The position numbers and the translations under genes are program-made. Positions 1-64,000 of a stretch of 64,000 nucleotides of DNA are shown piece by piece (the first letter of the stretch is position 1; each line of letters starts with the position of its first letter). The notes beneath the pieces are model-generated. The model searched no databases. It was not told where the DNA came from and saw only the letters and a list, made by a program, of their open reading frames with translations. The DNA lies in NCBI RefSeq assembly GCF_007746795.1, contig NZ_CP036343.1, positions 7,383,029 through 7,447,028 on the forward strand, in the 5' to 3' direction. Origin of the DNA: Gimesia algae (GTDB lineage Bacteria; Planctomycetota; Planctomycetia; Planctomycetales; Planctomycetaceae).

Positions 1-2595
1 GACACAGCGGTTGTAAACCATGTCGTTCAGACCTTCGTCGGTGTGCACTGTCGCGGCAACCGGGCAAACCTGTTCACAGGGAGCCAGTTCACACTGCTGA
101 CACAACATCGGTTGAATGGAGACACCTGGGTTATCCACATCATCCCCGGTGAAGTAACGATCGATCCGCAGCCAGTGCATTTCACGACTGTTGATCACCT
201 GCTCGCGACCCACAACCGGAACATTGTTTTCCGCCTGACAGGCAACCGAACAGGCATTACAGCCAATGCATTTGGAGAGGTCGATCGACATCCCCCAGGC
301 CTGACCTTCATAGGACAGCTCCTGGTAGACCGGTTTCCCATCCTTATTTTCATCCCACAAGGAGATCAGATCCGGATGATGAGTGCGGCTTTTGGCAAAA
401 TCAGGATCCTCTTCGTACTCAGAGAGATCCCCTTCACGCACCAACTGGCCAACACGACCTTTGATTTCACCCTGGCCGACTGCGTCGATTGCGTGGTGAT
501 CCTGAGTAACCGCCAGTTCATAGGTCTTGCCGGTTTTTTCGACTTTCAGACCGGCCTTGAAATCGACGGCCCCTTTAGCCTGCAGAGCAGCAATATTTTC
601 GCCCACCGGCTTCACATCGCGGGCAACATCGCCGCCAACCAGACCAGCGGCAGTGCGTCCGTAACCCAGAGCGACGGCAACTGAATTGGGGGCCTGACCG
701 GGCAACACATAGACGGGCAACTCAATCGACTTACCATCCAGAATCAGCTTGACAACGGAGCCGAACTCAACGCCCAGATCATCGGCGGTTTTCGGAGCCA
801 GAATCGCAGCGTTATCCCAGGTAATTTTAGTGAGGCTGTCAGGGGTTTCCTGTAGCCAGCCACTGTTGGCGAAGCGACCATCGTACAACTGAGGACTGGC
901 ATAAAACACCAGTTCCAGATCTTCTTCTCCTGCTTCGACAACTTTGGCAGGAGGCAACTCTTTGACCTTCGGCGAAACGGCTTCCAGCGAACTTCCCTTG
1001 AGGAGACCATCGTGCACGACACGTCGCCAGGAAGCATTTACGGCCATCGAATCGAGAGAACCTTTCACGGCCTCTTTGATCAGATCGAGGGCAACCGGAT
1101 GCCTGTCACCACACAGAATCGCCAGCAGTTCGACTTCCGACTTGCCATCATGCAAAGGCTCAATCAGAGGCTGGCCAACACAGAGCGTTCCATCATAAGA
1201 GCGGGAATCGCCCCACTGTTCGAAGGGATGTGTTTTGGGCAGATGCCACTTACACAGCAGTGAAGTTTCGTCTTCATATTCGCCGAGATGAACCGCGTTC
1301 GGAACCTTGGACAGCGCGGTCACAAAATCAATATCGCCGGGTGCATTATAAGCAGGATTTCCGCCGAGAATAATCAATGTATCTACTGCACCAGACTGCA
1401 TTTCGTCGGTCAGTGTCCGTAGTGCTTCGACGGCGGTCAGATCACGGGCCAGCGGCTCTTTGGAGTACTTGACGGCTTCTCCCACGTTGCCCAGCTGTTC
1501 GTTCAATTTATGAACGCGTGCCTGCAGTTCCGCGGGCTGACTTGATCCAATGGCGATCAGACTGGAACCCTGATTGGCCACCAGGTCTTCAGCCATGGCG
1601 ACCAGAACCTTGTCAGCGTAATCGTCGCCAGCGGCTTGCGCCTTCTTGCCTGACAGACCGGCCTGCACCTGTGTTTCCAGCTTGGACAGGAACGGCCCCA
1701 TATCCACCGAACGGGTAGGCAGACGGTGATCTGCAGAAATTCCTGTTGTAGTAAAGCGGCTTTCTACTACATACAGGCGATTCATTGGCCCGGCAGCAGG
1801 ATCACGACGGCTCGCCCAGTCCCGCGTATGCTTGAGGGAGGCAGGATGCTCGGAAAGCAGGTCCTCATCCAGGCAGACAATGATATTCGCCTTGGTCAGA
1901 TCGAATTGCGGACGAACCACTTCTCCGAACGCCAGCTTTGCCCCTGCGTAAACATTATCTCGCGAGCAGGCAGTGTAGTCATACCATTTGGATTTGGGAT
2001 ACAGGTCTGCAAACTTCTCCTGCAACGCTTTGCGGGCAGCGGAAGAACTGACATCAGCCAGCACCCGCAGTTTTGCCCCATCACTCTTTCGCGCCTGACC
2101 CAGCACGGTATCGGAATACTCAAAAAAGGTGCCCCAGTCACGGCCGTAACGTGCATTTTCCTTGTACTCAACCACACCGACAGCGCGATCGGGATCGTAC
2201 AGTGAAAGCGTTTCGGACTGCGCAAACACAGAAGAAGCACCCTGACTCTGGGGAGAGTCGGGATTCCCCTCCACCTTGATGGGTCGACCATCGTAGCAGG
2301 TCACCAGCAGACTTTCCGCCTGACCACCCAGTTCCATAAAGGTGGCAAACTTTTGAGGCTCGCCGGGGATCAAACCCTCGGGCCGTGAAACACTGGGAGA
2401 AATTTTCTCATCTTCCCAATGACAGCCTGTTACTCCAGCCAGGGCAACAGAGGCACCCATAATCTGCATCCAGCGACGACGCGAAACCCCTTCCGGGTAC
2501 TCGGAAGCTGCTACTGGAAACTCACGATGTAAAACTTCTTCAAACTCCGGCGCGGAATGCAACTCACCCAGACTTCGCCAATACTTTTTATCCAC
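1..2595 (-). CDS. actB: Alternative complex III Fe-S subunit ActB, 3' end outside window
   Basis: Large iron-sulfur subunit of alternative complex III, the quinol:electron-acceptor oxidoreductase that replaces cytochrome bc1 in many planctomycetes. The reading frame is open from a GTG at 2595 to the left edge (865 codons), so the C terminus is missing. The N terminus reads KKYWRSLGELHSAPEFEE, the usual ActB opening, followed by a degenerate Tat-like RRRW motif near residue 40 and a possible lipobox Cys near residue 58. Two ferredoxin-type cysteine clusters lie near the left edge: CIGCNACSVAC (about nt 256-290) and CQQCELAPCEQVCP (about nt 70-115). The middle corresponds to the molybdopterin-oxidoreductase-like domain, which in this family carries no Mo cofactor. 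It starts 11 bases after actA with AAGGGG upstream, so the two are cotranscribed. ActC-F are expected beyond the edge. Confidence 0.9.
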   Translation of the reverse strand, partial: MDKKYWRSLGELHSAPEFEEVLHREFPVAASEYPEGVSRRRWMQIMGASVALAGVTGCHWEDEKISPSVSRPEGLIPGEPQKFATFMELGGQAESLLVTCYDGRPIKVEGNPDSPQSQGASSVFAQSETLSLYDPDRAVGVVEYKENARYGRDWGTFFEYSDTVLGQARKSDGAKLRVLADVSSSAARKALQEKFADLYPKSKWYDYTACSRDNVYAGAKLAFGEVVRPQFDLTKANIIVCLDEDLLSEHPASLKHTRDWASRRDPAAGPMNRLYVVESRFTTTGISADHRLPTRSVDMGPFLSKLETQVQAGLSGKKAQAAGDDYADKVLVAMAEDLVANQGSSLIAIGSSQPAELQARVHKLNEQLGNVGEAVKYSKEPLARDLTAVEALRTLTDEMQSGAVDTLIILGGNPAYNAPGDIDFVTALSKVPNAVHLGEYEDETSLLCKWHLPKTHPFEQWGDSRSYDGTLCVGQPLIEPLHDGKSEVELLAILCGDRHPVALDLIKEAVKGSLDSMAVNASWRRVVHDGLLKGSSLEAVSPKVKELPPAKVVEAGEEDLELVFYASPQLYDGRFANSGWLQETPDSLTKITWDNAAILAPKTADDLGVEFGSVVKLILDGKSIELPVYVLPGQAPNSVAVALGYGRTAAGLVGGDVARDVKPVGENIAALQAKGAVDFKAGLKVEKTGKTYELAVTQDHHAIDAVGQGEIKGRVGQLVREGDLSEYEEDPDFAKSRTHHPDLISLWDENKDGKPVYQELSYEGQAWGMSIDLSKCIGCNACSVACQAENNVPVVGREQVINSREMHWLRIDRYFTGDDVDNPGVSIQPMLCQQCELAPCEQVCPVAATVHTDEGLNDMVYNRCV

Positions 2596-2606
2596 AACCG
2601 AACCCC

Positions 2607-3290
2607 TTAGCGGTGACACGTAGAACAATTAGATGAAGGATTCAAATTCAGTTCTTTACGAACCTGCTCGCCTACTTCAAGCGGATCCCCCTCAGCCTTC
2701 CAGTCAAGCTTCGTCACAAACTCGGGCGGACGAAGATTAGGTTCCGGGTGTCGGTGACATTCCAGACACCAACCCATACTCAACGGCTTAACCTGAGTCA
2801 CGACATCCATTTTGTCGACGCGACCATGACAGGAAACACAACTCACACCCCGACGGACATGAGCACTATGATTAAAGTAAACGTAGTCAGGCAGGTCATG
2901 CACGCGACGCCACTGCATTGATTTCCCCGTCGCCTGACTTTCCCGAATCGGAGCCAGCTTGGAACTGGTAGAGTGAATGGAAACCGTATTCACAACACCA
3001 TTCGCATCAGCCCCACTGTGGCAATTAAGACAGGTCTTGGTAGGAGGAATCGCAGCATGCCCGGCCACTTCAACGGTATTGTGGCAGTAGCGGCAGTCCA
3101 GCTTGAGCTTGCCGGCGTGCAATTTATGACTGAACGGGAGTGGCTGTTCGGGCTGATAGCCGACGTCCGTCGTTTCAGGACTGGCCCCAAAGGCAACCAT
3201 ACCAACCACATACAAGGCGCCAATCGCACCCAGCGCACCCAGCACCGGAACAATTGTATTCACCCATTTAGGAAACAGAAAACGATCCAT
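2607..3290 (-). CDS. actA: Alternative complex III pentahaem cytochrome c subunit ActA
   Basis: Pentahaem c-type cytochrome of alternative complex III, which passes electrons from quinol toward the oxidase. Five CxxCH haem sites are visible: CRYCH, CLNCH, CVSCH, CLECH and CSTCH, the last at the very C terminus. A single N-terminal membrane anchor (about residues 8-35, rich in Val, Gly and Ala) precedes the periplasmic domain. Length (227 residues) and haem number fit ActA. I chose the ATG at 3290 because AGGT lies about ten bases upstream and the protein then opens with [13 protein letters not shown] at 3329 would add 13 residues. It is the first gene of the operon, with actB following. Confidence 0.92.
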
Positions 3291-3933
3291 TTTTGCTTTA
3301 CCTGATAAGACCTTTCGAGGAAAAAACACCTCATTAGACAGAGACTGCCTTGATTTAAAGATGTGCCATCCGATGGTCAGAGCGGAATTTTCACTTGATT
3401 ACGTAGAGAAGAACCCCCATCTAATTGGCAAGAATAGAAGTAAGCCGAAAAGTAAGCAATCCATTCCCCCGTGCACAGCATCAAGTTTCTTGGAGTCGGG
3501 AGGTCTCAGATTGGAAATTCTCAATTATGGGGAAGACAAGCCCCCTCTCCCAGAACCCCTCAACCCCCCTGCTGCATATCGAGACGGGTAGCTTCAAGCA
3601 GAGATTACGGTCCGCATATACAGGAGCAACCCTCCTGCGCGGGCTGAACCTGACATGTGAACTGGACGCCGGGCTATACAAATCCGAGCATTCGCCAATT
3701 TACACTAAAAAGATTGTACATCAGGATAATTTGATATAAGATCGAGCCGGGCCCTCATTTCTTTAAATCAAATCCGGACCTCGCTTTGAACCTTCAAAGT
3801 GGATGATCTCTTTTTTCCAGTCTCTATACATCAAAGTCATATTTAAAGCAGGCACTCATGCTGAATTTTATTTCTATCACTGCATCTTCTCTAATTTTGA
3901 TTTTATATTTTTTATCATCCATGGAGAGCAATC
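3291..3933. other. Intergenic region between actA and a DUF1559 gene
   Basis: About 640 bases between two divergently transcribed genes. It should hold the promoter of the act operon (leftward) and of the DUF1559 gene (rightward). Short open frames exist on both strands but none has a convincing ribosome binding site or protein-like composition. I see no tRNA, clear repeat or recognisable regulatory palindrome. Confidence 0.5.
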
Positions 3934-4950
3934 ATGACCCCACAGAAAAAGCGGACCGGGTTCACCCTGGTCGAGCTGCTGGTGATCATTGCGATGATCA
4001 CCGTTCTCATTGCACTGCTGCTGCCAGCCGTTCAACAGGCACGCGAATCCGCGAGACAATCGACCTGCAAAGATCAATTGAAACAGATCATCATGGCGCT
4101 GCACAATTATCACGACACCCACGGCATGTTTCCCGCGGGCTACTATACCCGCGCCAATCCCGGCATCACCGTTTCCGGCCTGGAAAACCGGGCCACGGGC
4201 TTTGTCATGCTGCTGCCGTTTATGAACCAGAGTGCGCTGTATAACCTTTATAACTTTGACATTGGCACGGGAGGTGGCCCTGATCAGACCGGTGGCAGGC
4301 AGAAAATTGACCAGGCTTCTTTTTTGAATCAGACCAGGCTGACCGTTTATCAATGCCCATCGGCTTCGCGCGGACTCCTCAACCTCAAGCTTAACCCGCG
4401 CGATGGCCATCTGGATTCCTCCGACTCCGGTTCGTCCTATACCAGCAGTTATGCCTTCAGTTCAGGCAACAAATTCGGTAACGCTGACGGTCAATTCTGG
4501 GCCGTCTATTCCGGGCCTCCCCGCGCGGACGATATGGGTGTGATGACGCCTAACAGTGGAAATCGCTTTCATGATATCGAAGACGGAATCACCAACACGT
4601 TCATCATCGGTGAAGCCGAACTCAATGATTCCAACACGGATTATTCCGGAACGGTCTCGCTAATCGATAACCAGGATGTCGTTGCGCGCCGACACGCTTT
4701 CTGGACCGAAGGCATGCACCATTCTCTTCGATCAACATATATGCCTCCGTTTAAATCAATCGAAGACTGTGTCATCTCGTTTGCGCCGGGAGAATGGCGT
4801 GATTGTAATTATTCGTTCGGCAGCCCGCATCAGGGTGGTCTGCACATGGGAATGGCTGACGGTTCAATTCGTTTCGTCAGTGAGTACATCTATCTCGCCA
4901 CCTGGAGATCAATGGGCACCTTGAGCGAACTGACACCGGATACGCTGTGA
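3934..4950 (+). CDS. DUF1559 domain-containing pilin-like protein
   Basis: Member of the DUF1559 family that is massively expanded in planctomycetes; molecular function unknown. The N terminus has a type IV prepilin-type signal (RTGFTLVELLVII) followed by a hydrophobic helix and the family stretch LLPAVQQARESARQSTCKDQL. The C terminus carries the H-x9-DG motif (HQGGLHMGMADG, then SIRFVS). Length 338 residues is normal for the family. The ATG has GGAGAGC just upstream. Processing by a prepilin peptidase and export to a pseudopilus or the cell surface is inferred from the signal only. A strong hairpin follows the gene. Confidence 0.92.
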   Translation: MTPQKKRTGFTLVELLVIIAMITVLIALLLPAVQQARESARQSTCKDQLKQIIMALHNYHDTHGMFPAGYYTRANPGITVSGLENRATGFVMLLPFMNQSALYNLYNFDIGTGGGPDQTGGRQKIDQASFLNQTRLTVYQCPSASRGLLNLKLNPRDGHLDSSDSGSSYTSSYAFSSGNKFGNADGQFWAVYSGPPRADDMGVMTPNSGNRFHDIEDGITNTFIIGEAELNDSNTDYSGTVSLIDNQDVVARRHAFWTEGMHHSLRSTYMPPFKSIEDCVISFAPGEWRDCNYSFGSPHQGGLHMGMADGSIRFVSEYIYLATWRSMGTLSELTPDTL

Positions 4951-4977
4951 ACACAGCAGAACCGGCGGCAGATTCAA

Positions 4978-5015
4978 TCTGTGAGCCATACGCGAAACCC
5001 GGTATGGCTCACAGA
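4978..5015 (+). terminator. Hairpin downstream of the DUF1559 gene
   Basis: A 14-bp perfect stem (4978-4991 with 5002-5015, core GTGAGCCATAC / GTATGGCTCAC) with a 10-base loop, 27 bases after the stop codon. There is no good T-run, so it may be a weak terminator or an mRNA 3'-end stabiliser. Confidence 0.6.
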
Positions 5016-5133
5016 ATCTTCCCAAAACCCAGGTGAAGCAGGAGAGACTTTACAGACGCGGTGGGTTTCTGCATGATAAAGGTTCGTCTGGTTTCCTCTC
5101 TTCTGTTATCTGCATTCTCACTACAGGCATATC

Positions 5134-6126
5134 ATGAGCAAGCGCGTTCGCTGGGGCATTCTAAGTACTGCAAAAATCGGCACCGTCCAGGTCATTCCCG
5201 CCATGCAGAAGGGTTCTTTCTGCGAGATCGCCGCGCTGGCCTCCCGCAATCAGGAACAGGCTGAAACAGTCGCCAGCCAACTGGGAATTCCGCGTGCTTA
5301 TGGCTCTTATGAAGCGCTGCTGGCAGACCCGGAAATCGACGCCATCTATAACCCGCTGCCGAATCACCTGCATGTCCCCTGGTCCATCAAAGCGATCGAA
5401 GCAGGCAAACATGTGTTGTGTGAAAAACCGATCGGGCTGTCCTCTGCTGAAGGCCAGCAGCTGCTTGACTGCGCGACTGCTCATCCGGAAATCAAGGTGA
5501 TGGAAGCTTTCATGTACCGCCATCACCCGCAGTGGCAGTTGACAAAAAAATTGATACAGGAGGGTACGATCGGCGAACTGCGCACAATCCAGTCTTTCTT
5601 CTCCTACTTCAACAACGATCCAGGCAACATCCGTAATCAACGCGACATCGGTGGGGGCGGACTGATGGATATTGGCTGCTACCCGATCTCGCTCTCGCGA
5701 TTTATCTTTGATGAAGAACCGCAGCGAGTCTCCGGCATCGTGGAATTTGACGAACAACTGGGCACGGACCGCCTGGCGTCAGCGATCATGGATTTTGGCA
5801 GAGGAACCGCCACGTTCACCTGCTCCACACAGCTCAACCCCTATCAACGGGTTCACATCCATGGCACGACCGGGCGGATCGAAATTGAAATCCCGTTCAA
5901 CGCCCCCATCGATCGTCCTTGTAAAATCTGGCATCAGACAGGGGCAGACATCAAAGAGAGGGAACTGGAAATCTGCAGCCAGTATACCATACAAGGCGAT
6001 CTGTTTTCGCAGGCCATCCTCAATCAGTCACCGGTTCCGACTCCGCTGACGGATGCCATCGCGAATATGAAAGTCATCGAAGCAGTACTGGAAAGCAATC
6101 GAAGTGGGTCCTGGATTTCGCTGTAG
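5134..6126 (+). CDS. Gfo/Idh/MocA family NAD(P)-dependent oxidoreductase
   Basis: Sugar-type dehydrogenase of the Gfo/Idh/MocA superfamily, 330 residues. The N-terminal Rossmann domain opens VRWGILSTAKIGTVQVIPA with a family-typical (though not classical GxGxxG) dinucleotide loop. The catalytic lysine motif CEKPIG is present near residue 99, and the C-terminal half fits the alpha/beta substrate domain (GGGGLMDIGCYPISLSR). Within the superfamily it looks nearest to the dihydrodiol/xylose dehydrogenase and 1,5-anhydrofructose reductase group, but the substrate cannot be read from the sequence. It is a single gene, convergent with infC, and starts at ATG 5134. Confidence 0.9.
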   Translation: MSKRVRWGILSTAKIGTVQVIPAMQKGSFCEIAALASRNQEQAETVASQLGIPRAYGSYEALLADPEIDAIYNPLPNHLHVPWSIKAIEAGKHVLCEKPIGLSSAEGQQLLDCATAHPEIKVMEAFMYRHHPQWQLTKKLIQEGTIGELRTIQSFFSYFNNDPGNIRNQRDIGGGGLMDIGCYPISLSRFIFDEEPQRVSGIVEFDEQLGTDRLASAIMDFGRGTATFTCSTQLNPYQRVHIHGTTGRIEIEIPFNAPIDRPCKIWHQTGADIKERELEICSQYTIQGDLFSQAILNQSPVPTPLTDAIANMKVIEAVLESNRSGSWISL

Positions 6127-6332
6127 AGAATCTGAGACAGAACGCGACGGAAAACAGCGCGCACAAATAGCCTTTGAGGCAGTTGCTTCATTCACAATCA
6201 ACAGATTATTCCCGACTGCTGCGTGGCCCGCGATCCGGATCGCACATCCCGATTCACTATCAACTCCGCTTCCCGGAACACTCGGTTCAAAGCCACGGGA
6301 CACGCTGTGGTCAACCTGGATACAGGCAAAGA

Positions 6333-6839
6333 TCAGCGGGGCGCAAGTACCATGATCATGTTTCGTCCACTGGCCATGGTCGGGGCCTGCTCTACTTTGG
6401 CGATCTCGGTAAGCTGCTCCTGGATATCTCCCAGGATGGTTCGACCAAGTTCATGGTGCGCATTTTCGCGCCCCCGGAACATGATATTGAATTTGACCTT
6501 ATCTTTCTGTTCCAGAAATTTACGGGCACTTTTCAGTTTGAACTCAATATCGTGCTTCCCGATTTTCGGACGCATCCGAATTTCTTTCAGCTGAACCTGA
6601 TGCTGCTTGGTATTTTTGCTGGTCTTCTTTTTACGCTCGTACTTCAGCTTACCATAATCCATAATCCGACAGACCGGGGGTTTGGCATCCGAGGCGACTT
6701 CAACCAGATCCAGGTTGGCGTCCATTGCCAACTTTAAAGCTTCTGCGGTAGGAATCACCCCTAACTGCTCCCCGTCTTGATCAATGACCCGTACCGGACT
6801 GATCCGAATCTGGTCATTAAGTCTCTGCGTTGTTTCGAT
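6333..6839 (-). CDS. infC: Translation initiation factor IF-3 with probable AUC start
   Basis: IF-3, the 30S-binding factor that proofreads initiator tRNA selection. The N-domain reads [19 protein letters not shown] and the linker to C-domain region contains [16 protein letters not shown]; the C-domain ends at LAPR. No ATG, GTG or TTG is suitably placed: the conserved N terminus begins after an ATC codon at 6837-6839 preceded by AAGGAG nine bases upstream. This gives 168 residues, the normal IF-3 length. Non-AUG starts (AUU in E. coli, AUC in Myxococcus) are known for infC and support autoregulation by IF-3 itself. An internal ATG-like start at 6758 would delete 27 conserved residues. rpmI and rplT do not follow it here. 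Confidence 0.93.
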
Positions 6840-6856
6840 TGCTTGTTTCTCCTTGT
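6829..6856 (-). promoter_or_regulatory. infC ribosome binding site and non-AUG start
   Basis: On the minus strand AAGGAG is followed by nine bases and then ATC GAA ACA ACG. The frame from this ATC runs without interruption into IF-3 and reaches the conserved QRLNDQIR immediately. Such weak starts make translation sensitive to free IF-3. Confidence 0.75.
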
Positions 6857-7169
6857 AATGTAAAAAAACCGGGTTCCGTGCCTTGAGGGTAAATTGACCT
6901 GAACTCAGGGCACACGCATTTCATTATAGCTTGTATGAAAAAAAGAACATCTCAAATGAGATGCTTTGACCACCAACTCGTATCACTATAGAAAACTGAT
7001 TTAACTATACTGTTCCATCTTAAGTTATATCAATACCGGGAAAGGGGCAAGTTACACTGATACAGTATTTTTAGCGAAAATCTCAGGATTCACACAGATC
7101 GCCCGGTTTAACAGAGTGAACAGGTCGGAATAAAACCCCACAATCAGGCTATACTTTGCTGGACAGTTA
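6840..7169. other. Intergenic region upstream of infC
   Basis: AT-rich stretch between infC and the repeat element at 7170. It should contain the infC promoter. The open frame across it on the minus strand (7052-7255) overlaps the repeat element and is not protein-like. Nothing else is recognised. Confidence 0.4.
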
Positions 7170-7259
7170 GAACAGATCACGACTTCCCACCGCTTCTCTC
7201 GATCTATTATACTCGGATCAGAATAGCCTGGAGACGCTACCATAAACCTGGACACAGGT
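7170..7259 (-). mobile_element. 90-bp TA-flanked MITE-like element, copy D
   Basis: Exactly 90 bases between TA dinucleotides (7168-7169 and 7260-7261). It aligns without gaps to the copy at 20507-20596 with about 61 of 90 positions identical by hand count, including TACTCGG, GGAGACGC and GGACACAG. Its right flank coincides with the stop codon of the TolC-like gene: the TAA is made of the TA flank plus the first element base. Confidence 0.75.
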
Positions 7260-9811
7260 TAATTTGACTCTTTCACGGGAAATCGTTTCACTTCGCCAGA
7301 AAAGTCCTTCAAATTCCGCTGTTTTGTCTCTGGAATGGGTACTGGTTCCCAACGTGGCCCTGCGTCCCGGTAATCTTTAAAAGGATCCTGACTGCCGGAA
7401 TGGTCTTTCAGCGGGAATTTCAGAGTCTGATTCTGCAAGGCGGATCGCAGTGTCGGTGTCGAATCAGGTACCTCTTTCAATGGTGAACTCCCCTGCGACT
7501 GGTTCTGAGCTGGTAACATTGTAATACCAGCCTGCGGTTCTTGCACTGGCAGAGGATTGAAACCGTCTGCACTCCCGTCCGGCTGGTATCCAGACTCGGG
7601 ACGAGGGGGAACCATGGATCGGGGTGCAAAATACGCCTCGGGTTTATTCTCTAAACTGGTTCCTTCCAGATTCTGAATTGGTTTTTCTGCACCGGGCGTC
7701 TCATTAAAATCGATGGATTGAATCAGTTCTGGATTTCCTGATACGTTCTGCGTCACGCCGGGAACGGCGGGAGGCATGAAGTTGTCAGTCACTGGTTCCG
7801 GAGTCGGCTCTACTGATTGCGGAGTTGGCTGCATCGGTTCTACCGGCACCTCACCGGGAGTCAGCAGTTGTGGATAGACCCCCTGGGACAGGGCACCCGT
7901 GTATTCAGGAGCATCCGCAATTTTCCGGACATGGCCTCGCAGACGATCGCGTTCGGCAGCATCCATGTAGGCTTTTTCAGGCCAGCCTCCTTCGGCTAGA
8001 TAAATATTGTTGTATGCCAGCAGCGAACCTTTTTCAAATTGAACGTTCTTGATCGCCAGAGAATATTCCACCAGTGAACGGTAATAGCTGCCATCCGCTT
8101 CGGCCTGGCGGCGTTGTGCTTCAAGCAGCAGATCCAGCGTTGCATTATCAGATTCATAGGCAGCCTCAACGGCGGCAACTTCCTGCCGCGCGGCGTGACG
8201 TCTGTTGAACGTGGTCTGCAAAACCGCGTAAGCACGATCCACATCAGAAATGGCATTGCTTAAACTTTGTACGATAGCGCGTTCCTGTTCATGCAGAATC
8301 GCACGATCCCGGGCCAGCAGCAGTTCAGCCTGTCGCATGGCGGCATGTGCCTGTCGTTTTCCCAATGGGACAGAAAGCTCAATCCCCATCTGCCATTCCT
8401 GCAGATTGCCATCGAATAGTGAATTCAATGCACCATCAAACTCACCCACATTTGAACCTTCTGCCAGGAAATTTTTACCAAACCCACGCCAGCGATAGCG
8501 ACCGATCAGGTCCAGTTCCGGTTTCAGGAAGTTCTTGTTGGCTTCCAGTTCGAGTTCACGTTTTTTAATCTGCCAGCGTTGACGACGAATTTCTGGACGA
8601 CGTTCCAGGGATTCGACCAGTGTTTCTTCCCAGTTGAATTCGACCTTGGCCAGCGAAGGTTCGTCTGCCGGACGAATTAAACGTCCATCGTTAATGGGAA
8701 TTCCCATCAGCATGCGCAAACGACGCTCGGCAACATAGACACCATGATTACTTTGAAAGGTTCCACCCTGGCTGCCATTGTTTGTATGCGTTCCATTCAG
8801 CAGCCGACCGCTTAATGCATTTTCGACTTCAGCCTGATAGCGGAAATACTGTTCGCGGGCCTGGGCTTCTTTTTCTGCTTCGCCACCACGACGACCATTC
8901 TCATACAACGCATGAATTCGACGCCAGGTTTCCAGCGCAGAATCACGGGCCATGATTTTGGCATCCAGATCACGGTAGCCGAAGTAGAGATCCCAGTAAG
9001 CATTCTCCACATCACTCACCATATCACGCACGGAGATTTCAAATTCTCCGAGGCTGATATCGGTATTGATGCGGGCGATAATCACACCATTGATCACACC
9101 GGGTGTACCACTGGGGCCGGCAATCTGATTGAAACTGATCCCCCCACCCTGCATCAGCGGGTGACGAAACTCCATTTCGATATTGTTCTGGTAGGCATGC
9201 GGAAACTGGTTACCTGGTGAGTTATTGGCATCGTAGTCAATGTAATCACGCAGAGTAAATTCGGTTCCGGTCATGGCACGTTTGGTCAACTGTGCCTGGA
9301 CAACCATCGCATCCTGTCGCAACAGGCGCGTTCCACCACCGAAGAAGACGTTGTTTAATGCTTTATCGTTTTTCTCAAAGTAAGTGCTGGCAGACAGCGT
9401 GGTATCGTAGGCACTTAATGCGCCGGCAACACCATAGCGGGGGTCTGCTTCCGTAATCGCAGCATCGTATTTGGTGTGAACCCCGGCAGGCGTATTTAAC
9501 GCGATTCCGCCCACATCACCCAGAACTTTTGAACTCTGCAATGCCATTTTGACCGCTTCCTGCAGAGACAGATCCCAGTAAACAGGAGTGGCAGAACTGG
9601 AAACAGTCGCTGGCATCTGTGTGCCAATGGTATCACCTTCATCAATCTCTTCCACATTGGGATACTCAATCTGAGTCACGGCGCGCTGATAAGTCTCATC
9701 GCTTTCCACAAACTCTTCCTGCAATGAATTGCTCAGGAAACGACTGCACCCTGGGCCCAGCAGCACTACTGCGGCAAACAGGAGCATCATCCGGGCTATG
9801 AAACAGTTCAT
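7259..9811 (-). CDS. TolC-family outer-membrane efflux lipoprotein with long C-terminal tail
   Basis: Outer-membrane channel component of a tripartite export system, 850 residues. The start at 9811 gives a lipoprotein signal ending in the lipobox LLGPGC (Cys 22), with AGGGA upstream; an upstream start would add 39 residues of poor composition. The middle contains two long helical repeat regions typical of the OEP family (SDVENAYWDLYFGYRDL; RQAEADGSYYRSLVEYSLAIKN). After about residue 640 there is a Pro/Gln-rich, low-complexity extension of roughly 200 residues, longer than in standard TolC. It is divergent from an HlyD-like adaptor gene at 10310, suggesting one export system, though no inner-membrane pump lies nearby. 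Its stop codon coincides with the edge of a 90-bp repeat. Confidence 0.88.
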   Translation of the reverse strand: MNCFIARMMLLFAAVVLLGPGCSRFLSNSLQEEFVESDETYQRAVTQIEYPNVEEIDEGDTIGTQMPATVSSSATPVYWDLSLQEAVKMALQSSKVLGDVGGIALNTPAGVHTKYDAAITEADPRYGVAGALSAYDTTLSASTYFEKNDKALNNVFFGGGTRLLRQDAMVVQAQLTKRAMTGTEFTLRDYIDYDANNSPGNQFPHAYQNNIEMEFRHPLMQGGGISFNQIAGPSGTPGVINGVIIARINTDISLGEFEISVRDMVSDVENAYWDLYFGYRDLDAKIMARDSALETWRRIHALYENGRRGGEAEKEAQAREQYFRYQAEVENALSGRLLNGTHTNNGSQGGTFQSNHGVYVAERRLRMLMGIPINDGRLIRPADEPSLAKVEFNWEETLVESLERRPEIRRQRWQIKKRELELEANKNFLKPELDLIGRYRWRGFGKNFLAEGSNVGEFDGALNSLFDGNLQEWQMGIELSVPLGKRQAHAAMRQAELLLARDRAILHEQERAIVQSLSNAISDVDRAYAVLQTTFNRRHAARQEVAAVEAAYESDNATLDLLLEAQRRQAEADGSYYRSLVEYSLAIKNVQFEKGSLLAYNNIYLAEGGWPEKAYMDAAERDRLRGHVRKIADAPEYTGALSQGVYPQLLTPGEVPVEPMQPTPQSVEPTPEPVTDNFMPPAVPGVTQNVSGNPELIQSIDFNETPGAEKPIQNLEGTSLENKPEAYFAPRSMVPPRPESGYQPDGSADGFNPLPVQEPQAGITMLPAQNQSQGSSPLKEVPDSTPTLRSALQNQTLKFPLKDHSGSQDPFKDYRDAGPRWEPVPIPETKQRNLKDFSGEVKRFPVKESN

Positions 9812-10131
9812 CGAATTTCCCTGGTCAGAGGGGACCATTGATTGGAAGGCTATACGCTCTTTCAACTCATCGGCACAGGAACACCTCCTCCCAAAGCGAA
9901 TTTTCGGCATATTCAGAATATTCCGCACAATCGGATCATCCGCAACCCCACCCCAGTCGCCCCAGCCAGCACACTCAACCCATTCCCACGCATGGTTTGC
10001 GTCATTTGTGTTCTGGATACTGGAACCAATCAGTAAAGCTGCGCAATCATTTAAAGTTGTACACTAAATACTTTGGGGAGCCTGACGGCTTTTATGGAGA
10101 GCGGTAGAGTAGATCACAGATCGCTGTGATA
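9812..10131. other. Divergent intergenic region between tolC-like and hlyD-like genes
   Basis: About 320 bases that should carry the promoter of the leftward TolC-like gene. Open frames here are short and lack binding sites. A 90-bp class repeat begins at 10132. Confidence 0.4.
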
Positions 10132-10220
10132 GACTGTGTCCAGTTTCAGTGTAACGTCTGCAGAGGCATTTGGACCGAGTTCATAGTATACGAGACACTC
10201 TGCTAAAATGTGATGCGTTC
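10132..10220 (+). mobile_element. TA-class MITE-like element, copy B (89 bp)
   Basis: Starts after TA (10130-10131) with GACTGTGTCCAGTTT and ends GATGCGTTC, matching the copy at 55076-55165 apart from one base missing and scattered changes. The right flank is CA rather than TA, probably mutated. It sits 89 bases upstream of the HlyD-like gene and so may affect its promoter. Confidence 0.85.
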
Positions 10221-10309
10221 CAGCATGAAAACAACTTCGGGATCAGACCGGCCTTGTGCGGGATTGATCGTGGTACCACTTTCCCTGACTCCCCACTTTA
10301 GTAAACCGT

Positions 10310-12367
10310 ATGACGACTGAAGAATCATCTTCAATTGAGAACCTCTGGCAAGAGATTGAAGAGCTTGTACTGGGACTGGCCCAACTCGCGCGCACCGATA
10401 TTTCGAGCCAGAAATTTTATTCGGAACTTCTGGACCGCGCTGTAAAAGGTATGTCTGCGCAAGGGGGAGTACTCTGGGTTACTGACGCTGCTGGCAAACT
10501 GGAAGCCCGGCAACAGCGGGGCACCCATCCGGAAACCAACGCAGGCGCGTCTCTGGATGAACAGGAAATAGAACAGCATCGCCTGTTGCTGCGGGAAGCA
10601 TTACACGCACAGCGACCTGCCACCATCGAACCACAGGGACGCTGGTCAGAGCAACATCGGGGCGTCAACCCTCTGGATAATAATCTGATTCTGTGCCCGG
10701 TCTCTATCGAAGCGCACCCGTCTCCGCAGATCGGACTGCTGGAAATCGTGCATCACCCTCCCCGCTCATTTTCAGCGCAGGAGGGATACGTCAGATTCAT
10801 CAGCGCACTATGTGAAATCTCAGATGATTTCTGCCAGCATAGCCAGTTGCAGAAACTGCGCGAACTGGAAACGCTCTGGGAACAGTTCGAACGTTTCTCC
10901 GAACACGTTCATCTCCATTTAAATACAGAGCAGACCGCGTTCATCATCGCCAATGAAGGGCGGATCCTGATCGACTGTGACCGTCTGTCCGTTTTGCAGA
11001 AAACCGGTAAGTCACACCAGTTAATCTCTGCCAGCGGCGTAGAAGGCATCGAACGCCGCTCGGAAACCGTCCAGCGACTGGAAGCCCTGGTGACTGCGAT
11101 TCTCTCCCTGAACCGTCCTTACTGGATCATGGAGGCGGAGGAAAAGTACCCGCCTCAAATCGCAGCGCCACTACACGCCTACCTGGATCTCGCCGGTTCC
11201 CGGGCTCTGATGATCTTCCCGCTTTCGCATATCATTCAGGAAACCACCGATGATTCTGCCGACGCGAATAGCCATGTTGATAAAAGCCAGCTGACCGTCG
11301 GGGCAATTGTAATCGAACAGTTCCACGAAGTCTCGTCCAGCCACACCGTTCTGGAACGGGCCCTGGCGGTCTCTCGGCATGGCGGAACGGCATTATTTAA
11401 TTCGCTGCAGTTCGAGAGTTTTCCCTTTTATCCGCTATTGAAACACTGGTCGTATTCCCCGCTCAGAAAAAAACAGCTGACGGGCCGCAAGCTGATGATG
11501 ACGGCATTGATTCTGGCAGTCATCTCAGCCGTGCTGATCCTGACGCCGGCTGACTTCAAAATCGAAGGCACCGGAAGCCTGCAACCCGTTGAACAACAAA
11601 ACGTATTTGCGACGGCAGACGGCGTTGTCGATGAGATCCTCGTCCGGCAAGGGAAACAGGTTTCCGCAGACAGTACACTGATTACATTGCGCGACTCCGA
11701 TCTGGAACTGGAATCCAGCCGGGTGCGCGGCGAAATCCAAACCTCGCAGAAAAGGCTCGCTGTTATCGAGGCCTCACTCCTGGAACTGAACCCCACCGAT
11801 GCCACCGCGCGACAACAGGCCAGTCGTCTGACAGGCGAGCAGGAAGAACTCAACGAGCGACTGAAGAGTCTGGAGGAACAGTCGAAGCTGCTCAAAAATC
11901 AGCAGGAGACACTCACGCTCAAAAGCCCCATCAAGGGGGAAGTCCTGACCTGGGACTTACAGGAGAAACTGCTCGCACGCCCCGTACAACGCGGACAACG
12001 ACTGTTGACGGTCGCCGACCTCAATGGCCCGTGGGTCTTAAAAATGCAAGTACCCGACTCGGAAATCGGTCATGTGCTGGCAGCACAACGGGAGAGCAAG
12101 GAACCGTTGTCCGTCTCCTTCCTGCTGCTGACTGATCCCGATCAGACCTATCAGGGAACCATTGAGAAAATTGCCGCGACCGCAGAACCCGATGCAGACG
12201 GCAAACCAGTTGTGCAGATCACGGTCAAGCTGGATCATGAAACCATTAAAGGACTCCGTCCCGGCGCTTCGGTTCTTCCCCAGATCGACTGTGGCACGCG
12301 ATCACTGGGTTATGTCTGGCTCAGGCGATTGTTCGAAACCGTGCAGCGCGAAATCTTTTTCTTTTAA
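10310..12367 (+). CDS. GAF-domain plus HlyD-type membrane fusion protein
   Basis: Fusion of a cytoplasmic sensor-like region to a periplasmic adaptor, 685 residues. Residues about 20-190 and 200-370 look like GAF-type folds (GGVLWVTDAAGKLEARQQRG; ALMIFPLSHI). One transmembrane helix follows at about residues 393-413 (LMMTALILAVISAVLIL). The C-terminal third is a classic HlyD/RND adaptor: a lipoyl half-motif (ATADGVVDEILVRQGKQVSA), a coiled coil (about 465-530), a second lipoyl half (KSPIKGEVLTWDL) and a beta-barrel region. It would link an inner-membrane transporter to the TolC-like protein encoded divergently. No transporter gene is adjacent. The GAF region suggests export is coupled to a cytoplasmic ligand, which is inference. 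Confidence 0.85.
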   Translation: MTTEESSSIENLWQEIEELVLGLAQLARTDISSQKFYSELLDRAVKGMSAQGGVLWVTDAAGKLEARQQRGTHPETNAGASLDEQEIEQHRLLLREALHAQRPATIEPQGRWSEQHRGVNPLDNNLILCPVSIEAHPSPQIGLLEIVHHPPRSFSAQEGYVRFISALCEISDDFCQHSQLQKLRELETLWEQFERFSEHVHLHLNTEQTAFIIANEGRILIDCDRLSVLQKTGKSHQLISASGVEGIERRSETVQRLEALVTAILSLNRPYWIMEAEEKYPPQIAAPLHAYLDLAGSRALMIFPLSHIIQETTDDSADANSHVDKSQLTVGAIVIEQFHEVSSSHTVLERALAVSRHGGTALFNSLQFESFPFYPLLKHWSYSPLRKKQLTGRKLMMTALILAVISAVLILTPADFKIEGTGSLQPVEQQNVFATADGVVDEILVRQGKQVSADSTLITLRDSDLELESSRVRGEIQTSQKRLAVIEASLLELNPTDATARQQASRLTGEQEELNERLKSLEEQSKLLKNQQETLTLKSPIKGEVLTWDLQEKLLARPVQRGQRLLTVADLNGPWVLKMQVPDSEIGHVLAAQRESKEPLSVSFLLLTDPDQTYQGTIEKIAATAEPDADGKPVVQITVKLDHETIKGLRPGASVLPQIDCGTRSLGYVWLRRLFETVQREIFFF

Positions 12368-12379
12368 TCGGCCACTGCG

Positions 12380-13627
12380 CTACTTCAACGGGTTCTCATA
12401 CCAGAACACACCCAGTCCCTTCTTCTGATCCCGCTCTTCACAGGAGAGCACATCCAGATCGCCGTCCGCATCCAGATCGAGCAGCTCAATGCGATCGTAT
12501 TTAATGCCGCGAGGACCACTGATTTCCTGTGGCTCCCAGTGGAACTGATCCCCCTTGCGGGTACCGCGCATCCAGACCACACCTGATTTAGGTGGCTCCG
12601 CATGTTCGCAACTCAGTACCAGATCCAGCAGGCCATCCCCGTTCAAATCACCTGCCGCGACTCCTTTTCCGCCGCCGGTATGATCCGGATAAGGAATGAC
12701 CTGTTTTTCCCATTTCTGACCGCTCGCATCCAATCTACGAAACCAGAGCACTTCATCCGGTGCGCGTGTAACAACCAGAATGTCCTGCAGACCATCCTGA
12801 TCCAGGTCGGCCAGATCCGCGAACATCACTTCCCGACCCTGACCGCCGACCCAGTGATTCTTCCATTGCTTCCCCATGATCGCAATGGGGGGGCCCGGAT
12901 TCTCCAGCCAGCGACAGCCACGCAGTTTTCCTTTACGATCTGTTGTCAGCAGATCCTGATCTCCATCCCCATCCATGTCGACCGCAAACAATGACATGAT
13001 CCAGCCGGCCTGTGAAAGGGTGATCCACTTATACTTAGACAGATCGCGGGGATCCGCAGTCGGCAAAAACCAGCCGATCTCTGCCCCCGGTCCTTTGCCG
13101 GCGGCGACCAGTTCCTCTCCGCCACGCGAATCGAGGCCAATTTTCGCGGGAACGGCGAACATCCACATCATCCGATCCTTCGATGCGGGCAGCACTTCCT
13201 GCTTCCAGGGATTTTCAAACGGTTTCACAACAGGAGGCCAGTGCACATAAATGGCACGCGTTTTACCCTCGCAACAACTGACAACCGCCTTTCTCACATT
13301 CAGTCGTTCCAGATCAATCCAGGCGGCGTCTTCCACTTGCGGTGTGTTCCCAATGGTCACAAGAGGCCAGGCAGATTTTACCTGGGCAGGACCTGGATTA
13401 CGATAGATGCGGGTGATGCCTCCTTCTTCCCAGCCGGTCGTAATATCGAGCAGTCCGTCTCTGTCTGCGTCGAACAGCTTCACGCCGTCTGCCCCGCGGG
13501 ACGACTGGTCTATTATATGACACTCCCAGGCAGCCCCCCGTTCCGCTTCTTCTCCTGCCGCGATTTCAATAGTCAGAAACGTTGTCATAATAGAAATGAG
13601 CAGCAGCGATTTTGTAATTGACAGCAT
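12380..13627 (-). CDS. Secreted VCBS/FG-GAP repeat beta-propeller protein
   Basis: Exported protein of 415 residues with an N-terminal signal peptide (ITKSLLLISIMTTFLTIEIAAG). The rest is built from FG-GAP/VCBS blades with calcium-binding-like loops: DADRDGLLDI, DMDGDGDQDLL, DLDQDGLQDILV, DLNGDGLLDLV and DLDADGDLDVL. Such propellers are common among planctomycete secreted proteins and mediate binding; no enzymatic motif is seen. It is convergent with the HlyD-like gene, only 12 bases apart. Confidence 0.85.
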   Translation of the reverse strand: MLSITKSLLLISIMTTFLTIEIAAGEEAERGAAWECHIIDQSSRGADGVKLFDADRDGLLDITTGWEEGGITRIYRNPGPAQVKSAWPLVTIGNTPQVEDAAWIDLERLNVRKAVVSCCEGKTRAIYVHWPPVVKPFENPWKQEVLPASKDRMMWMFAVPAKIGLDSRGGEELVAAGKGPGAEIGWFLPTADPRDLSKYKWITLSQAGWIMSLFAVDMDGDGDQDLLTTDRKGKLRGCRWLENPGPPIAIMGKQWKNHWVGGQGREVMFADLADLDQDGLQDILVVTRAPDEVLWFRRLDASGQKWEKQVIPYPDHTGGGKGVAAGDLNGDGLLDLVLSCEHAEPPKSGVVWMRGTRKGDQFHWEPQEISGPRGIKYDRIELLDLDADGDLDVLSCEERDQKKGLGVFWYENPLK

Positions 13628-13976
13628 GAGAGTCTCCTGAAAACTGACGTGGCGTTATCTTCACTACCAGTATCACAGTCTCAATCCCGGATCGCAAGAA
13701 CCCTTCGTATCGCAAGGGATATTCCGTGAATCTGAGCCTCTCAGACACGAAATTCTCTGCAGACTTTTACACATCACTCCCTGTTTTCAGGGGTTAAGTA
13801 TGGGGAACGCCTCCATCGCCGGGATAACCGTGTCATTCGGAATAATCGATAAAGTTTCTCTTCAACGTTAGCCGATCATCCTTAGGTACAGGCGATTGTA
13901 CGACCGATGATGCGAGCCATGATTGGTACTATTGTGACACAGGATGGTCACATTCAACTGGGGGAGGAAACTGAAA
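13628..13976. other. Intergenic region, divergent promoters
   Basis: About 350 bases between the VCBS gene and a small lipoprotein gene transcribed away from each other. A leftward open frame covering 13566-13748 has no convincing start. Apart from a GGGGGAGGA ribosome binding site for the next gene, nothing is recognised. Confidence 0.4.
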
Positions 13977-14417
13977 ATGCGCGCAGCTTTTGTCTGCATA
14001 GTCATGATTCAGCCGCTGATAGTATGCTCGGGCTGCCAGTGTTTCAAGGCCAGCAATGCGTACTATAACCTGATCGATGACATCAGCGACACACAGCTTT
14101 ATGCAGACCGCTTCTATCGTCCCACCTGGGACCTGACGCGTATCGGCAAGCCAGACTGGTGTCAGTCGCGCTTCAACCGCTGGTGGTGTAAATGCTGCAA
14201 TGACTGTCGGCCACAACACTATATCAGCGATACTCCGATGACCGACTACAGCAGCCAGCAGTCTTATGATGGCGAGTCTGTGGACGACCTGGTACCTCTT
14301 CCTGAACCTTCCATTTTTGTGCCCCCTGATCCGTTTCCTGATGAAACGGGTCTGGAGCCTGCACTCAAGGAGTCCGGCCCGGCGCTGGCACCTGCAGTGA
14401 ATGCAGCTCCGAACTGA
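13977..14417 (+). CDS. Planctomycete Cys-rich lipoprotein, unknown function
   Basis: Predicted lipoprotein of 146 residues. The start at 13977 follows GGAGGAAACTGAAA and gives a signal sequence ending at CSGC. The mature N-terminal half is rich in Cys, Trp and Tyr (WWCKCCNDC), and the C-terminal half is Pro/Glu-rich and probably disordered (PLPEPSIFVPPDPFPDE). I do not recognise a family with a known function. It is followed after 67 bases by another exported protein on the same strand, so the two probably form an operon. Confidence 0.75.
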   Translation: MRAAFVCIVMIQPLIVCSGCQCFKASNAYYNLIDDISDTQLYADRFYRPTWDLTRIGKPDWCQSRFNRWWCKCCNDCRPQHYISDTPMTDYSSQQSYDGESVDDLVPLPEPSIFVPPDPFPDETGLEPALKESGPALAPAVNAAPN

Positions 14418-14484
14418 TGACAACACAGAGTCGGGCACAAAACCAGACAACACAAGTTGAACGCGGAAAGAAACAGGTTCTCAC

Positions 14485-15621
14485 ATGACGAAGATGAGCA
14501 TGACAAAATTCATTCAGAAAATGACGATTCTGGTGATCGCTGTCACAGGTAGCGTAGCGGTTCCTGTCACCTCTGTATCTGCACAACAACCCCAATCTAA
14601 CGAACGCGATGGCCAGAGCCCGGCCCTGACGAAGTCGGCTGCCGATCAATATCTTTTAAAAGACGATGATCGGCAGCTGACTGAATTCCAGCAGAAGCAT
14701 CAGCAGGTCGATCAGGAAATCCGCATTCCTGATGAAGATGAACTGATTACCTTACTCACTAAAGGTTCTTCGTCCCGCTCAGCGAGAAAAGAATGTCTCT
14801 CACAGATTCCGCTGGATCAAATGCCGCAAGCTAACCGTACGAATGCCGAACACGTGTTGAAAGATCTCAGCATGTTTCGCGTTTTGCCTAAAATTCATCT
14901 CGACGTTAATCATTCGGCGTATGCCTTTTTCATTGCACACCCTGATGTAGTGGTGAGTATCTGGCGCGAAATGAAACTGTCTGAGTTCCAGATGTGGCAG
15001 ACCGGCCCTTATTCCTATGAAGTGGATGCCGGCGATGGCACTGTGGGAACGCTCGAAGTGATTCACCAGACACCAAAAGAAACGCTTGTACTCTGCTCGG
15101 GCGTCTATAAAAGTCCGCTGCTGGCCAAGCCAATCTCGGCCAAAGCCCTGCTGCATCTGCAGACTGAATATTTCCCTGGCGAAGACAAGAAGATCGATTC
15201 CATCTCGCATCAGGTATCCATGTACGTCTCCTTCCCTTCACAGACGGTGGAGATGGCGGCCAAGATCCTGGCTCCGGTCAGCAATGCGATCCTGGACCGC
15301 AACTTCAAAGAAGTCTCAATCTTTATGCATATGATGTCACTGGCCATGGAACGACAGCCCGGCTGGGTCGAACGGATTGCCGGTCAACTGGAAGGAGTGC
15401 TGCCGGTTCGCCGTCCGCAACTGCTGAAAGTCGCTGCCCGCGTCTACATCGATGCCAAACAGCGGGAAGCCGCAGCGGCTGCCCAAAACGGAGCTGAACC
15501 CAGCCGCTTCGTGCCACCCAAGCCGATTGATGTCATCTCACAAACCGGAAATCAGATACCACGGCAGCTGCCGCGTGATCTCAAAGTACAACCCGTGAGC
15601 CGCGCACAGAGCCCGCAGTAA
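14485..15621 (+). CDS. Exported planctomycete protein of unknown function
   Basis: Protein of 378 residues with an N-terminal signal peptide ending near SVSAQQ. The mature region has no motif I can assign. It is mixed alpha/beta with a central section (HSAYAFFIAHPDVVVSIWRE; VDAGDGTVGTLEV) and a Pro-rich C-terminal tail. A hairpin with a T-run follows directly. It is probably cotranscribed with the upstream lipoprotein gene. Confidence 0.8.
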   Translation: MTKMSMTKFIQKMTILVIAVTGSVAVPVTSVSAQQPQSNERDGQSPALTKSAADQYLLKDDDRQLTEFQQKHQQVDQEIRIPDEDELITLLTKGSSSRSARKECLSQIPLDQMPQANRTNAEHVLKDLSMFRVLPKIHLDVNHSAYAFFIAHPDVVVSIWREMKLSEFQMWQTGPYSYEVDAGDGTVGTLEVIHQTPKETLVLCSGVYKSPLLAKPISAKALLHLQTEYFPGEDKKIDSISHQVSMYVSFPSQTVEMAAKILAPVSNAILDRNFKEVSIFMHMMSLAMERQPGWVERIAGQLEGVLPVRRPQLLKVAARVYIDAKQREAAAAAQNGAEPSRFVPPKPIDVISQTGNQIPRQLPRDLKVQPVSRAQSPQ

Positions 15622-15638
15622 TCGACACAAAACAGAAG

Positions 15639-15669
15639 AACGCTCCGGTCAACGCCGCGAGCGTTTTTT
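15639..15669 (+). terminator. Intrinsic terminator
   Basis: AACGCTC (15639-15645) pairs with GAGCGTT (15659-15665) and is followed by a run of T. It ends the exported-protein transcript and overlaps the 3' end of the convergent membrane-protein gene. Confidence 0.75.
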
Positions 15670-16005
15670 GTTGCGCGGTCTGAGCACAAAGCCGAACACG
15701 GCCATCACGATCAGCAGCGGCACTACAATTTTAGGGCGGACAGCGACGCCCACAACCGCCATGATGATCACCACGAAGACCCACGGGGACACGTTCGCCC
15801 AGGCGGCATCGCGGTTTCTGGTCGGCAGCGCCAGCCAGAGGGCAAACATCAACAGTCCCACCCGCATAAAAGCACCGGTGGCCACATCCTGCTGAGCAAA
15901 CTGATCCGGGGCCGCCAACCAGAACAGATAGGCGGCAATCCCCAGGCAGACCAGAGAGATAATGCCTACCAGAGTCCGGTTGATCGGAATTTTTTCACCT
16001 GACAT
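15649..16005 (-). CDS. Small four-helix membrane protein
   Basis: 118 residues with four predicted transmembrane helices (about 11-31, 46-61, 74-89 and 92-108) and a strongly basic C terminus (RNKKRSRR). No named family is recognised. It begins 12 bases after the DUF58 gene stop on the same strand, so it is translationally linked to it and probably acts in the same membrane process. Confidence 0.75.
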   Translation of the reverse strand: MSGEKIPINRTLVGIISLVCLGIAAYLFWLAAPDQFAQQDVATGAFMRVGLLMFALWLALPTRNRDAAWANVSPWVFVVIIMAVVGVAVRPKIVVPLLIVMAVFGFVLRPRNKKRSRR

Positions 16006-16017
16006 GAGTTTGCTCTA

Positions 16018-16923
16018 TCACTTTCGTCCGGGGCGTGTGCGTTGATTCAGAAAAGCACCAAGGGCTAAATGATACGCGTCCGTCGTACGAAATTTCAGGT
16101 AATCCACGTTCACTGATCCACACTGCCGGGCCAGCGTCGCACAGAATTCCTGATACTGCTCCAGATAACGGGCTCGTAACTGATGCGGATCAACCAGTTT
16201 GTGATCGCCGCGACGCTCCAGACTGCGAAACTGCGTCGGCTTACTGAACGGGAACTCTTCTTCTTCCGGCGTCACCACCTGGAACAGCAGCACTTCATGA
16301 CGATCATGCCGCAACTGCTTCAGGGTGGTCGTCAGCGCCTCGGGCTCGTCGAAACAATCCGAAATCAATACGACCAGACTGCGGCGTTTGATCAGCGGTT
16401 GCACTTCACGCAGCACGGTCGAAATCGCGGTTTCGTTGCGCGGCCGTGCCTGATCGAGAATATCCAGCATCTGCCCGAAGTTTTTAGGATTGGCGGACGG
16501 CTGAATATAATCGCGGCGTTTGCTGTCGAAGGTAATCAGACCGACGGCGTCCCGCTGACGCAGTAACAGGTAGCCGAGTGCTGCAGCAAGCTGACGTGCA
16601 TAGTCAATCTTACTCAGCGTTTTGCCGGCGTAGGCCATGCTGCCCGAACAGTCGAGCAGCAGATAACAGCGCAGGTTCGTCTCTTCTTCGAATTCTTTGA
16701 CGTAATACTTTCCGGTCTTCCCGTAAGCCCGCCAGTCGATGTGGCGGATTTCGTCGCCCGGATAATATTGCCGATGCTCTACAAATTCGACGCTCGCACC
16801 TTTGAACGGACTCTTATGCTGCCCCATCATAAAACCTTCGACCACCAGCCGCGTGACAACATCCAGTTTGCCAAAGCGGGCCAGCGCCGTCGGGTCATCC
16901 AGGGGAGCATCGTGTGAAAGCAT
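16018..16923 (-). CDS. DUF58 domain-containing protein (von Willebrand-like)
   Basis: DUF58 protein of 301 residues, the family usually found beside MoxR ATPases. The DUF58 signature is clear: EFVEHRQYYPGDEIRHIDW and then a vWA-like MIDAS motif DCSGSMAYAG. I start at ATG 16923, because the longer frame would begin at a GTG (16969-16971) that lies inside the terminator hairpin of the upstream DUF1080 gene. In this family a moxR gene normally precedes; none is adjacent here. It is followed by a small membrane protein. Confidence 0.88.
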   Translation of the reverse strand: MLSHDAPLDDPTALARFGKLDVVTRLVVEGFMMGQHKSPFKGASVEFVEHRQYYPGDEIRHIDWRAYGKTGKYYVKEFEEETNLRCYLLLDCSGSMAYAGKTLSKIDYARQLAAALGYLLLRQRDAVGLITFDSKRRDYIQPSANPKNFGQMLDILDQARPRNETAISTVLREVQPLIKRRSLVVLISDCFDEPEALTTTLKQLRHDRHEVLLFQVVTPEEEEFPFSKPTQFRSLERRGDHKLVDPHQLRARYLEQYQEFCATLARQCGSVNVDYLKFRTTDAYHLALGAFLNQRTRPGRK

Positions 16924-16963
16924 GGGGTGAGATTTCGAATTCAGGGGGGTTGAGTTAAAAACA

Positions 16964-16995
16964 GAAAGCACAGAGAGCGGACTCCCTGTGCTTTC
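16964..16995 (-). terminator. Intrinsic terminator of the DUF1080 gene
   Basis: GAAAGCACAG (16964-16973) pairs with CTGTGCTTTC (16986-16995). Reading leftward it is followed by TGTTTTTAA. It lies between the DUF1080 stop and the DUF58 start. Confidence 0.75.
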
Positions 16996-17023
16996 ATTTT
17001 AGCCGGTATTCACACGAATGTCG

Positions 17024-17740
17024 CTAATCAAGTTCTTTGATAAACACATTCCGGAAATAAAGTGTGTTGCCATGATTCTGCAATTCGATCTGCCCGGTTT
17101 CGTAGATCGGCTTATCGTGTTCCCAGTAATTTTCCAGCGTGACATTATCGGTGACCAGTTTCCCGTTCAGCCAGACACTGACTTTGTCGCCCACCATTTT
17201 GATGCGGAACGTGTTCCATTCGCCGACGGGATTGTCGGCGTTCACCAGCGGTTTATCGGGGTTTTCCTTGTTATTGTAGAGTCCGCCCGAACCGACGCCG
17301 TTCGCCGCTTTCACAGCCGGATCCCAGATCTGAACCTGTGGTGAACCACGCAGATAGATGCCGCTGTCGCCATCTTTTTTGATCTTCCAGTCGACCAGCA
17401 TATCGAAATTGCCGTAGTCTTTGGCGGTACACAGGCTCATTCCTTTGCCGTCAAATACAATCACGCCATCCACGACGTTCCAGTGTTCTTTCATTTCGTC
17501 GTCGGCTTTTTTCTGTGCTTCAGCCAACTCTTCGGGGCTCATCTTCGCCCGGGTTTTAGGATTGCCGACCAGCCCTTTCCAGCCATTCAGGTCTTTGCCG
17601 TTGAACAGCGCCTTGTAGCCTTCGGGAGGTTGATTGAGTTTGCTTTCTTCTGCGGCGGCAACATTGAGGGCAGAAACAGCCAGCAAAACAGCCAGCATCG
17701 TCGCGACATGTTTCATGGTAGTCATAGTCATTGCTTTCAT
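17024..17740 (-). CDS. DUF1080 (3-keto-disaccharide hydrolase type) secreted protein
   Basis: Exported protein of about 238 residues with a signal peptide (ATMLAVLLAVSALNVAAAEE) and one DUF1080 lamin-G-like beta-sandwich: FNGKDLNGWKG at its start, YGNFDMLVDWKIKKDGDSGIY in the middle and LQNHGNTLYFRNVFI at the end. Members include 3-keto-disaccharide hydrolases and carbohydrate-binding proteins. Several ATG codons cluster at the 5' end (17740, 17731, 17716) and the exact start is uncertain. A strong terminator follows. Confidence 0.88.
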   Translation of the reverse strand: MKAMTMTTMKHVATMLAVLLAVSALNVAAAEESKLNQPPEGYKALFNGKDLNGWKGLVGNPKTRAKMSPEELAEAQKKADDEMKEHWNVVDGVIVFDGKGMSLCTAKDYGNFDMLVDWKIKKDGDSGIYLRGSPQVQIWDPAVKAANGVGSGGLYNNKENPDKPLVNADNPVGEWNTFRIKMVGDKVSVWLNGKLVTDNVTLENYWEHDKPIYETGQIELQNHGNTLYFRNVFIKELD

Positions 17741-18006
17741 TCTGATATCGGTCGGAAGACTTCCCGCACACACCATCGATTGCAGCGCCGGGAAGGACGG
17801 TACTCGTCAGGATTTTCTTAATTATCGAAAGGAATTCAGCCCACTTCAAGCCAGTCCCCCCTGATTTCGTCCCTTTCCCGTAAAGTCCCCTGCTTTCCCG
17901 GATGTCGATTTGCGATTGCCTGCTATGACGATTAGAATGAAATTGAGATTATGACGACTGTCCTGCAATTGATTCCCGCCTTTTACTCCAGTGAGAAAGT
18001 CACACC

Positions 18007-19482
18007 ATGAATCGATGTCTGTTTGGAATCCTCAGCCTGCTGTTGTTGTTCGTATCTGTTGAATCTGTCTCCGCCGCGCCAAAGCAGAAAAACGTCATCA
18101 TGATCGTGGTCGATGACCAGGGTTTTCAGGCAGGCTGCTACGGAAATAAAGTCATCAAAACGCCGGGCATCGACATGCTGGCGGAATCGGGAACCCGTTT
18201 CTCCCGCGCGCACTGCACCACCGCCAGCTGTTCTGCCAGTCGTTCCGTTATTTTGACCGGCCTGTATAATCACGCCACCGGCCATTACGGTCACGCCCAC
18301 AGTTACAATCACTTCAGCACCTACGCCACGGTGAAGTCGCTCCCCATTATTCTGGAAGAAGCCGGCTACCGCACCTGCTCGATCGGCAAGTATCACGTGG
18401 CTCCCGAATATGTCTATCAGTTTCAGGAGTACCGTAACAAAGGGATCCAGGGGAACCGCAACTCCGTAGTGATGGCCGCCAACGCCAAAGAGTTCATCAC
18501 CGAAGACGACGACCGACCCTTCTTTCTGTACTACTGCAGCAACGACCCGCATCGTGGTGGCGGCCCCGATGGTTATGCCAATTTTAATGACAACCCCGAT
18601 CGCTACCCCGGTGTCACGCCTGTCAAATACAAGCCCGAACAGATCCAGGTTCCCGCCTGGCTGCCTGATCATCAGGAAGTCAAGGAAGAGCTGGCGGAAT
18701 ACTATCAGGCGATTTCGCGTCTCGACCAGGGCGTCGTTTCACTGATCAACACACTCAAAGAAACCGGTCACTGGGAAGACACGCTGGTCATGTTCCTCAG
18801 CGATAATGGCCCTCCGTTCCCGGGAGCGAAGACCAACCTGTATCAGCCGGGTATGAACCTGCCTTTGATCGTCCGCGATCCGACCGTCAAAAATCAGGGA
18901 ATTGTCACCGATGCCCTGGTCACCTGGGCTGACCTGACACCGACAATTCTGGATTACTGCGATGTCACACCGAAGAAAGTTCCCAAACTGCAAACGGTCG
19001 TAAACAACGGCAAGCGCGTGGAAGGCAAAGGCAAGCCGGTGCCTTACACATTCCACGGACGTTCGTTCCTGGAGATCCTCGGCAAAGAACATGCTCCCGA
19101 ATTTGATGAAAGTTACGCCTCACACACATTTCACGAGATCACCATGTATTATCCGATGCGTGTGATCCTGAGCGGCAACTACAAGTACATCTTCAACATT
19201 GCCCATGAACTCCCCTACCCGTTCGCCTCCGATTTATATCGGTCACCCACCTGGCAGGGCGTATTGAAACGGGGTGACAAGATGTATGGACAGCGGACCG
19301 TTTATTCGTACCTGCACCGACCCCGGCACGAATTGTATGATTTGAAAGTTGACCCGCATGAATCGAAGAATCTGGCGTTCGAGCCGGAACACCAGGAGAC
19401 CCTGACTAAAATGCAGGAGAAACTGAAGGCCTGGCAGGAAAAAACCAAAGATCCCTGGGTTTTGAAGTGGGAATACGAGTAA
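18007..19482 (+). CDS. Cys-type sulfatase, heparan N-sulfatase-like
   Basis: Secreted sulfatase of 491 residues that hydrolyses sulfate esters or N-sulfates of polysaccharides. A signal peptide ([20 protein letters not shown]) precedes the alkaline-phosphatase-fold domain, which opens with the metal-binding [10 protein letters not shown]. The formylglycine site is CSASR with Cys 75, and further metal ligands are in [15 protein letters not shown]. The C-terminal domain ends near WVLKWEYE. The overall plan is nearest to the sulfamidase (SGSH) group; substrate is inferred. An anaerobic or FGE-type maturase must act on it; none is in the window. The TAA stop overlaps a TA that may be the flank of a degenerate repeat element. 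Confidence 0.92.
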
Positions 19483-19572
19483 AGCGGCGAAAACCAGGCT
19501 GACCAAAGCGTCTCAATGTCCGTTTAGAGCGTGTATAATAGCACGAGAGCCACTCAGGCGACTGGTGATCCC
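19482..19572 (+). mobile_element. Possible degenerate copy E of the 90-bp element
   Basis: Between TA dinucleotides (19480-19481 and 19573-19574). The core AGCGTCTC...GCGTGTATAATAGCACGAGAG (19507-19547) aligns in register with the 55076-55165 copy, but the outer ends are poorly conserved. Confidence 0.4.
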
Positions 19573-19641
19573 TATTAGCGAAAGATTGACGGCTGATTCA
19601 ACAATCTTCGCAGGGAATTATGGGAATTTAGACAAAGTTCC

Positions 19642-19670
19642 TCGACGCCAGCGAGGGACCTGTCTATAAT
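19642..19670 (+). promoter_or_regulatory. Candidate sigma-70 promoter for the initiator tRNA
   Basis: TCGACG (19642-19647), 17 bases, then a perfect TATAAT (19665-19670), about 120 bases upstream of the tRNA and in the same orientation. Confidence 0.5.
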
Positions 19671-19793
19671 GCCCCCGTACGGTAACGATATTCGCTTACT
19701 GTATTTAGGGCTTTTAAACATCTAAATAGTGTCTCACACAGGCGTTATTTGTATCTGAAACTGCTCTTAATCAGTCCATTTATGGACCCATAG

Positions 19794-19867
<74 letters not shown>

Positions 19868-19875
19868 CTTTTAAA

Positions 19876-19914
19876 CCCCGATGTAGTGAACTTGTCACCG
19901 CATCGGGGTTTTTG
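19876..19914 (+). terminator. Intrinsic terminator of the tRNA gene
   Basis: CCCCGATG (19876-19883) pairs with CATCGGGG (19901-19908), extended by AAA/TTT at the base and followed by TTTTTG. It lies right behind the tRNA. Confidence 0.85.
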
Positions 19915-20050
19915 TTTGCGCTGAGGTATTATTTAGAATAAACGCACCGCAACGCTGCGCACTCAACGGCTCCTGCACCTCCGGATTGACATTCCAGTAC
20001 TCCGCAGCAGTCAGGTAGTAGTAACCAGATCGTTTGAGGTTTCCTATCAG
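19915..20050 (-). pseudogene. Possible protein-coding remnant
   Basis: The minus strand is open over about 45 codons and reads like protein: NLKRSGYYYLTAAEYW, then NPEVQEPLSA. There is no start, stop-defined gene or recognisable domain, so this would be a decayed fragment. It could also be chance. Confidence 0.3.
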
Positions 20051-20159
20051 AATGATTCGTTTTGGGTTAGCTTATTAATCACAGGACCAGACTGGGCTAC
20101 TATAATTTCCGGCAATATGTATCTTCCTTTGTTTCTTGAAAATCAGGAGAGCAATCAAC

Positions 20160-20390
20160 ATGAGTATCAGGCCACCGGTCGTAGAGGTTATCGACCCCAT
20201 TCAGGTGGATGCACTCAGAAAACAGACTCCGCAACAACGATTGTTGATCGCTGCCGGTATGTAGGAAACAGCACGTGTTATGCTGCAGGGAACACTCACT
20301 CAGCAACAACCGGAATGGAGTGAAGAAAGACTCAACCGGGAAATCGCCAGACGCATGTGTCATCGAGACATCAGATCGCTCTATGAATGA
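20160..20390 (+). pseudogene. Small partner gene of the nucleotidyltransferase module, nonsense-mutated
   Basis: A 77-codon frame (76 residues) beginning MSIRPPVVEVIDPIQVD with AGGAGA upstream. Codon 35 is TAG (20262-20264) inside an otherwise continuous frame reading LLIAAGM-stop-ETARVMLQGTL; a TGG (Trp) to TAG change is the simplest cause. The 3' end overlaps the start of the next gene by eight bases (ATGAATGA), a typical coupled arrangement. I do not know a named family; the small-partner-plus-nucleotidyltransferase layout resembles toxin-antitoxin pairs. Because the downstream gene is also broken, this is a decaying unit. Confidence 0.7.
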
Positions 20391-21058
20391 GTTCAAACCT
20401 AATGAGCTGATGCAGTCAGTGGTCGTTTTTCTGGAAAGAGAATCTGTTCCCTACAGGATCGTTGGTTCCATCGCCAGTATTATCTATGGCGAACCTCCTT
20501 TTACTAGAGCGCATCACATTTAATCATAGCGTCTCACAATCTAGTATACTCGGTCCAAATGGCCCTGGAGACGCGACAGTAAAACGGGACACAGTCTAAT
20601 GATGTCGACATACTCGTTGATTTTTAACTGAAAGCAAGATCGATCTGCTTTGTCATCAGTTTTCTCCGCCAGATTATTATGTCTCTCACGATGCTGCCCA
20701 CGAGGCGATTGCAGCAAGGAAACAGTTTAATATCATATATCTTCCTTCTGGATTTCAAGCTGATCTCACTTTAACCATTGATACAGAGTTTGGTCGGCTG
20801 GATACCAGTCAGGGGCGACGCATCTCAAGTCAAGGATTTTTTAACTCCCTGTTTGCTTCACCTGAAAATGTCATCCTGAAGAAACTGATATTCTTCCAGA
20901 GAGGTGGTTCTGACAAGCATTTACGTAACTGTGCAAGTATTCTCTTGGTTCAAGGATCTGAAATAGATCAAGAATATCTCCGATACTGGCCTGAAAAGCT
21001 CGGAGTAGCTGAGGAATTGAAAATTGTGGCTGATCGTGTAGAGGAAGAACGGGGATAA
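20383..21058 (+). pseudogene. Nucleotidyltransferase-like gene disrupted by a 90-bp element and a frameshift
   Basis: Begins MNEFKPNELMQSVVVFLERE and reaches IVGSIASIIYGEPPFT, the pre-catalytic region of small MNT/AbiEii-like nucleotidyltransferases. There a 90-bp element is inserted (20507-20596). Beyond it the frame resumes NDVDILVDF, with the two-Asp catalytic motif. Deleting the element and one TA joins FT to ND in frame. A second lesion follows: one T is missing from the T-run at about 20620, and the +2 frame continues TESKIDLLCHQFSPPDYY to EEERG and TAA at 21056. Intact it would have about 195 residues. The substrate is unknown. Confidence 0.8.
20507..20596 (-). mobile_element. 90-bp TA-flanked MITE-like element, copy C
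   Basis: Exactly 90 bases with TA on both sides (20505-20506 and 20597-20598). It is about 90% identical (81 of 90 by hand) to the copy at 55076-55165 in reverse orientation. Ends form imperfect 29-base terminal inverted repeats finishing in GCGTCTC. It has no coding capacity. The target sequence without it, TTTTACTAATGATG, is in frame with the interrupted gene. Confidence 0.92.
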
Positions 21059-21130
21059 CAGCATACAATAAATCCCACTCCTCAATATATCTGGCCACGA
21101 GTTTGGCAAGTGAAACAGGTAGTGCTTGCC

Positions 21131-22660
21131 TTAAAGCCCTGTTTTCTTTTTCCCAGGGTTCGCATTCCGCGGGCGGGGCTCGGGGTAGTTTGCCAGTTTT
21201 TGTTTCAGAATTTTGACGATATCCGGATGGTCGGCTGCCAGATTTTTTGTTTCCTGGGGGTCGGTCTGGTAGTCGTAGAGCTCGTAGACGGCGGGTGCTG
21301 TCGGGTTGTTATAGGCGCGCCATTCGACCAGGCGAAAACGCTCCGTGCGGATGGCGCGGCCCAGTTTCTGTTTGGGATAAGCGTGGTATGCATGGTCGCG
21401 CACTCGCGCGGCCGGGTTCTTCAGAACAGGAACCAGGCTGACGCCGTCGCTGGGTTGAGGCACTTCGGGAGCAGGCAGACCCGCGAGTTCGGCCAAGGTG
21501 GGAAACAGGTCGACGCTTTCCGCAGGCTGCTTTGTCGATGAGCCGGGCAGCGTGACGCCGGGAGCCGCGATGAGTAGTGGGATGCGGTTGGCCTGCTCGT
21601 AATTCGTGTGCTTGGTCCAGATGCCCAGGTCGCCCAGATGGAAACCGTGATCGCCCCATAAAAGGACTATGGTGTCGTCCGTCAGCTTGAGCTGATCCAG
21701 TTCGCGGAGGACTTTGCCGATCTGGGCGTCGACGAAACTCGTGCTGGCGTAATAGCCGTGAATCAGCTTGCGTTTGAGTTCTTCGCTGAACTGCGCGTTC
21801 CGTTCGACTGGTACAGGGCTGTAATTGGTGATCTCCCCGCCGCGCTTGCCGGCGACCGGGGGTGCGTTTGCCGGAAGTTCTTCAAACTGCGGCAGCGGCA
21901 GTTGTGCCGGATCGTAAAGATCCCAGTACTTCTTCGGCGCGCTGAAGGGCAGATGCGGTCGCGCGAAACCGGCGACGATGAAAAACGGCGTTCCCTCTTG
22001 CTGGCGGCGTTGCTGTGCGGCTTTGAGCCTCTGCATGGTTTCCGCGGCCACGCGTCCGTCGGCATATTTGATGTCGGCCACATCGGGCGATTCATAGGCG
22101 GCGCCGCGAGGCAGCGACTTGATGCGGTCGAGTTGCTGATTGGTGAAGTAGGCTTCTTCCCGCGTGAGTTTCCCCCCTTGTGTGCTGGCGGGGTCGAGGT
22201 ATTCGATCACCTTATCGTGGAAGTGAGGCACACTGAATGACGCGGGATCGCCGTGATTGCCGTGCCCGATGTGAAAGACTTTGCCCAGCGATTCAGTCCG
22301 GTAGCCGCCGTGCTTTGCGAAGTATTGCGGCAGCGTGACGGCGTCGGGAACGATCTGTCGCAACTGACTGCCGAGCCCGTATAAACCGGTTGATGTCGAA
22401 TGTGAGCCGAGCATCAACGTGAACCGCGACGGTGCGCAGACCGCCTGATTGCAGTAGGCCAGATCAAAACGCATCCCGCGTGCCGCAAGGGAATCAATGT
22501 TGGGTGTGCGGGCGACCGGATCGCCGTAACAGCCGAGCGCGGGCTTCAAGTCATCCACAAGGATCAACAGAATGTTGGGGCGTTCTGCAGCAGCGACACT
22601 GCTCAACAGTAGCGTTAACAGAAAAGCAATCATGGAATGGATACGGCGCAGCGAATTCAA
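21131..22660 (-). CDS. Cys-type sulfatase, iduronate-2-sulfatase-like
   Basis: Secreted sulfatase of 509 residues. A signal peptide (MIAFLLTLLLSSVAAAE) is followed by NILLILVDDLKPALGCYG. The formylglycine site is CAPSR with Cys 75, and the metal or sulfate-binding region reads LLWGDHGFHLGDLGIWTK. DDLKPALGCYG and AYCNQAVCAPSR are typical of the iduronate-2-sulfatase branch, suggesting activity on sulfated uronic-acid or algal polysaccharides. The protein could start at the second Met (residue 10). It is convergent with the decayed nucleotidyltransferase module. Confidence 0.92.
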   Translation of the reverse strand: MNSLRRIHSMIAFLLTLLLSSVAAAERPNILLILVDDLKPALGCYGDPVARTPNIDSLAARGMRFDLAYCNQAVCAPSRFTLMLGSHSTSTGLYGLGSQLRQIVPDAVTLPQYFAKHGGYRTESLGKVFHIGHGNHGDPASFSVPHFHDKVIEYLDPASTQGGKLTREEAYFTNQQLDRIKSLPRGAAYESPDVADIKYADGRVAAETMQRLKAAQQRRQQEGTPFFIVAGFARPHLPFSAPKKYWDLYDPAQLPLPQFEELPANAPPVAGKRGGEITNYSPVPVERNAQFSEELKRKLIHGYYASTSFVDAQIGKVLRELDQLKLTDDTIVLLWGDHGFHLGDLGIWTKHTNYEQANRIPLLIAAPGVTLPGSSTKQPAESVDLFPTLAELAGLPAPEVPQPSDGVSLVPVLKNPAARVRDHAYHAYPKQKLGRAIRTERFRLVEWRAYNNPTAPAVYELYDYQTDPQETKNLAADHPDIVKILKQKLANYPEPRPRNANPGKKKTGL

Positions 22661-22797
22661 ATTCAGCCTCCTGAACGCAGACGGTGATCGAACTTCTCTA
22701 CTCGTTCGAAACCCGATTCTAACGCATACGCGCCTGGTAAGCGAATATGGATTATATATGACAGCCCGAATCTACCTGTGTTGATCAAAGCTGAGCT

Positions 22798-25700
22798 TTA
22801 AAACGCGGTGAATTCCTGGTCTGCAGTCAGGTCAGCAAAGAACGCATCGGCCTCAGATTCCCAGTCCGCCAGACGTCGTTCGCCGGGGACCAGACTCTCC
22901 TGCATGACGCCATCGTCAGCGTGTTCGTAGCCCAGCAGGTGTCCCAGTTCATGCAGGATCACGGTCCTGAGATCGATCTTCCCGAGAGCATTCATGTTTC
23001 CAAAAGGCGCTGAAACCAGAGTATAAGGCCCTGTAGCATAGAATTCACTATTGTCGTCGGGGGTGTTATCCACAAACCAGCCATAGCCGGCGGCATTGAC
23101 GTCGATATAGATTGTACCTTGGACAGTATTGCTTAACACGCCCTCAGGAAGATCAACGATCTCGATATCGACCTGCGCCAGTTTTTCATTTTCTGCTGGT
23201 GTCAGCTGCGGATCGAGAGACTCAACGACGCTGTTCAATGTGGTCTCCGCTGATGCCTGTTCGACGGGCCGGGCATTCAACTGTGGTAACAGCGTGGGCT
23301 CGACTGTTAAATGTCTGTTCCAGGTATCGGGGAAACCTTGAGAATAATTGACGTTAGATTGTCTGGCTTTACTCTTGCCGTAGTTGTTCACAAGTAGAAT
23401 CAGATCTCGATAATTAACTCGATCATTCTGGTCATAGTCGGCGAACCAGGCATAGTCGGAATTTGCCTCACTGGGAGTCACCCCATAGACTCTGACCAGT
23501 TGGATCAGGTCACGGTAGTTGATCTTGTCGTCATCGTTGAGATCATAAGGATTCGCGAAGACCAGCGTTTCGGGCGCGGGGCCATGTACCTCTTGCGTGG
23601 CGATGCTGCCCACCAGCTGGACCTCGGTCTGGTGAACCGTGAACTCAGGACTTTTTGGAATCATGAGCTGACCTGTCAGATCGAGATCGATGCCATCGCT
23701 GGCCGTCGATTCAAACCGGATGCGGGCAAACAGTACTCGTTGATCATCTCCCACATCGGTCAGACTGGTTTCGGCAGACAGATTTTCAATGACCCCGGCA
23801 AGGTCATTGATCGTCCCAGTCTGATGGACCGTAAAAGCAGCCCCATATTCGATCGCCGTTGCTGTGGTGATTGTGGTGTTGTAACTCAGGTTCATAGCTG
23901 CAGACAACACTCCCAGATCATTCGCAGTGGGTGTGCTGATCCAGATTTCGAGCCAGTAACCGCTCCATTCATCGATCCAGGTCAGGTTGTCCGGAAGAGT
24001 GGTTTGCTCTCCATTACTTTGAGTGGTCGTCTTTTCGTCGACCATCCGCAACTCAATCTGGGCGAACGTGTGTTGAACTTCGAAGGCACCGATATCGATG
24101 GTCTCACCTGCGATGCGTTCAAATCCGGCACCGCGCTGGTCCTCCGTGATGGCTCTGCGATTGATGATCAACGGGTTCGTGTCATCCAGAGCACTATTGT
24201 TGCCGCCGTTGATGGCTGCACTTCCTGGTAGAAGCGCATGTGTTTTTGTAACGCCACCATTGTCTCTCAAAACGGGATCGAGCAAACCTGCCACGCTGTC
24301 CTGGACGATGCTGTTTGTTTTTTTGACATGGTATATAACTTGCGGGGTCGAAGCAGCCGTATTCCCGGCAACAATCGAATTGGTGATCGTCCCATACAGA
24401 CCGGGAAACGCATAGATACCGCCCCCGATCCTGGAGGCGGCGTTTCCAGTCAAAGTGGAATTAATGATCTCCCAGTCATAACTCAAATGATCAAAGGCGA
24501 TGCCACCGCCGACCACGAGAGCAGTATTTCCGGAGAGGGTGCTGTTTTGCAGCACCAGGGATCCCTGAGAATAAATCCCGCCTCCCCAGGACTTCGCGGA
24601 ATTCTTTTCGAACAGGCTGTTCTGGATCGTCAGGTTATCAGAATAATCGCTGATGGCTCCTCCGTATAAGCTTGCCGAATTATTGAAGAAGGTAGACCCG
24701 GTCAGCAGTAAATTATAAGCCCTTAAATAGAGCGCCCCTCCAAAACTCGCACTGTTCTCCGAGAAGTGACTGTCTTCAATGAAAGCAGTGTAATAGGAAC
24801 GATACAGAGAGAGCCCCGACGAAAAATACACGGCTCCACCGGCGGAGGTGGTCGTATTACCCTGGAAGGTACAGTCCGCAATGCTCAATTCCGTAAAGAC
24901 AGGAGGAAACGTCGATGAAATCTGATGATAAATTGCACCGCCTGTACTCGAACTGTTTTGTGTGAAGTCAGTTTCACCGACAGTTAAGACCCCCTCATTG
25001 ATGAATATCCCCCCGCCTAAGGTATCACTGCTGTTTTCTGTAAACGTGCTGGCAGAAACAGTCAGGTCACCATTTTGAGCAACGATCGCTCCTCCCGCAT
25101 AGGACGTTTGATTTTCTGTAAAATCACATCCCGTGATCGACAGTAAACCCTCGGTACTGTAAATGGCGCCGCCATACCAGTCTGCGCTGTTGCGGACAAA
25201 AGTGCTGTTCGTCACTGTCAGATCACCGGCACTGTAGATGGCCCCGCCGTAGCTGCCGCTGTAAAGCGGACCATTTAAAACGCTGGCCTGATTGTCTGCA
25301 AACACGACATCGGAAATGGACAATGTTTCCAGACTGTGAATGGCGCCTCCACTTGAGTAGTTGGCGAACCCGTTGGTCAGTGTGAAATCGCTCAACTCTA
25401 CACTGATGGAAGTCTCAGCATCCCCGTCATCAATCCGAAAGAGACGGCGGGTCCCGTCGCTGCTGAGAGTCAGGTGTGCGGCCCCGTGGCCGATGATGGT
25501 GACGTCATCGGTAACCACCAGCTCATTGTAAATCATGAGCGTCTGATCAAAGAGACTGGCATCAAAGGCGATGATATCCGTGGTGGGAGATTCATTTGAC
25601 AGCTTGATCGCTTCCCGCAAAGACAAGTTGCCGGCAGAATAGTTGCCGTCGTCGGTATCCGTGGCTGAGTCAACGAGAAAATGTAAGGACTCTGATTCGA

Positions 25701-28605
25701 AAGCACCGATGTCAACAATCCCATCAAATATTCTTGGGAAACCGGTTCCTCGTTGATCATGAATGAGCCCCACGTTTGTAGCTGCGGAATTGTCACCGGC
25801 ATTAATTGCAGCGCTAAGAGGTAATAATGCATGTGTTTTCGTAGGGCCACCATTGTCTCTCAACACCGGGTCCAGCAAGCCTTCGATGCTGTCCTGGATA
25901 ATGTTGTTGGTGTCACTTCGCAGGGATAAATTTTGCGGTCGGCCATCTTCAGTCGGATTTCCTGCGATGATACTGTTCTTGATCGTAACCGAAACCCAGG
26001 TGCCACTGATACCACCTAAATAAGTCGCTGAATTTCCCGTAATCGTACTGTTGTTAATGACAACTGCCCCAGGTCCCATATTGAGCGTGTAGATGGCACC
26101 GCTGGTTTTTGCACTGTTCCCGGAAATTGTTGTGTTGACGATGTCGACGTTACCACAATTCGTGAAAAAGCCACCGCCACAATTGGTTGCCTGATTTTCC
26201 CATAACGTGCAGTTGAGGATCAGGAGATCACCTCCACATTCAAAATCGAAAAAACTGCCATTGGCGATTCCGGCACCATACAGTCTCGCAGAGTTATGAT
26301 CGAAGGAACTATTCTGAACTGTTAATTCAGTCCAGAGGTTGCCTATGCCTCCGCCTGACCGGTCCGAAATATTGCCGGTAAAGGTGCAATGGTCTACAAA
26401 CGCCTGTCCGAAATCAAATAAGATTCCGGCCCCATTGCCATCGGTCACATTTTCTGAAAAGGTACTGTTCGTCACATTTGCAGTGAAAGTGTAATTTGAA
26501 TAAGGTGCATCGAAAAAGATTCCGCCTCCTCGATCGGCGCTATTATTTGAAAAGGTGCTGCCTGAGACCGTCAGCAGCGTTTCCAAAGCATAGATCCCAC
26601 CGCCGTTAAACGCTGAATTTTCAGTGAATATAGATCCCATAACAGTCAGGGAGCCTGCGGCACTATAAATACCCCCGCCTCCATTAAAGATATTCATCGC
26701 TGCCTGGTTTTTAGATATTGTGCTGTCGGTGATTGTGAGGTTTTCATAATTGAGAATTGCCCCGCCACTGTCTGCGAATCCGTTTGTCAGAGTCAGGCCG
26801 CTCATTTCCACCGTAATCCTGGTTTCAGAATCTCCATCATCAAGATTAAAAATACGGTTTGTATTATTGCCGCTGATCGTGAGTTGATCCGCTCCCAGGC
26901 CGATGATGGTGATATTGTCCGAAATCAACAACTCACTGTTTAAAGCGATTGTCTGACCAGCGAGAGCAGACGCAAACGTGATCGTGTCAGCAGTCAAATA
27001 GGTATTTGACAGCTTAATCGCTTCCCGCAGTGATAAATGACCGGCTGAATAATCACCGTCATCCAGGTCGTCTGCCGTATCAACTACAAGTTCTAAAGGC
27101 TGAAATTCATAAGCACCGATATCAACGAAATCTCCATAGATTCGTTTGAAGACAAAACCTCGTTGATCTTGCGTTAATCCGGCTGTCAGGACAGCCGAAT
27201 TATTGCCGGCATCAATGGCCGCACTTCCGGTCAGCAATGCGTGCGTTTCTGCAGGTCCCCCATTGTCTCGCAATACCGGATCCAGCAGCCCGTCAAGGCT
27301 TGACTGAATAATGTTATTAGATCCTGTATAACTGCCAGAAAACTGGTCCGATGTATTACCCGCCACGATACTGTTTTGAAGCAGGAAAGAACCTGATGTG
27401 TCATGTCTATAAATCCCGCCTCCTGAGAAATAGGTGGCTTCATTTCCGATGATCGTACTATTCACCACTGATACCGCAGTATTGACGAAGGTAAATAATG
27501 CCCCTCCCTGATGGCTGGCCTGATTATAAGAGAGAGTGCTGTTTTCAATGGATATCGAATCAGCGCCATTGTTGTTGATCGCACCACCTGAAAGAGCGGT
27601 ATTTTCAGTGAAGGTCGAACTGGATACGTCCAGTGATCCCTTCCCCAGAATGTTAATGGCTCCACCGGCGCCTGCCTTGTTACTGAAAAAAGTGGACTCA
27701 TTTATTGTCACATCGGCAACAATCAGTTGAATTCCCCCGCCCAGAGATTTCGCTTCATTCTCAGTAAACTGCGAGGCCGTCACTGTCAGATTGCCATTAA
27801 ACGCATAGATGGCTCCGCCGTTCGCTTCGGAGTAATTCTCGATGAACTGACTCTGATCGATGTGCGCTGAGACCCCGCTGAAATAGATGGCGCCCCCGTA
27901 TTCTCCGGTTGCATGATTCTGGGAAAAATGGCTTTCGTCGATGCTTAAGGATCCCTCGATACTGTAAATGGCTCCTCCAGAAAACGCATAGTTCGATTCG
28001 AAAGTTGTATTGGAAACCGAAACCTGATCTGCCTGACTGAAATAAATCCCGCCACCATACTGAGTGGCCGTATTCCCGGTCAGAGTCGAATCTACGATCG
28101 AAAGCATTTCCAGGTTATAAATCGCGCCTCCGTTCTCTGCAGAGCCATTCGTCAGAGTCAGACCACTGATTTCAACATTGATGTCCGAGCTAACGACCCC
28201 ATCATCAATACGAAAAATCCGACTGTCCGCATTCCCATCCAGCGTCAGTTGATCCGCCCCCAGCCCGGTAATCGTCAGGTCATCAGTTATCTGCAGCTCC
28301 GTCGAGAGCACAATCGTCTCACCCGCGAGCGCAGCGTCAAACGAAATCGTATCCGCGCCGGCATTCGCGTTGGCTGCTTCAATTGCATCGCGGAGACTGC
28401 CTGCGCCGGAGTCATCCGAATTCACGACCGTGAACGCGGTCAGCAGCGTGCGGTCTTCCAGCGTCTCAATGAGATTGCGGGAGACCAGTGCCTGGGCAGA
28501 CGGGGTCTGATTTCCAGAGTGCCGATCGCGGCGTAAGCGACGGGAGCGGGAACAACGGTTGCTGAGCTGGCGTTTTAGTGAGGTCAGCCAAAGAGAGTAA
28601 AGCAT
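22798..28605 (-). CDS. Giant surface protein: beta-helix modules, dockerin, matrixin-like protease motif
   Basis: 1935 residues. The N terminus ends a basic stretch with LIETLEDRTLLTAF, the LEPR/LLSA-type opening common to giant planctomycete surface proteins. Three modules follow, each starting with a SLREAI motif (about residues 70, 530 and 1000), running through Gly-rich right-handed parallel beta-helix repeats and closing with a choice-of-anchor Q segment (DNGGPTKTHALLP, then DIGAFE). Then come a cohesin-like domain (about 1480-1640), a dockerin-type EF-hand pair (LNDDDKINYRDLIQLV and YDQNDRVNYRDLILLV, about 1682-1738) and a zinc-protease motif HELGHLLGYEH near 1885. It ends ADAFFADLTADQEFTAF. 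Probably cell-surface, binding or trimming polysaccharide or protein. Confidence 0.85.
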   Translation of the reverse strand: MLYSLWLTSLKRQLSNRCSRSRRLRRDRHSGNQTPSAQALVSRNLIETLEDRTLLTAFTVVNSDDSGAGSLRDAIEAANANAGADTISFDAALAGETIVLSTELQITDDLTITGLGADQLTLDGNADSRIFRIDDGVVSSDINVEISGLTLTNGSAENGGAIYNLEMLSIVDSTLTGNTATQYGGGIYFSQADQVSVSNTTFESNYAFSGGAIYSIEGSLSIDESHFSQNHATGEYGGAIYFSGVSAHIDQSQFIENYSEANGGAIYAFNGNLTVTASQFTENEAKSLGGGIQLIVADVTINESTFFSNKAGAGGAINILGKGSLDVSSSTFTENTALSGGAINNNGADSISIENSTLSYNQASHQGGALFTFVNTAVSVVNSTIIGNEATYFSGGGIYRHDTSGSFLLQNSIVAGNTSDQFSGSYTGSNNIIQSSLDGLLDPVLRDNGGPAETHALLTGSAAIDAGNNSAVLTAGLTQDQRGFVFKRIYGDFVDIGAYEFQPLELVVDTADDLDDGDYSAGHLSLREAIKLSNTYLTADTITFASALAGQTIALNSELLISDNITIIGLGADQLTISGNNTNRIFNLDDGDSETRITVEMSGLTLTNGFADSGGAILNYENLTITDSTISKNQAAMNIFNGGGGIYSAAGSLTVMGSIFTENSAFNGGGIYALETLLTVSGSTFSNNSADRGGGIFFDAPYSNYTFTANVTNSTFSENVTDGNGAGILFDFGQAFVDHCTFTGNISDRSGGGIGNLWTELTVQNSSFDHNSARLYGAGIANGSFFDFECGGDLLILNCTLWENQATNCGGGFFTNCGNVDIVNTTISGNSAKTSGAIYTLNMGPGAVVINNSTITGNSATYLGGISGTWVSVTIKNSIIAGNPTEDGRPQNLSLRSDTNNIIQDSIEGLLDPVLRDNGGPTKTHALLPLSAAINAGDNSAATNVGLIHDQRGTGFPRIFDGIVDIGAFESESLHFLVDSATDTDDGNYSAGNLSLREAIKLSNESPTTDIIAFDASLFDQTLMIYNELVVTDDVTIIGHGAAHLTLSSDGTRRLFRIDDGDAETSISVELSDFTLTNGFANYSSGGAIHSLETLSISDVVFADNQASVLNGPLYSGSYGGAIYSAGDLTVTNSTFVRNSADWYGGAIYSTEGLLSITGCDFTENQTSYAGGAIVAQNGDLTVSASTFTENSSDTLGGGIFINEGVLTVGETDFTQNSSSTGGAIYHQISSTFPPVFTELSIADCTFQGNTTTSAGGAVYFSSGLSLYRSYYTAFIEDSHFSENSASFGGALYLRAYNLLLTGSTFFNNSASLYGGAISDYSDNLTIQNSLFEKNSAKSWGGGIYSQGSLVLQNSTLSGNTALVVGGGIAFDHLSYDWEIINSTLTGNAASRIGGGIYAFPGLYGTITNSIVAGNTAASTPQVIYHVKKTNSIVQDSVAGLLDPVLRDNGGVTKTHALLPGSAAINGGNNSALDDTNPLIINRRAITEDQRGAGFERIAGETIDIGAFEVQHTFAQIELRMVDEKTTTQSNGEQTTLPDNLTWIDEWSGYWLEIWISTPTANDLGVLSAAMNLSYNTTITTATAIEYGAAFTVHQTGTINDLAGVIENLSAETSLTDVGDDQRVLFARIRFESTASDGIDLDLTGQLMIPKSPEFTVHQTEVQLVGSIATQEVHGPAPETLVFANPYDLNDDDKINYRDLIQLVRVYGVTPSEANSDYAWFADYDQNDRVNYRDLILLVNNYGKSKARQSNVNYSQGFPDTWNRHLTVEPTLLPQLNARPVEQASAETTLNSVVESLDPQLTPAENEKLAQVDIEIVDLPEGVLSNTVQGTIYIDVNAAGYGWFVDNTPDDNSEFYATGPYTLVSAPFGNMNALGKIDLRTVILHELGHLLGYEHADDGVMQESLVPGERRLADWESEADAFFADLTADQEFTAF

Positions 28606-28738
28606 ATAATAAAATCCGGTCAGGGATCTGGATGTGATCAGATCTATCGTATCAGTGTGAGATTTAGTAAACGAACTATTTTAAGTCTATTGTAACAGGG
28701 CTTGTGAATCAATTCGGTCAGGGAGGGTTAATTTCGGC

Positions 28739-31070
28739 TCAGAAGACAAGCAGTTCTGTTTCCTCAGTGAGGTCTGAGAAGAACTGATCGGCGTCATCTT
28801 CAGCAGAGAAATCGCGATCTGTGGACGTTGGAATTTTCAGGAGATCAGCTTCTGTTTCGTCTCGGCTGCCGACCAGGGAATCCAGGTCATTCAGTATGCC
28901 TGTTTCATTGTCCGCTTGATTGACAACCGGGCCGCCGGGCAAGTCAATCAATGCCAGTTGGCTGTCATACGCGAAATCATGGTTCGAGGGGAGATTTAAA
29001 GCAGCAAAGAAATTGTCTGGCTGCACGTAGTAGTCGAATTGCAGGTCGCCCTGTACCAGATCGTTGAAGGCCGGAATGTCGCTGGCAGGTTCCGGATTGA
29101 CCACTGACGCCCGGGAATGACGGCCTCGTTCCCCGTCTGTCGATTCTGTCATGTTCGCGTGAAACTGAATGCGGGCAAACAGTGTATACCGATCATCGCC
29201 GACATCGGTGCGAGATGTTTCTGCCGAGAGATTTTCTATCGTCCCGGTATCCTGATTGATGGTTCCCGACTGATTTTGCGCGAAGGCACCGCCATACTCG
29301 ATACTGACGGCGGTCGCGGCTGAGGTGTTGTAATGCAAATTGAAGCCGGCAGACTGAATTCCCGGATTGGTCGAAGCGGGAGTATTGAGCCAGATTTCGA
29401 GCCAGTAATTCCCGGTCTCGTCCAGCCAGATCCGGTTTTCGTGCAGCTGTTCCTGTTCGCCGTTGTTGAGTTTGCGCGAGTTCGAATTAGCAAACCGGAA
29501 ATCAACCTGGGTGAAGGGGGCCTGCACTTCCAGTGCCCCGATATCGATGGTTCCCTCTTTGATGCGCTGCGAACCCTCGCCGCGCTGGTCTGTGGTAAGT
29601 CCCGCTTCTGAGGCTGCCTGATTGCTGCCCGCATCAATGGCCACGCTGCCTGGCAGTAAGGCGTGCGTCTTTGTAGGGCCGCCGTTGTCTCTGAGTATCG
29701 GATCCAGCAAGCCTTCAAGAATGTGCTGGATAATATTCGTATTATCAGTAAAACTACCACTGATCTGTTGGGAAATTAATGCTGTATTCCCGGCAATGAT
29801 ACTGTTCGTGATTAAGTTCTGGGACACCAGATGTGAATCTGCAAAAATGCCCCCTCCCGAAGAGACAGCTGAATTTCTGGTGATGGTACTGTTTGTGATT
29901 TCGATAATAGTTAGTCTGTTGCGTATATCGTTCGCAAGATCATTCATTAACAGCCCTGTACTGGAGGGAGTCGTGTTTATGAATTCATCTGGGCCTGAAT
30001 CCGTTAGATTAGATGTCGCCTGAGACACATTGACCAATGGGCCTATATATGGTTCTATAGCTGTGTCACAATTAAAGAAATAACTCAGCGGAAAAATAAC
30101 TGGAGCGGTGTCAACTGTAAGTCCAGATTGAATGCCGCCGCCGGAGGTCCGCGCAGTGTTTCCTGAGACGGTACTATTCAGTAACTGCAATCGACCATTC
30201 AAGTGATAAACTCCACCACCTGAGTATGCAGTATTCTCTGAAAGTGTGCTTTCCCCGATGAAGAGATTACCAGAATTCGAAATGCCACCACCTGAGCCAC
30301 TGGCGGAGTTACGTGTGAGAGTGCTGCTCAACACGCTTATCTTGCCGCCCGAATTGTAAATCCCGGCCCCCGACCGAGCTATGTTTCCGGATATTGTGCT
30401 GTTGATTATGACCACTTCGGGATCATGATCATTGTCATACACATTTTGTGAATCTATAAAGTAAGTAACCATATGATATGTAAGAAAAAGGTTCATAATA
30501 ACGGTGAAAAATACCTCCCCCGGATCTGATCGCTTCATTTTCCGTGATCGTCATATCTGCCACTGAAAGAAACTCCGAATTATAAATCGCACCACCAAAA
30601 TCGGCGTATCCATTCGTGAGCGTGAGACCACTGAGCTCAACAGTGATCGTTGTATTTCTGTCTCCATCATCGCTATTAAAAATACGGCTGTCACCGTTTC
30701 CGTCAAGAGTGAGCTGATCGGCCCCCAGGCCTGTGATGGTCAGGTCGTCTGAAATCAACAACTCATCTGTGAGCACAATCGTCTGTCCGGCGAGTGAAGC
30801 ATTGAACGAGATCATGTCGGCACCGGCATTCGCGTTGGCCGGTTCTATCGCATCGCGGAGACTGCCTTCGCCTGAATCGTTCGCGTTGACCACTGTGAAC
30901 GCGGTCAGCAGCATACGGTCTTCCAGCAACTCGACTGCATGGCGGGGAGTGGCGCGCGCGATGCAGGGGGTGCAGGCGTGTCGATTCCGGTGTTGTCTGA
31001 TCCGCGCGCACTGTCTGAAACGGCTGCGGTACTGCTGCTGGAGAGTGGTTAACCAGTCGAATAGTAACAT
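28739..31070 (-). pseudogene. Tandem paralogue of the beta-helix surface protein, frameshifted
   Basis: A shorter relative of the neighbouring giant gene. The 5' part (31070 to 30435) has the same opening (LLEDRMLLTAFTVVN, GSLRDAI) and the start of a beta helix. It terminates at 30435 after GGGIFHRYYEP. The remainder is open in the next frame from about 30538 down to 28739, with more helix repeats, a choice-of-anchor Q segment (DNGGPTKTHALLPGS), a cohesin-like domain and the tail ADQFFSDLTEETELLVF. The frames differ by one base, so a single indel near 30440-30520 explains the break. It lacks the dockerin and HExGH motif. Either a pseudogene, a sequencing error or a phase-variable gene. Confidence 0.75.
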
Positions 31071-31512
31071 GGGGGATTGATTATCCGGCTGTGATTCGCG
31101 CTGTCGTAACAATTGGATACCTTCAGTCTAGTGCTCTGTCAAGCTACAAATTGAGGGATGGGGGTGTTGTTTACGTGCTCCGTTGTCGCACTCTCGTGAT
31201 ATCTATCAACCCAAATTTTAAGAATGACACTCCACCAGGAAGATGTATACTACTGTCATCTGGGGCAGATACAAAGAATACTTAAAGAAACTTGCCTGGG
31301 ATTTATGGTGATTAATGTTCACATCCCACCCACACATTTCATTATAAATGCCTTGAAAACAAGGGGTTTACTGCTCATATCACTGCTGGCCGGTGTTTAT
31401 CTGAGGGTCTGTCCTGACATTCGGGTAGAATCCACAGTATCTGCTGCGGCGGCCCCGCCTGATATTCAGATTGGTCTGACGCGGTTCGCGATACCTGTTC
31501 AAGGAGGTGACT
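31071..31512. other. Intergenic region upstream of the beta-helix paralogue
   Basis: About 440 bases with no convincing gene. A rightward frame (31224-31553) contains a hydrophobic stretch, GLLLISLLAGVYL, but has no good start site. The promoter of the beta-helix paralogue should lie here. Confidence 0.4.
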
Positions 31513-32058
31513 TTGACGCAGATCGGAGCTTTGCTGTCGTGGTTTCTGGTTGAGGGATGTCTGAGCGGAAGCTCTGCCTTGCAATGTTTACGAATTGAAG
31601 ATCCTCGCGATCGGCGTTCACCAGTCAAGGCGATAAGTCGCGATACCGGTGTGATACTGGCTGAAACTGTACCACTGCGAAACGAGGACGGAATGAACTG
31701 TGTCGACCCGCAGTTATTTGAACTGCTCATCGGGAACAGGTGGCAGAGACGGCTGGATCAATGGCGTTTTACCGGGGGACTTTTATGGTGCTCTGCCGCG
31801 CAGGTGCGAAATATTTCACTGCTCGTAGAACTGGACACGCGCGCGACACAGTTCAGCGCAGTTTCGAGAATCGCGGCGGCGAGTCAAGCTAAATATTTTA
31901 GACTGCTTTTATTCAGTGGTTTCGAGGAAGCAGCAGGAATGTGGCTCAGCCAGACTTATGGATTTTCAGGTAAACGGTGCGAATATCTGAAATTTCAGTC
32001 AGCCAAACTGTCATACCAGACGTTCTCCTGCTTTTCAGATTCGAGCGGATGTGTATAA
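31513..32058 (+). CDS. Hypothetical protein, doubtful
   Basis: A 181-codon frame from TTG at 31513. The only strong point is AAGGAGGTGA (31501-31510), a perfect match to the anti-Shine-Dalgarno, placed immediately upstream. The translated product (TQIGALLSWFLVEGCLSG, later QRRLDQWRFTGGLLWCSA) has no family I recognise and its composition is unlike the neighbours. It may be a decayed or spurious frame. The ATG of the next gene follows 42 bases later on the same strand. Confidence 0.3.
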   Translation: MTQIGALLSWFLVEGCLSGSSALQCLRIEDPRDRRSPVKAISRDTGVILAETVPLRNEDGMNCVDPQLFELLIGNRWQRRLDQWRFTGGLLWCSAAQVRNISLLVELDTRATQFSAVSRIAAASQAKYFRLLLFSGFEEAAGMWLSQTYGFSGKRCEYLKFQSAKLSYQTFSCFSDSSGCV

Positions 32059-32100
32059 TCCGGTACGTGTTGAATTTCACTTTTATGGATTGGACTGAAA

Positions 32101-32865
32101 ATGTTTGAATGGCTGGCCAGCCCGGAAGCCTGGATAGCGCTGGCGACACTGGCGTCGCTGGAGATCGTGCTGGGAATCGACAACATCATTTTCATCTCTA
32201 TCCTGGTGGGCAGACTGCCGGAAAAAGAACGGGACCTGGCGCGATCGCTGGGACTGGGCCTGGCGATGGTGGCGCGGCTGGTTCTGCTGTTTTCGATCTC
32301 GTGGGTCATGGGGCTGACGGAGCCCTGGTTCTCTCTATTCGAGTGGGAATTCTCGGGACGGGATCTGATTCTGGTGGGAGGCGGCCTGTTTCTGCTGGCG
32401 AAAGCGACGCATGAAATTCATAACAGCCTGGAAGGTGGTGCGCATGCAGCAACAGCATCGAGCGCAGCGCAGGCCAGTTTTGGTTCGATACTGGTACAGA
32501 TCGGCGTGCTGGACATCGTGTTTTCGCTGGATTCGGTGATCACTGCGGTCGGGTTGTCGGACCATGTTTCACTGATGGCAGTCGCGATTGTGCTGTCTGT
32601 CCTCGTGATGCTGTTTGCTGCCAGGCCGATCGGCGATTTCGTGGATGACCATCCGACGATTAAAATTCTGGCGCTGTCGTTTCTGATCATGGTTGGCGTA
32701 ACACTGATGGTGGAAGGCTTCGGCGTACATGTGCCCAAAGGGTATATCTATTTCGCGATGGCGTTTTCTGTGGCCGTCGAAATGCTGAATCTGCGGATGC
32801 GAAAAAATCAGACCAAACCCGTGCAATTGCATAAACCGATCAGCGAGAGTGACGCCAGTGATTGA
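32101..32865 (+). CDS. TerC/YoaE-like integral membrane protein
   Basis: TerC family membrane protein of 254 residues, linked in other bacteria to tellurite resistance or to manganese export and metal loading of secreted enzymes. It shows the family motifs LEIVLGIDNIIFISILVGRL near the N terminus and VFSLDSVITAVGLSD in the second half, with conserved Asp residues in the membrane, and about seven transmembrane helices. The start at 32101 is close to an upstream GGA-poor leader, but the N-terminal helix begins at once (MFEWLASPEAWIALATLA). Its neighbours give no clue about the metal. Confidence 0.9.
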   Translation: MFEWLASPEAWIALATLASLEIVLGIDNIIFISILVGRLPEKERDLARSLGLGLAMVARLVLLFSISWVMGLTEPWFSLFEWEFSGRDLILVGGGLFLLAKATHEIHNSLEGGAHAATASSAAQASFGSILVQIGVLDIVFSLDSVITAVGLSDHVSLMAVAIVLSVLVMLFAARPIGDFVDDHPTIKILALSFLIMVGVTLMVEGFGVHVPKGYIYFAMAFSVAVEMLNLRMRKNQTKPVQLHKPISESDASD

Positions 32866-32877
32866 CTTCACTCTCGC
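32843..32877. terminator. Hairpin between convergent terC and thuA-like genes
   Basis: GCGAGAGTGA (32843-32852) pairs with TCACTCTCGC (32868-32877), spanning the TerC stop codon. There is no T-run on either side, so function as a bidirectional terminator is only possible. Confidence 0.45.
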
Positions 32878-32896
32878 CTGAAAAGTTATCATTGGC

Positions 32897-33937
32897 TCAG
32901 GGTTTTTGCACGGTCGGTTCGTGATCGTTCCATTTGACGTTGGGGATTGGCTGTGTGACTTCACCCGTCGCCGCCCATTCGGTGCCCCGCTGCAAAGTGA
33001 TCTGGAATCCGGTTCCCTGCAAAGCAGTGACGTCATGGCCTAGAGTGGTATGAAACACGCGACCTTTACCGTAATCGATGGTCATCATGATCGGTTCATG
33101 TTCGCCGGTGCCCCGCTGATCGAGTTCGGAATAAGCGGTCGCCAGGATGCTGACATTTTTGGCAGGACCTCGCAGTTTGCCGTAAACTTCGTCAGCGGGA
33201 TGCATCCACTCCTGGGGGAGTCCTTTCACAATAGGATGCTCGGGCTTACGGACTTTGACAACAACGGGAATCCGTGTGCCGTGTGTACCTCCGCGACCAG
33301 CGGTGGTATCTTCGACCCATTCCCCTTCGCGGAGACGCAGCATGGGGCCTGAGTTTTCATCGCGGCCCCCCCAGCCTCCGACGGCGATCATTTCGTTGTA
33401 AGCGGGCCAGTCGGAGAATGCGTTGTCGGCGGCGTGCACGACGACGAAGCTGCCTCCCTCGCTGATATACTTTTCGAACGACTGTTTGACTTCTTCGGGC
33501 CAGCTTTCGCCGTTGTAGTTACTGACGATCACATCGTACTTACTGAAATCGGGCCGCCACGCTTTCCATTGTTCAGGCGATTCCTGTTTGATGCGGGCGA
33601 CTGTTTCTTCCCAGCGTTTGAGTTGCTCGACATCGTATTTCTCCTGATCTTTACCGGTCGGTACGCGAGGCTTGCGGGGGATGCCTTCGGGAGTCGTAGA
33701 GACCTCCACTTTGAAGCGGCCCGAGTTTTCGAGGATCTTTTTGAGGACCGGCGTCGTCATCTGCCATTGATGGTTGTTCTGACCGTCAATGAGCAGGACC
33801 GATAGTTTATCCTGCTGACCCTGGCTCTGGGACTGCTGTTCTTTCTGATCGGCCTGGTTGGAATCCAGACAGGAGACCGAGCAGCAGGCGAGTAAACAGA
33901 GTAACGATAATCGGACAAAAAGGGCTGAGCACTTCAA
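32897..33937 (-). CDS. ThuA-like domain lipoprotein
   Basis: Exported ThuA-like protein, 346 residues, with a lipoprotein signal (LSLLCLLACCSVSC). The mature protein begins with a Gln-rich linker, then the class I glutamine-amidotransferase-like ThuA fold: VLLIDGQNNHQW, FSKYDVIVSNYNGESW, FVVVHAADNAFSDW and YGKGRVFHTTLGHD. ThuA proteins are tied to trehalose or other sugar utilisation, but the activity is undefined. In planctomycetes they often accompany DUF1080 and sulfatase genes. Confidence 0.88.
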   Translation of the reverse strand: MKCSALFVRLSLLCLLACCSVSCLDSNQADQKEQQSQSQGQQDKLSVLLIDGQNNHQWQMTTPVLKKILENSGRFKVEVSTTPEGIPRKPRVPTGKDQEKYDVEQLKRWEETVARIKQESPEQWKAWRPDFSKYDVIVSNYNGESWPEEVKQSFEKYISEGGSFVVVHAADNAFSDWPAYNEMIAVGGWGGRDENSGPMLRLREGEWVEDTTAGRGGTHGTRIPVVVKVRKPEHPIVKGLPQEWMHPADEVYGKLRGPAKNVSILATAYSELDQRGTGEHEPIMMTIDYGKGRVFHTTLGHDVTALQGTGFQITLQRGTEWAATGEVTQPIPNVKWNDHEPTVQKP

Positions 33938-34093
33938 CGGATTTCTCCTCGGTTGGATCGGATGCGAATCAGGTTCTGATCATTTTAAGGTAGCAGCAGA
34001 CAGGCCGAAAGTCACGAAAAATGACGTGATGTATTTCAGATTCACACTCAAACCGCCGGGTTCTATCGACTTATCACCATCGGGCGATAAAAA

Positions 34094-34125
34094 AAGCAGG
34101 AGCCCCGGATGGGAGTCTCCTGCTT
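34094..34125 (-). terminator. Intrinsic terminator of the peroxiredoxin gene
   Basis: AAGCAGGAG (34094-34102) pairs with CTCCTGCTT (34117-34125). On the minus strand the hairpin is followed by a run of T. Confidence 0.85.
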
Positions 34126-34153
34126 AAATTTCGTTTGACGAATGAAAGACGGC

Positions 34154-34681
34154 TTAGAGAGTATTTTCGCCTTTTTTCCAGTTACAGGGAACGTTTTCGC
34201 CTGTCTGGAGTGCGTCGAGAACACGCAGCACTTCTTCAACGTTTCGTCCGACGCTCAGACCGTGAATGGCCAGCCATGAACAGACACCGGTCGGATCGAT
34301 CAGGAAGATACCACGCAGGGCGATTCCGGCATCTTCTTTGAGCACGCCGTAATCGCGGGAAAGTTTATGAGTGCCATCAGCCAGCATGGGGTATTTCAGA
34401 TCAGCCAGTTGAGGATCAGCGTCGCACCAGCCTTTGTGGGAGTACTTGCTGTCGGTGCTGGCAGTCAGGACCTGGCAGTTGCGTGATTCAAATTCACCGA
34501 GAGAGTCATTGAATGCAATCAACTCTGTAGGACAGACGAACGTGAAGTCCAGCGGATAGAAGAACAGGCAAACCCACTTGCCTTTGAAGTCTTCCAGTTT
34601 GTAGTCCTTGAATGAATCAGAGGCGCGATCGTAACCCTGCAGTGCAAAATCAGGAGCGGGTTGCATAACTTGAACTGTCAT
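34154..34681 (-). CDS. 2-Cys peroxiredoxin (AhpC/TSA type)
   Basis: Thiol peroxidase of 175 residues that reduces hydrogen peroxide and organic hydroperoxides in the cytoplasm. The peroxidatic Cys is residue 50 in FYPLDFTFVCPTE, and a resolving Cys is residue 166 in ENVPCNW. It is slightly shorter than typical AhpC (about 187) at the C terminus. It is monocistronic, with its own terminator, and no ahpF lies beside it. The reductant is probably thioredoxin, which is inferred. Confidence 0.93.
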   Translation of the reverse strand: MTVQVMQPAPDFALQGYDRASDSFKDYKLEDFKGKWVCLFFYPLDFTFVCPTELIAFNDSLGEFESRNCQVLTASTDSKYSHKGWCDADPQLADLKYPMLADGTHKLSRDYGVLKEDAGIALRGIFLIDPTGVCSWLAIHGLSVGRNVEEVLRVLDALQTGENVPCNWKKGENTL

Positions 34682-34782
34682 TAGTCTTTACTTACCTTCA
34701 AAATATTGGTGATAAAAATATTGTTTTCAACAGAACGCGGGTTGAGTGAATATCACAGCAACCCGCATTGTGAGCGTCCGTT

Positions 34783-36000
34783 TTAGAGACCAGCCTTGAT
34801 GACTGCCAGTGAACCGGGAGATTTTTCAGCATCTTTCCCCTGAGTTCCAAAGACGGTCAGATACAGGTTGCCTTCTTTGTCAAAGGCGATGGCGGCTGGC
34901 TTGTCGAGTGAGATCACTTTTTCAGCGGTCACTTTATCGCCGTCGATTTTCAGTTCGAACAGCCCCCCTTTAGTAGCGTCGACCCAGGAGAAATCAGTGG
35001 CGTACAGTTTCTTGGTTTTAGGGCTGTAAGCCAGACCAGCGATGTCGCTCAGTCCGGTTTTCAGGCTCTTGGTGAGTTTGCCCGTTTTGGGATCGTAGAA
35101 CGTCAGCAGGCTATCGCCGGCGACATTGACTTCACCCATCTGGCCGATGACCAGTTCTTTTCCATCAAGAGAAAATGTGATGGCAACGGGAGCATCAACG
35201 TTGGTTGCTTCTTTGGTGGCGATGCTGGGTTCCAGCGGACCGGCTTTACCGTCTTTGATCACCGACTTGGCAACCCAGCCTTTGGTGTCATCACCATTAC
35301 AAGTGATAAAGATTGCTCCACCACCCACGGCAACGCCGTAGAAGTTACCTTCGCCTTTGGCAGATTTGTCGCCCGCTTTGATGGGGCCCAGAGTCTGCAC
35401 GGCAGTGTCTTCTTTGACCCATTTTTCCAGAGGCTTGTCGCCGACTTTGTAGATACGAACCAGTTCTTCTGCATCGGGACGACTGCCGTCACCTACGACG
35501 AGATGATCTTTATCCATGAAAGCAACGCCCAAAGGTCCGATGTTGTATTTGGGACCTTTTCCGTAGACGTCCGTCGGGTAACCGGCGATTTCCAGATCGA
35601 CGGTTTTACCTTTGGCGTCATAGCGATACACGCCATAGCGGCTGGCAACGAAGACGTGACCTGTGCCATCCTGAACAGCGATACCACTGGGGCTTTCAAG
35701 GTTAGTTACCAGAGTCTTTACAGTGACAGCAGGCTTTTTAGGCTCTTCCTTCTTGGGTTCTTCTTTTTTAGGCTCTTCCTTTTTAGGGGCAGGCTTAGTC
35801 TCTTTTTTAGGAGATTCTTTTTTGGGCTCCTCTTTTTTAGGAGCATCTTTTTTGGGTTCTTCCTTTTTGACTTCTTTCTTCTCATCGCCTTTTTTGTCAC
35901 CTTTTTCATCGGCGGCCAGGTAAGAACTTCCGAGCATCAGGCAGGCTGCGGTCAGGCAGTATGCGGTTGCTTTCAAGATTTGTTGTAAATTCCACTGCAT
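34783..36000 (-). CDS. Exported Lys-rich linker plus beta-propeller protein
   Basis: 405 residues. The signal peptide ends near YLAADEKG. A strongly basic and acidic low-complexity linker of about 60 residues follows (repeats of KKEEPKKE), then an NHL/SMP-30-like six-bladed propeller (SPSGIAVQDGTGHVFVAS; GLAYSPKTKKLYATDFSW; AIAFDKEGNLYLTVFG). Start ATG 36000 has GGAAGATG at the right distance; an ATG at 36009 is too near the binding site. It follows the dihaem peroxidase gene by about 85 bases on the same strand, so the two may be cotranscribed. The function is unknown; no catalytic residues are obvious. Confidence 0.8.
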   Translation of the reverse strand: MQWNLQQILKATAYCLTAACLMLGSSYLAADEKGDKKGDEKKEVKKEEPKKDAPKKEEPKKESPKKETKPAPKKEEPKKEEPKKEEPKKPAVTVKTLVTNLESPSGIAVQDGTGHVFVASRYGVYRYDAKGKTVDLEIAGYPTDVYGKGPKYNIGPLGVAFMDKDHLVVGDGSRPDAEELVRIYKVGDKPLEKWVKEDTAVQTLGPIKAGDKSAKGEGNFYGVAVGGGAIFITCNGDDTKGWVAKSVIKDGKAGPLEPSIATKEATNVDAPVAITFSLDGKELVIGQMGEVNVAGDSLLTFYDPKTGKLTKSLKTGLSDIAGLAYSPKTKKLYATDFSWVDATKGGLFELKIDGDKVTAEKVISLDKPAAIAFDKEGNLYLTVFGTQGKDAEKSPGSLAVIKAGL

Positions 36001-36085
36001 GGTGTTCATCTTCCTTTGAAAAGGGGATTTTCAATTAGTTTTGCGTCTCGTCTTCATGCATGAGACATCCGCCGAGAGTGTTGAT

Positions 36086-37123
36086 TCAGGGTAGCTCAGG
36101 TTCTTTATGCTCAGGATAATTCGAACTGGATAAACCTTCTTTCATGAAGGTCACCAGGTCATCCACTTCCTGAGGGGTTAAATTCAGTTTGAAGATTTCT
36201 TCATCGAGAAACTCGTTGGGAATACCACCTTTATTATAGTGATCTACAACTTCTTTCAAAGTCTTCAGGCTGCCATCGTGCATATAAGGAGCAGATCGGG
36301 CGATATCACGCACGGTCGGGGTTTTGAAGCTGCCATGATCTCCCCCCAGATTACTGATGGTTTTGCGTCCGGCGTCCGGTTCTTTTGCATCCATGCCCAC
36401 GCCGACATTATGAAAAGCGTGGTCAGTAAATGTGGGACCGGAATGACACGAGCTACAGGCAGCCTTTCCAAAAAACAGCTGCATGCCCCGTTGTGCAGAT
36501 TCCGAGAGGGCTTTCTTGTCGCCCGCTTTAAAGCGATCGTAGGGAGCATCGCCACATAAAATCGTACGCTCATAAGTGGCGATGGCTTTCGCGACGGTTT
36601 CTTCAGTCGCATCAGAGCCAAAGATTTTCTGGAACTGTTTTTTATAGCCGGGGATGGCGTTGATCCGTTCGATGGCTTCTTTGGTCGTTAAATTCATTTC
36701 GATGGGATTCGCAATCGGTCCCAGCGCCTGTTCTTCCAGAGATCCGGCGCGGCCGTCCCAGAAATGAAACTTGTTGTAGGCAGCGTTGATCACCGTGGGG
36801 GAGTTGCGGCCTCCCTTCTGGCCTTTGAAGCCGGTCGCAAACTGGTCGGCGTTGCTGTAACCTTTAGTCGGCGAATGACAGCTGGCACAGGAAATGGTAT
36901 TGTCCCGCGAGAGCCGTTTGTCAAAATACAGCTGTTTGCCCAACGCGATTTTTTCGACAGTGGGCGGGTTGTCTTCCGGAAATTCGATCGGAGGCAGACC
37001 GAGGGGAACCTTGATGACCGGTTCTTCAGCCTGGCTCAGGGAACCAGTGAAACCGGCAACCAGCGTGATCACGATCCCTGCTGACAGGATCCGCGCAAAT
37101 TTCTGATAGGTTGCAGACGCCAT
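36086..37123 (-). CDS. Dihaem cytochrome c peroxidase (MauG/CCP family)
   Basis: Periplasmic dihaem peroxidase of 345 residues that reduces hydrogen peroxide with electrons from small c-type cytochromes. A signal peptide ends near SQAEE. The two haem sites are CASCH (Cys 79, Cys 82, His 83) and CSSCH (Cys 223, Cys 226, His 227). Conserved elements around them include GKQLYFDKRLSRDNT and FKTPTVRDIARSAPYMHDGS. GAGGAG precedes the ATG by five bases. It probably forms a transcription unit with the propeller gene downstream. Confidence 0.92.
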   Translation of the reverse strand: MASATYQKFARILSAGIVITLVAGFTGSLSQAEEPVIKVPLGLPPIEFPEDNPPTVEKIALGKQLYFDKRLSRDNTISCASCHSPTKGYSNADQFATGFKGQKGGRNSPTVINAAYNKFHFWDGRAGSLEEQALGPIANPIEMNLTTKEAIERINAIPGYKKQFQKIFGSDATEETVAKAIATYERTILCGDAPYDRFKAGDKKALSESAQRGMQLFFGKAACSSCHSGPTFTDHAFHNVGVGMDAKEPDAGRKTISNLGGDHGSFKTPTVRDIARSAPYMHDGSLKTLKEVVDHYNKGGIPNEFLDEEIFKLNLTPQEVDDLVTFMKEGLSSSNYPEHKEPELP

Positions 37124-37372
37124 GAATTCTCCTCAATTGAACGACTCAGATAGCTGATACAGGTCGACAGGATGCCGTATGCTTGCATACACTTTCAGAA
37201 TTGTGCACGCTGACTCATCAGCTCTGAAACAGGTAAGCTGCCTTAACTGTTTATTTTTAGTTGCTGAGCTCAGGACTGCAAGTCACTATCGAGAGGGAAT
37301 TGCTTTGAAAGTAAGAATTTCACAGGATTTAGGGTGGCACGCTCATGTTGTAATCGCTTGGGAATGACGGAG

Positions 37373-39055
37373 TTACCGATGCCGGTTCCACGAGAGCGCC
37401 AGTGGTATCGTGGCAAGGGGCGCAAAAGCAAGCGCAAACAACGAGAGGAAAAAGACGTACAGACAGAAAGTCAGAACCTCTGCCGGCCCCGTCGGTGCAG
37501 GAAATTTCAGCCAGATCGCAGCCAGAGAACCGACCAGCCACAGTCCGCCGACGATCGCTGCCGTTGATACTTTCGTCAATCCCCTGCGACAGGCGGTGAC
37601 AAAAGCGGTCACCACGCCGACAAAGATCAGGAACGCCAGCGCCAGGAAAAACGCCATTTGGTAATAGAGATTGTTGGGGGAATGGGAAACTCGATCGGTT
37701 GAATTGACAATGAAGACAAACAGACCGAAGCAGCCAATAATACTGCCGATCACCAGATAATAAAACCAGGAGCGTCCGGTCCAGAGTACGGAACTCACAT
37801 TCGCAGCAATCGTCCAGAAACAGGCCAGAGAATACGCGGTGTAAACGAACCAGTAGAGTAGCACTCTGGAGGTTACAATCGAAGCCTGGTCTCCCTGAAG
37901 CATGCCGGGGGCGACGAATACCAGCATATTCAACATCAATCCCGCCTGTATCAGCAGACTTGCATAGAGTACTGTTTTGACCAGGTTTCCGAACAATGCG
38001 ACCACGAAGTCACGGTCTGATAACGGAGTGACCGCCAGAAAGCCTTTCATTTCCGTTCTGCCCGGTCCGCATGTTCCTTCGCCGGCAACAAGCCCGACTA
38101 CAAGCGCAGCAATGATCGAAAACATCAAATAGATTTGCATAAAGCCTTCGGTCATATTAATCGGATGTGAACCGTTGGCGTTTCGCAGGACCGTATTGAG
38201 AACCAGAACGGCGACACCAAACATTCCTCCACCCATGATGACCGCGCGCTGACAGCTGTCGCGCCAGTGCAGACGGGCGAGTGCCGCCCGGTGTGAATCT
38301 AACGTCGTAAGACTGCTGGAGCTTGCACCAGTCGTCAGGCTGTCCCACCAGTTGCGGGTCTGTGTCCATTGTGGACTGGGTAAAGCAGTACCGGAACGGA
38401 GACTGGAAAAAGCGCGTGTTCCCTGATACCAGGCGGCCAGACTCACCAGTTGCATCAACGCGAATTCGCCGAGCGTCACATGACTCCAGGGAACGGCATC
38501 CGCTTTGAATCCATCGGGAAAGTAGCGTGACAGGAACCACCAGAACAGCGCCACGATAATTCCCATACTCAAAATGATGCGTGTATAACTGGGCGCATTC
38601 AGAGTCCAGAAAATCGCGTGTCCCGTCAGAACCAGAGTAACCAGAAACAGCACTGGACCTAAAACGGGCCAGTAATCGGAGAGCCAGCGTTCATCAAAAA
38701 ACAGAGCCCGGTAGGCACCATTCGTTGCCAGTTGTAAGACAACCACCAGCCCCACCATCGCCAGCATCAACCAGGTGGCAATGGCCCGGGAAGAGATCGG
38801 TAAGCCGCGACAAAACGTCTGACAACCTGCCAGGGCCCGCACGGTGATACTGAGAAAAAGAACCCAGGAAATCCCCAGATAAGTAAAGTGCAGGCTAAAC
38901 ATTTCCTGGTCATTATAAGGAATGCGATACCCCTGCAAATGCATCAGAATTCTGATCATCAGAGGCACGATCACGAGCGTAGCCACGCCGATTGAAGCGC
39001 CCGGCCAGGCACGTTTACAAAAACTTTTTGTCGTCGCAATCAAGGCGGATGACAT
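37373..39055 (-). CDS. ABC-type permease-like membrane protein, sixth paralogue
   Basis: 560 residues, last gene of the leftward GntR-ABC operon. About twelve hydrophobic segments, interrupted by a hydrophilic region near residues 235-270 with the family motif RLHWRDSC. Other shared segments are WYQGTRAF, TEMKGFLAVTPLSDRDF and the C terminus ATIPLALSWNRHR. The start at ATG 39055 has GAGG ten bases upstream; a longer frame up to 39127 lacks support. The gap to the gene before it is 89 bases. It should sit in the inner membrane and pair with the ATPase at 47932-48837; substrate unknown. Confidence 0.75.
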   Translation of the reverse strand: MSSALIATTKSFCKRAWPGASIGVATLVIVPLMIRILMHLQGYRIPYNDQEMFSLHFTYLGISWVLFLSITVRALAGCQTFCRGLPISSRAIATWLMLAMVGLVVVLQLATNGAYRALFFDERWLSDYWPVLGPVLFLVTLVLTGHAIFWTLNAPSYTRIILSMGIIVALFWWFLSRYFPDGFKADAVPWSHVTLGEFALMQLVSLAAWYQGTRAFSSLRSGTALPSPQWTQTRNWWDSLTTGASSSSLTTLDSHRAALARLHWRDSCQRAVIMGGGMFGVAVLVLNTVLRNANGSHPINMTEGFMQIYLMFSIIAALVVGLVAGEGTCGPGRTEMKGFLAVTPLSDRDFVVALFGNLVKTVLYASLLIQAGLMLNMLVFVAPGMLQGDQASIVTSRVLLYWFVYTAYSLACFWTIAANVSSVLWTGRSWFYYLVIGSIIGCFGLFVFIVNSTDRVSHSPNNLYYQMAFFLALAFLIFVGVVTAFVTACRRGLTKVSTAAIVGGLWLVGSLAAIWLKFPAPTGPAEVLTFCLYVFFLSLFALAFAPLATIPLALSWNRHR

Positions 39056-39144
39056 CAGAAGTACCTCAGTTCTATTTAACCAGACACACCGAACATCAGT
39101 GTTGCCTTTTCCACATTTAAAAACCAAATCTCATTCAAGTGAGA

Positions 39145-40887
39145 CTACCGATGCCGGTTCCATGACAGTGCCAGAGGAATCGTGGCAAACGGCGCGAGGA
39201 CCAGGGCACCCAGGGCTGAAAAAACACAAAACTCCCCACACATCGTCCGAAACGGGTAATGTGGAGCCATGCTCAGCAAAGTCACCAGCACTCCCATGAC
39301 AGCAAATGACCAGAGCAAACCCGCCCCAAGGAACCGGGCTTTTGAGATCAATTGCCTGCGACGGGCAGCCATGTAGGCGGCGAGAGTGCCTCCCAGAATC
39401 AGAAAATATAAAATCAGCAACATGCTGATGATGACCCATTCCGCCAGATACTGACGAGGAAAAAATGCTTCCAGCAAGCTAATCATCATGCTGTAGAAAA
39501 ACAGACCACCAAAGCAGACTCCGATCGCAGAGACGATAAACCAGGTACGTCCTGTCCAGAGTACGGAAACTATATTCGCAGCGATGATCCAGAATCCGAT
39601 CAATGTCACCAGCGTATGACACAAAAATCCATTTCCTCCGAATAAATACAACAGCATATCACTCAAGCTGTTTGATCCATTCCCCAGAAAACCGGTTACC
39701 TGCAGTACGCTCAACGTGTCTACTCCATAAAGTACTGCAGTGACGATCAGACTCAGCAGCAGAGCCGATTGAACGATCAGAATGGACCAGCCCAACACTT
39801 TGACCATGTTCGAGAACAGTGTGGCATTAAAATCAGGATCCGTCACCGGAGCCATTGCCAGACAGCGTTTCATTTCCGTGCGTCCCGTGCTGCAAATCCC
39901 CAGCCCCAATATCGCTCCTGCAGTGACAGCAGCGGCCAAGGTGAGAATAGTTGACATGGCTACAAAACCTTCCAAGACATCTCGCAGAGCTGTCGGCTCT
40001 GAATTGAGCCGTGTCCCAATCAAAAGGTTGAACATCAACAACAACAGGCCGAATACTCCTCCCCCGACAATAACAGACTGCTGACACGAATCGCGCCAAT
40101 GCAAACGGGACAGCGATGATCGCGGCGAGAAGGGAACCACTGACTGCTCGGGAATCGCTCCGGTGAGCAGCGCATTCCACCAGACCTTCATCCTTTCCCA
40201 GGCAGGGCTGGGAACCGCGGTACCGGCACGGACCTCTGCAAAGGCACGTGTCCCCTGATACCAGGCCGCGAGGCAGGTCAGTTGCATGGTCACAAGCTCA
40301 CCCAGCGTCACGCGACTCCAGGGAACGATATCTGACTTGAATCCGTTCGGGTAATACCGGGAAACAAACCAGACCAGCATTCCCATCGTCAAAGAGACTC
40401 CCAGAAATGTTTTAGTAAAGCTGGGAGCATGCATGCTCCAGAACAGGCAATGTCCCACCAGAATCAGGGTAACCAGAAATAAGAGCGGTCCCAATAAAGG
40501 CCAATAATTGGTAAGCCAGTGCTCATCAAAAAACAGCAGCCGATAGAGACCATTGGTCAGTAGTTGCAGCACCACCACGAACCCCGCCATTGCCAGCATC
40601 AGCCAGGTGGCAATGGAAGCAGAAGAAACCGGCAGACCCAGACAGTATTTTTCGCTGCCAGAGAATGCATGCAGACAGACACCCAGAAAAAAGACCCAGG
40701 AGACCCCCAGATAGGCAAAATGAAAGTCAAAGTAATTCTGCTCCATCTGATCCGATTGTAATCCGTTGAACTTTAAAATAAGCACAATCGACAGGGGTCC
40801 CATCACCAGCGCCCCGACGGCGAGAACCGCGCCGAACCAGGCACGTTTACAAAACTGTTTGGTGGTCGCATAAAAGATGGATGACAT
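39145..40887 (-). CDS. ABC-type permease-like membrane protein, fifth paralogue
   Basis: 580 residues, the longest of the six. Same plan as its neighbours: N terminus MSSIFYATTKQFCKRAW, motif RLHWRDSCQQ, the segment GRTEMKRCLAMAPVTDPDF and C terminus FATIPLALSWNRHR. The start at ATG 40887 follows GAGGTACCACTG. An 82-base spacer separates it from the upstream paralogue. It also has a long loop near residues 390-410 (GFLGNGSNSL) that its sisters lack. Predicted integral inner-membrane protein. Confidence 0.75.
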   Translation of the reverse strand: MSSIFYATTKQFCKRAWFGAVLAVGALVMGPLSIVLILKFNGLQSDQMEQNYFDFHFAYLGVSWVFFLGVCLHAFSGSEKYCLGLPVSSASIATWLMLAMAGFVVVLQLLTNGLYRLLFFDEHWLTNYWPLLGPLLFLVTLILVGHCLFWSMHAPSFTKTFLGVSLTMGMLVWFVSRYYPNGFKSDIVPWSRVTLGELVTMQLTCLAAWYQGTRAFAEVRAGTAVPSPAWERMKVWWNALLTGAIPEQSVVPFSPRSSLSRLHWRDSCQQSVIVGGGVFGLLLLMFNLLIGTRLNSEPTALRDVLEGFVAMSTILTLAAAVTAGAILGLGICSTGRTEMKRCLAMAPVTDPDFNATLFSNMVKVLGWSILIVQSALLLSLIVTAVLYGVDTLSVLQVTGFLGNGSNSLSDMLLYLFGGNGFLCHTLVTLIGFWIIAANIVSVLWTGRTWFIVSAIGVCFGGLFFYSMMISLLEAFFPRQYLAEWVIISMLLILYFLILGGTLAAYMAARRRQLISKARFLGAGLLWSFAVMGVLVTLLSMAPHYPFRTMCGEFCVFSALGALVLAPFATIPLALSWNRHR

Positions 40888-40969
40888 CAGTGGTACCTCA
40901 TTTTTCAACGAATTTCATGGCTTAAGACAAGCCTTTTTTTCTTAGCAGAGTGATCCTGTTTCAGTTGAA

Positions 40970-42670
40970 TTACCGATGCCGGTTCCACGTCAGCGCCAGT
41001 GGAATCGTCGCGAACGGAGCCAGGACCAAAGCACACAGCGACGCGCAGAACAGTAATAACCCCCAATTGACACTGCGATAGTATTGAAAGCGTTCCAGCA
41101 TCCAGGTCAGAGCTCCGACAAGGCTTGTGAGCCAGAATACCAGCGCCACGATCGCGACTGTCTGTGAGATCAGTTTCCGGCGGAGGGCCGTTATATAAGC
41201 GGCGATGGTTCCACCACAAATCAACAGAGGCGGTAACAACAGCAGCACGATTGTCATGTAGTGATAGAGCATCGAATTACGAAACAGAGTATCTCCGAGA
41301 TTCATCAGAATGATATAAAAGACTATCCCCCCGAAGAAGACGCCGATCGCCGTAAAATAAAACCAGGAACGACCGGTCCAGAAGACAGAAATCATATTGG
41401 CCGCGATGACCCAGAAACCGATGACCAGTAAAAACACAGGTAATATCGAACTTCCTCCCCGAATGACCGAAGAGAACAACACCTGAAATACCTCAGCTCC
41501 ATGCCAGATCCCGGCGATGATCAGGCTGAGCGTGAGCGCAACGACGATACCCATAAATGTCAGTCCCAGTGTTTTGAGCAGATTGCGGAACAGGGTCGAA
41601 TTCAGATCGCGATCGACAAGCGGCGCTTTGGCAAGGAACTGCTTCATTTCAGTTCGTCCGCTACCCGTGGTCCCCTCTCCCATGAGGACGGCAACGATAA
41701 TGGCTGCAATCAGACCAAACAACATTGAGGAAATCGAAAAAACTTCTACCAGTTGACTGAAATTATTCTGGTTGGTTCGGGAGGGATCAAAGTTGGCGAT
41801 GACCAGCACATTGATCACCAGCATGGTCAGTCCAAATCCCACTCCGGCAAGTAACGCCGCCCGCTGACAGGAATCGCGCCAATGCAATCGGGCCAGAGCC
41901 GCTTTCCGCGAGAGAGGCACAATCGGCTGCTCTGGGATGGAACCCGTCAGTAACCCCTTCCACCAGACCTGAAGCTGTTCCCACTGGGGGCTGGGCAGCG
42001 CTGTCCCATTCCGCACATGGGCAAAGGCACGGGTCCCCTGGTACCAGGCAGCGACGCCGAGGCTCTGCATCAGAATAAATTCACCCAGCGTGACGGTACG
42101 CCAGGGTACGATTTCCTCGTTATATCCATTGGGGAAGTAGCGGGAAATAAACCACCAGAACAGCGCGACTACCACGGCTGACCAGAAAATGCATTTTGTC
42201 AGGCTGGGTGCGTGCAGGCTCCAGTAAGCGGCGTGTCCCACCAGGATCAAGGTCACCATAAACAACAGTGGTCCCAATAGAGGCCAGTAGTCCGCCAGCC
42301 AGCGATCGTCGAAAAACAGAACGCGATACAGACCATTGGTCACCAGTTGTAATGCGACCACCAGCCCCACCATCGAGAGCATCATCCAGGTGGCAATCGA
42401 AGTCGAAGAGACAGGCAGACCCAGACAGAATTTCTCACTGCCGGTGAGCGCTTGCAGACAGACACCAATAAAAAAAATGTATGAAACACCCAGGTAAGCA
42501 AAATGGTAATCAAACACATTCTGCTCAAGATGTTCGAGACGCAATCCCTGCACTTGCATGATAATCCGGGAGATCAGGGGTCCCAGCACCAGGGCTCCCA
42601 CCGCCAGCAATGCTCCGAGCCTGGCACGTTTACAGTAATTTCGGGTCGTCATTAAGAAGGCAGATGACAT
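40970..42670 (-). CDS. ABC-type permease-like membrane protein, fourth paralogue
   Basis: 566 residues. N terminus MSSAFLMTTRNYCKRAR; family motifs ARLHWRDSCQRAA and GRTEMKQFLAKAPLVDRDL; C terminus PFATIPLALTWNRHR, with Thr where the others have Ser. ATG 42670 follows GAGGTGTCCCTG, the same leader as the fifth and sixth copies. Multiple hydrophobic segments. Confidence 0.75.
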   Translation of the reverse strand: MSSAFLMTTRNYCKRARLGALLAVGALVLGPLISRIIMQVQGLRLEHLEQNVFDYHFAYLGVSYIFFIGVCLQALTGSEKFCLGLPVSSTSIATWMMLSMVGLVVALQLVTNGLYRVLFFDDRWLADYWPLLGPLLFMVTLILVGHAAYWSLHAPSLTKCIFWSAVVVALFWWFISRYFPNGYNEEIVPWRTVTLGEFILMQSLGVAAWYQGTRAFAHVRNGTALPSPQWEQLQVWWKGLLTGSIPEQPIVPLSRKAALARLHWRDSCQRAALLAGVGFGLTMLVINVLVIANFDPSRTNQNNFSQLVEVFSISSMLFGLIAAIIVAVLMGEGTTGSGRTEMKQFLAKAPLVDRDLNSTLFRNLLKTLGLTFMGIVVALTLSLIIAGIWHGAEVFQVLFSSVIRGGSSILPVFLLVIGFWVIAANMISVFWTGRSWFYFTAIGVFFGGIVFYIILMNLGDTLFRNSMLYHYMTIVLLLLPPLLICGGTIAAYITALRRKLISQTVAIVALVFWLTSLVGALTWMLERFQYYRSVNWGLLLFCASLCALVLAPFATIPLALTWNRHR

Positions 42671-42742
42671 CAGGGACACCTCTTTATTTCATTAAGCCTC
42701 AAACCAACAAACCACACACATCTCATTCCATTCAGAAAACAG

Positions 42743-44434
42743 TCAGCGATGACGATTCCAGGAGATCGCTAAAGGAATCGTGGCGAAGGGCGCGAAGATC
42801 AACGCCAACAGAACCGTCAATCCTAAAAAACCGATCCAGTGATCCGGCATTGTCGGCTGTTGAGACATCCAGAGCTCGAACAGAACCAGTCCAGTCAGGC
42901 TGAAATACAATGCCACTTGTCTGGTTCGCTTTTGAATTAAACAACGTTTGCTGGCATCCAGGTAAGCGCCGATGGTGGCACTGATGATCACCAGCGAATA
43001 AACCAGGAAAATGATTGTTCCGAATGCCTGCAACGCTCGATAGCTCCCAGTGGCTTGCAGTATTTGCTCGATTATCACGTAAGCAATATTGCCCACGATC
43101 ACAACGCCCACAACCGTATTGCAGAGCCACTGGCGGCCGGTCCAGCAGAGTGAGAGTAAATTCGCAGCCAGAATCCAGAACCCAATCATCGCGACACTGG
43201 AATAAATCAGATTTTGCTGGAGCCATTCATTCAAGTCATATTTTGTGTGAAATATCTCTGTCCCCTGTATCATCAAAAAACCAGCGTAACTGAGCAGCAG
43301 CGCCAGTTGAATCAGGGCCATTACAAGCAGGAGCGTTTTCGCCATATTCCCGAACATCGTCGCGGACAACTCCCTGTCCGACAGCGGCGTCATCGCCAGA
43401 AAGCGATTCATTTCCGTATTACCGGTTCCGGCGAGGCTGCCTGCCAGCATAATCACCACACCAATCGCCGCGATGCCGGAGAGCACCAGCGTTGTGATCT
43501 GAAATGTTCCCGAAAGCTCCAGCAGGTGATTCAACTCAGGACTGCTGGAATCATACATCGCAACGGAAGCCAGATTCACAATCAGGACTGCGACACCAAA
43601 TAAAACCCCGCCCACAATGACGGCCCGCTGACAGGAGCCACTCCAGTGCAGGCGTGCGAGTGTCATTCTCCGTGAAAGCGGAACCGACATCCGTTCGGGA
43701 ATCCTGCCGGTGATCAATGCGGTCCACCAGAGTTGCGCCTGATCCCACTGTGGCGACGGCGTTGCGGCGCCATTACGAATGTTCGCAAAAGCGCGAACTC
43801 CCCCCAGCCAGGCAACCAGACTGACCAACTGCAGCGTGACGAATTCCCCCAGCGTCACATGGCTCCAGGGAACGATTCCTCTGACAAAACCGTTTGGATA
43901 ATAACGGGCGACGAACCAGAAAAACAGCAACCCAAAAGCCGTCCCCCAGCCTGCGACTTTCAGAAAACCGGGCGCGTGCATACTCCAGAAACAGTGATAA
44001 CCGACCATCACCAGCGTGCAAAGAAACAACAGCGGCCCCAACACGGGCCAATAGTCGGCGAGCCAGTGTTCGTCAAAAAACACCAGCCGATACAGGCCAT
44101 TCGTGACCAGGCTGAGCAGGACCACGATCCCCACTGAGGAAAACATCAGACCGCTGGCGATCCGGGCGGAGGAAAGCGGCAGGCCTCGAATCATCAGCTG
44201 CGAACCATGTAGCGCATGCAGACAGACGGCAATAAAGGTCACCCAGGAGGCAGCCAGAAACGAAAAGTGAAAATGAAACGGTTTCACACTGCCGGAGTCT
44301 GTCGGCCCCTCCAGAAGGTAGATCAGTTCACGCAACGAGAGCGGCCCGAGCACGAGCAGACAAACCGCCAGCACCGCCGCCAGCCAGGCGCGTTTCGTAA
44401 ATGTTTTTGTAACGACAAAGAGCAGATGTGTCAT
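42743..44434 (-). CDS. ABC-type permease-like membrane protein, third paralogue
   Basis: 563 residues. Its first 27 residues (MTHLLFVVTKTFTKRAW and onward) match the second copy almost exactly. It has ARLHWSGSCQRAV instead of LHWRDSCQ, the segment GNTEMNRFLAMTPLSDREL, and C terminus PFATIPLAISWNRHR. The 5' end and leader lie in a 140-bp block nearly identical to the start region of the second copy. Confidence 0.75.
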   Translation of the reverse strand: MTHLLFVVTKTFTKRAWLAAVLAVCLLVLGPLSLRELIYLLEGPTDSGSVKPFHFHFSFLAASWVTFIAVCLHALHGSQLMIRGLPLSSARIASGLMFSSVGIVVLLSLVTNGLYRLVFFDEHWLADYWPVLGPLLFLCTLVMVGYHCFWSMHAPGFLKVAGWGTAFGLLFFWFVARYYPNGFVRGIVPWSHVTLGEFVTLQLVSLVAWLGGVRAFANIRNGAATPSPQWDQAQLWWTALITGRIPERMSVPLSRRMTLARLHWSGSCQRAVIVGGVLFGVAVLIVNLASVAMYDSSSPELNHLLELSGTFQITTLVLSGIAAIGVVIMLAGSLAGTGNTEMNRFLAMTPLSDRELSATMFGNMAKTLLLVMALIQLALLLSYAGFLMIQGTEIFHTKYDLNEWLQQNLIYSSVAMIGFWILAANLLSLCWTGRQWLCNTVVGVVIVGNIAYVIIEQILQATGSYRALQAFGTIIFLVYSLVIISATIGAYLDASKRCLIQKRTRQVALYFSLTGLVLFELWMSQQPTMPDHWIGFLGLTVLLALIFAPFATIPLAISWNRHR

Positions 44435-44506
44435 AATTTCACCGCACACTCATTGATCCAGATTTACAATTGAAAAAGCCATATATCACCGATGCCGATT
44501 CCACGA
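44367..44506 (+). repeat. 140-bp near-identical repeat at a permease junction, copy 1
   Basis: About 96% identical by hand count (five mismatches in 140) to 46155-46294, in the same orientation and 1788 bases away. It spans the last codons of one paralogue, the 51-base spacer and the first codons of the next. Confidence 0.85.
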
Positions 44507-46222
44507 CACAGCCAGCGGAATTGTCGCGCAAGGAGTGACCAGTAAAGTCAGAAGTACGAAAACAAAAAATCGCATACTGTTAATTCCCGCTGCACGAAAG
44601 AAGAAATTTGAATTCCAGATACGGTAAAACACGGAATCATATTCATCACCCCTAAGAGAACTGCAGAACCATACTGCGGTCAGCAAAAACAAAACCGCCA
44701 TCAGAACACCGGTTAATGTAATCAGTTTTTTTCGATATGCGATTAAATAAGCGACAACTGTCCCTGCTAATATAAAAGTGGAGAGCATCATGGCCAATCC
44801 GTAAAGCAAGCCGGTAATGGATTCAGATTGAATGCAGGCACCGATCAGAATTAAGGCAAAACACAATCCGCCAAACAGGGAAAGCACAGTTAAATAGAAC
44901 CAGGTACGCCCCGTCCAGAAAATCGATACCATGGTGGAAGAGACACCCCATAAAATTGTCGCCGAGAGAAACAGAAAAGACACTGACTGTTCTGGCATCC
45001 TGCTGACATAAGACTCTAAAAACAGCATATTCAATGGGGCTGCATTGAAATCAAAATAATGCAGTACGACGATATGACTGAGCAGACAACCCAGCACCAG
45101 ACTGGTCCAGACCAGGCAGACCGTCTTGACTAAATTTCGCATCAAAATAGCAGAAAAATCTCGATCTGACAGCGGAACGGCACTCAGGTAACGTTTCAGT
45201 TCTATGCGGCCGGGTTTGTGAATCCCATCGCCCAGCAAAAACCCCATGAGCAGCGCCGCAAGTAAAATCAATGTATTGGTTACCACTGAGATGCTTTGGA
45301 TATAACTCCAGAAAGCAGCCGTCTGACCGCCAGGCACATAAGACAGCTTGAATAACAGAAAACTCAGAAACACTCCCCCCGCGCCAAAATATAATCCCCC
45401 GATCATCACCGTACGGCGACAGGAATCGCGCCACTGCAATTGTGACAGCGAGCGTTGTTGCGAACTGAATTCTACCGGACGATCAATATGTATTCCCGAT
45501 GAAAGGGTATTCCAACAGACCATCAGCTTCGACCACTGCAGGCTGGGTTCAGCCGTCCCCGCTCGAACTTTCTCAAATGCACGAGTTCCCTGGTACCAGG
45601 CCGCGATGTTAATAACCAGCAAGGTTGACCAGTCCAAAAGAGTGACATGATTCCAAGGCACAACCGGTTCTTGAAAACCGTTTGGAAAATAGCGTGAGGC
45701 AAACCACCAGCAAAGCGCAGCGACGAAACTGATACTGAAGAAACTCCCGGTTATACTGGGGGCAAACCTGCTCCAGAATAAAGAATGTCCTACCAGAACA
45801 AGTGTGACTAAAAACAATAATGGCCCCAGTAACGGCCAATATTCGCTCAGCCAGTTTTGATCGAAAAAGAAGACGCGATACAGCCCATTCGTAACCAGAT
45901 TAAGGATCAATACCAGCCCGACCGTCAACAGGATCAAGCCGCTGACAATCGCAGTTGAAGAAACTGGCAATCGCAGCACGATTTTCTCACATCCCTGCAG
46001 GGCATGGACGCAAATTGCGATAAAAAAGATCCACGACAATCCCAGAAACGCAAAATGATACTGAAACGGATCAGTGGAGATACCATAAGCCCCCAGTTCT
46101 TTAATCGACATCAATCCACGAAAAACGAGCGGCACGAACACCAGCACGCTGACAGCCAGCACCGCCGCCAGCCAGGCGCGTTTCGTAAATGTTTTTGTAA
46201 CGACAAAGAGCAAATGTGTCAT
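44486..46222 (-). CDS. ABC-type permease-like membrane protein, second paralogue
   Basis: 578 residues. N terminus MTHLLFVVTKTFTKRAW, identical to the third copy over 20 or more residues. It has LQWRDSCRRTV for the central motif and GRIELKRYLSAVPLSDRDF for the loop, and C terminus CATIPLAVSWNRHR, with Cys for Phe. Spacer 51 bases to each neighbouring paralogue. Multiple hydrophobic segments; predicted inner membrane. Confidence 0.75.
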   Translation of the reverse strand: MTHLLFVVTKTFTKRAWLAAVLAVSVLVFVPLVFRGLMSIKELGAYGISTDPFQYHFAFLGLSWIFFIAICVHALQGCEKIVLRLPVSSTAIVSGLILLTVGLVLILNLVTNGLYRVFFFDQNWLSEYWPLLGPLLFLVTLVLVGHSLFWSRFAPSITGSFFSISFVAALCWWFASRYFPNGFQEPVVPWNHVTLLDWSTLLVINIAAWYQGTRAFEKVRAGTAEPSLQWSKLMVCWNTLSSGIHIDRPVEFSSQQRSLSQLQWRDSCRRTVMIGGLYFGAGGVFLSFLLFKLSYVPGGQTAAFWSYIQSISVVTNTLILLAALLMGFLLGDGIHKPGRIELKRYLSAVPLSDRDFSAILMRNLVKTVCLVWTSLVLGCLLSHIVVLHYFDFNAAPLNMLFLESYVSRMPEQSVSFLFLSATILWGVSSTMVSIFWTGRTWFYLTVLSLFGGLCFALILIGACIQSESITGLLYGLAMMLSTFILAGTVVAYLIAYRKKLITLTGVLMAVLFLLTAVWFCSSLRGDEYDSVFYRIWNSNFFFRAAGINSMRFFVFVLLTLLVTPCATIPLAVSWNRHR

Positions 46223-46294
46223 AATTTCACCACAAACTCATTGATCCAGATTTATAATTGAAAAAGCCCTATATCACCGATGCCGATTCCACGA
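46155..46294 (+). repeat. 140-bp near-identical repeat at a permease junction, copy 2
   Basis: Partner of 44367-44506. The 1788-base separation equals one permease gene plus spacer, so recombination between the copies would delete or duplicate exactly one gene. Confidence 0.85.
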
Positions 46295-47926
46295 GACCGC
46301 CAGCGGGATCGTCGCGAAGGGGAGCACGGTGAATACCAGCAAGGATGATTGAAACAGCTTCGTAGGTAATTCGTTGTAGCTCCAGAAATTCCAGTAGAAG
46401 GCAGGAACGATTAGACAAAACAACGCTGCCAGCCAGATGACCTGCACACCGATCAGCCTGGCACGGTAAGCTTGAATGTAAGCGATTACAGTGGCAGACC
46501 AACTCAGTCCGACAAAGAGTAGCAGGAGAACAAAGCCGAACACTGGATAAAAAATACCAAATATTGAAGCAACTAATAATAGCGGAAGTAATAGAATCAG
46601 GTTCCCAGCGAAACACGTAGAATTAAGCCAAAACAAAGAGATACTATTTGCAACAAAGATCCAGTATGCCAGAAGAGCGTAACCGGCAGTGATTAACAAT
46701 TCACTTTTTGATTCAAAGGTCACTACAGATTGCCAGCACTGTCTGATGACATCCGTCCCTTGTGATAGCACAAAGGCGATATAACTGCCTCCCAGTCCCA
46801 GAATCACCACAAACAATAAAGAAAGGATCACACATTTCAGAATACAACGTAGCAGGACAGCAGAGAGTTCCCGATCAGAAAGAGGCACGCCTGCCAGATA
46901 ACCTTTCATTTGAGAGTAATTTCGCGTCGAAAGGGAATTGATCAAGCCCCCGAACAAGATCACGATAGCAGCCTGTATCGAAAATAATGCGGAAAGACCA
47001 AACATGGGGCTCATGTTAGGATCCAGTTCAACCTTCCCCTGACTCGCGTGATACAAGTAACTGGACAGATTGATAAAAAAAACAAGACAGCCCAACAAAG
47101 CGATGATCAGAGTCAACGTGCGACACGAGTCGAGCCAATACAGTCGTGACACCGCACTCCATGCAGAAGGAAAGCCAATGTTCTCTTTTCTCAAAGTCCG
47201 ATGTTTGAAACTGCTCAAAAATGCTGTGACCCGTTCCCACATCCAGCTGTGCACTGTGGTTCCGCAGCGTACACTGGCAAAAGATCGCACCGCCACAATC
47301 CAGGCTATAACATTCACCAGTAACATCGTAGCCAACTCTGACAACGTCACTTGAGTCCAGGGAAACAGCGGGCCGTTTAACCCCTGCGGAAAGTAGCGGG
47401 TCAATAACCAGTACAGCATCCCCAGTCCAAATCCGCTCCAGAACAGAATCCGAATGAAACCGATTGGCTGCAAATTCCAGTAAGCGGAATGGACGACCAT
47501 CACCAGCGTCATCAGGAACAGGGTCGGTCCTGTAACAGGCCAATATTCTCGCAGCCAGTTTTCATCAAAATACAACAGGCGGTAAAACACATTAGTCAGC
47601 AGATAGCAGACCAATGTGATACCCATGGTAGACAGGATCGGTCCGCTGACTATTTCTACCGACCGAACGGGCATTTGAGGCATCATTCTCTGTATCTGTT
47701 GCAATTCGCCAAAACATAAGCCCAGAAACAGGAACCACGAAACGCCGAGAAAGAGGAGATGTATCTCTGACGACTGATACAAAGCATACGGAAACAGGCC
47801 GAACACCACCCGGCACAATAACCCTAGAACCAATGGTGCCAGCACCAGAAATCCTGCCAGTACCAGCCCAATTGGCCAGAGTAATCGTAATGAATATTTT
47901 GTAACCCGTAACAGACCGTCTGTCAT
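46274..47926 (-). CDS. ABC-type permease-like membrane protein, first paralogue
   Basis: 550 residues and the most divergent of the six. It keeps the C terminus PFATIPLAVSWNRHR and SQMKGYLAGVPLSDRELSA, while the central motif is RLYWLDSCRTL. The ATG at 47926 follows the ATPase stop by five bases; a TTG at 47935 would overlap the ATPase stop region. It is the first permease gene behind the ATPase and may represent the ancestral partner. Confidence 0.75.
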   Translation of the reverse strand: MTDGLLRVTKYSLRLLWPIGLVLAGFLVLAPLVLGLLCRVVFGLFPYALYQSSEIHLLFLGVSWFLFLGLCFGELQQIQRMMPQMPVRSVEIVSGPILSTMGITLVCYLLTNVFYRLLYFDENWLREYWPVTGPTLFLMTLVMVVHSAYWNLQPIGFIRILFWSGFGLGMLYWLLTRYFPQGLNGPLFPWTQVTLSELATMLLVNVIAWIVAVRSFASVRCGTTVHSWMWERVTAFLSSFKHRTLRKENIGFPSAWSAVSRLYWLDSCRTLTLIIALLGCLVFFINLSSYLYHASQGKVELDPNMSPMFGLSALFSIQAAIVILFGGLINSLSTRNYSQMKGYLAGVPLSDRELSAVLLRCILKCVILSLLFVVILGLGGSYIAFVLSQGTDVIRQCWQSVVTFESKSELLITAGYALLAYWIFVANSISLFWLNSTCFAGNLILLLPLLLVASIFGIFYPVFGFVLLLLFVGLSWSATVIAYIQAYRARLIGVQVIWLAALFCLIVPAFYWNFWSYNELPTKLFQSSLLVFTVLPFATIPLAVSWNRHR

Positions 47927-47931
47927 GGTTC

Positions 47932-48837
47932 TCAATCCTTCTCTAAAGCACGCTGTGCCGATTTCATGCGGGCGACGAATATTTCTTCCAGTGTCGGTGC
48001 GGTCTGATCCAGGATCTCGGCTTCCAGCTGTTCCAGCTCTGTTTCCAGTTCCTGTTTCTGACCGTTACAGACGATCTTCCACTCTCTGCCCGAGCCCGAC
48101 CACATCAGTGCGCCGGTCAACTGCGGGAAATAAGGCTGCGGTTCCAGGAAGCGGATCGTCAACTGGTAATGCGAGACGAGCACTTCATCCAGTGGGCTTG
48201 TGAGTAACAGTTTGCCCTGATCGAGAATCGCGATGCGATCAGAGACGCGCTGCACTTCATCTAACAGATGCGAGGAAAACAGAACGGTCCGCCCTTCATC
48301 GACGACCGTACGAATGATGGCGTCCAGAATGTCTTTACGAACCACCGGATCCAGTCCGGACGACGGTTCGTCCAGCACGAGCAGCGGCGGTCGATGGGCC
48401 AGCGCAACGAGCAGGCCGGCCCGCGCCAGTTGGCCGCGTGACAGTGTCGGCACTTTCTGATTCAATGACAGCTCAAACATCATTCTCAGTTCTTCTGCGT
48501 AGACCGGATCCCATTTCGGATAGAAGGCCCGCGTGAATTCAATCAGTTCGCGTACCGTCATCCAGGCCGGGAGGTCGCGGTTTTCCGAGAGATGTCCGAT
48601 CCTTCCCAATACGCCAGGCGGGTCAGCCACCGGGTCCAGACCAAATACGCGCACACTCCCCTGCTGCGGCTTCAAAAAGCCCAGCACATGTTTTAACAAC
48701 GTGGTTTTGCCGGCTCCATTTTCGCCGACCAGTCCGAACACACAGCCTTCAGGCACAGACAGACTGACGTCGGACAACGCCTGTTTCTTGCCGAAGTGAC
48801 GACTTAAATTGCTGACTTCAATGACATGTTCGCTCAT
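47932..48837 (-). CDS. ABC transporter ATP-binding protein
   Basis: Cytoplasmic ATPase of 301 residues powering the transporter. Walker A is GENGAGKTT (about residues 38-46), Walker B is LLVLDEPSSGLDP, and the switch His is in FSSHLLDE. The signature motif reads LSRGQ where LSGGQ is canonical. The last 80 residues form a C-terminal extension seen in exporters of the YtrB/CcmA/DrrA type. Its ATG overlaps the stop of the GntR gene (ATGA), and it ends five bases before the first permease, so the genes are tightly coupled. Only one ATPase serves six permease paralogues. Confidence 0.93.
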   Translation of the reverse strand: MSEHVIEVSNLSRHFGKKQALSDVSLSVPEGCVFGLVGENGAGKTTLLKHVLGFLKPQQGSVRVFGLDPVADPPGVLGRIGHLSENRDLPAWMTVRELIEFTRAFYPKWDPVYAEELRMMFELSLNQKVPTLSRGQLARAGLLVALAHRPPLLVLDEPSSGLDPVVRKDILDAIIRTVVDEGRTVLFSSHLLDEVQRVSDRIAILDQGKLLLTSPLDEVLVSHYQLTIRFLEPQPYFPQLTGALMWSGSGREWKIVCNGQKQELETELEQLEAEILDQTAPTLEEIFVARMKSAQRALEKD

Positions 48838-49232
48838 TTTACGACCTCTTGATGTGAATCAAATTTCTGGCTCCGCTGACGGAGTAATTTCAACAGGGTC
48901 TCTTCATCTACGCCCAGTTGACGCGATTCGGTCAGCAGGGCATCCATGCGTTCGTTGAGGATGCGGCGTTTTTCTTTATTAGACAGGGGAGAAACGCCAT
49001 TAGATATGAAAACTCCAGCGCCGCGCTTCGAGATCACGACACCCTCGGCTTCCAGCTCGCGATAGGCCCGCGCAACCGTATTGGGGGTAATCGTCAGCTG
49101 CTGCGCCAGCCCGCGGACGGACGGCAATTGCTCGTGGGCTTCGAGACGACCGGAGGCCACCAGAAACTTGACCTGGTTCACGACCTGCTGGTAATAAGGC
49201 GTGCCATCCGCTTCGGATAATTGAATCTGCAT
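48834..49232 (-). CDS. GntR-family regulator, YtrA subfamily
   Basis: Transcriptional repressor of 132 residues, the size of YtrA-type GntR proteins. The N-terminal winged helix reads PYYQQVVNQVKFLVASG, LPSVRGLAQQL and TPNTVARAYRELEAEGV; a short helical dimerisation tail follows with no effector-binding domain. ATG 49232 has GAGG seven bases upstream; a longer frame to 49295 runs through the presumed operator. It is the first gene of the operon and overlaps the ATPase by four bases. Repression of its own operon, relieved by an unknown signal (cell-envelope stress in YtrA relatives), is inferred. Confidence 0.9.
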   Translation of the reverse strand: MQIQLSEADGTPYYQQVVNQVKFLVASGRLEAHEQLPSVRGLAQQLTITPNTVARAYRELEAEGVVISKRGAGVFISNGVSPLSNKEKRRILNERMDALLTESRQLGVDEETLLKLLRQRSQKFDSHQEVVK

Positions 49233-49250
49233 TGGAAAAACCTCATTTAG

Positions 49251-49276
49251 AATTGTATCAACACAGTAATACAATT
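49251..49276 (-). promoter_or_regulatory. Candidate YtrA-type operator upstream of the GntR-ABC operon
   Basis: Perfect inverted repeat AATTGTAT (49251-49258), ten bases, ATACAATT (49269-49276). It lies 18 bases upstream of the regulator start codon. YtrA-like regulators typically bind AT-rich inverted repeats in their own promoters. Confidence 0.65.
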
Positions 49277-49454
49277 TACAGACACTGTCAATCAAATTAT
49301 TTGTTTATTCACCTCGGTGTTTTTTCACAAAATTTATTTATTCCGCAAATCACAGCCTCAGCAAATCGATGCTTGCGGAATCGGGCTGCTCACTCCAAAA
49401 TGACATATGGTTGCTCTGACATTATCTGCATTCTTACTCTGAAAGCCTTCGCTC

Positions 49455-50924
49455 ATGATTTTTACTGGCAGACGTCGCTCCCCGCTGGCAGTTGTGTTGC
49501 TCCTGATCTTCTGCCCTGCTCTCGGTTTACCAACTGAGGCAGCTGAAAAACCGAACGTGCTGTTTATCGGCGCGGACGACCTGCGCTGTGATCTGGCCTG
49601 TTATGGACATCCGCTGGTGAAGACACCGCATCTGGATCAACTGGCGGCGGAAGGCGTGTTGTTCAAACGGGCCTACTGCCAGCAGGCGCTGTGCAACCCT
49701 TCGCGGGCGTCGCTGATGACGGGACGGCGTCCTGATACACTTGAGATCTGGGATCTGCCCACACACTTTCGTGAAGTCGATGCGGACATTGTCACGCTGC
49801 CGCAGCTGTTCAAGCAGCAAGGTTATTTCACGCAGAACATCGGCAAAATTTTTCATAACTGGCGGCAGAAGATCGAAGGTGACCCCGCTTCCTGGAGCGT
49901 GCCCGCCGTCATGCATTTTGCGCGGCACGATGATGACCAGCCGCTGTTAAACGATAACCGGGAACTGCCGGTCAACCTTGCAAAAGCACCGCGATCCGAA
50001 AGTCGCGACGTACCTGATTCGGCTTACTTTGATGGTCGCATCGCCGATCTCGCCGTAAAAGCACTGCAGGAAGTCAAGAAGAAACAGCAGCCGTTCTTTC
50101 TGGCAGTCGGCTTCTGGAAACCGCATCTACCGTTCAATCCACCTAAGAAATACTGGGATCTGTATGACGACAGCCCGATCACGGTTCCCGATAATCCTCA
50201 GCCTCCGAAAAACGCACCGGATGTTGCGCTGCATGACAGTCGAGAAATTTTGAGAGCCGTGGATGGAAAGCTGACGGATGCGCAGATCATTGAACTGCGA
50301 ACCGGTTACCTGGCGGGCATCAGTTACCTGGACGCGCAGATTGGCAAAGTACTGGCGGAACTGGATCGCCTGGGACTGCGCGAGAATACCATCATTGTGT
50401 TCTGGTCGGATCATGGCTTTCACCTGGGCGAACATGGTCTGTGGTGCAAAACATCCAACTTCGAAAACGATGCACGCGTGCCTTTGATGATCGCGACGCC
50501 TCAAATGCAGCAGGCGGGTAAGACAGCAGAAGCGCTGGTCGAGCTGCTCGACATGTATCCGACACTGGTCGAATTATGCGATCTCCCCTCCCCCGGAAAA
50601 CTGGAGGGCAAAAGCCTGGTGCCTGTCTTGAATGATCCGACACAGTCAGTCAAGCCAGCCGCCTTTACGCAGCATCCGCGGCCCGCGTATTACAGAAAAC
50701 AACCTGAAAACATGGGTGTTTCCGTCCGCACGCCCCGCTATCGCTACACCGAATGGCGGAATTTTAAAACGGGTAAGGTCATCGCACGTGAACTGTACGA
50801 TCACACAAGCGATCCGGGAGAGAATACGAACATCATCAATGAGCCTACCGATCGAGCCGATTTTCAGACAGCGGTCAAACTACTGGAAGCACAGTTTCCG
50901 CGCAAGCCGGGTGGGAAAGATTGA
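49455..50924 (+). CDS. Cys-type sulfatase, iduronate-2-sulfatase-like
   Basis: Secreted sulfatase of 489 residues. A signal peptide (AVVLLLIFCPALGLPTEA) precedes NVLFIGADDLRCDLACYG. The formylglycine site is CNPSR (Cys 80), followed by ASLMTGRRPDT; the His-Asp pair is in FWSDHGFHLGEHGLWCKTSNF. It belongs with the iduronate-2-sulfatase group, like the gene at 21131-22660, and likely acts on sulfated polysaccharide outside the cytoplasm. Divergent from the GntR operon. A pair of REP-like hairpins lies about 90 bases downstream. Confidence 0.93.
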   Translation: MIFTGRRRSPLAVVLLLIFCPALGLPTEAAEKPNVLFIGADDLRCDLACYGHPLVKTPHLDQLAAEGVLFKRAYCQQALCNPSRASLMTGRRPDTLEIWDLPTHFREVDADIVTLPQLFKQQGYFTQNIGKIFHNWRQKIEGDPASWSVPAVMHFARHDDDQPLLNDNRELPVNLAKAPRSESRDVPDSAYFDGRIADLAVKALQEVKKKQQPFFLAVGFWKPHLPFNPPKKYWDLYDDSPITVPDNPQPPKNAPDVALHDSREILRAVDGKLTDAQIIELRTGYLAGISYLDAQIGKVLAELDRLGLRENTIIVFWSDHGFHLGEHGLWCKTSNFENDARVPLMIATPQMQQAGKTAEALVELLDMYPTLVELCDLPSPGKLEGKSLVPVLNDPTQSVKPAAFTQHPRPAYYRKQPENMGVSVRTPRYRYTEWRNFKTGKVIARELYDHTSDPGENTNIINEPTDRADFQTAVKLLEAQFPRKPGGKD

Positions 50925-51013
50925 GAGCTGTATTCGTGTTGTGTATCAAGTGTCCGCTCTAAATACTCGCCAACAGTGCTCGAATAATAACACCATACGA
51001 AAAAACTATGGGT

Positions 51014-51187
51014 GAGCCCGAATGCAATTCGGGCCGAACGCAGCGAGCAGGAGGTTATGGTGAGAACATACGATTGATATCAGCACCGCCGATGGATTTC
51101 CTGTTTGAGTCAGGTGATCCTTAAACCCAAATAATGTTTACTCTGCGACCTCCTGTTGCCTGTGGCAATCCCGGATTACATCCGGGA
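51014..51187. repeat. Inverted pair of REP-like hairpins (REPIN-like)
   Basis: Left hairpin GCCCGAAT-GCA-ATTCGGGC (51016-51034) and right hairpin TCCCGGAT-TAC-ATCCGGGA (51169-51187). CAGGAGGT (51048-51055) and ACCTCCTG (51148-51155) form an outer inverted pair. Reading each arm outward gives related strings about 40 bases long, with a paired compensatory change (A:T versus G:C) in the hairpin stem. The region 50925-51226 holds no gene; convergent genes flank it. Confidence 0.65.
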
Positions 51188-51226
51188 CCACCCCTAATTG
51201 AATATGCTTTCATCAGCAGGAATGCA

Positions 51227-52600
51227 TCAACTCAATTCAACAATTGGTTTTCCACTGGGGAGAATGGGCATGGGGCGGCCGCTGTGGTCGAGGAATTCAT
51301 GGGCCTGGTCGATGCCCAGGAAACGATAGACGGTCGACAGCAGATCGTTGGGATCGAGCTTGTTATCCTTGGCGTACGCGCCGTTGGCTGTAGTGGAGCC
51401 AATGACCTGTCCCATTTGCATGCCGCCACCGGAGACCAGGACCGACATCGCGCCGGGCCAGTGGTCACGACCGGGCTGCATGACTTTGGAGCGTGTCCCT
51501 TTCTGCGGGTTGATGCGGGGCGTACGACCGAATTCGCCGCTGACGATGACCATCACTTTTTCGTCCAGGCCACGCTCATAGATATCTTCAATCAGGGCAG
51601 AGACCGCACGGTCGAAGATCGGCAGTCGTCCGCGCAGGTCATCATAGAGGTGACCATTGACTGCGTGGATATCCCAGTTACCCGCGCAACCTGTGACACC
51701 TGGGTTCTGCATCTGCATCGTGACAAAACTGCTGCCTGCTTCGACCAGGCGGCGAGCCAGCAGGGCGCGTTGTCCCCATTTGTGACGTCCATATTTATCA
51801 CGGGTCGCATCGCTCTCCTGAGTAATGTCAAACGCATCGCGAGATTTATCACTGGTCAGCATATCGAGAGCGCGGCTGTTAAATTTGTCGATGGACTGCA
51901 GGGAACCGTTCTGATCCAGATCGCGGCGCATGTTGTCGAAAGAGGTCAACAGCGTCACGCGGTCATCCAGACGGTCTTTCAGTTTATCGTCCAGGGTAAG
52001 ATTGGGGACGCGATAGTTTTTCGCATTCGGATCGGAGCCAACAACGAAGGGGAGCGCTGAATCGCCCAGGTACGCACTGCCACCGCCGTACACATTTGGT
52101 TGATTTCCGATATAATTCGGGATGCCGATATTCACATGATCGCGCATTCTGGAAACGATGGGACCAATCGTCGGAAATTGCGAAGTGCGTTCCAGTGGTC
52201 GTAAGGGATCGCGGCCGGACAGAAAGCGACCGGCACCGCCAGCATGATTCGCGAAGCCATGCGAAATGGATCGGATCAGCGTGAAGCGATCGGCCACCTT
52301 CGCATGCAGGGGAAGCTGCTCGCAGATATCCATGCCCGGCACATTCGTATGAATCGGATTGAATTCACCCCGATATTCAACCGGCGCTTCGGGTTTCATG
52401 TCATACGTTTCCATATGACTGGGACCGCCTTGCAGCCAGATGAGAATCACTGAGGTATCCGGGGTGGCTCCCGAAGTCGATGCAGCCGCCCTGAGCCGCA
52501 ACAGGTCCGCCAGACCCAGACCTCCCAGGGTTAGAAAACCAGCCTGGAGAAAGGATCGCCGTGAAAGCGTCGCCTGCATCAGATTCGCTGGATCATTCAT
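51227..52600 (-). CDS. DUF1501 domain-containing Tat-exported protein
   Basis: DUF1501 protein of 457 residues, abundant in planctomycetes and related to the alkaline-phosphatase/sulfatase fold. The start ATG 52600 has GAGGT eight bases upstream and yields a Tat signal LSRRSFLQAGFLTLGGLG. The body shows family motifs WLQGGPSHMETYDMKP, FANHAGGAGRFLSG, VIVSGEFGRTPR and RDHWPGAMSVLVSGGG. Usually a DUF1549/DUF1553 cytochrome-like gene is its operon partner; here none is adjacent. The molecular function is not known. Confidence 0.9.
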   Translation of the reverse strand: MNDPANLMQATLSRRSFLQAGFLTLGGLGLADLLRLRAAASTSGATPDTSVILIWLQGGPSHMETYDMKPEAPVEYRGEFNPIHTNVPGMDICEQLPLHAKVADRFTLIRSISHGFANHAGGAGRFLSGRDPLRPLERTSQFPTIGPIVSRMRDHVNIGIPNYIGNQPNVYGGGSAYLGDSALPFVVGSDPNAKNYRVPNLTLDDKLKDRLDDRVTLLTSFDNMRRDLDQNGSLQSIDKFNSRALDMLTSDKSRDAFDITQESDATRDKYGRHKWGQRALLARRLVEAGSSFVTMQMQNPGVTGCAGNWDIHAVNGHLYDDLRGRLPIFDRAVSALIEDIYERGLDEKVMVIVSGEFGRTPRINPQKGTRSKVMQPGRDHWPGAMSVLVSGGGMQMGQVIGSTTANGAYAKDNKLDPNDLLSTVYRFLGIDQAHEFLDHSGRPMPILPSGKPIVELS

Positions 52601-53225
52601 GTTCAATACCTCAGCTTGCTGATATCGGGAAGGAAGTTCAGGTGGGGTGTAGGCAGACTCGCTTTGCTGCCCATTATTACTGGTCGGTAAAGCCACCAGA
52701 CAAACTCATTTCAAAGTCTGCTTATATATCATATCAAATCAAATTCCTGCTCACAAACCTTTCCTGCCAAAACAGCGTGGTCCGTTCAAATCATGATAAG
52801 CCCAACCTCATAACCAACCAATATCAATATACTTAAATGCGTTCGAATTTCGTCGAAGATCGAATACTCTGACTGCTGTCGACCTGACTACTGGACACAA
52901 CGTGTTAATCTGCACAATCGAAACAGCCTCTGTAACCTGTTTGCCGAGGCTGATTAACGGGCCTGTCTCTCGACGAATATTGGATTCTGGACAGGAAATG
53001 ACTCGTTATTGTCTCTGGGAGAAGATAGAATTGATCACCAACCAAGTGATTGATTACCAGAACGAACATTCGGCGTACGAGGTGCGTCTACGTATTTGTC
53101 TGTTGTGGTAACAGCAAAATAGCGATCTGCCAGCAGCCGGATATGAGCCGGTGACAGCGATGTCTGGTCGATTCCGTCATTAATTTTGAGACAATTAGAG
53201 ATTATCGAAACAGAAGGGTGAAACA
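52601..53225. other. Intergenic region between the DUF1501 gene and ilvB
   Basis: About 625 bases of divergent spacer. Several short open frames cross it, none protein-like. ACTGGACACA near 52891 resembles the end of the 90-bp repeat, but the rest does not align. The ilvB promoter must lie here; no leader peptide with a branched-chain codon run is obvious. Confidence 0.4.
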
Positions 53226-55007
53226 GTGGCCACTGCCAACGAAAAAAACACGCAAACGAAGACAATCAATGGCGCTGAGATACTGGTTCAGGCATTGGTG
53301 CGGCAGGGCGTGAAAACCATCTTTGCTTATCCCGGTGGTTGCAGCATGCCGTTGCACCAGGCTTTGATGAAATACAAAGACGATATCCGCACACTTCTGC
53401 CTCGCCACGAACAGGGGGGCGGCTTCGCTGCACAGGGGATTGCCCGCACGACCGGAGAAGTCGGTGTCTGCATGGCAACCAGCGGTCCTGGTGCCACCAA
53501 CCTGGTAACAGCACTGGCGGATGCCAAGCTGGATTCGATTCCCATGGTGGCGATCACCGGCCAGGTACCTCAAGCCGTCATTGGTAGCGACGCATTTCAG
53601 GAAACTCCCATGGTGGAAATTTCCCGCGCGATTACCAAACATCATTACATGGTCACCGATGTCAAAGACGTAGCCCGCATCGTGAAGGAAGCATTCTTCA
53701 TCGCGAATACAGGTCGCCCCGGTCCCGTGCTGATCGACTTCCCGAAAGACTGTCAGCTGGCGACACTGGATGCAGAACCCGATTACAATCCCGACACTTA
53801 CCTGCCCGGCTATCGCCCTGAAATGCGTAAAGCAGCTCCGGAACAGATTAAGCAGATTCTGGCAGCCATCAAACGCTCCAAGAAACCAGTTCTCTACGTT
53901 GGTGGCGGCGCTATTATTTCGGATGCTTCCGAAGAACTGGTCAAGTTCGCCCGCCGAACCAATATTCCTGTCACCACTACAGTTATGGGTCTGGGCGTGT
54001 TCCCCGGAGAAGATCCCCTGAGTCTGGATATGCTGGGCATGCACGGGACCGTCTATGCGAACTACGCCGTCAACGAAGCAGACCTGCTGCTCGCATTCGG
54101 AGTACGTTTTGATGACCGTGTGACTGGTAAGCTCGAAGAGTTTGCCAAACATGGAAAAATTGTGCATGTCGACATCGACCCTTCCGAGTTGCAGAAAAAC
54201 AAGGAAGCGCATATTCCGATTAATGCCGACCTGAAACATGTCCTCGCTTCGCTCAACGAAGCGATTACCGATGACGACCTGCCGCAGGTCGACGACTGGC
54301 TGACACAGTGTAAAGAGTGGAAAGAGAAATACCCGCTGAAATATCCTGAGTTGGGTGATGTCATGTCGCAGCAGTATGCGATTCACGAACTCTGGCAGCA
54401 GTCCAAAGACAGAGACCCCTACATCACCGTAGGCGTGGGACAGCACCAGATGTGGGCGGCTCAGTTCTATAAATTCAACAAACCACGCCACTGGCTCAGC
54501 AGTTCCGGACTGGGGACGATGGGCTTCGGACTGCCCGCTGCCATGGGTGTCCAGGCACAGTTCCCCAATGACCTGGTGGTCGACATCGACGGTGATGGCT
54601 CGATGCTGATGAATATTCAGGAACTGGCGACACTGCATACGGAGAATCTGCCTGTCAAAATCCTGTTACTCAACAACCAGCACCTGGGCATGGTAGTGCA
54701 ATGGGAAGACCGCTTCATGGCAGGTCGTCGGGCTCATACTTATCTGGGTCCCGTGCATCATCCCGAGTGGGAAGGGAAGGGCTCCGGCGAGCATGCTGAA
54801 GACACCTATCCTGACTTTGTCTCCATCGCCAAAGGTTTTGGACTGCAGGCGAAACAGGTGCGTTCGAAAGCAGAATACCCGGCCGCTCTCGCAGAGATGC
54901 TGGCCTCTGATCAGCCTTACCTGCTGGATGTCATCTGTACCTATCAGGAACATGTATTACCGATGATTCCCAGTGGCGGTACTGTGAACGACATTATCAC
55001 TGAATAA
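53226..55007 (+). CDS. ilvB: Acetolactate synthase large subunit
   Basis: Biosynthetic acetohydroxyacid synthase catalytic subunit, 593 residues, which condenses pyruvate with pyruvate or 2-oxobutyrate in valine, leucine and isoleucine synthesis. The start codon is GTG with AAGGG upstream. The catalytic Glu is residue 62 in [16 protein letters not shown]/pyruvate-region motifs are [11 protein letters not shown] and [16 protein letters not shown]; the thiamine-diphosphate motif is [11 protein letters not shown] near residue 453. All are intact. No regulatory small subunit (ilvN) follows; a terminator and a repeat element do. Confidence 0.93.
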
Positions 55008-55037
55008 TCTTTACCATTTAATGAATTTCAAATACCG

Positions 55038-55074
55038 GGCCCCTCAATCACAGATTGACGGGGCTCGTGTTTTT
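55038..55074 (+). terminator. Intrinsic terminator of ilvB
   Basis: GCCCC-TCAATC pairs with GATTGA-C-GGGGC with one bulged C, followed by TCGTGTTTTTA. The T-run supplies the TA flank of the adjacent repeat element. Confidence 0.75.
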
Positions 55075-55075
55075 A

Positions 55076-55165
55076 GACTGTGTCCAGTTTTACTGTAGCG
55101 TCTCCAGAGCCATTTGGATCGAGTATAATAGCTTGAGAGACGCTATGGTTAAATGTGATGCGATC
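55076..55165 (+). mobile_element. 90-bp TA-flanked MITE-like element, copy A
   Basis: Exactly 90 bases between TA (55074-55075) and TA (55166-55167). It begins GACTGTGTCCAGTTTTACTG and ends GTGATGCGATC; inner TAGCGTCTC (55096-55104) pairs perfectly with GAGACGCTA, giving a hairpin. The core contains GAGTATAATAG, which could act as a -10 box. Confidence 0.92.
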
Positions 55166-55240
55166 TAGGAATTCGAAAACAAAACCCGGGCCTGATCTGA
55201 AACAACGAGAATGAATCTGATAATTTCAGGAGGAACAAAT

Positions 55241-55435
55241 ATGTTATTGGCAGCACAAATCCCACAGGAATCAGGCTACCTGGTCGGTTGGGGATCACTG
55301 GCATTGATCAATGCGGGCCTGGCGCAAGGAAAAAATCGCAGCGGGCTGGCCTGGTTTCTACTCTCTTTACTGCTGGGTCCGATTGCCACTTTTATTCTCG
55401 TCGCATTCTGCAACAAATTGCCCGGGGTCCCTTAA
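55241..55435 (+). CDS. Small hydrophobic membrane protein
   Basis: 64 residues with AGGAGG seven bases before ATG 55241. Two hydrophobic segments (YLVGWGSLALINAGLA and LAWFLLSLLLGPIATFILVA) separated by the basic turn GKNRSG. The pattern NRSGLAWFLLSLLLGP is common in small bacterial membrane proteins, but the role is unknown. A 100-base gap separates it from the next gene on the same strand. Confidence 0.7.
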   Translation: MLLAAQIPQESGYLVGWGSLALINAGLAQGKNRSGLAWFLLSLLLGPIATFILVAFCNKLPGVP

Positions 55436-55535
55436 AGTCAAAAAAAATCTCTCCGCCGGGGTGGAGAAACATTCTGGCAGGCCGATAAGATATCAAATAA
55501 TAGAGAGTATTTTTCTGCTTCAGAGCGAGGAAACC

Positions 55536-56969
55536 ATGAGCCAGCAGAGACAGATCGGCGTGACGGTCTTACCGGAATACCTGCAGCACGAGGGAGTCGA
55601 GACAGTTCTCGACAATCTGATGAAGCGTGCAGGCGTCACGGCAGTTTCCACTTCGCCTTATGTAATGCAACTGGCTGACGAGCAGACGGGAGTTCGCGAG
55701 CCCCCCGCTGATGCTGGTGCGGGAGAAGTTCGCCTGCTGGATCGACCGCTGTGGGAAGGTAAACGGGAACTGTGGGTCAAAACCTCACCCAGCTTCGTTC
55801 CCGATGAATCGCTATATTCAGGTCTGCGCTATCAGCCAGCACGCGCGGATGAGCTCACTCACAGCGCAGGCCACGTCGTAGCAGACTTTATTGAAGCGGC
55901 ACAGGCGCGGGGACTGGAAGTTTATTTCCAGGTCCAGGCTGCGATTCCCCCCGGGTATCGTGTGCAGTTTGGCGGCCCTGTCGAAGAAGATATCCCCCGC
56001 TTGCCCGATGGTTCATTGCCGCGCAGACGAGTCGCCAATAACGGCAGCCTGGCCAGTCCGCATATCATCGAATACCAGCACGCGTTGATTCGCGACTTGC
56101 TCCGCCAATATCCTGATATCGACGGGCTGCGTTTTGACTGGCCCGAGTATCCACCTTACTTTCTGGACTCTGCGTTTTTCGATTTCAGTGACCACGCACG
56201 CCAGGCTGCGGGCCGTCTGGGTTACGACTTTGAAAATATGCAGTCCGACTCGCAGGCATTGTATCAGAAACTCAATGGCGGTCTGACGAATTACGATCTG
56301 GAAAACTGGCTCTCAGAAGATAATCAGGCTGCGAATTTCCCGGTCTGGCTGAACGACCATTATCCTGGAGCCTCTGAAATGCTGCTGATGAAAGCTCAGC
56401 TTTCTAAAGAGCTGCTGGCGGGCTTTCGAAAAACAATGGACGACTGTGGGAAACCGGGTGTCGAACTGGCACCCAGTGCGTTTCCTCCCCCCTGGTCCAT
56501 TCTGTCGGGCATGAATTATTCGCTGGCAGCAAAGTACTGTAACTCGGTGAGCGTGAAACTGTACGGGATGCACTGGTCGATGATGCTGCGTTCGTACGGC
56601 GATCAGATGCTGGCAGCGAATCCTGGTATTTCCGAGTCGCTGCTGGTCCGAGCGTTGTTCAAATTTCTTGACATCACAGACTGGGCGCACCCCACACGCC
56701 TGGCTGACGTTTCTTACCCGGGCCCCGCGCAACCCCACATCGCAGGTCCACTGGCACAGGAACGGAAAATTCTGGCTGCCAGAAAGCTGGCACGTCCCAT
56801 GCCCATTTATGCACTCGCGCACGGTTATGGTCCTACAGAAGATTTTCGAACTCGGATGCAAGCGGCAACCGACATCAGCCCGGATGGTGTCTGGATTAAC
56901 CGATACTGCTACCTGAACGACGACAAACTGGACATCATTGGACAGTGCGCCGTCGGCTGCAATACATAA
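55536..56969 (+). CDS. TIM-barrel glycoside-hydrolase-like protein
   Basis: 477 residues from ATG 55536, preceded by GAGGAAACC; the larger open frame upstream is not supported. Motifs suggest a beta/alpha barrel of the glycoside-hydrolase-like class: GLEVYFQVQAAIPPGY, PDIDGLRFDWPEYPPYF with acidic residues at a strand end, and KLYGMHWSMMLRSYGDQM. No signal peptide, so cytoplasmic. I cannot assign a family or substrate. It is followed after 114 bases by glutamate decarboxylase. Confidence 0.65.
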   Translation: MSQQRQIGVTVLPEYLQHEGVETVLDNLMKRAGVTAVSTSPYVMQLADEQTGVREPPADAGAGEVRLLDRPLWEGKRELWVKTSPSFVPDESLYSGLRYQPARADELTHSAGHVVADFIEAAQARGLEVYFQVQAAIPPGYRVQFGGPVEEDIPRLPDGSLPRRRVANNGSLASPHIIEYQHALIRDLLRQYPDIDGLRFDWPEYPPYFLDSAFFDFSDHARQAAGRLGYDFENMQSDSQALYQKLNGGLTNYDLENWLSEDNQAANFPVWLNDHYPGASEMLLMKAQLSKELLAGFRKTMDDCGKPGVELAPSAFPPPWSILSGMNYSLAAKYCNSVSVKLYGMHWSMMLRSYGDQMLAANPGISESLLVRALFKFLDITDWAHPTRLADVSYPGPAQPHIAGPLAQERKILAARKLARPMPIYALAHGYGPTEDFRTRMQAATDISPDGVWINRYCYLNDDKLDIIGQCAVGCNT

Positions 56970-57083
56970 AGTTTGCAGAAAAACAGATCCCACAAGTGAT
57001 CTTCATTCAAATTTCAGCGCCAGACAGTAGGATAGCAGTACACACTTTCGCATCCGTACTGATCAACCAGGAGGGCACTGTTC

Positions 57084-58478
57084 ATGCTGCACGGCCAGAA
57101 AAATCTGCATCCATCTGACCCCGAATCCTTTATCACTCCCGCTTATGGGGGACGTTTCATTGAGGAGCCTGTCCCCAAATACGAAATGCCCGGTGCAGGC
57201 CTGCCTCCCAAGGTGGCTTACAACCTGATTCGTGATGAACTGATTCTGGATGGTAACTCGCGGCTGAACCTGGCAACCTTTGTCACCACCTGGATGGAAG
57301 ACGAAGCCCGACAGCTGATGTCAGAAACGTTCGACAAGAACATGATCGACAAAGATGAATATCCGCAGACAGCGGAGATTGAACTCCGCTGCACCAACAT
57401 GCTCTCGAAGCTCTGGAATTCACCCTCAGAAGAAAATGCCGTCGGTTGTTCAACAATCGGGTCCAGTGAAGCAGCGATGCTGGGTGGGATGGCTCTCAAA
57501 TGGAACTGGCGGAAACGCAGAGAAGCCGCAGGTAAACCCGCTGACAAACCGAACATGGTGATGGGCATCAATGTGCAGGTCTGCTGGGAAAAATTCTGTC
57601 GCTACTGGGAAATCGAACCACGGTTTGTGCCGATGGAAGGGGACCGCTACTGCCTGACTGCTGAAGAAGCCCTGAAGCTGGTCGACGAAAATACGATTGG
57701 TGTCGTCGTGATTATGGGCAGTACGTTTGATGGTCGCTATGAGAACGTCAAAGAAGTCAACGACGCACTGGTCAAACTCAATACCGAAACCGGCTGGGAA
57801 GTTCCCATTCATGTGGATGCCGCTTCGGGTGGATTTGTCGCGCCGTTTCTGCAACCGGATCTGGAGTGGGATTTCCGACTGCCGCTGGTGAAATCGATCA
57901 ATACATCCGGGCATAAATTCGGGCTGGTGTATCCCGGCGTGGGCTGGATCATCTGGCGTGAGAAAGCAGAACTGCCGGAAGAACTGATTTTCCACTGCAA
58001 TTATCTGGGAGGCGATCTGCCCAACTTCGCATTGAATTTTTCCCGCCCCGGAAATCAGGTGGTGGCGCAATATTATAATTTCTTACGGCTGGGCCACGAA
58101 GGTTATCGCGACATTCACCAGACATCCCAGGATGTCGCTTTGCATCTGTCAGCAGGCATCGCGAAACTCGGCCCGTTCGATCTGATCTCGGACGGGAGTG
58201 ACATTCCGGTGTTTGCGTTTACCACCAATGAAACCGCCAATTTCAGCGTGTACGACATTTCGAATAAAGTACGTGAACGGGGCTGGCTGGTTCCCGCTTA
58301 TACCTTCCCCAAAAACCGTGACGATCTCGCCGTATTACGCTGTGTCTGTAAAGAGGGATTCACGCGCGATATGGCGGAGATGCTGCTGAAAGATCTGCAG
58401 CACGCGATTGATTATTTTGCCGCTCATCCCCAGCACACACCACAGACCGAAGCCGAGGGTTCCGGTTTTCACCATTAA
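57084..58478 (+). CDS. gadB: Glutamate decarboxylase
   Basis: PLP-dependent glutamate decarboxylase, 464 residues, producing GABA and consuming a proton. The pyridoxal lysine is residue 278 in NTSGHKFGLVYPGVGW, close to Lys 276 of E. coli GadB. Other conserved stretches are LNLATFVTTWMEDEA, TIGSSEAAMLGGMA and HVDAASGGFVAPF, and the C terminus ends SGFHH, resembling the autoinhibitory tail of Gad enzymes. AGGAGGGC precedes the ATG. No GABA/glutamate antiporter gene is adjacent, so a role in acid resistance is unproven. Confidence 0.94.
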   Translation: MLHGQKNLHPSDPESFITPAYGGRFIEEPVPKYEMPGAGLPPKVAYNLIRDELILDGNSRLNLATFVTTWMEDEARQLMSETFDKNMIDKDEYPQTAEIELRCTNMLSKLWNSPSEENAVGCSTIGSSEAAMLGGMALKWNWRKRREAAGKPADKPNMVMGINVQVCWEKFCRYWEIEPRFVPMEGDRYCLTAEEALKLVDENTIGVVVIMGSTFDGRYENVKEVNDALVKLNTETGWEVPIHVDAASGGFVAPFLQPDLEWDFRLPLVKSINTSGHKFGLVYPGVGWIIWREKAELPEELIFHCNYLGGDLPNFALNFSRPGNQVVAQYYNFLRLGHEGYRDIHQTSQDVALHLSAGIAKLGPFDLISDGSDIPVFAFTTNETANFSVYDISNKVRERGWLVPAYTFPKNRDDLAVLRCVCKEGFTRDMAEMLLKDLQHAIDYFAAHPQHTPQTEAEGSGFHH

Positions 58479-58493
58479 ACTGTCGCTGATTTT

Positions 58494-58907
58494 TTAATTG
58501 AGTTCGAACGTAAACTCGTTGCTGCCTGCATTGATTTCTGCTTTCAACGGACTGTTTTGCAGACTGCGATACTGCGCAGGGATATTGGGGTACTCTTTTT
58601 GGGGAGCCGGGTTGTCGGGGGTTCCCTCTGGTGGCGTCACCGTCACAGTGTAACTGCCGAGCACGACATCAGAGAGTTCCGTCTGCCCGGAATCGTCGAG
58701 TAACCCCATCGCTCCCTCACCTTTACCGTCCATCATCAGTCGGAGTTCTGCTTCTGAGACGGGGGCACCATCGTGTGTCACGGTGACAGTGATGTCTGCA
58801 CGCTGCTTGTCTTCTTCACTGCTTCCGCCGCAGCCGACCAGTATTAAACTAAAACCAGGCAGCAGGGAGAACAGAAGTAATCGCTTAAAATAATTCTGAA
58901 TGAACAT
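58494..58907 (-). CDS. Small lipoprotein with carboxypeptidase-regulatory-like fold
   Basis: 137 residues with a lipobox near LILVGCGG. The mature part is a beta-rich domain (ITVTVTHDGAPVSEAELRLMM; VVLGSYTVTVTPPEGTP), typical of small planctomycete lipoproteins that follow DUF1559 genes. It lies behind the DUF1559 gene at 59029-60039 on the same strand; a hairpin stands between them, so readthrough or separate transcription is possible. Confidence 0.82.
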   Translation of the reverse strand: MFIQNYFKRLLLFSLLPGFSLILVGCGGSSEEDKQRADITVTVTHDGAPVSEAELRLMMDGKGEGAMGLLDDSGQTELSDVVLGSYTVTVTPPEGTPDNPAPQKEYPNIPAQYRSLQNSPLKAEINAGSNEFTFELN

Positions 58908-58953
58908 TTCAGGATGAATCCAATTATAATCAATTAATATAGTTCAAAACACA

Positions 58954-58990
58954 GCACAGACCCCGTATATCTTACGAACAGGGTCTGTGC
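58954..58990 (-). terminator. Hairpin downstream of the second DUF1559 gene
   Basis: GCACAGACCC (58954-58963) pairs with GGGTCTGTGC (58981-58990). It follows the DUF1559 stop by about 40 bases on the minus strand, without a long T-run. Confidence 0.7.
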
Positions 58991-59028
58991 CTTCCTTCAC
59001 GTTTTAAGACAGCGATACTGATTTGAGA

Positions 59029-60039
59029 TTAAAACTCGCCCAGCACCTGACCGTCATTTTTCGATGCCAGATTCGCCAGGGTACTGAAATCAATGTTTTC
59101 AGAGACAAAGCGGACCGCTCCATCAGTCAGCAGCACATGGGTTCCGCCGGTATGAAAGGAGTTCAGAACCGTATTGGCACCATAGGGTGCACTGGCTTCA
59201 GTCGGTGCGCCGGAAGTCCAGAAACTGTTAATCGAATACATGACAGTCGTCGTTCCAGACCCCCAGGCAGAGCCAGAACCGAGTGAAGGCATTTTTGAAG
59301 TGGTTCCGATTCCGCTCCAGCCGCCATAGTAATTGGAGCGACAGTCTTTACCATTCACCTGGCCAGACTGCTCTGCCACGATCATAGTATTCGAAGTACC
59401 GTCCGTCACGTCACGAATCCGGAAACTGTCATTGGGTGCCAGCAGTCCATTGTTACAGAATGTGCCATTCCCATAGCCGGCTCCCGTAACAGAGCACGAG
59501 CCTGTGCTGCTGCCAGGTGCTGGAGTGGCACCGGCGATCCCGACGTAATCCATTGTCTGCCCCTGGTCATAGTTATTCATGCCATTCTCGTTGGATGTAT
59601 TGGAAAAAGGACTGGACGGGCAGTTATACACGGGGACACGCAATGTTTTTAAAACCTCGTTGGTTCCCGTACCAGTACCGTAGCCATACGAGCCACCGCT
59701 ATTCTCTGACATGAAGCCCCCTACCGTGGTGCTGATATCAAAGTTCATCAGGTTATAAGCGGGTGCCTGATCCAGGTAGGGGAGAATCGGGGCGCGCCAG
59801 TTCGGGCGAATGCGTCCGAACTGTTCGCCGATCGGGAAGCGAAGAAAATTATCGTGGTAGTTGTGCAGCGCCAGACCGATCTGTTTCAGTTGATTTTTAC
59901 AAGTGCTGCGCCGGGCGGCTTCCCGCGCCTGCTGAACTGCCGGTAGGAGTAATGCAATCAAAATCGCGATAATCGCAATCACGACCAGCAATTCAATCAA
60001 CGTGAAACCACGTATACGTAATTTGTGCCTGCTCAACAT
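59029..60039 (-). CDS. DUF1559 domain-containing pilin-like protein
   Basis: Second DUF1559 protein of the window, 336 residues. Prepilin-type signal RGFTLIELLVVIAIIAIL, then LLPAVQQAREAARRSTCKNQL, and a C-terminal H-x9-DG (HTGGTHVLLTDG, then AVRFVS). The start at ATG 60039 has AAGGAAACG upstream. A TTG at 60054 is a less likely alternative. A Gly/Ser-rich loop (GGSYGYGTGTGTNE) is present in the middle. Same family as 3934-4950, but not adjacent to it. Confidence 0.92.
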   Translation of the reverse strand: MLSRHKLRIRGFTLIELLVVIAIIAILIALLLPAVQQAREAARRSTCKNQLKQIGLALHNYHDNFLRFPIGEQFGRIRPNWRAPILPYLDQAPAYNLMNFDISTTVGGFMSENSGGSYGYGTGTGTNEVLKTLRVPVYNCPSSPFSNTSNENGMNNYDQGQTMDYVGIAGATPAPGSSTGSCSVTGAGYGNGTFCNNGLLAPNDSFRIRDVTDGTSNTMIVAEQSGQVNGKDCRSNYYGGWSGIGTTSKMPSLGSGSAWGSGTTTVMYSINSFWTSGAPTEASAPYGANTVLNSFHTGGTHVLLTDGAVRFVSENIDFSTLANLASKNDGQVLGEF

Positions 60040-60663
60040 GGACGTTTCCTTCAATAAATACGGAATGACGAGAGTTCGTTTCTTTAGCGGGAAGTAGGTA
60101 TGAAAGAGGGTGGGATATTCAGGGGAGCAACCAGTCTCTTCTCTATCTGTATCTCAACTCAAAAATATCGACTCTCTACTTTTCACAATGAGGTGAGAAT
60201 AAAACCAGTGCTAACGATCATGCAGAAACTGCAACCGGATCAATTAGCTGACATATCAAGTATGCGAATCTCATGCCTAACCAGATTACCCGGACGACGC
60301 AACGATTCTGTTGATCACTAAAAAAAGAGCTTCAATGTGCTGCTTTAAAATCGAGACTGACGCCAGTATTTTTTTTCACTAACCAAAAACAGCTGATTTA
60401 TTTCAACTTAGCGAATTCCCACTCTCACTTCATAAATCACTAAAACTACGCACTTTTCTTTTTCGATTTAAAAAATATTAATGAATCGGTTCTGCCTGTT
60501 GTGTGTCTGTCTGGTCCAGATTGCACAGTAAAGTGGCAACCTTAAACCGCAACTCGACTTCCGTTCAGAATCGCTTCTAATCGATTTCCCTGTTTGTGCT
60601 ACTATCAGAATTATCACATAATATAACTTTGATATCACGCTCCCGATTTCATGAGGATTCACT
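60040..60663. other. AT-rich intergenic region
   Basis: About 620 bases between a leftward DUF1559 gene and a rightward DUF1080 gene. The centre (60300-60480) is AT-rich. Short open frames occur but none has a binding site and protein-like sequence. Promoters for both neighbours are expected here. Confidence 0.4.
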
Positions 60664-61446
60664 ATGCGCTTCACCAGTCCTGCTCCCACTCTCTGTTCTC
60701 TCCTGTTTCTGCCCCTGCTCTGCTCAACGGTATGGGCCGACGTGGGCATTGGCGCCAAACCGCCCACTGATGCAGAAATCCTGCTGGACGGCAGCCGGGA
60801 AATGCTGGATCAGAAATGGACTTACTGGGAAGGCCCCCGGTTCAGTTCCTCGCTGCCGATCAAATGGAAAGTGGTAGACGATCCTATTGACGCAGGTACG
60901 GTCGTCATGTCAGATGACCCGGCTGCGGCGGGGGGCAAATACGGAACCGCCGACATCGTCACCAAAAAGAAATATCGTGACTTCCGCCTGCACGTGGAAT
61001 TTCTAGTCACGAAGCCGGGAGGCAACAGTGGTGTTTATCTGCAGAACCGCTTCGAAATCCAGGTTCTGGATGGTGATAAAACGAAGCACGGCATGGCTGC
61101 GGTCATCAACGAAACCGAGTCACCCTACCACGCTTATAACGGCACGGGAAAATGGAACGCCTATGACATCACATTTCGGGCAGCCCGGTTCAAAGATGGT
61201 AAGCTCGTTGAAAAACCTTTAGTCTCAATGTATTTCAACGGGAAAAAAGTCCACGAAAACATCACCATCAACAAAGTCTGGGGAGGCGCGAACTCCGGCC
61301 TGGATGGAGGCAATGATAACGGTTTCGGCATCACCGACACCCCCGGCGGTATTAAACTCCAGTGTGAAGGCCACGACGTCCGCTACCGCAATATCTGGAT
61401 TCGACCCCTCGATCTGAAAACGCCCGACACCGACTTTAAAGAATAA
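60664..61446 (+). CDS. DUF1080 (3-keto-disaccharide hydrolase type) secreted protein
   Basis: 260 residues with a signal peptide (LCSLLFLPLLCSTVWAD). The single DUF1080 domain runs from ILLDGSREML through FRLHVEFLVTKPGGNSGVYL and RFEIQVLDGDKTKHGM to GGIKLQCEGHDVRYRNIWI. GAGGATTCACT precedes the ATG. It is the larger of the two DUF1080 proteins here and convergent with the PhoD-like gene, six bases away. Confidence 0.9.
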   Translation: MRFTSPAPTLCSLLFLPLLCSTVWADVGIGAKPPTDAEILLDGSREMLDQKWTYWEGPRFSSSLPIKWKVVDDPIDAGTVVMSDDPAAAGGKYGTADIVTKKKYRDFRLHVEFLVTKPGGNSGVYLQNRFEIQVLDGDKTKHGMAAVINETESPYHAYNGTGKWNAYDITFRAARFKDGKLVEKPLVSMYFNGKKVHENITINKVWGGANSGLDGGNDNGFGITDTPGGIKLQCEGHDVRYRNIWIRPLDLKTPDTDFKE

Positions 61447-61452
61447 CGGCCA

Positions 61453-63018
<1,566 letters not shown>

Positions 63019-63259
63019 GTGAGCACTTCCTTGAATTCCAGACTTCGATACGTTTCCTGTTCCCATTCTATTGATTCTCTCTTCCGACCCCAACACAAAA
63101 CTTCTGCGATTTATCGTATTCCTGTGATACCGGGTTTTTTAAATTTCCTCAGCAAATCAACTTGCTGTTCTGCTTACAATCTCGCCAGAATAGAACAGAC
63201 GCGACTGACCGATGTTCTGGTTATTTCTGCAGACACCCTTTTATAATAGAAGACGCATC

Positions 63260-64000
63260 ATGAAATCCATCAAACTGCTCGTCTTGTTCTCCGCCTGCCT
63301 GCTCGCGGGTTCATCTGCTGTTTTCGCCGAGGAACAGGCTTCCGATGCCTGGAAAAAACTGGTCCGCTCTCCCCGGTTCAATAAGCGACCCGCCTTTCAA
63401 TTTGTGGAAAATGACCCCAAATTGCCCAATGCCTTTCTGTACGGCGATTCGATTTCCATCGCCTATACCGATGCCACCCGCGATGCCCTCAAGGGGAAAG
63501 CCAATGTGTATCGCCTGTACTGTAATGGAGGTGATTCATCCTCTGTCATTACCAAAATGAAAACCATGCATGACACAATGCGCAATCCCAAACTTGCCGG
63601 CCACTGGGATTTTGACTGGGATGTGATCCACTTCAATGTTGGCCTGCATGACCTGAAATATATGAACGGAAAAAAACTGGACCGCGTAAATGGCAAACAG
63701 GTGACTTCTACTGCAGACTACGAAAAGAACCTGCGTGCGATAATCGCATACCTGAAAGAACTGGCTCCCCAAGCAAAACTGATTTTTGTGACTACGACCC
63801 CCGTCCCTGCAGGCGAAGCAGGCCGCATTGATGGTGACGCTGCCAAATACAACGAGGTTGCGTTGAAAGTTCTGAAAGATTATCCCGAGATCGGCGTCAA
63901 CGATCTGTATGCGTTTACCAAACCACATCACGCTGAATGGTGGTCCAAACCGGGCAACGTGCATTTTAACTCGAAAGGCGCCACAGCGCAGGGCAAAGAA
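63260..64000 (+). CDS. SGNH/GDSL hydrolase, 3' end outside window
   Basis: Partial gene, 247 codons visible. A signal peptide (IKLLVLFSACLLAGSSAVFAEE) is followed by an SGNH-type esterase fold: block I is LYGDSISIAY with the nucleophile Ser, block III is VGLHDLKYM, and a HFN segment near the edge may carry the catalytic His. Such enzymes deacetylate or de-esterify polysaccharides, in keeping with the sulfatases nearby. The C terminus is missing. Confidence 0.85.
   Translation, partial: MKSIKLLVLFSACLLAGSSAVFAEEQASDAWKKLVRSPRFNKRPAFQFVENDPKLPNAFLYGDSISIAYTDATRDALKGKANVYRLYCNGGDSSSVITKMKTMHDTMRNPKLAGHWDFDWDVIHFNVGLHDLKYMNGKKLDRVNGKQVTSTADYEKNLRAIIAYLKELAPQAKLIFVTTTPVPAGEAGRIDGDAAKYNEVALKVLKDYPEIGVNDLYAFTKPHHAEWWSKPGNVHFNSKGATAQGKE

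Follow-up and report, generated by a model that had tools for sequence, protein, structure and literature searches.

One ABC ATPase with six tandem permeases in Gimesia algae: a putative operon of interchangeable exporter permeases

Background

Operons of the YtrA type, among them YtrABCDEF of B. subtilis, ClnRAB of C. difficile and PmtR-PmtABCD of S. aureus, combine a small GntR regulator with an adjoining ABC ATPase gene and a palindromic site over the promoter. In the multidrug pump Rv1217c-Rv1218c one permease gene is paired with one ATPase gene, and integron gene-cassette arrays have a constant 5′ part with one promoter followed by variable downstream genes. ClnRAB is described with one permease (PMC6117091) and YtrBCDEF with two (PMC7828314), and ECF transporters, multitask ATPases (MsmX) and shared importer ATPases (MceG, FhuC) are described as cases of one motor serving several transporters (PMC7658222, PMC10368641, PMC9947336, PMC10147376).

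A locus in the marine planctomycete Gimesia algae shares with YtrA-type operons the small GntR regulator and the adjoining ATPase gene, and has a palindrome, a candidate operator, over its predicted promoter, but differs from them in its 2-9 large permeases (across the genus), in a permease family without a Pfam or NCBIfam model, and in cassette exchange. Its ATPase matches that of the Rv1217c-Rv1218c pump in sequence, and a predicted permease structure aligns with the permease of that pump; here there are many permeases per ATPase. The shared-motor systems named above are importers, whereas here tandem, exporter-like homologues lie in one operon with their motor. Among the papers listed by a literature search that covered few subscription journals, no title or abstract opening dealt with exporter permeases in tandem on a shared ATPase.

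Organization of the operon

The window analysed is a stretch of 64,000 nt from Gimesia algae (GCF_007746795.1, NZ_CP036343.1, positions 7,383,029-7,447,028 of the forward strand). On its minus strand, at 37373-49232, are genes for a GntR regulator, one ABC ATPase and six homologous membrane proteins of 550-580 aa (Table 1); ORFs, order and strand agree with the original prediction of a leftward GntR-ABC operon with one ATPase and six permeases. Neighbouring genes overlap by 4 nt at the closest and are up to 89 nt apart, measured to the core start codons. The starts of the longest ORFs are probably 3-24 codons too early in five of the six permeases, the core starts being MSS, MTH or MTD. The seam repeat has a partner of 88% identity at 46110-46321, made up of the 5′ end of P5, the leader and the 3′ end of P6.

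Table 1. Features of the operon in window coordinates
Feature	Position	Strand	Remarks
Predicted promoter/operator	49254..49291	-	single for the operon; elements assigned by eye
GntR-family regulator, YtrA size	48834..49232	-	132 aa, MQIQLSE start
ABC ATPase	47932..48837	-	301 aa; ABC_tran and motifs
Permease P6	46274..47926	-	type T6, slot 1 after the ATPase; mosaic
Permease P5	44486..46222	-	type T5, slot 2; ORF, alignment, tree
Permease P4	42743..44434	-	type T4, slot 3; ORF, alignment, tree
Permease P3	40970..42670	-	type T3, slot 4; protein behind the AlphaFold2 model
Permease P2	39145..40887	-	type T2, slot 5; type in 10/13 arrays
Permease P1	37373..39055	-	type T1, slot 6, distal end; type in 9/13 arrays
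Seam repeat	44322..44533	.	5′ end of P4, leader and 3′ end of P5; family D5

The predicted promoter, recognized by eye, consists of TTGACA at 49291-49286 and TACTGT at 49268-49263 with a spacer of 17 nt; it is absent from the matches of a promoter scan, whose -10 rule TACTGT fails. It is overlapped by the palindrome TGTATTACTGTGTTGATACA at 49273-49254, and TTGACA and the palindrome are conserved in all 13 Gimesia arrays compared. This region has the sole zero-mismatch site in the genome for TGTATNACNNNGTTNATACA, a two-mismatch copy of which stands immediately ahead of the GntR gene in another GntR-ABC operon. One conserved promoter/operator thus lies ahead of the GntR gene.

The regulator is shorter than its longest ORF (153 aa). 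A search with a 133-codon stretch placed Pfam GntR (5.6e-17) at its residues 15-77; NCBIfam PmtR also matches (8e-17), with a score of 61.4 bits that falls short of the cut-off of 200. By domain and size the regulator fits the YtrA type, as a short protein (about 120-135 aa in this type) with a GntR DNA-binding domain and without a large ligand domain; its gene adjoins a co-directional ABC ATPase gene, and in all 13 arrays the two overlap by 4 nt. The ATPase matches Pfam ABC_tran (2.7e-23), and by eye has a Walker A motif (GENGAGKTT), signature (LSRGQ), Walker B motif (LLVLDEP) and H-loop (SSH). Over residues 6-289 it matches Rv1218c, the ATPase of a mycobacterial efflux pump (E 1.7e-33), and a similarity to NCBIfam PmtA is also seen, under the cut-off of that model. 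Identity to the counterparts in the other 12 arrays is 90-99% for the regulator and 84-99% for the ATPase.

Permeases and their predicted structure

The six permeases align over their full length, with 30-48% identity to P1, a mean column identity of 55% and 80 invariant columns, and all share the C-terminal motif PLA-x-[ST]-WNRHR. Because the alignment is full length their homology is beyond doubt, and the possibility raised with the original prediction that the genes might prove non-homologous is thereby excluded. The genome (one 7.93 Mb contig) contains exactly six copies, whether searched with P6 or with the six-row alignment. Profile searches with P1-P6 gave no significant Pfam or NCBIfam match and none reaching cut-off, and none of the six matches a curated ABC-2 membrane family by sequence; the permeases are therefore ABC-2-like by predicted structure only.

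An AlphaFold2 model of P3, of fair confidence, has 14 helices of membrane length, all but TM6 backed by hydropathy, and conserved cytosolic stretches after TM2 and TM8, which may have a coupling role. Full-length ABC-2 permeases have two membrane halves, in each of which the second helix is followed by a cytosolic coupling helix. Each permease appears in this light to carry two coupling motifs and both transmembrane halves, so that one permease with an ATPase homodimer would make a complete transporter. The model aligns over 432-439 residues with the permease of the Rv1217c-1218c pump (PDB 8k1m, 8k1n, 8k1o, 8k1p; the chain is presumably Rv1217c), to which profile searches detected no sequence similarity. 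Neither hydropathy nor the model shows a BceB-like large extracellular loop.

Other affiliations were considered and rejected. As regards a defence system, PADLOC gives no permease match except P5 at 0.0055. Models of ATPases are matched by the ATPase (mad3 best, at 2.8e-27), and winged-helix models weakly by the regulator (0.00087 at best); these matches were read as generic. As regards a phage origin, two permeases were tried against PHROGs: P3 has no match, P6 a single weak one to a family of unknown function (0.0031), and the ATPase matches ABC-transporter families (best 1.8e-55). A plasmid origin finds no match for P3 in plasmids.

Copy number and distribution

The copy-number comparison proposed with the original prediction was made at the same locus, with the same flanks, in 13 Gimesia arrays, the fragmented G011, G013, G015 and G016 (1, 1, 3 and 3 partial matches) being left out. 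GntR and ATPase genes are always single and conserved, and permeases number 2-9 per array, 59 in total. These were assigned by hand to 14 types; the permease tree is a quick one with eight open forks, and T2 makes up one branch of an open fork to which TX belongs as well. Types T1-T5 are retained in all three close relatives, T6 is missing from the two closest (G008 and G010), and no type is common to all 13 arrays. Copy number varies between close relatives, as in G001 with seven and G007 with three. None of the 59 copies has an internal stop, and the C-terminal end of one (G009_3) is degraded.

The operon was also sought in other planctomycetes, as had been suggested, and a three-gene form occurs in other genera, where 67 of 79 matching family genomes have one permease copy among the at most eight candidates scored per genome. 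In the samples searched, the permease family is found nearly only in one planctomycete family; the wide searches scored at most 4, 8 or 9 candidates per genome, and copies may be missed.

Exchange of cassettes and half-genes

Judged from sequence, Gimesia species have exchanged some permease genes and some half-genes at this locus, and the regulator, ATPase and flanks have not been exchanged along with them. Identity at 4-fold sites is 0.89 for G001_5/G009_6 against 0.484 for the backbone, and 0.891 for G001_4/G005_2 against 0.50 (the backbone for pairs with G009 being GntR, ATPase and sulfatase only); dS of the shared genes is 0.131 and 0.116 against 1.65 and 1.73 for the ATPases of the same genome pairs. 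Compared with the T2 permeases of the same arrays, the shared cassettes differ with Fisher p 2e-24 and 9e-30. They adjoin resident ATPases that did not take part in the exchange, and remain ORFs with dN/dS 0.29-0.58.

Each exchanged tract sets in close to the conserved 3′ terminus of the ORF before it and runs to the 3′ terminus of the ORF that is shared; leaders mostly follow the type of the gene downstream. Boundaries at conserved coding ends are as ordinary homologous recombination would give. The locus is like an integron array in its constant 5′ part and variable gene list, but its junctions, inspected by eye, have no shared intergenic element across types and its boundaries lie at those coding ends. 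A strong signal of seam homogenization was rejected, the signal being only modest and partly seen between genomes too.

Half-gene mosaics occur in three comparisons, one of them involving P6. The break falls near residue 262-281, where one membrane half gives way to the other, and a comparison was accepted only if synonymous sites supported it. The second half of P6 is 82% identical in nucleotides to G005_1/G006_1 and the first half 56%, with a break near 47142. TX against TF is a mosaic at the protein level only (4-fold identity 0.51 left and 0.44 right, p 0.55). Change points were found in 86 of 150 pairs, the observed value being reached in 0 of 200 shuffles, and 46 of these lie at P3 residues 240-300; they are not used as event counts because the first half is more conserved and the pairs are not independent.

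Selection

For permeases of the same type in close genomes dN/dS is 0.11-0.52 (the highest value from very few changes), several times that of the ATPase. Every dN/dS is below 1, and overall positive selection is not supported. The rapid diversification under selection that was originally envisaged therefore stands in part: cassette and half-gene exchange and a dN/dS above that of the ATPase speak for it. Between types, mean identity is 0.48 in cytosolic parts against 0.27 in external loops (p 2e-8), and the transmembrane helices of the second half are as variable as the external loops (both 0.27).

Interpretation

Among the three readings originally offered for six permeases in series, exchangeable permeases on one ATPase are best supported, through the shared architecture, conserved cytosolic parts and exchanged cassettes, the sharing of the ATPase being putative. 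We think it rather probable that one ATPase homodimer powers interchangeable ABC-2-like exporter permeases, whose diversity has come from the exchange of cassettes and half-genes. A constant motor would here be joined to a changeable permease set, one regulator, ATPase and promoter region serving 2-9 homologous permeases, and the GntR protein would act as repressor at the palindrome that overlaps the -10 element until released by an inducer. Sequence and predicted structure suggest that the six permeases act in parallel with differing substrate preferences. The original statement that the substrate cannot be read from the sequence still holds; toxic amphiphile efflux is the likeliest guess, and the least certain elements of the scheme are that the substrates may be amphiphiles from the environment, such as antimicrobial peptides, ionophores and polyketides, and that a change in the permease set may alter what is expelled. 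That each species holds a permease list rebuilt by gene and half-gene swaps in a fixed chassis, giving new efflux specificity, is a tentative extension to which we give somewhat less than an even chance.

Tandem duplication and homologous recombination might instead have left specificity unchanged, with the copies serving dosage or being tolerated and exchange a by-product of similarity. The differing copy numbers of close relatives, dN/dS below 1, the degraded end of G009_3 and the looser constraint on the most recently shared cassettes (dN/dS 0.58 and 0.34) fit this account, but it is rendered fairly unlikely by the absence of internal stops, the divergence of the window paralogues, with no fresh duplicates, the retention of T1-T5 in close relatives, and a pattern of variation centred on the external loops and the helices of the second half, with conserved cytosolic parts. 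Different copies could also pair on the common ATPase as a hetero-oligomeric channel; ABC exporters often consist of two different half-transporters paired together, and the apparent co-transcription and single ATPase would suit such pairing. A hetero-oligomer of six is nevertheless rejected because copy number varies from 2 to 9 across the 13 arrays and is mostly one among the matching genomes of other genera, and pairing in general appears quite improbable given the lack of a type common to all arrays, the two coupling-type motifs per chain, the halves that each chain seems to hold together, and a model matching one permease chain over most of its length.

The permeases might act mainly as sensors, each binding a different ligand and signalling through the ATPase or GntR. 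Operons of similar layout can be signalling systems: ClnRAB is reported to be induced by LL-37 and to make no significant contribution to resistance (PMC6117091), and the transport role of YtrBCDEF is described as unresolved (PMC7828314). Intact catalytic motifs in the ATPase (by eye) and the lack of a BceB-like loop point the other way, and a sensory role is judged improbable. Variation as escape from phages or toxins that dock on or enter via the permeases, with substrate unchanged, would agree with variable external loops and exchange between species, but second-half helices vary equally, many co-expressed copies would enlarge the docking target and an inner-membrane position would restrict access, all of which makes it very improbable indeed.

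Significance

If the permease list is indeed rebuilt by such swaps around one shared ATPase, the locus would be to export what the shared-motor ECF systems are to import, with combinatorial shuffling added. Which features of an ABC exporter permease determine its partner ATPase, and which its substrate, is a long-standing question. The recently shared permease genes, lying beside resident and unexchanged ATPases, amount to a natural swap experiment, and both determinants would therefore become open to test in this genus.

Window operon and permease family

The six permeases of the window (P6 to P1 in operon order after the ATPase) can be aligned over their whole length, with 80 columns invariant, which bears out the original prediction of a GntR regulator, one ATPase and six tandem homologous membrane proteins. 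All six terminate in PLA-x-[ST]-WNRHR. None of them reaches a family cut-off in Pfam or NCBIfam, the lowest E-value (0.0032, P5 to UPF0220) being under the UPF0220 cut-off. The genome, a single contig of 7.93 Mb, holds exactly six copies of the family, all within this operon. Terminator-like sites are commoner across the operon region than in shuffles (26 versus 16.3, sd 3.4), and 23 of the 26 lie on the minus strand.

Locations of features in the window, elsewhere in the same genome (contig C1) and in fetched stretches (L numbers)
Feature	Location	Strand	Remark
GntR regulator	window 48834-49232	minus	
ABC ATPase	window 47932-48837	minus	
Six membrane proteins	3′ of ATPase gene, last one ending at 37373	minus	
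Terminator-like sites	window 36900-49600		
Protein with Chlamydia polymorphic membrane protein repeats	window 22798-28605	minus	1935 aa; Pfam Chlam_PMP 3.8e-40
Second GntR-ABC operon	L086:1074-2412 = C1:4988103-4989441		GntR 131 aa
Third permease after ATPase, genome G009	L046:10655-12301		
Two tandem permeases, genome G024	L065:1965-5248		

Distribution within and beyond Gimesia

The permease family is present in all 17 Gimesia genomes searched, and 13 arrays were compared (the window and 12 fetched stretches, the four remaining genomes being left out as fragmented). Each array has one GntR and one ATPase gene and adjoins a sulfatase gene; a cytochrome c peroxidase gene flanks the opposite side in all 12 arrays whose stretch extends that far. 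Copy number, which was to be compared across related genomes, varies from 2 to 9 permeases per array (6, 7, 2, 2, 2, 5, 5, 3, 6, 9, 6, 2 and 4; 59 in total). Fourteen permease types, assigned by hand from a quick tree of the 59 permeases and five outgroup proteins with 8 open forks, are patchily distributed over the arrays. T2 (10/13) and T1 (9/13) occupy the ATPase-distal end, and the ATPase-proximal slots vary even among three close genomes: counted from the ATPase, the window reads T6-T5-T4-T3-T2-T1, G008 reads T5-TF-T4-T3-T2-T1 and G010 reads T5-TX-T4-T3-T2-T1. In G009 the third permease bears a degraded version of the conserved end, FATIPLGVSRSRHC, and is perhaps a copy beginning to decay.

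Outside the genus, 79 of 153 genomes of the same planctomycete family match a wider profile, a few marginally, with one match in 67 and two or three in 12, some of the latter being pieces of one gene at contig ends. In a phylum sample, 10 of 294 genomes match (at most 4 candidates scored per genome), and the one match from outside that planctomycete family is marginal (E 9e-4, one stop). Among 20 stretches inspected from 19 non-Gimesia genomes, where an overlapping-ORF filter conceals some genes, the permease is accompanied by a GntR as well as an ATPase gene in at least 12 and by one or more of these two in at least 19. The same operon, sought in other planctomycetes, is thus found in other genera in a three-gene form, mostly with one permease; these surveys indicate that the GntR-ATPase-permease form is probably ancestral. 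Long arrays were found in Gimesia only, among the planctomycete-family genomes and phylum sample surveyed. Tandem pairs occur in two of the 20 stretches (L065 and L072); that of L065 has no adjoining GntR or ATPase among the genes listed, and is either an orphan pair or one whose partner genes are concealed by the filter. A family member in L029 (genome G149, another genus) has one or two in-frame stop codons, possibly reflecting a pseudogene or an assembly error. In a 26-row alignment that includes other genera, whose proteins end in a similar way, the P, N and R of the C-terminal motif are invariant; the conserved end therefore belongs to the permease family in general and is not a feature of the array.

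Exchange of permease genes between species

Identity at 4-fold-degenerate sites was computed for all 1576 between-genome permease pairs and compared with that of the backbone, meaning the GntR, ATPase and flanking genes which the two genomes carry. Three pairs, named by genome and position after the ATPase, exceed it: G001_5/G009_6 (0.89 versus 0.484), G001_4/G005_2 (0.891 versus 0.50) and G008_2/G009_5 (0.747 versus 0.516). Their permease dS values are 0.131, 0.116 and 0.415, and the ATPase dS values of the same genome pairs are 1.65, 1.73 and 1.11; for the first two genome pairs, T2 and T1 permeases give 1.26-1.70. When each pair is set against its own arrays' T2 permeases, Fisher p for the difference is 2e-24 for G001_5/G009_6 and 9e-30 for G001_4/G005_2, both pairs having been picked as extreme. 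A mixed assembly is unlikely for G001 and G009 since both are single-contig genomes.

Half genes have been exchanged as well. A break at P3 residue 262-281, which coincides with or adjoins the start of the permease second half, is supported at synonymous sites in three comparisons, whose p values are optimistic since the same data served to choose the break points: G008_4/G010_4 (4-fold identity 0.61 left and 0.92 right of the break, p 2e-11; likewise G000_4/G010_4), G004_1/G014_2 (0.90 and 0.67, p 8e-6) and window P6 versus G005_1 (0.48 and 0.70, p 0.006). In this last comparison the two sides are 56% and 82% identical in nucleotides, with z 7.3 in a set of 1711 pairs. A fourth break, G010_2 versus type TF, is seen at the protein level only, and further strong breaks lie at residues 194, 311, 443 and 489-499.

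In BLASTN, the tracts shared in the three whole-gene pairs start 54-166 nt ahead of the preceding permease's stop and run to within 0-5 nt of the shared permease's own stop. In 60-nt windows, identity is about 0.60-0.85 at the preceding 3′ end and has risen to about 0.9 by the leader. One of these three cases shows an early drop, within the last 90 nt (0.75, then 0.42). Leader sequence largely matches the type of the downstream gene, and TD, TF and TX genes carry related 17-19-nt leaders whether preceded by T5, T6, TD or TF. In slot 1, directly after the ATPase, the leader measures 3-5 nt from the stop codon in 10 arrays of the 13, the exceptions being G002, G003 and G012. From these boundaries and leaders, the unit of whole-gene exchange seems to be a leader-plus-ORF cassette whose seam falls within the conserved 3′ end of the coding sequence. 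A ComEC-family gene in the window's genome is consistent with DNA uptake, yet is no proof of it.

Regulation

Upstream of the GntR gene, TTGACA, a 17-nt spacing and TACTGT overlap a palindrome, TGTATTACTGTGTTGATACA; TTGACA and the palindrome are kept in all 13 arrays. Across the genome a degenerate palindrome pattern gives one perfect match (the pre-GntR site) and 16 two-mismatch sites, versus 4 sites for a control, the pattern written backwards. One of the 16 lies 15 nt ahead of the GntR gene of the second GntR-ABC operon. This recurrence, with the conservation of the palindrome, supports its reading as a predicted operator for regulators of this GntR type. The second operon continues with a different membrane protein that extends past the locus edge.

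Rates and function

In eight close genome pairs, dN/dS is 0.11-0.52 for same-type permeases, 0.00-0.05 for the ATPase, 0.00-0.10 for GntR and 0.03-0.20 for flanking genes; the permeases are under constraint, yet evolve several times faster than the ATPase motor. Among known operons related in layout, the YtrA and ClnRAB systems respond to agents that target the cell envelope or to antimicrobial peptides (PMC7828314, PMC6117091), although ClnRAB makes no significant contribution to resistance (PMC6117091). No exporter array of tandem permeases sharing one ATPase was found described in titles and abstract openings, a search covering few subscription journals. A predicted model of permease P3 has a drug efflux pump as its structural match. 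One ATPase probably serves several permeases as a shared motor, and the likeliest role of the array, proposed tentatively, may be efflux of toxic amphiphiles, with specificity set by the choice of permease.
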